Shown: positions 1 through 29,006 of the stretch, in pieces | How the letters are laid out: every line of letters starts with the position of its first letter | Position numbering within the stretch: position 1 is the first letter of the stretch | Virus record (IMG/VR): IMGVR_UViG_3300005617_000406 | Coordinates: 1 to 29,006 of that record | Length of the DNA stretch: 29,006 bases | Source of the DNA: a virus | Reading direction: 5' to 3' (one strand) | Translations under genes and position numbers: made by a program | Notes under the pieces: generated by a model | What the model was told of the DNA's origin: nothing | What the model saw: the letters and a program-made list of their open reading frames with translations, nothing else | Databases searched by the model: none

Positions 1-1
1 C

Positions 2-403
2 CGGCGGGCCGTCACGTCGATCAAGAAAGGACTGCGCCGTGCGGTCCACGCGGTCGGCTTGCGCTGGGGCCTGGCCGACGGCGTCACGTTTCATGTGATC
101 CGGCATTCGATCGCGACCATCCTGGCGAATCCCCACCTTGTCGGCGCGTTGACCGAGCGCCTGCGCGCCGACGTCATGGGGCATCGCGAGATCCGGACAA
201 CGCAGCAGTACACGCACCTCAACGTGTCGGTGCAGGAAGGCCCGCACGAATTACTCGCGGCCGTCCTGCCCGGGTTGCGCGCCGCCGCCGCGCCGAAACC
301 GCGTCGGGAAAAAGTTAGAGGACTCGGATCCGCGACCCCGCCAAAAGGCCAACAAAACCGCGTGATCGCCTTCGGGACGCCGCAGGCGAAGAAACCGGCG
401 TAA
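2..403 (+). CDS. int: Tyrosine recombinase (phage integrase), C-terminal part
   Basis: The frame is open from the left edge, so only the C-terminal catalytic part (133 residues) is present. It contains the box-II signature of tyrosine recombinases: HVIRHSIAT gives the H-x-x-R pair, MGH follows about 40 residues later, and QQYTHL carries the nucleophilic tyrosine. These enzymes cut and join attP and attB through a 3'-phosphotyrosine intermediate. The C-terminal tail after the tyrosine is basic (PKPRREK...). The last third of the gene overlaps a 13-bp repeat that recurs twice past the stop codon, and a tRNA 3' fragment starts 48 nt after the stop. Both fit an int gene lying directly next to its own attP. 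The catalytic Arg-I and the N-terminal arm- and core-binding domains lie outside the window. Confidence 0.93.
   Translation, partial: RRAVTSIKKGLRRAVHAVGLRWGLADGVTFHVIRHSIATILANPHLVGALTERLRADVMGHREIRTTQQYTHLNVSVQEGPHELLAAVLPGLRAAAAPKPRREKVRGLGSATPPKGQQNRVIAFGTPQAKKPA
311..323 (+). repeat. 13-bp direct repeat, copy 1 (candidate integrase arm site)
   Basis: AAAGTTAGAGGAC is found here inside the 3' end of the integrase gene, and identically at 522-534 and 558-570. All three copies have the same orientation and flank the tRNA-derived core. Repeated short sites on both sides of a core are what lambda-type integrases bind with their N-terminal domain; assigning that role here is inference. Confidence 0.6.
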
Positions 404-421
404 GCGTGTGAATTTGCTCAG

Positions 422-437
422 CAAACCACGACAAACC
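422..437 (+). repeat. Tandem CAAACC pair spaced one helical turn
   Basis: CAAACC occurs at 422-427 and again at 432-437, ten bases apart, between the integrase stop codon and the tRNA-like core. Two identical hexamers on the same DNA face near attP would suit an excisionase or another accessory protein. The match is short and could be chance. Confidence 0.3.
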
Positions 438-451
438 GACGATCTACCCCT

Positions 452-500
452 CTGATTCGTAATCAGCAGGTCCGCGGTTCAAGTCCGCGCGCCGGCTCCA
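452..500 (+). other. attP core: 3' part of tRNA-Thr(CGT)
   Basis: The segment folds as the 3' part of a tRNA: anticodon-stem bases CTGA, loop TTCGTAA (anticodon CGT, threonine), stem TCAG, variable loop AGGTC, T-arm CGCGG/CCGCG with loop TTCAAGT, acceptor strand CGCCGGC, discriminator T and CCA. No matching 5' half (D-arm and GCCGGCG acceptor strand) lies upstream where it should, at about 425-450, so this is not a complete tRNA. Position 27 (T451) fails to pair with position 43 (C467), so identity with the host tRNA probably starts at 452. Tyrosine integrases commonly cross over at the anticodon loop and carry such a 3' copy so the host tRNA stays functional. Strand is that of the tRNA. Confidence 0.85.
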
Positions 501-521
501 AGCAGGTCAAGCAGTTACAGG

Positions 522-534
522 AAAGTTAGAGGAC
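522..534 (+). repeat. 13-bp direct repeat, copy 2 (candidate arm site)
   Basis: This is a second exact copy of AAAGTTAGAGGAC, 22 bases past the CCA end of the tRNA fragment. A degenerate copy (9 of 13 matches, aligned 511-523) lies 11 bases upstream, about one helical turn away, so two proteins could bind side by side. Confidence 0.6.
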
Positions 535-557
535 GGCCATCAGGTGGGACTGGACCA

Positions 558-570
558 AAAGTTAGAGGAC
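558..570 (+). repeat. 13-bp direct repeat, copy 3 (candidate arm site)
   Basis: This is the third exact copy of AAAGTTAGAGGAC, 36 bases after copy 2 and in the same orientation. It marks the outer edge of the presumed P' arm of attP. Confidence 0.6.
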
Positions 571-651
571 TTTGGGGCGTCAGTCGGCGAATATGGCCCG
601 CGCCCGGCGTGCGCGCCGGTGCCCGCCGGTGCCCGGGTTGACCTCCACGGT

Positions 652-680
652 TTGACAGCGCCCCACGATGCGCGTAGCGT
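652..680 (+). promoter_or_regulatory. Possible promoter for the lipoprotein gene
   Basis: A perfect -35 box TTGACA (652-657) is followed after 17 bases by TAGCGT (675-680), a weak -10 match of three of six. It would start a transcript near 687 and leave a leader of about 64 nt before the lipoprotein ATG at 751. The -10 box is poor, so the call is tentative. Confidence 0.3.
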
Positions 681-750
681 CAGAGGTCCGCGTTCGCCCC
701 GCGTTCCCGTCCCCGTCACCCGCGCGTGTGCATCAGAAAGTCCGTGCCCC

Positions 751-1185
751 ATGGGTCGCCGCTCCTGTGTCCTCGTCCTCGCGGTTGTTCTCAGCGCCTG
801 CGGCTCGGCGCCGCTCGCCCCCACCCCGCCGCCCGTCGCGAATGTCGCCGGGAGCTGGTCGGGGACGTTCCAGTACACCTCCGGCAATGCCAGCCCGAAC
901 ATCCTGGCGATGGTCGCGTCCTTGTCCCAAGCCGGGGCCACGGTCTCGGGTACCTACACCGCGTTGACGTTTGACGGCACGGTGTCGGGCACGACGACGG
1001 CGACGAGCTTCGCGGGCACGTTCACCTTCAACGGGCGCAACGTCAGCGGCACGGCCTGCACCGGCACCTTTGCGGCGAGTGGCAGTGCGGGGAGCGGATC
1101 GACGGTGACGTGGACGAGTCCGGCTGTGGTCGGGAATTGCACGGGGCTCCCGGGCGGGATCACGGTCGCGCTACAGCGGCGTTAG
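751..1185 (+). CDS. Small secreted lipoprotein (possible lysogenic conversion gene)
   Basis: This 144-residue protein begins MGRRSCVLVLAVVLSAC, a short basic and hydrophobic leader ending in a lipobox (LSAC, cysteine at residue 17), so it should be lipidated and anchored in an envelope membrane. A Pro-rich linker (APTPPPV) leads into a Ser/Thr/Gly-rich beta domain (VAGSWSGTFQY...) with two further cysteines. Small lipoproteins of this style are frequent in Acidobacteriota. The frame is open upstream to 544, but that part is Arg/Pro-rich with no signal. The ATG at 751 is chosen because the leader starts there; AGAAAG about 12 nt upstream is a weak ribosome site. It lies just outside the attP arm and opposite to the late operon, like a cargo gene expressed from the prophage. 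Function is unknown; surface exclusion is one possibility. Confidence 0.75.
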   Translation: MGRRSCVLVLAVVLSACGSAPLAPTPPPVANVAGSWSGTFQYTSGNASPNILAMVASLSQAGATVSGTYTALTFDGTVSGTTTATSFAGTFTFNGRNVSGTACTGTFAASGSAGSGSTVTWTSPAVVGNCTGLPGGITVALQRR

Positions 1186-1421
1186 GCGTCGGTGATGGCC
1201 AACGTCCCGTCGGGCAATCGCCGGACACAGCCCACGCCCCGCAGATAGACGCGCGGTTGGCGCGCGGTCCGCCCACGAAAGACCGAGGTCAGCGGCACGG
1301 CGATCTGGACCGCCGTCGCGGTGTGCCACTGTCGGCGCGTGCGGACCGCCCAGACCTGCCCATCGGGCCGATCGAGCGCCACGCAGACGAGGAAGCGGGA
1401 TCTGCTACACTGCCGCGCCAT
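1182..1421 (-). CDS. Hypothetical protein, 79 aa
   Basis: No family recognised. The protein (MARQCSRSRF...AITDA) alternates hydrophobic and charged residues (FLVCVALDRPDGQVWAV, ATAVQIAVPLTSVF), suggesting a small beta-rich fold. Third codon positions are about 86% G or C, as in the neighbouring genes, which supports coding. Its stop overlaps the convergent lipoprotein stop by 4 nt. Its ATG overlaps the divergent ATG of the + strand gene at 1420, so the two start codons share the tetramer CATG. An internal GTG at 1385 is an alternative start. It is the last leftward gene before attP. Confidence 0.55.
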   Translation of the reverse strand: MARQCSRSRFLVCVALDRPDGQVWAVRTRRQWHTATAVQIAVPLTSVFRGRTARQPRVYLRGVGCVRRLPDGTLAITDA

Positions 1422-1617
1422 GCCGACCGTCACCGTGATCATTGGGAGCCGCACGATGGGGACCGTCGCCCTGGACGCGACCGATCCGGCCGCCGCCGAG
1501 ACGTTGGCCGCCTTCGTCCGGGCCTGCTGGCGGGAGGCGACCGGCGTCCCGCCCCTGTCCGCCCAGGACGCGCAGCACTTCAGCGTGGATCGGGTGCTGG
1601 CGAAGACGGGGCGGTAG
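1420..1617 (+). CDS. Hypothetical protein, 65 aa
   Basis: The protein (MPTVTVIIGSRTMG...LAKTGR) is not recognised. Codon use argues strongly for coding: only three of 65 codons end in A or T, while first positions are about two thirds G+C. It begins with a short beta-like stretch (TVTVIIGS) and continues with a helix containing AAAETLAAFVRACW. There is no clear ribosome site. TACACT at 1405-1410 would be a -10 box placing a transcript start within a few bases of the ATG, so a leaderless message is possible, though no good -35 box is visible. The 3' end overlaps the opposite-strand zinc-ribbon gene by 38 nt. Confidence 0.6.
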   Translation: MPTVTVIIGSRTMGTVALDATDPAAAETLAAFVRACWREATGVPPLSAQDAQHFSVDRVLAKTGR

Positions 1618-1750
1618 GCAGGACCAGCCACGATTTCGCGCACACGTCGCAGTGGTACGTCGGCCCGTCGTGGGTGACCAAGCGATCGTCGCCACAAAAC
1701 GGACACGGGGTGAGGGCCAACTGGCGGACGGCGTCGCGGAATTGACTCAT
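1580..1750 (-). CDS. Small zinc-ribbon protein, 56 aa
   Basis: MSQFRDAVRQLAL leads into CPFC...YHCDVC, two CxxC knuckles 15 residues apart (C16, C19 and C35, C38), the layout of a treble-clef or zinc-ribbon domain that binds one zinc ion. The C-terminus is Pro/Ser-rich. The ATG lies two bases past the stop of the HTH gene 1753-1998, so it is probably co-translated with it. The role is unknown; it may be a nucleic-acid-binding or adaptor protein. It is one of a striking number of small cysteine-knuckle proteins in this genome. Confidence 0.7.
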   Translation of the reverse strand: MSQFRDAVRQLALTPCPFCGDDRLVTHDGPTYHCDVCAKSWLVLPTAPSSPAPDPR

Positions 1751-1752
1751 GG

Positions 1753-1998
1753 TCAGCGCGAGCCCCGCCGCGTCAGCCCCTCGTCGGCCGGGTCGTCGGC
1801 CGATCGGCGGTACGGAGCGCGACTCGCGCGCCAGAGCGAATCCGTGAAGATCCGCACGCGCCCGCCCGGCGTCCGCACATAGTCCAGCTTCCCCCCGTCG
1901 AGCCAGTGGTAGATCGTTCGGCGGCTGACCTGCGCGCGTTCGGCGGCCTGCAGGATGTTCACCGTCGCCCTGCCATCCAGTTCGCCCGCCGGGGTCAT
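1753..1998 (-). CDS. Excisionase/MerR-type winged HTH DNA-binding protein
   Basis: The 81-residue protein carries VNILQAAERAQVSRRTIYHWLDGGKL, followed by RTPGGRVRIF. This is the pattern of the excisionase-family (HTH_17) domain: helix-turn-helix at about residues 13-36 and a wing with basic residues. Such proteins act as recombination directionality factors or small regulators. It lies about 1.2 kb from attP at the end of the late operon, so a Xis role is plausible. Being embedded in the late transcript is unusual for Xis, and a regulatory role is equally possible. Its ATG overlaps the upstream stop codon by four bases (ATGA). Confidence 0.75.
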   Translation of the reverse strand: MTPAGELDGRATVNILQAAERAQVSRRTIYHWLDGGKLDYVRTPGGRVRIFTDSLWRASRAPYRRSADDPADEGLTRRGSR

Positions 1999-2606
1999 CG
2001 CTGCGCCCGCACGATCTGCACGAGTTCTTCAACGGCGATCGCAATCCGCGTGAGGAGCGTGGTCACCGTGGGCGACGCCGGGATCGGATCGGGACCGGGC
2101 GGGGGCGCCGGATCGGGGCCAGGTGCCGCGAAGGTGAAGACGCCGGTATCCTGTGCCGGCACCGTGATCAGCACGATGTTCGATCGCTCCTCGACACTGC
2201 GCACATCCTTGAGGCGCTGATCGCCCGCCACGACCATGAAGCCGACTTCGTCCCCCGGCTGCGGCTGCTGTCCCGCCATCGCCGGCGAGCGCATCCACCA
2301 GTCCTGCGCGCCGTGGCTGAACGGCCCACCCACGCCGAGCCGCGATTGCCAGAACTCGATACACCCGGTCGCGACCCACTCGCCCCGCACGCGGATGATC
2401 GCCCAGAGCGTGAACTGGATCGGCCCGTCCCAGCCGGGCGGCGTGACATCGGGCCAGCGGTCCGGGCCGTCGCGTTTGTCGAAGGTGACGCGGACGTCAG
2501 TGGCCTCGAAGTCGAGCCGCGTGATCGTCGTCGTGATCGGCCAGGCGCGGACGTCGGGACTGTCGACGATGGTGATCGTGTCGACGGGAATGGCGTCAGG
2601 GGTCAT
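1995..2606 (-). CDS. Conserved phage-type hypothetical protein, 203 aa
   Basis: The protein opens with a beta-strand-rich part (TITIVDSPDVRAWPITTTITRLDF), then DGPDRWPDVTPPGWDGPIQFTLWAIIRVRGEWVATG and EFWQ, a Trp-rich core. From about residue 155 it has a Pro/Asp linker (APGPDPAPPPGPDP) and ends in a helix (LLTRIAIAVEELVQIVRAQ). I remember similar sequences from bacterial and phage genomes but no assigned function. It is followed by ATGA-coupled small genes and preceded by a membrane coiled-coil protein, so it lies in what would be the lysis or accessory end of the late operon. No endolysin motif is visible. Confidence 0.8.
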   Translation of the reverse strand: MTPDAIPVDTITIVDSPDVRAWPITTTITRLDFEATDVRVTFDKRDGPDRWPDVTPPGWDGPIQFTLWAIIRVRGEWVATGCIEFWQSRLGVGGPFSHGAQDWWMRSPAMAGQQPQPGDEVGFMVVAGDQRLKDVRSVEERSNIVLITVPAQDTGVFTFAAPGPDPAPPPGPDPIPASPTVTTLLTRIAIAVEELVQIVRAQR

Positions 2607-2821
2607 ACCGGATCCTTCACTCGCGGCCAGAGGAAGTGGCCCATCGCCCGATGCCGGGCGACGGCGTCGGGATCGGGCACTTCCAATTCACAGGTCACGC
2701 AGAAATGGCGCGGGTCGAGCAGGCGCGCCAGTGTCGCGGCGCGGGTTTCGTGCGGATGCGCGGCGCGATCGAGATGGCCGCAGAGGAGCGCCCAGAGGGC
2801 GGTGTCGACCTCGGGGATCAT
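2603..2821 (-). CDS. Small C2H2-type zinc-finger-like protein, 72 aa
   Basis: MIPEVDTALWALLCGHLDRAAH begins a short helical part. Residues 41-62 read C-V-T-C ... H-R-A-M-G-H, a CxxC pair followed after 12 residues by H-x4-H, matching the spacing of a classical C2H2 zinc finger. The reading frame is open further upstream, but this ATG is chosen because it overlaps the upstream stop in an ATGA junction, as at most other junctions of the operon. The downstream end likewise overlaps the start of 1995-2606. The function is unknown. Confidence 0.7.
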   Translation of the reverse strand: MIPEVDTALWALLCGHLDRAAHPHETRAATLARLLDPRHFCVTCELEVPDPDAVARHRAMGHFLWPRVKDPV

Positions 2822-3417
2822 GGTGTCGGCGCCCGCCGATCCGGGCTCGCCGGATCCCAGGGGGTCGGTTTCTCGGCCGCGATCAAGCCCGCTTCCGCGA
2901 GATGTTCGATCTTGACGTTCACGTGGTTGGCTTCCTGATACGCGGCTTTGGCGGCGAGCGTGCCCTCTTCCGTTTTCGCGGTGTTGTCGAGCACGAGCGC
3001 CGTCAGGGCATCGACCGCGGTGATCGCGACGCCTTCCGCCTTCTGGACGGTTGTCGCGAGCATGAGTTGATCGTGCCGGGTCTGCAGGGCCAGTTCGGCG
3101 GCGTGGGCGCGGTTGACGCTCGCGACTTCCGCGTTGTCCGCCGCGACCTTGAGCGCGAGCGCGTCGGCGGTCGCCTGCACTTTCGACGCGAGCTCGACGG
3201 CGAGCGCCTTCCGGTCCTCCAAGAGCCACTGGCGATCGCGCGTCGTGCGTTCGTCGACGAGCTTCGCGGCGACGGCGAGGGCGTTCGCGGCCCGCTCGGC
3301 GACGTCCGCCTCGTGGTTTCTCGCGTTACGATAGTTCATCGACAGCCGCCAGAGCGTCGCGATCTGTCCGATCGCGAGCGTCACCATGCCGGCGATCACG
3401 CCAGCGTCCATTGTCAC
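2818..3417 (-). CDS. Membrane-anchored coiled-coil protein (possible spanin- or holin-associated)
   Basis: The N-terminus (MDAGVIAGMVTLAIGQIATLWRL) is a single membrane segment at about residues 5-25. It is followed by a long Ala-, Glu- and Lys-rich region (about 28-165) with heptad-like spacing that should form a coiled coil, and a short Pro-rich tail. A GTG start at 3417 is chosen because GGAG lies seven bases upstream; an ATG six bases further in is the alternative. One N-terminal membrane helix plus a long helix recalls i-spanins (Rz) or holin accessory proteins, but the length (199 residues) and the lack of any sequence signature keep this tentative. Confidence 0.75.
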   Translation of the reverse strand: MTMDAGVIAGMVTLAIGQIATLWRLSMNYRNARNHEADVAERAANALAVAAKLVDERTTRDRQWLLEDRKALAVELASKVQATADALALKVAADNAEVASVNRAHAAELALQTRHDQLMLATTVQKAEGVAITAVDALTALVLDNTAKTEEGTLAAKAAYQEANHVNVKIEHLAEAGLIAAEKPTPWDPASPDRRAPTP

Positions 3418-3420
3418 AGG

Positions 3421-3702
3421 TCAACTCCGATACCGCTGCAGCGCCCGGGTGTGATAGGTCAAGGCGGGCTCGCCGCGAATAGTGCCGAGAATCACCCGAA
3501 TCCCCCACCGGACCAGGCGGTGCTCGTAATTGGGATAGTAGAGATCGCGCCGAAACATCTGCATCGCCATCTCCTGCAGATCGGCGCGTTGGTGCGGGGT
3601 GATGTCGCCGAACGGCCCGGGCAGATGCTCGCCGTGGGCGCGCAGGTAGGCCACGCGCAACGCAATCCGCGCGCGCGCTTCGGAGGACAGGAGCCCGCTC
3701 AT
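3421..3702 (-). CDS. Hypothetical protein, 93 aa
   Basis: MSGLLSSEARARIALRVAYLRAHGEHLPGPFGDITPHQRADLQEMAMQMF is predicted mostly helical. The C-terminal half is basic and aromatic (YYPNYEHRLVRWGIRVILGTIRGE). There are no membrane segments or cysteine motifs, and I recognise no family. The ATG overlaps the stop of the beta-helix gene in an ATGA junction, so its translation probably depends on that gene. It lies between a beta-helix protein and a membrane coiled-coil protein. Confidence 0.7.
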   Translation of the reverse strand: MSGLLSSEARARIALRVAYLRAHGEHLPGPFGDITPHQRADLQEMAMQMFRRDLYYPNYEHRLVRWGIRVILGTIRGEPALTYHTRALQRYRS

Positions 3703-4979
3703 GGCGGCGTCTCCACGTTGCCGCTGAGCGTGCCGCTCGTCACGAAGCGCGGCCACGCCTGCCCGACACTCGCGCCGTCGCCGAACACCCCGTACGCCGT
3801 GCGCGGCCACGTGTTGCCGGTGATCGTCAGGTTCGTCGCCAGGGCCGTGCCGGTGAAGTAGACCGTCGACGTCAGCCCCGTCCCCGCGAAGGTGTTCTGC
3901 GTGATCGCCAGGTCCGCCGGGCCGCCGGCGATCTGGATCATGCGTTTGCTCCCGCCGCGATACTCGAGCGGGTTGAGATCCGTGACGCGGTTGCCGGTGA
4001 TCGTGACATTCTGCATGGACACCGACGGTTGGGTATCGTCGAGCGCCAACAGGTTGAAGGCGGCGCTCCCGTGCATCAGCTCGTTGCGGCGCACCACGAC
4101 ATTGCGGATGGTCGACCACGGCGCGTGGCCGGTCTGATTGCGCACCGTCGCCGAGACGAGGTAGCCGCCCTGGCCCTGCCGCCAGCAGTATTCAATCCGA
4201 TTCAACTCGACGAGCGCGCCGTCCACGGCTTTGAGTTCGAGCCGCGTTTTGACCCCGATCGGGAGCGCCATCCACTCGGGCTTCGCGGTGATCCAGTTGT
4301 TGCGGATCGTGACGTCGCGCGGCATCCGCGCCGCGGTGATGGCGTCACCGCCGCCGATCAGGATCGTCTCGGAGCCCGCCCGGAGAAAGTTATCGTCAAT
4401 CAACAATCCCGGCGCCAGGTCGTAGGCGAGGATCGCTTGCGCGTCATCACCGGGTGACGGCAGGAAACAGTCATCCACATAACTGCGCCGGATGACGACG
4501 GCGCCGTTGCCATTCGCCAGGATGCCGTGCTTGGCGCCGCGGACCGGATCGCCGAGCACCCGCACCCGATCGAGCGTCACGCGGGCGCCGGCGATCGTCA
4601 CGATCGTCAGACGCGGATCGGGCGCGCGGACCTCGACCCCGACGAGCGTCACGTCATCCGCGGGAATCGTGATCCCGCCCCGGAAGGACGGGAGCGGCGT
4701 CGTCGCATCCATCCGCGTGAGCGGCACGACACTCTGGAGCGTCACCGATCGCGTGAGGACGAGCGGCGCGGGATAGACCAGCGTCGGGCTGAGCGTCAGG
4801 AGCGCCCCGGGGGCTGCGGCGGTGAGCGCCGCATCCAAGGCGGCCGGCGTGGCCAGCCCGGTGAGCGCGGGCGCCTGGAGCGCCTGGAGGGCCTCTTCGA
4901 GGAGGGCGCGGGCTTTCGGGAGATCCTGCGGCGACGTCAGCGTGAGCGCGACGACGAGCGCGAGGATCCCGCGCCTCAT
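3699..4979 (-). CDS. Right-handed beta-helix protein with signal peptide
   Basis: Residues 1-16 (MRRGILALVVALTLTS) look like a Sec signal peptide. A helical stretch (PKARALLEEALQAL) follows, and from about residue 60 repeating turns of the parallel beta-helix (PbH1) type, each with a strand then a short Asn-containing turn: NVVVRRNEL, NVTITGNRV, LAITQNTF, LTITGNTW. The fold is typical of pectate-lyase-like enzymes and phage tailspikes that bind or cut polysaccharide. A tailspike would not normally carry a signal peptide, so the protein may be exported from the infected cell, or the leader may be a membrane-association or lysis signal. The gene overlaps both neighbours by four bases. No catalytic residues can be assigned. 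Confidence 0.85.
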   Translation of the reverse strand: MRRGILALVVALTLTSPQDLPKARALLEEALQALQAPALTGLATPAALDAALTAAAPGALLTLSPTLVYPAPLVLTRSVTLQSVVPLTRMDATTPLPSFRGGITIPADDVTLVGVEVRAPDPRLTIVTIAGARVTLDRVRVLGDPVRGAKHGILANGNGAVVIRRSYVDDCFLPSPGDDAQAILAYDLAPGLLIDDNFLRAGSETILIGGGDAITAARMPRDVTIRNNWITAKPEWMALPIGVKTRLELKAVDGALVELNRIEYCWRQGQGGYLVSATVRNQTGHAPWSTIRNVVVRRNELMHGSAAFNLLALDDTQPSVSMQNVTITGNRVTDLNPLEYRGGSKRMIQIAGGPADLAITQNTFAGTGLTSTVYFTGTALATNLTITGNTWPRTAYGVFGDGASVGQAWPRFVTSGTLSGNVETPP

Positions 4980-5185
4980 GTGATCCGCAGCGACGGCCCG
5001 CTACCACCCAGCATCTGCACGAGGTACAACACGACGACCAAGACAATCACGATGTACACGACACTTTGAATCGGCTGCGGCAGATCAAACGCTGCCATCA
5101 ACGCCCGCGCCGCCCAGATGACGACACAGAGCACGATCAGCCAGAGCAGGAGCGCGATCGGATTGAGCGCGAGCGCCAACATCAT
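4976..5185 (-). CDS. Two-helix membrane protein, holin-like
   Basis: The 69-residue protein is almost wholly hydrophobic. One membrane helix spans about residues 4-28 (ALNPIALLLWLIVLCVVIW) and a second about 40-59 (SVVYIVIVLVVVLYLV), separated by a short polar turn with LPQPIQ; the tail is short. Size and topology fit a class II holin, which opens the inner membrane to end infection, and small proteins of this shape are common in late operons. The start is the first of two adjacent ATGs, overlapping the upstream stop (ATGA). The holin assignment rests only on topology and position. Confidence 0.8.
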   Translation of the reverse strand: MMLALALNPIALLLWLIVLCVVIWAARALMAAFDLPQPIQSVVYIVIVLVVVLYLVQMLGGSGPSLRIT

Positions 5186-6423
5186 GGGGTTGTGTCCTCT
5201 TCCGTCTTCTGCGACGCGGCGAGCAGGCGCGCGAGGATCGCGGCCCGCGCCGACTGGGCCGGCCCCGTCGCGTGTTTCATCGCCTGCGCCCCGATCGACT
5301 TCAGCCACGCACTCCGATCGGCCAGCGCCCCGACGGCGAGCCCGGGATTTTTCACCATGCCGACAATCCCACTGAGGCCCATCGGATCGCGGTTCGCCGT
5401 GCGGCCGACGGCGCTTTCGAGCGCATCGCGCGTTGTCATCTGCCGCGCTTCCTGCTGCCAGAGCGGTTCGAGGTCGGGAATCTTCGCGCGCAGTTGCCCG
5501 GTGATCGATGCGCGCCCGGCCTTCTCGGCCTCGACCGTCGCCCCGCCGAGGCGGCCGAACTTCCCGCGCAGGTTCTTGCCGGTGTTGATCGCGAACTCGT
5601 GTGCGAGGTCCGCGGGCATCTGGGCCATGCCGGTCACCGGGTCGGACACGTGCGGGTTATTCGCGAAGTTCTCGCGGACGAGATTCACGGCGGCGGTGTC
5701 CGGCTGCGCGTTGATCTGCTTGCCGAACGTCTTCGCGTTGGTGTCGCCGATGGCCCGGGTCACGTCGAACGGATCGACGGTCACGCCCTGGCCGGCGCCG
5801 GCCTGAATCTTGGCGTGCGCGGCGGCGTCGGTGGCGTCGAGCGCCTCCTGGGCATTCCCCAGGCTGCGCGGCGAGACGATCCGGCCCTCGTCGAGCACGG
5901 CCTGCGCGATGGCCGACTTGGACGGAAACCCCGCGCCGGTGCGCGCCTTGACCAACGTCTCGGTCGGCTTCAGCGCGCTCTGCATCAAGCGCAGGGAGCC
6001 GCGCTTGAGCATCGGCGGCAGAACTTGGCCGGCGGCCAACTGCCCCGCGATACTCGTCAGCCCCCCGGCCGCGCCCGCCACGTCGCCGCGCACCAGATGG
6101 GCGATGGGCGTGTCGGGATTGATGCGTTGCGCCTCGATCGACCCGGAAATATCGGCCGAGCGGGCGGCGTTCTCGCCGATGCGCTTCAAAGTGTCGCGCG
6201 GATGCGAGACGGCATCCGCAATCGCGCCGGGCCAGGTCTGCACCTGCGGCAGCTTCGCGAGAAACTCCGAGCCGAAGCGGCTGAGCGCCGAGGGCGGTTC
6301 CGCGGCGGGGGGCTTTGCGCCGCCGCCGCCGAGGTGCGCGACGATGTCGGCCTCCGACGGCGGGCTGTCGGCTTCCACCTCGAACTTGCGCCCGTCGGTC
6401 AGCTCGACGTGATACTTCGGCAT
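5182..6423 (-). CDS. Probable virion protein, 413 aa
   Basis: The N-terminus (MPKYHVELTDGRKFEVEADSPPSEADIVAHL) looks like a small beta-grasp-style cap. A Gly/Pro-rich hinge follows, and then a mainly helical body with an Ala/Gly-rich hydrophobic stretch (LVRGDVAGAAGGLTSIAGQLAAGQVLPPML, about 110-140) that could insert in a membrane. This arrangement is seen in internal or ejected virion proteins of short-tailed phages, but I recognise no specific family. It is the last of four large proteins lying between the fibre-like protein and the holin-like protein. Its ATG overlaps the upstream TAA by one base. Confidence 0.75.
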   Translation of the reverse strand: MPKYHVELTDGRKFEVEADSPPSEADIVAHLGGGGAKPPAAEPPSALSRFGSEFLAKLPQVQTWPGAIADAVSHPRDTLKRIGENAARSADISGSIEAQRINPDTPIAHLVRGDVAGAAGGLTSIAGQLAAGQVLPPMLKRGSLRLMQSALKPTETLVKARTGAGFPSKSAIAQAVLDEGRIVSPRSLGNAQEALDATDAAAHAKIQAGAGQGVTVDPFDVTRAIGDTNAKTFGKQINAQPDTAAVNLVRENFANNPHVSDPVTGMAQMPADLAHEFAINTGKNLRGKFGRLGGATVEAEKAGRASITGQLRAKIPDLEPLWQQEARQMTTRDALESAVGRTANRDPMGLSGIVGMVKNPGLAVGALADRSAWLKSIGAQAMKHATGPAQSARAAILARLLAASQKTEEDTTP

Positions 6424-7583
6424 TACTTGATTTCCGTGATCGACTTGATCTTCACGCTGCTCGTCGCGGCCGGCGGCGGCGGCGGGGCTTTCCCGGTCCC
6501 GAGATCGCCCTCATCGAAGATGTCGGCCGTGTCGATCTGGTAGCGGCGCGCCAGGCTGTCGATCCGCTTCTTGTCGCTGTCGGCGAAGTGGTGCATCCCG
6601 TCGGCCATCTGCTGCGCCAGCGTGACGAAGGTTTCGAGATCCTTGATCGGCACGCCGGGGCCGCCCTGCGTGATGCGCTGCCCGATGCCCTGGAGCCGGC
6701 CCATCAGCGCCACACCCTGCGGCGTGCGGTTGAACTCGCTCTCGCGCACGACCGAGGTCGGGTCGAGGATCTTGTTGAACTCGTTGATCACGACCTGCGA
6801 CCCGGCGTTGACGTCGCCGCGTTTTGCCGCCTCGAGCCCCTGTTCCATCTTCTGCACGTGAACGCCGATTTCCCGCACGGGCTTGATCGCCTTCTGCCAG
6901 TTGCCCTGCAGATCCTTGGTGGCGCGGAACGATTGCGCGGGCGTCAGCGACGACCCGCCGCCCTGACTGGCCCGCGCGCCTTTGAGATCGGCGAGCTGTT
7001 GCGCGATGCTGTTCTTCCAGTCCTGCTGCTCGCTGCGGTCTTTGAGCGCCGCATCGGCGCGGAGGTTGTCCGCCGTGCGATCCGACTGCAGCGCCGCGTC
7101 ATTCTGCTGCTTGGTGCTCGCGCCTTTCAGGAACAGCCGCCCCTTCATCGTCGGGCTACTGGCGATCGTCCCCGGCAGATCGCCCACCGGCGGCGCATCG
7201 TTCGCCAGGAGACTCGCCGGCGCCTCGGGCGTCGGGATCCCCTTGGCCGTCAAGAGCGAGCCGCGGCCCCCGGTCTGCAACATCGCGACGCCGGGATCCG
7301 AGCCGGGCATCACCGTCCCGCTCGGAATCTGATCGGCGAGCGCAGACGCCCGCCCGACCGATCGATCGAGATCGGCCGCCTGGTGTTCGCGCACCGTCTC
7401 GGCCAACCGGTCGCTGCGATCGGTATCGGTCTGATCGAGCCGCCGCGTCTGCAGGCCGTTCTCGAACTGCTGCTGTTGCTGCAGATCGGCATAGTGCTTG
7501 GCCGCGATCCGCTGCTTGAGCAGTTCGCGAAAGCCGTCCGCCGCCGCCGAGGCGCCGTAGGCGCCGGAGAGTCCAAGTCCCAC
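6423..7583 (-). CDS. Probable internal/ejection virion protein, 386 aa
   Basis: The protein is largely helical and glutamine-rich near the start (HYADLQQQQQFENGLQTRRL, about 30-50), with long charged coiled-coil stretches. A conserved-looking segment at about 265-320 (INEFNKILDPTSVVRESEF...GVPIKDLETFV) resembles a motif I have seen in unannotated virion-associated proteins of many phages. Helical, Gln-rich proteins downstream of the nozzle gene are typically carried inside the capsid and ejected with the DNA. The start is a GTG with a good GAGGAG ribosome site seven bases upstream. Confidence 0.8.
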   Translation of the reverse strand: MGLGLSGAYGASAAADGFRELLKQRIAAKHYADLQQQQQFENGLQTRRLDQTDTDRSDRLAETVREHQAADLDRSVGRASALADQIPSGTVMPGSDPGVAMLQTGGRGSLLTAKGIPTPEAPASLLANDAPPVGDLPGTIASSPTMKGRLFLKGASTKQQNDAALQSDRTADNLRADAALKDRSEQQDWKNSIAQQLADLKGARASQGGGSSLTPAQSFRATKDLQGNWQKAIKPVREIGVHVQKMEQGLEAAKRGDVNAGSQVVINEFNKILDPTSVVRESEFNRTPQGVALMGRLQGIGQRITQGGPGVPIKDLETFVTLAQQMADGMHHFADSDKKRIDSLARRYQIDTADIFDEGDLGTGKAPPPPPAATSSVKIKSITEIK

Positions 7584-7597
7584 AGGTCCGCTCCTCT

Positions 7598-8449
7598 TCA
7601 GCGCCAGTCTTCGAAGTCGTCGCCGTTGCCGCTCCCGCCGCCGCCTTTGTTCACCCAGTTCCAGTACTCATCCATCACGTCGACCTGTTGGCCGGGGAGT
7701 TGCGCCGGGTCGACCGGATCGCCGGTGTTGCCGTAGTTTTCCGGCCACTGATCGAGGAACTGATCGGTCGTGACGTCGGCCTCCGGCAGGTCGGGATCCC
7801 AGAGCTTCGGGTCGCGGCCTTCGGGATCCTCGGGGTCCGCCCAGCCGGTGAAGTCGCGGCCGAACGACGGCCCGGTCAACGCGCCGCCCGCCGACGGTTT
7901 GTCCCCCTGCACGCTGCCGCCGCTGCCGCCGCGGATCTTGTCCGCCAGGGCTTTGAGGAGTTTCCCGATGTCGCCGCCCGCCCCGCCGAGCGATCCCGCC
8001 GCGCCGGCCGCTTTGAGGAGCTTGTCCAAGGCGCTTTCGTTCGGGAGCGGCGCGAGCACCGGCGCCGCGGGGAGCGCGAAGCTCGGACTCTTGACGCGGG
8101 CGCCCGCCACCTGGGCGAGGTCCGCGCCGGCTTGCCGCGTCGCCGGGCCGAAGTTCGCGGGGGTCAAGCCTCCCGTCGATTGCGGCACCGGGATATTGCC
8201 GACCTGCTGCGTCGCGCCGGTCCAGGCGAAGGGCTTGATGTTCGCCATCGTGTCGCCCTGCGCCGTCTGCTGGGCGCTGAGCGCCGGGCCTTGCAGCGCG
8301 GCCTGCATCCGCGTGCGGAAGATGTCGGAGGCGGCGCGGGCCTGCTCCTGATTGACGCCCGCTTCGGTGACGCGCCCCTGCGCGCGCGCCTTTTCGATGT
8401 CGGCGAGGATCGAGCCGATGGATCCGATGGTGTCAGCGGTATCAGCCAT
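7598..8449 (-). CDS. Probable virion protein, 283 aa, Gly/Pro/Asp-rich
   Basis: The N-terminal part (IGSILADIEKARAQGRVTEAGVNQEQARAASDIFRTRMQAAL) is helical. It is followed by a low-complexity Gln/Pro/Gly region, a Gly-rich hydrophobic hinge (AAGAAGSLGGAGGDIGKLL) and a very acidic C-terminus (DPEDPEGRDPKLWDPD..., ending GGGGSGNGDDFEDWR). I recognise no family. AAGG lies seven bases before the ATG. The position among large, helical, disordered proteins suggests a capsid-internal or tail-associated component. Confidence 0.75.
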   Translation of the reverse strand: MADTADTIGSIGSILADIEKARAQGRVTEAGVNQEQARAASDIFRTRMQAALQGPALSAQQTAQGDTMANIKPFAWTGATQQVGNIPVPQSTGGLTPANFGPATRQAGADLAQVAGARVKSPSFALPAAPVLAPLPNESALDKLLKAAGAAGSLGGAGGDIGKLLKALADKIRGGSGGSVQGDKPSAGGALTGPSFGRDFTGWADPEDPEGRDPKLWDPDLPEADVTTDQFLDQWPENYGNTGDPVDPAQLPGQQVDVMDEYWNWVNKGGGGSGNGDDFEDWR

Positions 8450-8465
8450 GTGTTAGCCTTCGCGG

Positions 8466-8786
8466 ATGAACAGACGGGACTTCTTCGGTCACACGGCTGG
8501 CGTCGTGCTGTTCGGCGCGACGGCGAAACATGCCCAGGCCGGAGCCCACTTCGGCCGCGACGCCCCGCCCGCCGATTTTCCGGAGTTCAACTGGATCCAA
8601 TTTCAAGACGCGATCAGCGGCATCGTGCCGATGCGCGGCGACCATCTCGTCTCGTGCGCGGATGGCCTCTACAGATTGCGCGGCTGCGAGGGGCCATTCA
8701 AGATTGACGAGCGCGATCCGCGGCGTCTCTGGATCAGGCATGTGCGCTGGGACATGACGCAAGTCGAGTTGTGGCATCGACACTGA
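8466..8786 (+). CDS. Small Tat-signal exported protein on the opposite strand
   Basis: This 106-residue frame starts MNRRDFFGHTAGVVLFGATAKHAQA, a twin-arginine leader (RRDFF, hydrophobic core, AQA cleavage site). The mature part (FPEFNWIQFQDAISGIVPMRGDH...VELWHRH) has two cysteines and no known domain. Codon-position composition favours this strand: by my count G+C is about 65%, 46% and 79% at positions 1, 2 and 3, the normal coding order here, and it is reversed for the opposite frame. There is no ribosome site and no clear promoter. A competing - strand frame (8442-8795) overlaps the upstream stop in an ATGA junction, so the strand is not settled. If real, it is an exported cargo protein inserted in the virion operon. 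Confidence 0.5.
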   Translation: MNRRDFFGHTAGVVLFGATAKHAQAGAHFGRDAPPADFPEFNWIQFQDAISGIVPMRGDHLVSCADGLYRLRGCEGPFKIDERDPRRLWIRHVRWDMTQVELWHRH

Positions 8787-8791
8787 GGCCT

Positions 8792-10111
8792 TCATGGTCC
8801 CGTCACGTTCTGCGAGGCCATCGCGTTGAGATAGGCCGAGTATTTGCCCATGTCGACCCCCATGCCTTCGCGGCGCAGGGTCGCGTCGAGATTCGCCAAC
8901 TGGAGTTGCAGGCTGCGCGCCGTCTCTGAATCCCCCGATTGCAGCGCCATCTGCAGATAGCCCTGGAGCTCGGCGCGGCGCGACTGGACTTCCTTCATGA
9001 TGAGATTGGCGCGCAGACTCGCCTGCGCCCCGGTCGCGCGCTCGTTGCTCTGCTGGATGCCTTGGTTGAGCGCGTTGGTGTCCAGCCCGCCGCCGCCTTG
9101 GCCGTAGAGATGCTCGGCCAGGGCGGTGCGTTCCTTGTCCATCCCCCGCGAGTTTTCGTCGCGCATGGCGGTGACGGCGCCGGCAATGCCGCTGCTGGTC
9201 TCGTTCACCGGTTCCCCCGCGGCGCGGATGCGCTCGAGGAGCTGCTGGCGGATCTGATCCGTCCACGCGCTCGTGCCGGTGGTCGTCTGGGTGCCCGACG
9301 GTTGGTAGAGCGCGTCGGTGCCGGTCGGAGCCGCGACGAGGCCCGTCGTCGTTGGCGCCTGAATGCCCGCGTTCAGATTCTTCGGCGTGTGCTGGTCGCC
9401 GCCGCCGGTGTGATAGACGCCTTTGGCGTCGTAGCCGGTATCGACCCCCGTCCCGCCGAGGTTTTTGTCGAGCCGGTCGCGCATGTACGCCCAGTCGCCG
9501 GTCTCCACCCCGCGGCGCAGCCAGTAGGCGCGATCGCGGAAGCCGGAGCCCTCGCCGCCGTCGGTGACGCCGTACTTGGCGAAGAGCGCGTCGATCTCGG
9601 CTTCGGGGCCGCTCCCCGCCGCCGCCGCGCCGGTGGTCGCGCCCGCCGTCGCGTTGCCGTCCGTGCCGTAGATGTAGTCGGCCGTCCGCTGCGCTTCCTC
9701 CCGGCTCACGCCGCTGGCAATCGTCTCCTGCAGGAATTGCTGTTTCGTCCGCGTGTTGCCCGCCTGGTTGTGCGCGCCGCCCGTCGTGGCCCCGCCGCCG
9801 CTCCCCGCCCCGGCCGTGGTGACGCCCGTCGTGTCGTCGTAGACCGTGTCGCTCCGGGTGTCGGTCGGGGCGGCGATCACCGGGGCCGGCGTCACGGGGT
9901 CCGGCGTGGGCAGCGGGGTCGGCGTCGGCTGATCCGCCGTGGGATCCTCGTCGCCGGCGCGCCAGGTGCCGCCGCCGCCGCCGCTGGCGGTCTGCACGAA
10001 GTTGGCGGTCTGCAGCGTGTCCTGGCCGGCGCCGCCGCCGAGTTGCGCGGCGATCCGCTGCTTGAGCCGCTCGCCGTCGTCCGTGGCCGCCTCGTCGTCG
10101 TCTCGGATCAT
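8792..10111 (-). CDS. Large low-complexity virion protein, 439 aa
   Basis: The start (MIRDDDEAATDDGERLKQRIAAQL) is acidic. A Gly- and Pro/Thr-rich region follows (PTPTPLPTPDPVTPAP at about 60-80, then repeated TTGG/GAG stretches), then folded helical parts (KQQFLQETIASGVSREEAQRTADYIYG; EIDALFAKYGVT) and a C-terminal helical, Gln-rich part (MKEVQSRRAELQGYLQMALQSGDSETARSLQLQLANLDATLRREG). It reads as a virion or ejection protein. The frame is open for another 128 codons upstream, but the ATG at 10111 is chosen because it overlaps the previous TGA by one base. Confidence 0.75.
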   Translation of the reverse strand: MIRDDDEAATDDGERLKQRIAAQLGGGAGQDTLQTANFVQTASGGGGGTWRAGDEDPTADQPTPTPLPTPDPVTPAPVIAAPTDTRSDTVYDDTTGVTTAGAGSGGGATTGGAHNQAGNTRTKQQFLQETIASGVSREEAQRTADYIYGTDGNATAGATTGAAAAGSGPEAEIDALFAKYGVTDGGEGSGFRDRAYWLRRGVETGDWAYMRDRLDKNLGGTGVDTGYDAKGVYHTGGGDQHTPKNLNAGIQAPTTTGLVAAPTGTDALYQPSGTQTTTGTSAWTDQIRQQLLERIRAAGEPVNETSSGIAGAVTAMRDENSRGMDKERTALAEHLYGQGGGGLDTNALNQGIQQSNERATGAQASLRANLIMKEVQSRRAELQGYLQMALQSGDSETARSLQLQLANLDATLRREGMGVDMGKYSAYLNAMASQNVTGP

Positions 10112-10761
10112 CACGCCACCTCGTAGAACATCTCGCCGTTGATCGACGTCGTGCCCGCCGCCGCCGCGAAGTTCGCCGCGTCCTGGCGGATGAAGAAGAT
10201 CGACCGCGGATTCTGCGCCGGGTCGACCACCGCTTCGCCCGGCACGAGGACGCCGTTGTCGCTCAGCCGAATCGCGACGCGGGTCAGGGTCACCGCCTGG
10301 AAGAAGTCCGTCGGGAGCCGCAGGATCAACTGCGTGTTGAGCGGCGCCGCGACCGTCGTCAGCCCGATGTTGAAGACGAGAAACACGGTCTTGCCCACCA
10401 CCATGTACTTGATCGTCGCCAGCGTCGGGCTGACCGTCCACGTCATCGTGCCGAGGCCGACAAAGGCCAGCGTGCTGAAGGGCAGCGGGATCCATTCCCC
10501 CAGCGGCGTCCGGCGCCCGTGTTCGCTGATCGACCCGCTCGCCGTGATCGTCTTGTGCGTGTCGTCGAGGTTGTGCTCGGTGTGATAGCCGGCGCCGATC
10601 GTCGCGACGAGGTTGGTCAACTGCAGGGCGAGGAACCCGCGCAGGACACTGAGCACGCCGGGCGTCGCCTCGCCGGGCGCGTCCGCCGCGGGCCGGTCCT
10701 CGCCGCCGGGCCGGTCCTCGACGCCGCGAATCTGCGTGATGTAGGCGAGGCCCAGTTTCAT
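10111..10761 (-). CDS. Tail-fibre-like beta-domain protein, 216 aa
   Basis: After a Pro/Gly/Asp-rich N-terminus, residues about 40-75 hold a short helix and strand. The rest is a beta-rich domain (SGSISEHGRRTPLGEWIPLPFSTLAFV..., TIKYMVVGKTVFLVFNIGLTTV...RLPTDFF..., ending INGEMFYEV). This pattern of beta strands resembles a jelly-roll domain I have seen in uncharacterised fibre or base proteins of environmental phages; that comparison is from memory. It is translated from an ATGA junction directly after the nozzle-like gene, where receptor-binding or tail-tip parts are often encoded. Confidence 0.75.
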   Translation of the reverse strand: MKLGLAYITQIRGVEDRPGGEDRPAADAPGEATPGVLSVLRGFLALQLTNLVATIGAGYHTEHNLDDTHKTITASGSISEHGRRTPLGEWIPLPFSTLAFVGLGTMTWTVSPTLATIKYMVVGKTVFLVFNIGLTTVAAPLNTQLILRLPTDFFQAVTLTRVAIRLSDNGVLVPGEAVVDPAQNPRSIFFIRQDAANFAAAAGTTSINGEMFYEVA

Positions 10762-12692
10762 CCGCTCACCGGATCGTGTTTGGTGAAGGGGAGGACGAGC
10801 CGATCGAGCGACCAGGCGGCGGCGAGCGCCGTCGCGTCGCCGACCTGATGCTGCACGAAACTGACATCCTCGGCGAGCCCCGTCCCCTCGAAGACCCGCG
10901 TCACCCGCGTCTCGCTGCCCACCGCCGTCAGGAGCGCCGTGCCGGTCTTCGTCGTCAGGCCGAAATCACCGGTCACGGTGTCGGTAATGGTCGCCGCCGT
11001 CAACGCCTTGGCGAGCAGGATCGAATCGCCAATCTCGCCGTAGAAGCCCGGCCCGCCCGGCTCATAGGCTTTCGTGACGATGTAGGACTGATAGACGGCG
11101 CCGTTGTCGGTGACGTTGCTGCTGTCGGCGCGCCAGATGAGGACCGGCGTCAGGCTCGGCCCGAGATAGGGTTTCAGATCGCGCGACATCGCCGCACCGA
11201 TCGTCTTGCTGAACATCACCGCGCAGCGCGTGTTCGCCAGCGGATCGGAGGACGGCACGCGCGTCCACCCATCGGTGTTGATGTCGAGGATGTTGAGCGT
11301 GTTCGGGTCGTTGCTCGACCCGGTCGCCCACCAGAACCACACCTGCCGCTTGTCGGCGTGATAGACCGTCACGGCGACGCGCTTGGTGGCCGAGAGATTG
11401 ACCGTCGCCGTCGGGCCGAGGACGTAGTCCTCCATGTTGCGCCCGAGGTATTCGAGGCCGCTGAGCGACCAGCGATAGGCGCCGCGATGCGACATCCAGT
11501 AGAGGGCCGCATTGCCGCGTTTGTCGTCCGCCCGGCAGATGCTCGGAAAACTGATGGCGCCGATACTCTTGCTGATCGCTTCCGCCCGGTAGGGCTGGGC
11601 GACCGCGCCGGTCGACGTCAGGTGCCAGATCTGCCGGTCCTTGAAGGCAAAGAACGTCCCGAAGACCGGGCCGCAGAGCCCCGTCGGCGAGCCGGAATCG
11701 TTCTCGTCGAGGCCCAGGCGGTAGTTGGTCGTCGTGTCGACGCGCTCTTCGTCGAAGACGTCGAGCGAGCCGATCACCGCCGAGAGTTCGATGTCGTCCT
11801 GTTTGTTGGTCGTGACCCAGTTGCCGAACCCGAGGATGCGCGCCTGATCCGCGGCGATAAACTTGTAGGACTTCTGCAACTGATACGTCCCGGTCAACGC
11901 GCTCAGGACGCCGGTGTCGTAGGTGTAGGGCGATTGCGAATCGTCATAGAACGTCGTCCCGATCGCCACCGTCGCGATCCGGTAGAACGTGACGCCGTCG
12001 ATCCCGGCTTCGATCTCCCAGTGCGTCTCGCCTTCGTTGACGACGGTGGCCTGGGTGACGCGCAGGGCCGCCCCGGCGCCGGACGGGACAAAATTCGAGG
12101 CGGCCGACGGTTCGGAGCGCCGCACGGTGATGCCGCTGCGTTGTTCGGTGTTGCGCTGGCGATAGAAGCGCTGGACCGCCGCATAGGCGCCGGCGCCGGT
12201 ATTGGCGAGCGTCGGCCCCGCGGCGGGCGCCGCCAGCCCGGTGCGCCGGATGCTGTTACTGACCGGATCCCAGCAGTGGAGGCGATCGACCGCCGACTTG
12301 TAGGCCAGGAACAACTTGCCGTTGATCGTGGCGCTGGTCACGTCCCAGCCGTTGCCGGTTGGGACATCCTTGATCGTCGGGGTGCTCCACGTCGTCCCGC
12401 CCGCCAGGCGGTTGATGATCGGCGTCGCGGCATCGTCCACGGCCCAGAGCTCGGCGAGCGTTTCATCCGTCCCGGGGACATGGCGGAAGAGCGAGGAGAT
12501 CGTCCCGGTGAAGGTCGTATTGACCATCCCGGCGACGTCGAGGCCGCCGCGCTTGCGGCCCAGGCGCGAGCGGAAGAAGTCGACATTGACCGCATCGGCG
12601 CATTCGGTGTCCTTGATGGCCCACGGATCGTCGGCGCCGTTGCGCCCGCCGCGCAAATCGTCGATGACGAGGCGGCCTTTGCTATCGCCCAC
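10758..12692 (-). CDS. Tail nozzle / DNA-stabilisation-like protein, 644 aa
   Basis: The N-terminus (GRLVIDDLRGGRNGADDPWAIKDTECADAVNVDFFRSRLGRKRGG) resembles the opening of short-tailed-phage tail proteins (P22 gp10 / T7 gp12 type), whose beta-propeller body forms the end of the tail tube. Repeated beta blades are visible with aromatic turns (WDVTSATINGKLFLAYKSAVDRLHCWDP; FFAFKDRQIWHLTSTG; AALYWMSHRGAYRWSLSG). Length and position (adaptor, small gene, this gene) fit a nozzle. Its start overlaps the preceding 87-residue gene by 11 nt. Confidence 0.75.
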   Translation of the reverse strand: MGDSKGRLVIDDLRGGRNGADDPWAIKDTECADAVNVDFFRSRLGRKRGGLDVAGMVNTTFTGTISSLFRHVPGTDETLAELWAVDDAATPIINRLAGGTTWSTPTIKDVPTGNGWDVTSATINGKLFLAYKSAVDRLHCWDPVSNSIRRTGLAAPAAGPTLANTGAGAYAAVQRFYRQRNTEQRSGITVRRSEPSAASNFVPSGAGAALRVTQATVVNEGETHWEIEAGIDGVTFYRIATVAIGTTFYDDSQSPYTYDTGVLSALTGTYQLQKSYKFIAADQARILGFGNWVTTNKQDDIELSAVIGSLDVFDEERVDTTTNYRLGLDENDSGSPTGLCGPVFGTFFAFKDRQIWHLTSTGAVAQPYRAEAISKSIGAISFPSICRADDKRGNAALYWMSHRGAYRWSLSGLEYLGRNMEDYVLGPTATVNLSATKRVAVTVYHADKRQVWFWWATGSSNDPNTLNILDINTDGWTRVPSSDPLANTRCAVMFSKTIGAAMSRDLKPYLGPSLTPVLIWRADSSNVTDNGAVYQSYIVTKAYEPGGPGFYGEIGDSILLAKALTAATITDTVTGDFGLTTKTGTALLTAVGSETRVTRVFEGTGLAEDVSFVQHQVGDATALAAAWSLDRLVLPFTKHDPVSG

Positions 12693-12945
12693 GCGCCCCC
12701 TTGTCGGCGGCCAGGGCCGCGCGAATGGCGTGGACGTCGGCGCGTTGCACGAGCCCCGGGGGGACGCGCACCGCGCGATAGTCGTTCGGGTGCAGGTCGG
12801 TCACCTCGACATAGAGATTCCCCGCCGCGTCGCTCGGCACGGTCAGCCCCTCGGCGACTTCGACGATCGCGGCGACACTGCCGTCCGGCGCCAGGCGCGC
12901 ATACTGGCGAAATTCGCGGCCGTCGTGGGTGTCGGGCAGGCCCAT
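12682..12945 (-). CDS. Small hypothetical protein between adaptor and nozzle, 87 aa
   Basis: The protein (GREFRQYARLAPDGSVAAIVEVAEGL...NLYVEVTDLHPNDYRAVRVPPGLV) is beta-rich at the start and ends in a basic helix (VHAIRAALAADKGARGR). I recognise no family. It starts three bases after the adaptor stop and overlaps the nozzle-like start by 11 nt, so it is tightly coupled to both. A minor head-tail or tail-associated part is likely from position only. Confidence 0.75.
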   Translation of the reverse strand: MGLPDTHDGREFRQYARLAPDGSVAAIVEVAEGLTVPSDAAGNLYVEVTDLHPNDYRAVRVPPGLVQRADVHAIRAALAADKGARGR

Positions 12946-12948
12946 CGG

Positions 12949-13923
12949 TCAGCTCCCTGCCGGATACATCGGCCCGAGCGACGACCAGCGCACCGGGATG
13001 GGGCGCAGGGTCGCGATCCGGTCGCCGTCGTTCAAGACCCAACTCCGCAGCGCGTTCTGCCCCTTGAGATACTCGACGCGGGCGAGTGAGTAGCGGGCAT
13101 CGTCTTTGAGTTCGTATTCCTTCATCCGCGCGCCGAGCGCGATCACGTAGTGGAAGTCGGGCGGCAGGAGCGGTTCGTCCGTGTCGTTGACCAAATCGAA
13201 GATCGTGCGCGTCGCGTCAATCGTCTGCACGACCGCCGCCGTCGGGACCGGGAACCACTCGATCGCGAGATAGCGCGCCGCACTCTGCCCGGGGGCAATG
13301 CGCGCGAGTTCGTTCCCCGCCGCGGCGGCATCGAAGAGCGAGATGAAGCCGACGGTCGTCGCGAGGTTGAGATAGACCTTCGCCACTTCGAGGATGTCCG
13401 TCCGCGTGCCCAGCGCGACGCGTGTCGTGCCCGTCAGCGTCGTGCCCGCGACCACCGGGATGTGCGGATAGCCGCCGGTCACGACCGCTTCGACGAAGAC
13501 CTTCTGTGTCGTGTCACTCGCGGAGGAACTGACCGCCCACAGGCCGGTCGCCGCCGCCGGTTGGAACTGCACCGGCTGATAGCCGGCAATGGCGTACTGC
13601 AGCGGGAACCCGCCGGTGAACGCTTGCGCCGGATCCCAACTCCGGAGTTCCGACAACGGCACTTGCGTCAGGACGTGGTTATTGGTGCGGTCGACGATCT
13701 TGCGGATGCGCGCGACGGCTTGCGGCAGACCCGAGCGCGCCACGTTCGCCGTCGTCGTCACCGTCAGGACGTCGTCGCGCAAGCGTTCGATGCCGGGCAG
13801 CGTCAGGAGCTCCCGGTGCGACTCGTTGCAGTAGGCTTTGATCCGATCCGAGACCGCCGTCGCGGGCGTCGTCTGGAACCGCAGCCGCCGATAACAATCC
13901 GCGAGGATGGACGCGAAGGTCAC
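12949..13923 (-). CDS. Head-to-tail adaptor-like protein, 324 aa
   Basis: The N-terminal MTFASILADCYRRLRFQTTPATAVSDRIKAYCNESHRELLTLPG is the kind of helical start seen in phage adaptor proteins (P22 gp4 / gp6-like), which ring the portal after packaging and receive the nozzle. A beta-rich middle (YPHIPVVAGTTLTGTTRVALGTRTDILEVAKV) is inserted, and the C-terminal part (PDFHYVIALGARMKEYELKDDARYSLARVEYLKG) is helical, again like adaptors. The start is GTG directly after the upstream TAA (TAAGTG). The order capsid, adaptor, nozzle supports the assignment. Confidence 0.8.
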   Translation of the reverse strand: MTFASILADCYRRLRFQTTPATAVSDRIKAYCNESHRELLTLPGIERLRDDVLTVTTTANVARSGLPQAVARIRKIVDRTNNHVLTQVPLSELRSWDPAQAFTGGFPLQYAIAGYQPVQFQPAAATGLWAVSSSASDTTQKVFVEAVVTGGYPHIPVVAGTTLTGTTRVALGTRTDILEVAKVYLNLATTVGFISLFDAAAAGNELARIAPGQSAARYLAIEWFPVPTAAVVQTIDATRTIFDLVNDTDEPLLPPDFHYVIALGARMKEYELKDDARYSLARVEYLKGQNALRSWVLNDGDRIATLRPIPVRWSSLGPMYPAGS

Positions 13924-14508
13924 TTACTCACCCACGGACACCGCGAGCTTCCCGGCCTTGATCAGCTGTGCTTCCTTGGTCATCGTCAAAATGTCGTCGT
14001 GCTCGATGCCCTTGTAGTCGAGCATCTCCCGGAGCATGAGTCGCAGCGAGACAAACTGCTGTTTGTTCTCGTTGTTGAACAGGCCCGCGTAGCCCTGGCC
14101 GTCCTTCGCGCCCCGCAGGGCCAGTTCCTCCAGTCGATTCGTGACGCTGTTCATCACGGCGACCACGTTGATCGTGACAGGCGCGCCGTCGTTGAGGGTG
14201 ACGTGATATTCCCCCGGCTCCAGCCGGTTGAAGAGTTCGACTTCTTCCCGGTCGAAACTGTGGAGCATCGGCGTGTTCTTGAAGGGCGCATACACGTCGC
14301 ACTTCAACTCCGGCATCGGGTAATCTTTCTGCCCGCGCAGGTTGAACTGCGAGATGTGCGGCCCGACCAGACACGAACGCCGCCGCGTCTGTTTGAGTTG
14401 TTCCGCCTGCACCACCTGATTCGCGCCGGCAATATCGGCCAGCCGCGCCAGGATGGACGCCATCGTTGGTTCGGGATCGGGCGTTGTCTCGGTCTTCTCG
14501 GGAGCCAT
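13924..14508 (-). CDS. Conserved phage-type hypothetical protein, 194 aa
   Basis: A short disordered N-terminus (MAPEKTETTPDPEPT) precedes a helical segment (ILARLADIAGANQVVQAEQLKQTRR), then a beta-rich part (MPELKCDVYAPFKNTPMLHSFDREEVELFNRLEPGEYHVTLNDG) and a C-terminal helical part (FVSLRLMLREMLDYKGIEHDDILTM). I recognise no family. AAGGA lies about five bases before the ATG. Its place between decoration and adaptor genes suggests a head-completion or minor head role, which is inference. Confidence 0.75.
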   Translation of the reverse strand: MAPEKTETTPDPEPTMASILARLADIAGANQVVQAEQLKQTRRRSCLVGPHISQFNLRGQKDYPMPELKCDVYAPFKNTPMLHSFDREEVELFNRLEPGEYHVTLNDGAPVTINVVAVMNSVTNRLEELALRGAKDGQGYAGLFNNENKQQFVSLRLMLREMLDYKGIEHDDILTMTKEAQLIKAGKLAVSVGE

Positions 14509-14525
14509 AGATCCTTCTCGGAACG

Positions 14526-14551
14526 CGGGGCGGGTGGGAGTCCCCGCCCCG
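14526..14551 (-). promoter_or_regulatory. Perfect 9-bp GC hairpin in the intergenic leader
   Basis: CGGGGCGGG (14526-14534) and CCCGCCCCG (14543-14551) form a perfect nine-pair stem with an eight-base loop, in the 51-nt gap between the decoration-like gene and the next gene. No U run follows on the - strand. It could be a stabilising or processing hairpin that sets the ratio of the upstream decoration-like message to the downstream genes. A terminator is less likely. Confidence 0.5.
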
Positions 14552-14559
14552 ACGTCGAC

Positions 14560-15300
14560 TTAGTCGATCGTGACCATCACGAAATTCGCTTTGCCCGCCA
14601 CGCCGATCTGCGCCATCCGCCCGACGTACTGGCCGACGACGAGGTTGGTCGTGGTGATGATTTCCGCCGCGCCCGCGACTGCGCCCGGCGCCATCACCCC
14701 GGCCCCGAGCGCGGGCGTGCCCGCAATCAAGACCGATCCGATCCCCTTGACGAGGAGCCAGCCGAACTGACTGGCGGTGATGATGTACTGCGCGACGCCG
14801 ACGAGCAGGCCCGTCGCCGTCGTCACCGGCATCTGGATGACGTTCTTGTACGGGTTGTGGATCAAGTTGATCCGGCTCGCCGTCGACCACGCCACGAGGA
14901 CGCTGTCTTCCAGATCGAGGTTCACGGTGAAGGCGACCGACGCCGTGATCGCGGCGTGGTCTTTCACCATGTAGGTCGCACCCAGGTTCGGGGCCGTGTC
15001 GACGCCGAGATAGCCTTCGGCGTAGAGATTGGCGGCCCCGCCCGTCGCGGCCGGCGTGAAGACGGTCGACTGCGCCCCGGCGAGCGTGACGGCGGCCGTG
15101 CGCGCGAGGTGATCGGGAATCACCGCCGGGCCCTGGATACAGTTGCCGGCGACGAGATCGGCGCCGCTCCCGGCCTGGCAGTACCGAAACTGCCGGCCGT
15201 CTTTCGTGACGCCGATGGCGCCGAGCGGATGCTGTTGCGTGGCGCTCGACGTGAAGCCGTCTTGCGCGAGCAGGATCGGGCGATAGCTGAGTTTGGGCAT
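14560..15300 (-). CDS. Capsid decoration-like protein, 246 aa
   Basis: The protein opens MPKLSYRPILLAQDGFTSSATQQHPLGAIGVTKDGRQFRYCQAGSGADLVAGNCIQGPA and is beta-rich throughout, ending KANFVMVTID. Proteins with this opening (a short lead, then G-R-x-F-R-Y-x-Q-A-G and a LVAGN motif) are, from memory, frequent next to major capsid genes in environmental phages and are thought to be capsid-associated. A very strong ribosome site (AAGGAGG) stands before the ATG, fitting a protein made in amounts similar to the capsid protein. It follows the capsid gene by 15 bases. Confidence 0.8.
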   Translation of the reverse strand: MPKLSYRPILLAQDGFTSSATQQHPLGAIGVTKDGRQFRYCQAGSGADLVAGNCIQGPAVIPDHLARTAAVTLAGAQSTVFTPAATGGAANLYAEGYLGVDTAPNLGATYMVKDHAAITASVAFTVNLDLEDSVLVAWSTASRINLIHNPYKNVIQMPVTTATGLLVGVAQYIITASQFGWLLVKGIGSVLIAGTPALGAGVMAPGAVAGAAEIITTTNLVVGQYVGRMAQIGVAGKANFVMVTID

Positions 15301-15315
15301 GGGAACCTCCTTTCC

Positions 15316-16278
15316 TTACGCGATGGCCGAGACCACGGCGAGGCGCCGTGGGTTATCGGTAATCAGGTTGCCGATGGTGAGCACTTTGAACACGTCGTAG
15401 AAGGCATCCGCCGGCCGCACGGCGTCCTCCCCTTTCATCCACTGCATGTAGACGAACTTGAGATTGCGGTCATTCAGGATGTAGAGATTCGCCGCCGGAC
15501 ACGCGTTGTCGTAGGCCAGGGGAATGTCTTTGAACATGATGTTCTGGCCCTTGAAGCCGCGGACCAACTTGTCGGACGTGCTCGTGCGATTGAGCCGTTC
15601 GATCGCGGGGGTCAGCGATTCAAAGCCCTCGAACACGGTCTGCGACGTGACGGCGAAGGTCGGATTCTGCTGCCCGATGCCGTTCGACGCCGAGTTGTAG
15701 GCCGTCGTCATCGACGCGAGGAGAATCGAGAACGCCGTGCCGGCGCCACTGACCTGCTGATTGCGCCAGAAGGAGAACGTCGCGCGATTGATCAGGCCGA
15801 CGGTGCCGACGGTCGGGGTCGTGGAGACGAGCAGTTGCAGCCCGCCGAAGGCTTTGCTCGACGTGCCCGTGCCATCGCCGAAGAACGAGGTGTTGATGAC
15901 CTCTTCGACACTCGACTTCATGTTGGCGAGCTTGCGCGCTTCGAGGTTGTACTTGCGCGCCCCGCCGGCGGTGATGTTGCGCTCAAAGTCGGTCATCGGG
16001 ACATCGCACCCGATAAACTTCCACGTGTATTCCGCGTTGTCGAAGGTGTCCGGCCGGGAGACCGTCAGGGTCTCCAGTTCGCTCATGAACTTGACGTTCG
16101 GATTGGTCGCGTATTCGAGGTTGGCGCGGATGACCGTGCCGTGTTCCTCTTGGAAGCCGTCTTGACTGCGAAGCTGTTCGAGGAGCCAATGCCGCGCGAA
16201 GATGTTGTCGACGGGATCCTTGTCGACATACGCTTCCCACGCGGCGCTGACGTTCTGTCCTCTGACGACGTCGGCCAT
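15316..16278 (-). CDS. Major capsid protein (HK97-fold type)
   Basis: The 320-residue protein has the character of an HK97-fold coat: an extended helical N-terminus (NIFARHWLLEQLRSQDGF), a spine helix (RKYNLEARKLANMKSSVEEVINTSFFGDGTGTSSKAFGGLQLLVS) carrying the FGDGTG(T) motif common to coat proteins of this group, and a C-terminal A-domain (LYILNDRNLKFVYMQWM...AFYDVFKVLTIGNLITDNPRRLAVVSAI). It lies between scaffold and decoration-like genes in the canonical head order. There is no N-terminal protease-cleaved delta domain and no prohead protease gene, so assembly probably uses the separate scaffold protein. The ribosome site is weak (GAAAG). Confidence 0.88.
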   Translation of the reverse strand: MADVVRGQNVSAAWEAYVDKDPVDNIFARHWLLEQLRSQDGFQEEHGTVIRANLEYATNPNVKFMSELETLTVSRPDTFDNAEYTWKFIGCDVPMTDFERNITAGGARKYNLEARKLANMKSSVEEVINTSFFGDGTGTSSKAFGGLQLLVSTTPTVGTVGLINRATFSFWRNQQVSGAGTAFSILLASMTTAYNSASNGIGQQNPTFAVTSQTVFEGFESLTPAIERLNRTSTSDKLVRGFKGQNIMFKDIPLAYDNACPAANLYILNDRNLKFVYMQWMKGEDAVRPADAFYDVFKVLTIGNLITDNPRRLAVVSAIA

Positions 16279-16290
16279 AGTGATCTACTT

Positions 16291-17331
16291 TCAGCGGTCG
16301 CGGGCAGCGAGCCACGCGGCCAGTTCCCGCTCGGTCCGCGGCTTGGCGGGGGCGCCGGTCGCGCCGATCCCGTGGGCCGTGGTGCCGGCGGCTTTTTGTT
16401 TGAGACTGTCCAAGGCGCGGGCCTGGGCTTTACTGTCGAGGGTCGGCACGATCTTGGCCTTGCGCACGGCGAGGGCCGCTTTATGGGCGGTCCACTCCGG
16501 ATGCTGATCCATCGTGGTCAGCACGTCGGCATACAGCGCTTTATCGCCGTCGAGAATCTCTTCCACTTCGGAAAAGGTCTCGTCGACCTTGGCGGCAATC
16601 TGCTGCTGCGTCTGCGCGGCCTGTTGCTGCGCGCGCGCTTTGTCGGCTTCCGACTTGCGCGCGGCGGCGTCCTGCTTGAGCGGCGCGACTTCGCGCCCGA
16701 TCGCTTCACTCACCGCGTGCTGGATGAGCGCCTGCACCTTCTTCGCGGAGAAGGATTCGGAGACCACCGTCCCATTGGCATCGGTGACCTGGAGATCGGG
16801 CGAGAGATCGACCGGCGCCGGGGTGCGGCCACTCGCGAGCGTGCGGGCGGCGTGACTCCGGAGCTGGGGGCCATAGGCGGGATCGCGCCGGAGCCGTTCG
16901 ATCAGGTCCGTCGCGAACGTCACCGGATCCCGCATGAGCGTCTGGAACGAATCCACGTGCTCGCGCGGGACGGTTTCAGCCCAGCCGTGTTGCGCGCGGT
17001 AGGCGGCGAGCGATTCGGCCGCCGCTTTGGTGCGCGCATTCTCGAGCGCTTTCGTGTGGGCCTCGAACGGAATTGGCCCGGGCGTGGCCTTGGGTTGAAC
17101 GGGCGCACCACTCGGAGCGGACGTCTCGGCCGGCGCGGTGGTGGCAGGCCCCGGCGCAGAGACGGGCTCGGATGTGGCGGCGACCTTGGCGAAGGCGGCT
17201 TCAAAGCCCCGCTCATCGCTCTGGGGGCGCTCGCGCGACGGCGCAACTGACGACGGCGCACTTGTGGCAGGCGCAGCCGACGGCGTGTCAGTCGAGACGG
17301 CGGGCGTGGACGAAACGGTCGCGGTTTCCAT
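16291..17331 (-). CDS. Scaffold protein
   Basis: The 346-residue protein has a disordered Ser/Thr/Pro/Ala-rich N-terminal third, a helical middle and a strongly helical, charged C-terminal part (REVAPLKQDAAARKSEADKARAQQQAAQTQQQIAAKVDETFSEVEEILDG), typical of scaffolding proteins that fill the prohead and leave. It sits immediately upstream of the capsid gene. The frame is open for 30 more codons, but the ATG at 17331 is chosen because AGAGGA lies about six bases before it. A hairpin lies in the leader, so this may be the start of a separately expressed head unit. Confidence 0.8.
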   Translation of the reverse strand: METATVSSTPAVSTDTPSAAPATSAPSSVAPSRERPQSDERGFEAAFAKVAATSEPVSAPGPATTAPAETSAPSGAPVQPKATPGPIPFEAHTKALENARTKAAAESLAAYRAQHGWAETVPREHVDSFQTLMRDPVTFATDLIERLRRDPAYGPQLRSHAARTLASGRTPAPVDLSPDLQVTDANGTVVSESFSAKKVQALIQHAVSEAIGREVAPLKQDAAARKSEADKARAQQQAAQTQQQIAAKVDETFSEVEEILDGDKALYADVLTTMDQHPEWTAHKAALAVRKAKIVPTLDSKAQARALDSLKQKAAGTTAHGIGATGAPAKPRTERELAAWLAARDR

Positions 17332-17420
17332 CGTGTCCTCTGCCCCGCATGTGGCGCGTAGGCGTTTCCGTGTCCGCGTGTGGTGCGTGACATCCCCAAA
17401 AAGCGAGAGCCAAAAAGCCA

Positions 17421-17468
17421 AAGGGCCGCGACTAACAACGCACTTAGCGTCATCAGTCAGCGGCCCTT
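17421..17468 (-). terminator. Leader hairpin / possible attenuator before scaffold gene
   Basis: AAGGGCCGC (17421-17429) pairs perfectly with GCGGCCCTT (17460-17468) across a 30-base loop. On the - strand the stem is followed by TTTGGCTTTTTGG, an interrupted U run. It lies in the 229-base gap between the 40-residue zinc protein and the scaffold gene, the largest break in the structural part of the operon. It could partly terminate the terminase-portal transcript, act as an attenuator, or mark an RNA processing point. The long loop and broken U run make a strong terminator doubtful. Confidence 0.4.
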
Positions 17469-17560
17469 CGCTGATCAGCCCTTGTTCGGTTCTCGCGCGC
17501 CGTGGGCAACGGCGGTTCGGGAGCTACCCTAGCGAGATCCGTCCAACTTAGTCGTCTACA

Positions 17561-17683
17561 TCATGGGCGCTCCACCGGCGGCGGCGGCATCCCGCGCACC
17601 GGCAACCCGCAGATCGCACAGATGATCGTCCCGCTCGGCCGCAGATACGGATCCGGGCTAATGCAGGGGCAGACGTCGGTCAC
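17561..17683 (-). CDS. 40-aa cysteine-knuckle micro-protein
   Basis: A GTG start overlaps the upstream stop (GTGA) and opens a 40-residue frame reading V-C-P-C-I at residues 4-8 and I-C-A-I-C-G at 21-26, followed by LPVRGMPPPPVERP. CxC followed after 15 residues by CxxC is a minimal zinc-ribbon layout. The coupling to the upstream gene and the ordered cysteines are the evidence that such a short frame is real. It is the last gene before the break ahead of the scaffold gene. Confidence 0.6.
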   Translation of the reverse strand: MTDVCPCISPDPYLRPSGTIICAICGLPVRGMPPPPVERP

Positions 17684-17895
17684 TTCGCGTCCGCCTTGGT
17701 GTGTTTCGCGGCCTTGACGTGGACGGGCGCGGGCGGGGGCGGCGGGTTCACGTTGGGCACGGGGCTGTCGAGTTGATTCGCCAGGTCCGTGATCACGGCC
17801 GCGGCGCGGGCCATGCGGGCCGCTTCCCCGCCGGTGGTTCCGGCGGCCCAGACCCGATATTCCGCCGCCAGGATGCGGGCGTCCTCGGTCGTCAT
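17680..17895 (-). CDS. Hypothetical protein, 71 aa
   Basis: MTTEDARILAAEYRVWAAGTTGGEAARMARAAAVITDLANQL is a helical N-terminal half, probably a helix pair. The C-terminal tail (NPPPPPAPVHVKAAKHTKADAK) is Pro-rich then basic, likely disordered. No family recognised. The frame is open upstream, but the ATG overlapping the previous stop (ATGA) is chosen because all adjacent junctions in this micro-gene cluster have that form. Confidence 0.65.
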   Translation of the reverse strand: MTTEDARILAAEYRVWAAGTTGGEAARMARAAAVITDLANQLDSPVPNVNPPPPPAPVHVKAAKHTKADAK

Positions 17896-18182
17896 GCGGC
17901 GCGTCCTCCCGTCGGCGGGGTCACGCGGAAATCGCGATTCTTGCCGACGAACTCTCGACAGTGACAGGTGACGTAATAGCGCAGATCGTGCTCGGCGTTT
18001 TTCCCGACGAGATCGGTCTTGCAGCGGCTGCAGACGATCGTCAGTTTCAAGTACTGGGCGACGTCGGCGAACTGGCGCAGCCATTCCATGAGGCCGGCGG
18101 TCAGTTCGACGCGCTCGGGTCGCTTGCCGCCGAGCGTGTGGACGCCGTCGGGCGTCCAGATCGCGGGAGTGCCGTCACTCAT
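17892..18182 (-). CDS. Zinc-ribbon protein, 96 aa
   Basis: The N-terminal half (DGVHTLGGKRPERVELTAGLMEWLRQFADVAQYLKLT) is mixed strand and helix. Residues 51-54 are C-S-R-C and residues 73-75 C-H-C, giving CxxC and CxC knuckles 18 residues apart, so a zinc ribbon is likely. The C-terminus is basic. ATGA overlaps at both ends tie it to its neighbours. The position between portal and scaffold suggests a role in head assembly or packaging, or simple co-transport in the operon. No family recognised. Confidence 0.7.
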   Translation of the reverse strand: MSDGTPAIWTPDGVHTLGGKRPERVELTAGLMEWLRQFADVAQYLKLTIVCSRCKTDLVGKNAEHDLRYYVTCHCREFVGKNRDFRVTPPTGGRAA

Positions 18183-18439
18183 GGTTCATTCCGTTCTGCC
18201 CACGCTCTGAATCCGCTCTTGCGGGCCTTGAACCGCAGCAGGTTCCGCCGCACGGTCACGAGGCGCGGAATCAACTCGCCGTACACGTTGTAGGGTTGCC
18301 GGTCCAGCCGCTCGCGATACGTCGTGCGAATCCCCGCGAGATCCTCCCAGAGGAGATCGCCCCGAAACGGGTCCGGCAGCTCGCGCTGGGCGCTCTCCCA
18401 CGCGTCCGCGACGATCTGGCCGAGATTCGCGCGCGCCAT
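18179..18439 (-). CDS. Hypothetical protein, 86 aa
   Basis: The protein (MARANLGQIVADAWESAQRELPDPFRGDLLWEDLAGIRTTYRERLDRQPYNVYGELIPRLVTVRRNLLRFKARKSGFRAWAERNEP) is helical and strongly basic toward the end, with RRNLLRFKARK suggesting nucleic-acid contact. No family recognised. A longer frame upstream is Arg-rich and lacks sense; the ATG at 18439 overlaps the previous TGA by one base. Confidence 0.65.
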   Translation of the reverse strand: MARANLGQIVADAWESAQRELPDPFRGDLLWEDLAGIRTTYRERLDRQPYNVYGELIPRLVTVRRNLLRFKARKSGFRAWAERNEP

Positions 18440-18864
18440 CAGTGGCCTCCGGCATGAAACGCCTTCCACGCCTCGCTGCCCACCTCGCCGCACGTGGCTT
18501 TCACGTCGAGCGGTGGATCCTCCCGTGACGGCCCGCCGCTGCGAAACGCGCGCTCGATCAGGATCCGCACGTTCTCGGCCGTGACCGGATCCATGCGCGA
18601 GCACCAGTTGATCGTGTCGGGCGATTTGTCGGTGCCGTTCCGGCCGACGTGGCGCACCGCGTCGCTGTAGCCGTTGACTTTCTTCCAGTCGCGGAAGGCC
18701 TGCGCGGAGCGGAAGCGAATCGGGTGCGGCGTGCCGTTGGTGATCGTCACGTCGATCTCGTCCCCGATGACGGTCGAGACGCCCCGCGCATGATCCTGCG
18801 GCCCGCGCCGGCAGAATGGATACATCCCGACTTCGAGCACCGTGTGACAGCGCTCGCAGATCAT
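18439..18864 (-). CDS. Phage zinc-ribbon protein of FmdB-like type, 141 aa
   Basis: The start MICERCHTVLEVGMYPFCRRG carries a CxxC pair and a third cysteine in the arrangement of the small regulatory-protein (FmdB-like) zinc ribbon often seen near phage portal genes. A middle segment (STVIGDEIDVTITNGTPHPIRFRSAQAFRDWKKVNGYSDAVRHVGRNGTDKSPDTINWC) matches the usual second part of these phage proteins, from memory. The upstream 14 codons are an alternative, but the ATG at 18864 overlaps the stop of the 30-residue gene in ATGA form. Function unknown. Confidence 0.8.
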   Translation of the reverse strand: MICERCHTVLEVGMYPFCRRGPQDHARGVSTVIGDEIDVTITNGTPHPIRFRSAQAFRDWKKVNGYSDAVRHVGRNGTDKSPDTINWCSRMDPVTAENVRILIERAFRSGGPSREDPPLDVKATCGEVGSEAWKAFHAGGH

Positions 18865-18953
18865 CGGCGTCGTCCTCGCGTCTCGCCGTCCCGCCGTTCG
18901 CGCCACGCCAGGGGCGGCAGCGGATCGATCAAGCCGATATCGCTCGGATCCAT
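18861..18953 (-). CDS. 30-aa micro-protein coupled to portal gene
   Basis: MDPSDIGLIDPLPPLAWRERRDGETRGRRR is preceded by the portal TAA, with which its ATG overlaps (TAATG), and is followed by the next gene in an ATGA overlap. Both overlaps in one 30-codon frame are unlikely by chance. The N-terminal half is acidic and Pro-rich, the C-terminal half strongly basic. It may serve mainly to carry ribosomes from portal to downstream genes, or be a small virion or regulatory peptide. Confidence 0.55.
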   Translation of the reverse strand: MDPSDIGLIDPLPPLAWRERRDGETRGRRR

Positions 18954-21121
18954 TACTGCACCATCCCGCTGGTATGCGGCGAGGCGGGCTGCGGCCGGGC
19001 GAGCGACGGCGCGCCCGGCATGTTCCCGGTTTCCTCGCTGTGATGCTTGCTGACCTTCTCGACCTGATCGGCCGCGCCGCCGTGCGGCAGGGCTTTGATC
19101 TGCGCCGCCTGGTGCGCGAGGACCGCTTCCGGACTCGGCTGCGGGGCCAGTTGGATCCCGGTCATGCCGAGGATCGCGCGCACTTCGGGGATCGCCAGAT
19201 CGGCCCCGTTGAAGGCAAACGAGACCCGGGGTTTCTCGGGCTCGGGCTTCGACGGCGGCGGCGGCGTCCGCACCAGATGCGCCGGATCGTAGCCGAACTC
19301 CGTCGTCACCAACCGCGCGAGCCCTTCCTGATCCATGAACGGCGATTTCGCCATGAAGTTGGTGAAGTCGGTCGCGTTCTTCTTCCGCCGATCCGGGTCG
19401 TTCGTCAACTGCGAATCGATCTTCGCGGCGTAGGCATAGCGGCCGGTCAGCATCGCCTGGTTGTAGGCCTGCAGCCGCCGCGCGCCGTCTTTGCCGGTGA
19501 TTTCGACCGCGCCCGGCTCGTCGAGAAAGAGCATGATCAGCGTGTCGAACTTCCGCACGCCCTGGAGAAAGCGCTTCAAGAACCGATTCTGCTCGCCTTT
19601 CAACCGCACGCTGACATTCGCCTGCACGGTCGCGACTTCCGTGGCACTCCGCACGGTCGGATTCAAGCCGCCCGCCTGATTGCTGCCCAGGCCGAGCGTC
19701 TCCTGAATGTCCCGATCGATGGCGCGCTCGCCTTCCAGATCCGATTCGGCGCGCTCGAGATGCGGAATCGCCGCGATCAGTTTCTCGGCCCCGAGCGCCA
19801 TCTGGTCGGGCGCAATCGCCACGCCTTGCCCGACGTCGGCGTTCTGCAGCTTGTCGACCGCTTCCGTGATCACGTCCGAGTGGAAGAATCGCGGCAGGTT
19901 GGCGTCGCGCGCTTTGATCGACTGCGCCCGCCAGGTGTTCTTCTGCTTGACCAGCGGGTCGGTGTGCGCCGCATCGGCGGGAATCCACGCCATGTCGGTC
20001 GCCACGCGGAGCACGAACGGATGGATCGGGTTGCCGATGAGCGACCGCTGCGACAGTTTCCCGTCCGTCAGGATCCGCTGATACGGCGAGCGTTCGTAGA
20101 CCGCCGGCTGGTCGTGATCCATGCCTTCGATGAGGACCAGCCGATACATCACCTTGGCGTTGACGACGTCGGCATCGAACCGCGCCGCGTAGAGCCAGAT
20201 TTCGACGCCCTTGATCAGATTCGTCGCGCCGTTCCCCGGCTCGCGGCCGGTCGTGTCGAGGACGAGATCGTCGCGGCTCACGGTGCCCTGGAAATCCTGG
20301 GGCAGGTGGTACTTCTTGCGTGTCGCGTCGGTCAGATCCGCGGTAAAGCCCATGCCGAGCCACGACGCCTGATCGTAATCGGTCGAGCGGTAGTCGTGCG
20401 GGATCAGGAGCTTGCTCGGGGAGAAGTGATACCAGAGCCAGCGCTCGGCGACCGGCGGGCCGGGGACGGGGGTCGGTTTCGTCTCGGGGATCTGGCCGCC
20501 GAGCCCGAGCACCGATCCCGGGGCCGGGGGCAACATCTTCCCCGTCGGGACTTGCGCGATGATCTCCGGCTGATCGGCTTCATAGCAGATCTTCGAGGCG
20601 CCGATCCCCGACGTCTGAAAGATGTCAAAGAGGACTTCGGTCGCCATCTGTTCGGCGTCGGCTTCATCCGGGCCGAGCTTGATATTCAGGATCTCCCGCT
20701 TCACCGCGATGATGTCTTCCTTCGGGATCGGTTGCCCGGTCTGCGGATCGACAATCCCGTCCATCGCCATCTGCGGCGCGAGATGGATCTCGGGCAACTG
20801 CGCGAAGGTTTCCGCCATCTTTAAATTCGTGTTGCGAAAATGCACGTTGCTGTTGATGGCGTCGGCGGCGTTGGACTCCGGCGGCAGATAGCCCTTGAGC
20901 AAGATCTGCCATTTGTCGGCTTCTTCCTTCGTCCGGCGTTGGGCGAGGTCGACGCGGTCCCACCACAGGCGGCAGTCTTTCGGATCCATCCGCAGCGGGG
21001 GCAGCTGGGCCTGTTGTTCCGGGGGCGGCGCGGGGCGTGGCGGCGCGGCAGGTGGGGCGCCCGGGGGCGGGCCTCCGGGCATCGGTCCTGGCGGCCGCGG
21101 GGTGGCAGGCGGATAACTCAT
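18953..21121 (-). CDS. Portal protein
   Basis: The 722-residue length and order right after TerL match the large portals of P22-like short-tailed phages. The first about 45 residues are Pro/Gly/Ala-rich and disordered. The core begins PPLRMDPKDCRLWWDRVDLAQRRTKEEADKWQILLKGYLPPESNAADAINSNVHFRNTNLKMAETFAQLPEIHLAP, typical of a portal wing. A clip and stem part and a long helical stretch follow (ATEVATVQANVSVRLKGEQNRFLKRFLQGVRKFDTLIMLFL). The C-terminus is Pro/Gln-rich. Portals form the dodecameric channel through which DNA is packaged and ejected and to which the terminase docks. The start overlaps the TerL stop in ATGA form. Confidence 0.88.
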   Translation of the reverse strand: MSYPPATPRPPGPMPGGPPPGAPPAAPPRPAPPPEQQAQLPPLRMDPKDCRLWWDRVDLAQRRTKEEADKWQILLKGYLPPESNAADAINSNVHFRNTNLKMAETFAQLPEIHLAPQMAMDGIVDPQTGQPIPKEDIIAVKREILNIKLGPDEADAEQMATEVLFDIFQTSGIGASKICYEADQPEIIAQVPTGKMLPPAPGSVLGLGGQIPETKPTPVPGPPVAERWLWYHFSPSKLLIPHDYRSTDYDQASWLGMGFTADLTDATRKKYHLPQDFQGTVSRDDLVLDTTGREPGNGATNLIKGVEIWLYAARFDADVVNAKVMYRLVLIEGMDHDQPAVYERSPYQRILTDGKLSQRSLIGNPIHPFVLRVATDMAWIPADAAHTDPLVKQKNTWRAQSIKARDANLPRFFHSDVITEAVDKLQNADVGQGVAIAPDQMALGAEKLIAAIPHLERAESDLEGERAIDRDIQETLGLGSNQAGGLNPTVRSATEVATVQANVSVRLKGEQNRFLKRFLQGVRKFDTLIMLFLDEPGAVEITGKDGARRLQAYNQAMLTGRYAYAAKIDSQLTNDPDRRKKNATDFTNFMAKSPFMDQEGLARLVTTEFGYDPAHLVRTPPPPSKPEPEKPRVSFAFNGADLAIPEVRAILGMTGIQLAPQPSPEAVLAHQAAQIKALPHGGAADQVEKVSKHHSEETGNMPGAPSLARPQPASPHTSGMVQ

Positions 21122-22626
21122 GCCACCTTCCCGAAGGCGCGGGGACTACGGGCGCGCAGGCGGCGCATGATGTCGGCCGGCGAGCCGGGCGGAATCGGCA
21201 CGGTGACCGCTTTGCGATCGGGCGAGGGCCGCGACATGACGAAGTAGCGCAGCGCATCAGCCGCGTGGTCTTCGCCGTCGGTGTCGACGTCTTCCGGCTT
21301 CATCTTGTCGCTGATGAGCGACGGCAGCGTGCGAATGAGATACGCGCAGTCGGGATGCACCATCAGCCAGGGTTTGCCGTCCGGCGCGAGCTGCAACCAT
21401 TCGCGCAGCCGCTTCCACCCGTTCAGGCGGTCCTTGTCCGCCTGCTGGAGCGGGACGCCGTAGCGGGCGAAGGTCTGCGCCGCCGATTCGCCGGTATCGC
21501 TCTCGGGCGTCCACAGGCTGGTATCGGCCACCGTCATGCGGATCGCGCCGGTGTGCAGATCCTTGGTCCTGGCGACGATCCCCTTCGCCTGGTCGCTGTT
21601 GATGACGCGCACCGGCTCCCACTCGGCGCGGACGTAGGCGCGCCCGTCCCACATCGCGATCCAGAGGACCGCCGCGGGTTTGACGAAGCCGCCGTCCACG
21701 GCCCGATACCACGTCGCCGTCGGGGGGATAGTCAGGACGCCGACGTGCGTCGCCTTCCGCCATTCGGTGAAGTACTGGCCGGGGAAAATGTCCCAGTCGC
21801 CGTCGCGGTACGCCTTCCGCAGTTGCGGCGGCAGGGCCAGGAGTTTCTTTTCGTAGTCCTTGTCGAGATACGGGTTGTCTTCGAGCTTGGACGGGATGAA
21901 GCAGTAGTCCGCGGGGCGATAGTCGGGGTATTCGTCGGTGTCCACGGTCTTGTCGATGAACTTCATCCGCACCCAGTGCGACTGCGGCCCGCCGGGGTTG
22001 GTGCCGGCGATGACTTTCGGGACGATGCCCGGCTTGGACGAGCGCGCCGACGAACTGATGAGGAGAAACTGCGTTTCCTCGAACGTCACCAGCTCGTCGA
22101 AGATGATGAGGTCGTATTCCGACGAGAGGTAGTGCGCCGCATCGGCCGAGGTTTCGCAGTGCCCGAAGCGCAGGGTCGAGCCGTTGCGGTAGCGCAGGAG
22201 CTTCGCGGACGCGACGAAGTCGGCGTCGAGCTCGGGCGCTTCGAGCTCCATGTTGATGAGGTGATTGTCCTGCAACTCGGCAAACGTCCGCCGGAGCAGG
22301 AGCACGCGGAAGTGCGGCGTCGTCAAACACTGGGTGTGCGCGATTTCGCGCAGCGCTTTCGACTTCGAGCCGCCGCGCGCGCCGCCGAACAGGATGTAGG
22401 TCGCCGGCCCCGCGACGGCTTCGATCGCTTCGACCTGGCGCGGGAGCGGGACGAAGCGGCAGCGGCGTTCGCGCTTGATCGTGACGATCATCGCGTGCTG
22501 GACTTGGCGGCGCCAGCAGGCTTCGGTCGGACACACCCAGGGCTCGAGCGTGAGCACGGCCACCGACCCGCGCACGAACGGACTCCCACACCAGCAACAG
22601 CGGGCGAGCGGATGCGTCTCGGTCAT
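21118..22626 (-). CDS. terL: Terminase large subunit
   Basis: The 502-residue ATPase-nuclease carries Walker A GGARGGSKS (81-89), Walker B DLIIFDE (172-178), the coupling motif AGTNPGG (207-213) and RNase-H-like nuclease acids at VDGGF (D311), VADTS (D368) and GEDHAADAL (D453). It pumps DNA through the portal and cuts it. An additional N-terminal segment with C-C-W-C (10-13) and C-P-T-E-A-C (32-37) forms a likely zinc knuckle, unusual for a large terminase. It overlaps portal and beta-helix genes by four bases each. TerS is not adjacent; two virion-type genes separate them. Confidence 0.95.
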   Translation of the reverse strand: MTETHPLARCCWCGSPFVRGSVAVLTLEPWVCPTEACWRRQVQHAMIVTIKRERRCRFVPLPRQVEAIEAVAGPATYILFGGARGGSKSKALREIAHTQCLTTPHFRVLLLRRTFAELQDNHLINMELEAPELDADFVASAKLLRYRNGSTLRFGHCETSADAAHYLSSEYDLIIFDELVTFEETQFLLISSSARSSKPGIVPKVIAGTNPGGPQSHWVRMKFIDKTVDTDEYPDYRPADYCFIPSKLEDNPYLDKDYEKKLLALPPQLRKAYRDGDWDIFPGQYFTEWRKATHVGVLTIPPTATWYRAVDGGFVKPAAVLWIAMWDGRAYVRAEWEPVRVINSDQAKGIVARTKDLHTGAIRMTVADTSLWTPESDTGESAAQTFARYGVPLQQADKDRLNGWKRLREWLQLAPDGKPWLMVHPDCAYLIRTLPSLISDKMKPEDVDTDGEDHAADALRYFVMSRPSPDRKAVTVPIPPGSPADIMRRLRARSPRAFGKVA

Positions 22627-24038
22627 GTCTGACGGACCAGACCGAGTGTCTGCAGCGTCGTCACCACCTGATCGACGGTGCGGCCGGTGCCCGTCGCCAA
22701 GAGCGGTTGCGCGGCCAGGACCGTGCCGCCCGCATCGACGACGGCGGCCCCCGTCTGGCCGGTGATCTGATTCACGCCGAGCACCCAGGGCAGCACCGGC
22801 GCTGTCGCCGACGCGCGAATCCCCACCGCGAACGCGGTGAAGCCCGCCGTGATCGTCTTGGTGCCGCGGACCAGCACGTTGCCGGTGACGAGCCCGCGAT
22901 TGGCGCCGTCCCGCAAGAAAATCCCGACCGCCTGATTGACGATCGTGTCGTCAGCGAAGACGTCGACGATCGTGTTGCCGACGATCGCGACGTCGTAGTT
23001 GTTGTACCAGGCGTTGATGCCGATCGGCGCCGGCTCGATCACGGTGTTGCCGCTGATCGGCACGCCGCGCGTATTGCGGACCATGATGCCGCCCACGCCC
23101 GGCGCGACCGCCGCCCCGCCACAGCCGCGCACCACGTTCCCGACGATCGCCCCCGTGGCGAGCTCCACCGGCGTGCCGGCCGTGACGCCGGCCCCGAGCA
23201 GTTGAATCCCCGGATAGCCGGCCGACCCGTCGGTGACTTCACTATCGACGACGTTGCCGACGATGGCGCAGTCGATCGAGGCGTAGGTTTCGACGCCGCC
23301 GACCACGCTGGAGCCGACGCTGATCCCGAGGCGGCAGTGCCGCACGACGTTGCCGCGGATGGTGAGCCGCTGGCCGGCGTGCGCGTCGATCCCCTCCCAG
23401 CCGGCGACATCGCGGACGACGTTGTCGCTGATGACGACGTCACTCGACCGCGGATAGAGCGTGAGGCTGGCCTGCCCCTGCCGGGTCACGGCAATCCCGT
23501 AAGCATTGGTGACGACGGTCCCGGTGAGGTGGGTGATGTGATTCTGGCTGATCACGCCGCGCTGGACGGACGTGCCCAGGATGCCGGCGTAGCCGATGTC
23601 GCGGATCGTATTGCCGACGACCCGGAAGTCCGTGACCCAGTCGAGCAGGACGCCGGCGTCGCCCCAGTTCCGCAGCGCGCAGCCCTCGATCGTGAGATCG
23701 GTGACCGGATCGGCGGCCGAGGCCCCCGCGACCCGGATGCCCGCTTCCTGCAGCGCGGCCGGGGCGGTGTGTTGCACGCCGGTCAGCCGGAGCCGGCGCA
23801 CCGTGACGCGGGACGCCGTGACGACGAGTCCCGGCGTGCCGGGGCGCGTGTGCTGGAGTTCGCTCTGCTGCCCGTCGAAGGTCAGGGGTTTGGTAATCCG
23901 CAGCGCCGCCGTCAGGGCATAGGTCTCGCCGCGTGCCGGACAGACGACCGTGCCGCCCGGCGGGCACTGGTCGAGCGCCGCCTGGAGCGCCGCCGTGTCG
24001 GTCGCGCCGCCGTACCCCTGGCTCGCCCCGAGGTCCAT
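22623..24038 (-). CDS. Right-handed beta-helix protein (tailspike or polysaccharide lyase-like)
   Basis: The 471-residue protein begins MDLGASQGYGGATDTAALQAALDQCPPGGTVVCPARGETYALTAALRITKPLTFDG, the pattern of a parallel beta-helix capped by a short helix, as in pectate-lyase-like proteins. Repeated turns follow with Asn-Thr/Asn-Val motifs (RLTIRGNVVRHC, CAIVGNVVDSE, AIVGNVVRGCG, AIVGNTIVDV). Such proteins act as tailspikes or depolymerases. No signal peptide is seen. Its location between TerS and TerL, away from the tail genes, is unusual. It starts one base after the preceding TAA and overlaps TerL in ATGA form. Confidence 0.85.
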   Translation of the reverse strand: MDLGASQGYGGATDTAALQAALDQCPPGGTVVCPARGETYALTAALRITKPLTFDGQQSELQHTRPGTPGLVVTASRVTVRRLRLTGVQHTAPAALQEAGIRVAGASAADPVTDLTIEGCALRNWGDAGVLLDWVTDFRVVGNTIRDIGYAGILGTSVQRGVISQNHITHLTGTVVTNAYGIAVTRQGQASLTLYPRSSDVVISDNVVRDVAGWEGIDAHAGQRLTIRGNVVRHCRLGISVGSSVVGGVETYASIDCAIVGNVVDSEVTDGSAGYPGIQLLGAGVTAGTPVELATGAIVGNVVRGCGGAAVAPGVGGIMVRNTRGVPISGNTVIEPAPIGINAWYNNYDVAIVGNTIVDVFADDTIVNQAVGIFLRDGANRGLVTGNVLVRGTKTITAGFTAFAVGIRASATAPVLPWVLGVNQITGQTGAAVVDAGGTVLAAQPLLATGTGRTVDQVVTTLQTLGLVRQT

Positions 24039-24039
24039 G

Positions 24040-24759
24040 TTACGGGAGCGCCTCGACGAGGAGCAGCGTCGCGGTCACGTCGCCCGAGGCGGCCGAGCTC
24101 TGCCCGGTGACCTTGATGACCACCGCCCCGCTCAACGTTTCCGTCGGCGCCGCATTCGTGACGCCAAACGACAGGTTGTTGTCCGAGAAGCGCGCGGTGG
24201 AGACCTGGGTCGTCGCCCCGGTCCGCACCACGGTCGCCATGCCATCAAAGGGCCGATTATTCGCGGCCGAGGCGAGGGTGGCGATGAGGGTGGCGCCGAA
24301 ATAGAGGCGAATCGTCTTCGTATTCGCGTTGGCGGCTTGCGTCGCCGCAAACGAGATCCGGACGGCCATGCCGGTGGCGCTCAACGAGGCCGCCGGCAGG
24401 CTATAGGTCATCAGATCGGTTTCGCCGGTCGTGACGTTGCTCGCCGGCGTCGTGTTCGACGTCAGGCGGCCACTCGGCACATAGGTCGCCGTCCCCGCCC
24501 CGAAGGGCAACACCGCGGATCCCCCCGTCCCGAACGTGGTCAGCAGATACCCGTTGGCATCGGTCCGGAGCCGGATGTTCTGGAAGTTCTGCCGGGCACT
24601 ATCCGGGCCGGTGTAGGCGACACTCGACGTCAACAGATAGTTGTTCGCGTCCGTCTTCACCAACAGCCGCGAGGGAATCCCCGTCTGCTGCGCATAGAGG
24701 ACCGTCGTCAGGAGGAGGAGCGTGCCTGCGGCGAGGAGCCAGCGTGCGTGTCGTCGCAT
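24040..24759 (-). CDS. Exported beta-repeat protein, 239 aa
   Basis: The start MRRHARWLLAAGTLLLLTTVLYAQQ is a clear Sec signal peptide with a likely cut after YAQ. The mature part has the motif TDAN(N/G)YLLT twice, about 26 residues apart (KTDANNYLLT, RTDANGYLLT), then a beta-sandwich-like domain (MTYSLPAASLSATGMAVRISFAATQAANANTKTIRLYFGATLIATL...). The frame is open upstream but the ATG is chosen at the leader. The repeat motif recalls phage structural proteins, but the signal peptide suggests export. A GC hairpin lies in its leader (24778-24793). Confidence 0.75.
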   Translation of the reverse strand: MRRHARWLLAAGTLLLLTTVLYAQQTGIPSRLLVKTDANNYLLTSSVAYTGPDSARQNFQNIRLRTDANGYLLTTFGTGGSAVLPFGAGTATYVPSGRLTSNTTPASNVTTGETDLMTYSLPAASLSATGMAVRISFAATQAANANTKTIRLYFGATLIATLASAANNRPFDGMATVVRTGATTQVSTARFSDNNLSFGVTNAAPTETLSGAVVIKVTGQSSAASGDVTATLLLVEALP

Positions 24760-25068
24760 CCCTTTTTTCTTTCTCGGCCCCGTTTGTCCGGGGAAAATCC
24801 TACGGGGACTACAGGCCCCACCCCCCGCCGCCGCCAAGCGAACCGCGCGCCCGGGCTGAACCAAACACGCCCGACCGGTCCACTGCGCCAGCGAGCATCC
24901 CTTCGCGGCCTCGTCCCTGCCCCTGCTTACACGTCCTGCGCGTATGCAGGCCAGGTTAACAATATGCTACTTATCAGACGCAAAGAGAGAGCGAAAGACA
25001 GTCGACTCAACGAGTTACCGGGACACCCTACGGTCGAGGTGAAGCGACAGAGACGGACACAGTGGACG
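24760..25068. other. 309-bp intergenic region between TerS and exported protein
   Basis: No gene is supported here. It holds a short stem (CCCCG 24778-24782 and CGGGG 24789-24793, six-base loop) and a more A+T-rich stretch at about 24950-25040, including GTTAAC and GATAAG on the - strand. That stretch could hold a weak leftward promoter for the late operon, but no box pair with proper spacing stands out. Confidence 0.4.
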
Positions 25069-25662
25069 TTACGCGGACTTTCCCCGTTTGCCCTTATGCA
25101 GCGCCGTATGCACCCGAGCGCGTGGAGCTGCGGCCACTGGCGGTAGCGCGAGCGGCACCACGTCGAGGGCCACGGCCTGGACCGGCGCGTCGAGGGCCTG
25201 GCTGTCGCGCTCGCCGCCGGCGTGGATGCTGACGCGCACGTCAGCGTCTCTGGCGCCAATCTGCACGATCACCCGCGGCGCGGTGCTGTCTTCGCTGCGG
25301 CGGCCCCAGCGATCGGGGTATTTCCGCTCCATCAGCGTCGCGCCGGCGGCCCAGAACTTCGGGTCATCGCTGGCTTTCAGCATGTTGCGGGTCACGCGTC
25401 GCTCGGATTCCGCCTCGGCTCTTTTATATGCGCTCAGGAAGTGGTTGAACGGGATTTCCCCGTCTTCGCCGCGCTTCAACCACGAATAGACCGTATTGGG
25501 GGCTAATCCCGCCAGCGCCGCGGCCGGTTGCATCTGCAGCCCTTCCTGTAACTCGGTCAGGAATATCTGAATCGTGGCGGCATCGGCAATCGTGCTGGGG
25601 CGGCCGGCCCCACTGGGGGTATAGGCGGAGGCGATGGCCTGGGCGACGGCGGGAATGTTCAC
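25069..25662 (-). CDS. terS: Terminase small subunit-like HTH protein
   Basis: The core ATIQIFLTELQEGLQMQPAAALAGLAPNTVYSWLKRGEDGEIPFNHFLSAYKRAEAESERRVTRNMLKASDDPKFWAAGATLMERKYPDRWG combines a homeodomain-like helix-turn-helix with the ending that small terminases use before their oligomerisation part. TerS recognises the packaging site and regulates TerL. The C-terminus (ALDVVPLALPPVAAAPRARVHTALHKGKRGKSA) is Ala/Pro-rich and basic. The start is uncertain: a GTG at 25662 (VNIPAVAQ...) is preferred because the residues before it are Arg/Pro-rich and lack a fold, but a GTG at 25809 is in frame. Confidence 0.82.
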   Translation of the reverse strand: MNIPAVAQAIASAYTPSGAGRPSTIADAATIQIFLTELQEGLQMQPAAALAGLAPNTVYSWLKRGEDGEIPFNHFLSAYKRAEAESERRVTRNMLKASDDPKFWAAGATLMERKYPDRWGRRSEDSTAPRVIVQIGARDADVRVSIHAGGERDSQALDAPVQAVALDVVPLALPPVAAAPRARVHTALHKGKRGKSA

Positions 25663-25790
25663 GTCTTCGGCTGGCCCTCGGGGCGATGTAGATGGTCGGG
25701 GCGTCAGTGCACGGCGTTCGCGCTGCTCACGCGCTGTGTACTGCCGATCGCGAGTATGCGCGCAATTTGGATGATGTCTAGAGGGGGGTC

Positions 25791-25815
25791 CACAGCCACG
25801 CACAGTCACGCACAG
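25791..25815. repeat. Short tandem iterons CACAG(C/T)CACG
   Basis: CACAGCCACG (25791-25800), CACAGTCACG (25801-25810) and a partial CACAG (25811-25815) form a ten-base tandem, one helical turn per unit. Such phased units suit a multi-subunit DNA-binding protein. They lie just upstream of the terminase small subunit gene, so a packaging (pac/cos) or regulator site is possible. Confidence 0.5.
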
Positions 25816-25833
25816 ATAAAGGCTGAACTTTAT
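25816..25833. repeat. Inverted repeat ATAAAG-N6-CTTTAT
   Basis: ATAAAG (25816-25821) and CTTTAT (25828-25833) flank GCTGAA and directly follow the iterons. It may be a protein-binding dyad or a small hairpin. The arms are only six bases. Confidence 0.4.
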
Positions 25834-25877
25834 TTGCGGACGGGGCGGCTAAGTGAGGCACGGCCCGTTGACAGCCG

Positions 25878-25908
25878 CTATGCAGGAATCGCTGGATACG
25901 CTGCATAG
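25878..25908. repeat. 8-bp inverted repeat CTATGCAG-N15-CTGCATAG
   Basis: CTATGCAG (25878-25885) and CTGCATAG (25901-25908) are perfect arms separated by 15 bases, so half-site centres are about two helical turns apart. This suits a dimeric regulator more than a terminator. A TTGACA box lies five bases before the left arm. Confidence 0.5.
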
Positions 25909-26062
25909 TGAGATGGGGGTCTCGGTTCTGTAGGACAAACCACGATACGTGATACGCGTTGGGACGAGGGCGGCGGAGGGCCGCTCGGTGACCACGCATC
26001 GGGGCTCGGGCCCGGTTCCTGCCGTGCCGAGGAGATTCTTTTCCGGAGCTGGTCGATTCCTG

Positions 26063-26091
26063 TTGACACCCATAGCGGTATGGGTTATCCT
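26063..26091 (+). promoter_or_regulatory. Strong sigma70-type promoter with internal palindromic operator
   Basis: TTGACA (26063-26068) and TATCCT (26086-26091) are 17 bases apart. The spacer is almost wholly occupied by the perfect palindrome ACCCATA-GCGG-TATGGGT (26068-26085), seven-base arms. A repressor bound there would block RNA polymerase. Transcription should start at about 26098, so the first gene's ATG (26099) would be at the very 5' end of the message. Confidence 0.78.
26068..26085. promoter_or_regulatory. Palindromic operator between -35 and -10
   Basis: The perfect dyad ACCCATAGCGGTATGGGT overlaps the last base of the -35 box and ends at the base before the -10 box. Arms of seven bases with a four-base centre match the half-site spacing of small dimeric phage repressors. 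I found no second full copy in the window by eye; ACCCATA occurs once more as a half site inside the HTH gene at about 27365. The repressor itself is not in the window. Confidence 0.65.
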
Positions 26092-26098
26092 TCTGTTC

Positions 26099-26293
26099 AT
26101 GAAGAACACGAACGTCCCCGGCGCCACCCTCACCTACGACGCCTTCGCCGCGCTCTACCGCGCCACGTTCACCACGATGATGTCCTACACCCTCGAACAG
26201 GCCGGCTCCAGCATCTACGTCGAGAAGCTCGCGGACCTGGCCGACGCGTATCCGGAGTGGGCGGATCAGGTGGAAGCGGAAGGCGGCCGCTAA
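26099..26293 (+). CDS. Small protein, first gene of the + strand operon
   Basis: MKNTNVPGATLTYDAFAALYRATFTTMMSYTLEQAGSSIYVEKLADLADAYPEWADQVEAEGGR is 64 residues, mainly helical, acidic, with two or three helices. From memory it resembles small unannotated phage proteins; no function is assigned. There is no ribosome site; the predicted transcript start is within a base or two of the ATG, so it should be translated from a leaderless message, as for lambda cI made from pRM. Its stop overlaps the next start (TAATG). Confidence 0.75.
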   Translation: MKNTNVPGATLTYDAFAALYRATFTTMMSYTLEQAGSSIYVEKLADLADAYPEWADQVEAEGGR

Positions 26294-26544
26294 TGAAAAC
26301 CTACATCGTCGCGCGCCGCGAGAATCCGACGCACATCGTGGCCACCGTGAACGCGGATGGCCCGATGGACGCCTGCAAGCACGCTGCAGCGCTGGACGGC
26401 CGCGGTAAGAATGCCCTCGGCTACGTCGTCGTCAATGGCCGCACGGTCGGCGATGTCCTGATGGCGCGCGACATCGCGTCCCCGCCCTACCGTCGGCGCA
26501 CCGATGGCCGCCTGGAACGGCTCAGCGACGGCGAGGTGCTGTGA
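26293..26544 (+). CDS. Hypothetical protein, 83 aa
   Basis: MKTYIVARRENPTHIVATVNADGPMDACKHAAALDGRGKNALGYVVVNGRTVGDVLMARDI is a compact alpha/beta fragment with strands (TYIVARR, HIVATVNA, GYVVVNGR) and a helix (GPMDACKHAAALDG). The C-terminus is basic (PPYRRRTDGRLERLSDG). No family recognised. It is coupled to the gene before (TAATG) and after (TGATG), so all three come from the operator-controlled promoter. Confidence 0.7.
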   Translation: MKTYIVARRENPTHIVATVNADGPMDACKHAAALDGRGKNALGYVVVNGRTVGDVLMARDIASPPYRRRTDGRLERLSDGEVL

Positions 26545-26684
26545 TGGCGAAGAATCCCGCCGCCGTCGCCCTTGGCCGGCTCGGCGGCTTAGCCGGGAAA
26601 GGGAAGACGAGTCCGGCGAAAGCGGCGGCAGCGCGGCTCAACGGCCTGAAGGGTGGCGCGCCGAAGAAGCCGAAGACGTCATGA
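26544..26684 (+). CDS. 46-aa basic Gly/Ala/Lys-rich protein
   Basis: The frame reads MAKNPAAVALGRLGGLAGKGKTSP..., with repeated GRLGG, AKAAAARLNGLKGG and a tail APKKPKTS. Proteins of this shape (N-terminal ALGR-GG, C-terminal ARxNGxKGG and lysines) are common as short accessory proteins in phages and soil bacteria; the function is unknown. The ATG overlaps the upstream TGA (TGATG). The stop overlaps the convergent gene's stop within the palindrome TCATGA. Confidence 0.65.
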   Translation: MAKNPAAVALGRLGGLAGKGKTSPAKAAAARLNGLKGGAPKKPKTS

Positions 26685-26903
26685 CGGGATGTCCTCCGCG
26701 GGAGCAGACGGTAAGGTCTCCGAGGACACCACGCCGAGCCGCTGCGGATTGTGCGTGATCAGGGTCACGACCGGCGAGGCGCAGCCTTCGTGATAGACCA
26801 TCAGCGGGTTGATGTCGGCGTGCTGGTTGACCATGAACTCCACCGCCCCGCCGCAGTGGTCGCACGGCAGGATGAGTTGCAGCGCCTTCGGAAAGTGGTC
26901 CAT
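26679..26903 (-). CDS. Small zinc-binding-like protein, 74 aa
   Basis: MDHFPKALQLILPCDHCGGAVEFMVNQHADINPLMVYHEGC has C-D-H-C at 14-17 and then H-E-G-C at residues 38-41, giving a probable single zinc site of a CxxC...HxxC type. The rest (ASPVVTLITHNPQRLGVVS) is beta-like. The ATG at 26903 overlaps the preceding TGA by one base; the frame is open 13 codons further upstream. Role unknown. Confidence 0.7.
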   Translation of the reverse strand: MDHFPKALQLILPCDHCGGAVEFMVNQHADINPLMVYHEGCASPVVTLITHNPQRLGVVSSETLPSAPAEDIPS

Positions 26904-27145
26904 CACACCTCCTCTGCCTCCGCCATCATCGCGCGGAGACACTCCGCCACGGCCTGGCCGGCCGCGTTGAAATTCTCGGGGCGACCGGGCGGGGCGGTCC
27001 GCATGAAGCCGAGTAAGCCGAGCATCAGCCCCGCGAGGATCTGCGTCGGCGCGACGCCCGCCTTCACGCGGGCTCTCGCGATGTCGAGCACCCGATCGGA
27101 AATCTCGTCCGCTGCGGCCCAGCGCGGATCATGCGTCGCGGCCAT
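26903..27145 (-). CDS. Hypothetical helical protein, 80 aa
   Basis: MAATHDPRWAAADEISDRVLDIARARVKAGVAPTQILAGLMLGLLGFM is a helical pair with a hydrophobic stretch (AGLMLGLLGFM) that could contact a membrane or a partner. The second half (ENFNAAGQAVAECLRAMMAEAEEV) is another helix. GGAG stands five bases before the ATG. No family recognised. The 85-base gap upstream to the HTH gene has only an 8-codon start-stop frame. Confidence 0.7.
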   Translation of the reverse strand: MAATHDPRWAAADEISDRVLDIARARVKAGVAPTQILAGLMLGLLGFMRTAPPGRPENFNAAGQAVAECLRAMMAEAEEV

Positions 27146-27230
27146 CTGGTCTCCTCTGCTCCGTCAGGATTACCGATCTCGCCAATGCGTGGTCATCCGC
27201 TCCCCGCCTGACACCACCGTCCCAACGCGT

Positions 27231-27416
27231 CTAATCGTCGTCGTCCTGCTCGTCGGTCGGCTGATGTGCCGGGGGGGGCAGATTCCGGATCCGCACCACC
27301 TTGAAGATCCGATACGTCTCCAAGGCGTGTTCCTCGAGCAACCGATACACCGTATGCCGGGACAACCCATAGGTCCGGGCATAGGCGCTGAGACTGAGCC
27401 AGTCCGGGGCGATCAT
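27231..27416 (-). CDS. Excisionase-like HTH protein, 61 aa
   Basis: MIAPDWLSLSAYARTYGLSRHTVYRLLEEHALETYRIFKVVRIRN fits the excisionase / HTH_17 domain: helix at SAYARTYG, turn, recognition helix SRHTVYRLLEEH, then a basic wing (FKVVRIRN). The tail is acidic (DEQDDDD). Small proteins of this type bind DNA as regulators or as recombination directionality factors. This is the second such domain in the window; the other is at 1753-1998. ATGA coupling links it to the upstream 297-residue gene. Confidence 0.75.
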   Translation of the reverse strand: MIAPDWLSLSAYARTYGLSRHTVYRLLEEHALETYRIFKVVRIRNLPPPAHQPTDEQDDDD

Positions 27417-28306
27417 GGCGGCGCTCCAGGGGGGGGATCGGGGGAGGAGGGGAGGGCGGCGTCGCTGAAGTCTCTCAGCCGAATGGCACGGAGCACGCGG
27501 AGCACCAACCGTAACGTGCTGGCCGACAGCCGCACACCAGCCGTGTCCTGATAGGTGATCGTGCGTCGTTCCTCCTGCTCCAGTTCCACCCATGCATGCG
27601 CGCCAATTCCAAGCACGGCACACTGTGACATCGTCTCGCCCCAGCGATAGGTGTCTTGCGCGCGTAGCCTCGGATAGACCGCGCTGTAGACGAACGGCTC
27701 TCCGAAACGGTCCTCACACGCCCCACATCGCCAGCGCCATCCCGCCACGTTCCACAGCAGGATGTCCGCACTGCGACAGCGTGGGCATCGTGGAAGGTCG
27801 TCCAAACTGCGCGGGTCGTCTTCGGTCCGGCTGCTATCACGGGATGATTCGTCTCCGGTCGGCGCGTGGTCTGCCGGATCGGATTGCCCGAATCGCCCAA
27901 TACGCGCATGAGACTCTTCGTCGGTCACTTCGTTGGACTGACCAGAACCAGTAGGACGCGGAGCGCCACCCACATCAGGCCGACGATCGGGAGCAGTTTC
28001 ACCTTCTTCCTCCTGGTGGGGCACGGGGACGGCGAGCAGGGCGAGTTCCGCTTCAATCGCCCGATGATGCGCTCCGGCGATCGGGCGGCCGGTGAGCATC
28101 TGGGCTTCCGCTCGGGCATTCACCCGCTGCACAAACGCCTGAATCGCCGCGGTTTCACAGTCCATCTGCACAGGCTGCGTTCCGTCATGCAGCCAGCGAT
28201 CGAAGATTCGTTCAATCGCGATGGCCTGGGGGTGCGCCACCTTATCGCAGTCGTAGAACCGTTCGAGCTCCGCGAGATCCGCCTTGAGTGCCGCGAAGTC
28301 CTCCAT
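27413..28306 (-). CDS. Hypothetical protein with zinc ribbon, 297 aa
   Basis: The N-terminal part (MEDFAALKADLAELERFYDCDKVAHPQAIAIERIFDRWLHDGTQPVQMDCETAAIQAFVQRVNARAEAQMLTG) is helical. A disordered acidic-polar stretch (about 95-170) follows, then a zinc ribbon CPRC...WRCGAC (CxxC pairs about 17 residues apart). The C-terminal third contains strands and helix (MSQCAVLGIGAHAWVELEQEERRTITYQD, LVLRVLRAIRL). I recognise no family. AGGAGG lies before the ATG. It may be an early accessory or DNA-associated protein. Confidence 0.7.
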   Translation of the reverse strand: MEDFAALKADLAELERFYDCDKVAHPQAIAIERIFDRWLHDGTQPVQMDCETAAIQAFVQRVNARAEAQMLTGRPIAGAHHRAIEAELALLAVPVPHQEEEGETAPDRRPDVGGAPRPTGSGQSNEVTDEESHARIGRFGQSDPADHAPTGDESSRDSSRTEDDPRSLDDLPRCPRCRSADILLWNVAGWRWRCGACEDRFGEPFVYSAVYPRLRAQDTYRWGETMSQCAVLGIGAHAWVELEQEERRTITYQDTAGVRLSASTLRLVLRVLRAIRLRDFSDAALPSSPDPPPGAPP

Positions 28307-28540
28307 TCACGCCTCCTGCGGCATCCCTGAAACCTTGGCATCGGCCTCCGTCCACTGTCGCCTCGGAAACTCACCGTGCCAGCGCCCGATCTGCGGATCG
28401 CATTCCGAACAGAGCGCTGGATTCTTCATCGGCGATGGCTGGCCGATAACTGGATCGTCTGTCGTGAAATCGCGAGTCCAGTAATTCGACAGTGCCGTGT
28501 TCTCAACACAGCCGCATTTCTCACACTTAAATAGTGGCAT
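28307..28540 (-). CDS. Cysteine-rich protein, 77 aa
   Basis: MPLFKCEKCGCVENTALSNYWTRDF begins with CEKCGC, and a second cluster (NPALCSECDPQIGRWHGEFPRRQW) follows about 35 residues later. Together the two CxxC pairs make a rubredoxin-like or zinc-ribbon pair. I recall near-identical small proteins of unknown function in other bacteria and phages. AAGTTT-type sequences but no clear ribosome site lie upstream. It stands directly before the zinc-ribbon gene 27413-28306. Confidence 0.75.
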   Translation of the reverse strand: MPLFKCEKCGCVENTALSNYWTRDFTTDDPVIGQPSPMKNPALCSECDPQIGRWHGEFPRRQWTEADAKVSGMPQEA

Positions 28541-28726
28541 TCACGCCTCCTGCTGGGTGAGCCGCTGGATCAGGGACAACAGGAATTGCACCTGACAACC
28601 GGGGCACCAACTCGCCGCATCGGTGCGCCAGATCTCGCGACAGGGTTTCCCGATGTCATGATCGCAGGTGTCATCCAGTTGCGCGATCCGCTGCTGCTCG
28701 GCCTCGGTCAACGTCGCCACAGTCAT
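28541..28726 (-). CDS. Small cysteine-containing protein, 61 aa
   Basis: MTVATLTEAEQQRIAQLDDTCDHDIGKPCREIWRTDAASWCPGCQVQFLLSLIQRLTQQEA has cysteines at 21, 29, 41 and 44, the last two as CPGC, so a zinc site is likely. The two ends are helical. ATGA coupling ties it to the upstream gene. No family recognised. Confidence 0.65.
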   Translation of the reverse strand: MTVATLTEAEQQRIAQLDDTCDHDIGKPCREIWRTDAASWCPGCQVQFLLSLIQRLTQQEA

Positions 28727-28950
28727 GCGCTTGAGGTCTCCTCACCCACGAGGTCATACAGACAGTGGCCGTCGTGGCCAAAATGCTCGTGCCCGTCCTT
28801 CGCGATTGACCAGCCCCATCGTGGAATCAAGGGATGGCCTGTCTCATACGAATACGTGAAGCCCCGCTCCGTCAGCGCCGTCACCGTCAACAGATACCCG
28901 GCCGTATCACGAAACAGCATCCCGACGCGGACCTCGCACATCTTCATCAT
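28723..28950 (-). CDS. Hypothetical protein, 75 aa
   Basis: MMKMCEVRVGMLFRDTAGYLLTVTALTERGFTYSYETGHPLIPRWGWSIAKDGHEHFGHDGHCLYDLVGEETSSA is strand-rich with a His-rich loop (GHEHFGHDGHC) that might bind metal. The first of two ATGs overlaps the preceding stop (ATGA). No family recognised. Confidence 0.65.
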   Translation of the reverse strand: MMKMCEVRVGMLFRDTAGYLLTVTALTERGFTYSYETGHPLIPRWGWSIAKDGHEHFGHDGHCLYDLVGEETSSA

Positions 28951-29006
28951 CGGCCCAGCTCCCCGAGCGGCACCAGCATCCGGGCACAGGCCGCCTGCAC
29001 GCGATC
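28947..29006 (-). CDS. C-terminal end of a further leftward gene (partial)
   Basis: The frame is open from the right edge and ends ...DRVQAACARMLVPLGELGR before a stop that overlaps the next ATG in ATGA form. Only 19 residues are visible, so nothing can be said about function. The coupling supports that the frame is real and that the leftward cluster continues beyond the window. Confidence 0.55.
   Translation of the reverse strand, partial: DRVQAACARMLVPLGELGR

What the first reader, a model, noticed from the sequence alone, without database searches (positions are those of the whole stretch)
2..570. attP-type arrangement: integrase and virion genes lie on opposite sides of the att core
The integrase ends 48 bases before a tRNA-Thr(CGT) 3' fragment, and the late virion operon lies on the other side of it. 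In an integrated prophage the att sites bound the element, so int and the virion genes would be on the same side. This order therefore suggests free circular phage DNA or a circularly permuted assembly. A tandem prophage, or two unrelated elements side by side, are the alternatives.
Basis: partly seen in the sequence, partly recalled or inferred. Interest (0 to 1): 0.7.

Follow-up and report, generated by a model that had tools for sequence, protein, structure and literature searches.

The report
Joined attP site of temperate phage
This is the ordinary docking site that a temperate phage of Acidobacteria (Vicinamibacterales) uses to insert itself into a threonine tRNA gene, caught in its un-inserted, joined form; it is textbook in kind but firmly indicates the phage's host group and insertion site.

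Summary
The window is a whole 29,006-base linear virus contig. It opens inside a tyrosine integrase gene (C-terminal 133 aa, 2-403). After 48 bases comes a 49-base core (452-500), identical to the 3' part (anticodon stem to CCA) of intact tRNA-Thr(CGT) genes in six Vicinamibacterales genomes. Beyond the core lies a converging phage virion operon.

The reading as attP is supported. A 13-mer, AAAGTTAGAGGAC, occurs at -141, +22 and +58 around the core, as integrase arm sites would. In four integrated elements of the same order with related integrases, paired repeats sit at similar distances but at opposite ends of the element (three of four pairs are clear) and do not match host flanks. Here both arms flank one core. 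Three other viral contigs with related integrases show integrase - tRNA fragment - converging gene block; two have terminal repeats (circular assemblies), and one of these uses the same tRNA-Thr(CGT).

A tandem prophage junction cannot be told from free DNA in this contig. Two unrelated elements side by side is unlikely. New member of a known kind; low general interest.

The parts
2..403 (+). tyrosine integrase, C-terminal 133 aa; 5' part lost at the contig edge
   Evidence: PF00589 E 2e-8; phrog_216 and phrog_1 integrase; 31-44% identity to four integrases of Vicinamibacterales elements
311..323 (+). P-side arm-like repeat AAAGTTAGAGGAC, inside the integrase coding tail, 141 bases before the core
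   Evidence: exact 13-mer, three copies; 15-base match to the other side, 0 of 300 shuffles
452..500 (+). attP core: 3' part of tRNA-Thr(CGT), anticodon stem to CCA
   Evidence: 49 of 49 bases equal to intact tRNA-Thr(CGT) genes of six genomes
522..534 (+). P'-side arm-like repeat, first copy (+22)
   Evidence: exact 13-mer
558..570 (+). P'-side arm-like repeat, second copy (+58)
   Evidence: exact 13-mer
751..1185 (+). small lipoprotein-like gene beside attP, probably cargo (moron)
   Evidence: lipobox-like start by eye; relatives in 10 of 162 host genomes, best 46% identity; no Pfam hit
1753..1998 (-). small MerR/HTH_17-type DNA-binding protein, candidate excisionase
   Evidence: HTH_17 E 4e-7; phrog_66 excisionase and regulator E 1e-4; function inferred
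1995..22626 (-). late virion operon converging on attP (adaptor 12949-13923, major capsid 15316-16278, portal by synteny 18953-21121, large terminase 21118-22626)
   Evidence: family hits; synteny of 6423-22626 with viral contigs
22623..24038 (-). beta-helix tail-spike-like protein
   Evidence: Beta_helix E 2e-20; phrog_2234 tail spike E 4e-14

Best explanation
Bases about 311-570 are the joined phage attachment site (attP) of a temperate phage of Vicinamibacterales (Acidobacteriota). The integrase would exchange strands between this site and the 3' part of the host tRNA-Thr(CGT) gene (attB). The phage carries its own copy of the tRNA from the anticodon stem to CCA, so the tRNA gene is restored on integration. 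Once inserted, the virion end with the P' repeats would follow the restored tRNA, and the integrase with the P repeat would end at a 3' fragment followed by host DNA. The order seen here is the un-integrated one, most likely from free (circular or concatemeric) phage DNA. Shown: core identity with intact host tRNA genes, matching repeats on both sides of one core, the same order in related circular-type contigs, opposite-end placement in related integrated elements. Inferred: that the repeats bind integrase, that the integrase is active, and that the DNA was free.
For: Core of 49 of 49 bases equals tRNA-Thr(CGT) 3' ends in six genomes of one order, one intact copy each. The related integrases found in that order all lie in elements bounded by 50-58 bp direct repeats of tRNA-Leu 3' ends. 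In these the integrase-side repeat 138-147 bases from the core recurs at the other element end (13, 14 and 24 exact bases in G066, G127, G074; only 9, not significant, in G103), against 6-8 for available host flanks and at most 10 between elements. In the window 15 bases recur on both sides of a single core. Viral contigs G185, G186, G187 have integrase - tRNA 3' fragment - converging genes; G185 and G186 have terminal repeats of 127 and 68 bases; G185 uses tRNA-Thr(CGT), has a 12-base repeat at -139 and +46, and its right-hand genes include capsid, portal and terminase.
Against: The contig has no terminal repeat, so circularity is not shown for this phage itself. No integrated copy of this phage was found, so its attL and attR were not seen. 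Arm repeats are weak in G103, G186 and G187 in a 24-base window test, where the window only equals the shuffled maximum. The window's virion genes are mostly unrelated in sequence to those of G185-G187.
Confidence: 0.9

Rival explanations
1. Tandem prophage: two copies of the same phage integrated in series, with the window covering their junction. Such a junction has the same sequence as attP.
For: The junction sequence would be identical; no terminal repeat proves a circle for this contig.
Against: Needs a special arrangement; none of the four related integrated elements shows it; two related contigs of the same order are terminally redundant at one genome length, although tandem arrays could also assemble that way.
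Confidence: 0.1
2. Two unrelated elements side by side, or an attR: the integrase belongs to one integrated element, the core is its attR fragment, and what follows is host DNA or a different prophage.
For: The lipoprotein gene 751-1185 has relatives in host genomes; in G066 and G127 an integrase followed by a tRNA fragment is indeed attR.
Against: The repeat inside the integrase gene recurs exactly at +22 and +58, whereas attR host flanks of relatives share at most 8 bases; no similarity of 501-2000 to the flanks of six host tRNA-Thr genes; same order in terminally redundant contigs.
Confidence: 0.04
3. Misassembly at the 49-base repeat, joining the integrase side of one element to the virion side of another.
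For: A 49-base repeat present in attB, attL, attR and attP forms is a natural misjoin point for short-read assembly (inference).
Against: The 13-mer repeats match across the join, as expected for one element.
Confidence: 0.04

Closest known systems
attP sites of Cluster K mycobacteriophages such as CrimD and Pixie (PMC3203893)
   Same: core equal to the 3' part of a tRNA or tmRNA gene beside a tyrosine integrase gene, short arm-type repeats on both sides; Pixie has a 47 bp core in tRNA-Lys with mostly directly oriented arms; MerR-type Xis
   Different: there attP lies 5' of the integrase gene, here 3' of it with the P repeat inside the integrase coding tail; different host phylum; integration was shown experimentally there, not here
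Tyrosine-integrase elements in tRNA-Leu genes of Vicinamibacterales (G066, G127, G074, G103, found here)
   Same: related integrase, core from the anticodon region to the tRNA 3' end, repeats about 140 bases from the core
   Different: integrated, tRNA-Leu instead of tRNA-Thr, different repeat sequences
Phage lambda attP (from general knowledge)
   Same: attP lies between the integrase gene and the end of the late region; arm sites on both sides of a core
   Different: lambda's core is short and not in a tRNA gene

Membership tests
attP of a tyrosine-integrase temperate phage | tyrosine recombinase gene next to the site | tested here: met
   PF00589 E 2e-8; C-terminal motifs aligned with relatives; N-terminal arm-binding domain not in the contig
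attP of a tyrosine-integrase temperate phage | core identical to a chromosomal attB | tested here: met
   49 of 49 bases in six host genomes
attP of a tyrosine-integrase temperate phage | arm-type repeats on both sides of the core | tested here: met
   13-mer at -141, +22, +58; binding not tested
attP of a tyrosine-integrase temperate phage | phage DNA of the same element on both sides, as a circle | tested here: inconclusive
   shared repeats and relatives agree, but this contig is linear without terminal repeat
attP of a tyrosine-integrase temperate phage | integrase-catalysed recombination with attB | not testable with these tools
   needs an experiment
attR of an integrated prophage | host chromosomal DNA directly after the core on the far side from the integrase | tested here: not met
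   repeats matching the integrase side follow the core; no similarity to the tRNA-Thr flanks of six hosts

The most novel reading that the evidence does not exclude
In this integrase group the 3' end of the integrase gene doubles as the P arm: the variable protein tail is partly dictated by the DNA repeats that the same protein would bind, so that tail and arm change together from phage to phage while the distance to the core stays near 140 bases.
Probability: 0.35. Interest if true: 0.35.

Novelty: new member of a known kind. Interest (0 to 1): 0.22.

Why it matters
It gives a likely host group (Vicinamibacterales) and insertion site (tRNA-Thr CGT) for an uncultured phage group whose best capsid match among named phage records is only about 30% identical. 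It also shows that a joined attP can be recognised in an incomplete metagenomic contig from paired arm repeats. [quoted passage not shown]

Tried and rejected
Viral-contig searches with the 133-aa integrase or a 35-base piece of the core found nothing; an alignment of related integrases did. Capsid-related phages with integrases (G008, G011, G012, G020) carry distant integrases with no recognisable tRNA fragment nearby, so they do not bear on this core. The ARAGORN tRNA-Pro at 4842-4915 was rejected as probably spurious: it lies antisense in a beta-helix ORF and Rfam gives no match. Inverted repeats between the two sides were tested and not supported. No prophage of this phage was found in 162 genomes of the order; the one capsid relative (G182) is on a 36 kb contig in which no tRNA was found.

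Full report
What is there. The window is the whole of a 29,006-base virus record, linear, without terminal repeats. It begins inside a tyrosine integrase gene (2-403, +; Phage_integrase E 2e-8). The stop codon is followed by 48 bases and then by 452-500, the 3' part of a tRNA from the anticodon stem to CCA. From about 2 kb onward the minus strand carries a virion operon converging on the site: adaptor, major capsid, large terminase and tail spike by family hits, and a portal named by position and synteny only. The 6.4-22.6 kb part is syntenic with other viral contigs.

The host site. The exact 3' sequence was found in six genomes, all titled Acidobacteria or Vicinamibacterales. In each it is the end of an intact tRNA-Thr(CGT), in one copy and identical over all 49 bases. 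The six genomes appear together in the order-level search, where 38 of 162 genomes have the site within three mismatches and none shows two copies. Left of the core, phage and host sequences diverge at once. So the phage carries only the 3' part and would restore the tRNA gene on integration.

Why attP and not attR. Four genomes of the order carry integrases related to the window's (31-44% over the alignment). Each lies in an element bounded by direct repeats of 50-58 bases made of a tRNA-Leu 3' end: G066 about 55 kb, G127 about 42 kb, G074 a 41.9 kb contig that ends exactly at both core copies, and G103 about 48 kb. In these the stretch 138-147 bases from the core on the integrase side recurs at the other end of the element: 13 exact bases in G066, 14 in G127, 24 in G074; G103 has only a degenerate version (9 bases, not significant). 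Matches to the host flanks available for G066, G127 and G103 were 6-8 bases, and matches between different elements at most 10. In the window the corresponding repeat, AAAGTTAGAGGAC, lies at -141, +22 and +58 around a single core. Both arms beside one core is the joined state. Repeats of this layout are read as arm-type integrase sites in mycobacteriophages such as CrimD and Pixie (PMC3203893); binding was not tested here.

Other phages with the same arrangement. An alignment of the integrases reached five closer viral contigs. Two stop at the integrase end (L092, L093), consistent with trimmed proviruses; the integrase of L092 is identical to that of G066. The other three have integrase - tRNA 3' fragment - further genes: G185 (tRNA-Thr CGT, as here), G186 (tRNA-Leu CAA) and G187 (tRNA-Leu CAG). 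G185 and G186 have terminal repeats of 127 and 68 bases, as circular assemblies do. In G185 the repeat GGACTTTCGGGA stands at -139 and +46, and the genes right of the core include capsid, portal and terminase on the minus strand, with a Doc-type toxin gene next to the site. In a 24-base ungapped comparison G066, G127 and G074 exceed all shuffles, the window equals the shuffled maximum, and G103, G185, G186 and G187 do not stand out; between-element comparisons reached 21 of 24. That test is therefore less specific than the exact-match test, and the arm claim is strong for the window, G066, G127 and G074, supported by an exact 12-mer in G185, and weak for the rest.

How it most likely works. 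The integrase would bind the arm repeats and the core, pair the site with the tRNA-Thr(CGT) gene, and exchange strands within the tRNA part, leaving a complete tRNA at one end and a 3' fragment at the other. The small MerR/HTH_17 protein at 1753-1998 (phrog_66, E 1e-4) is a candidate excisionase; that is inference. The lipoprotein-like gene 751-1185 has relatives in host genomes and looks like cargo placed beside attP.

What remains open. Free circular DNA, a concatemer and a tandem prophage junction have the same sequence here. Free DNA is preferred because tandem arrays need a special arrangement and related contigs are circular-type, not because this contig proves it. The missing part, about 11-14 kb if the genome is like the 40-43 kb relatives, holds the rest of the integrase.

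Verdict. The feature is a new member of a well-known kind; its use is in indicating host and site.

Noticed in passing
window 311-323; integrase 3' ends in G066, G127, G103, G185, G186, G187: The integrase-side repeat lies inside the coding region of the variable integrase tail in all of these; in G074 it lies outside, between integrase and core.
   Followed up: partly
L036 (G008) 2293-2560: A capsid-related phage contig with a 127-base terminal repeat has GGTGTCGCAAAAGGTGTCGCA just after its integrase and nearly the same about 220 bases on, suggesting an attP without a tRNA-like core.
   Followed up: no
L073 and L083 (G074 contig 44), both ends: The 41.9 kb element contig in a host genome ends exactly at the two 50-base core copies, as if circular and integrated forms or several sites co-occurred.
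   Followed up: no
L122-L124 (G185) 23569-24317: AbrB-like and Doc-like toxin genes sit directly beside attP on the P' side, where the window has a lipoprotein-like gene.
   Followed up: no
window 4842-4915: ARAGORN calls a tRNA-Pro(TGG) antisense to a beta-helix ORF; Rfam does not, so it is probably spurious.
   Followed up: partly
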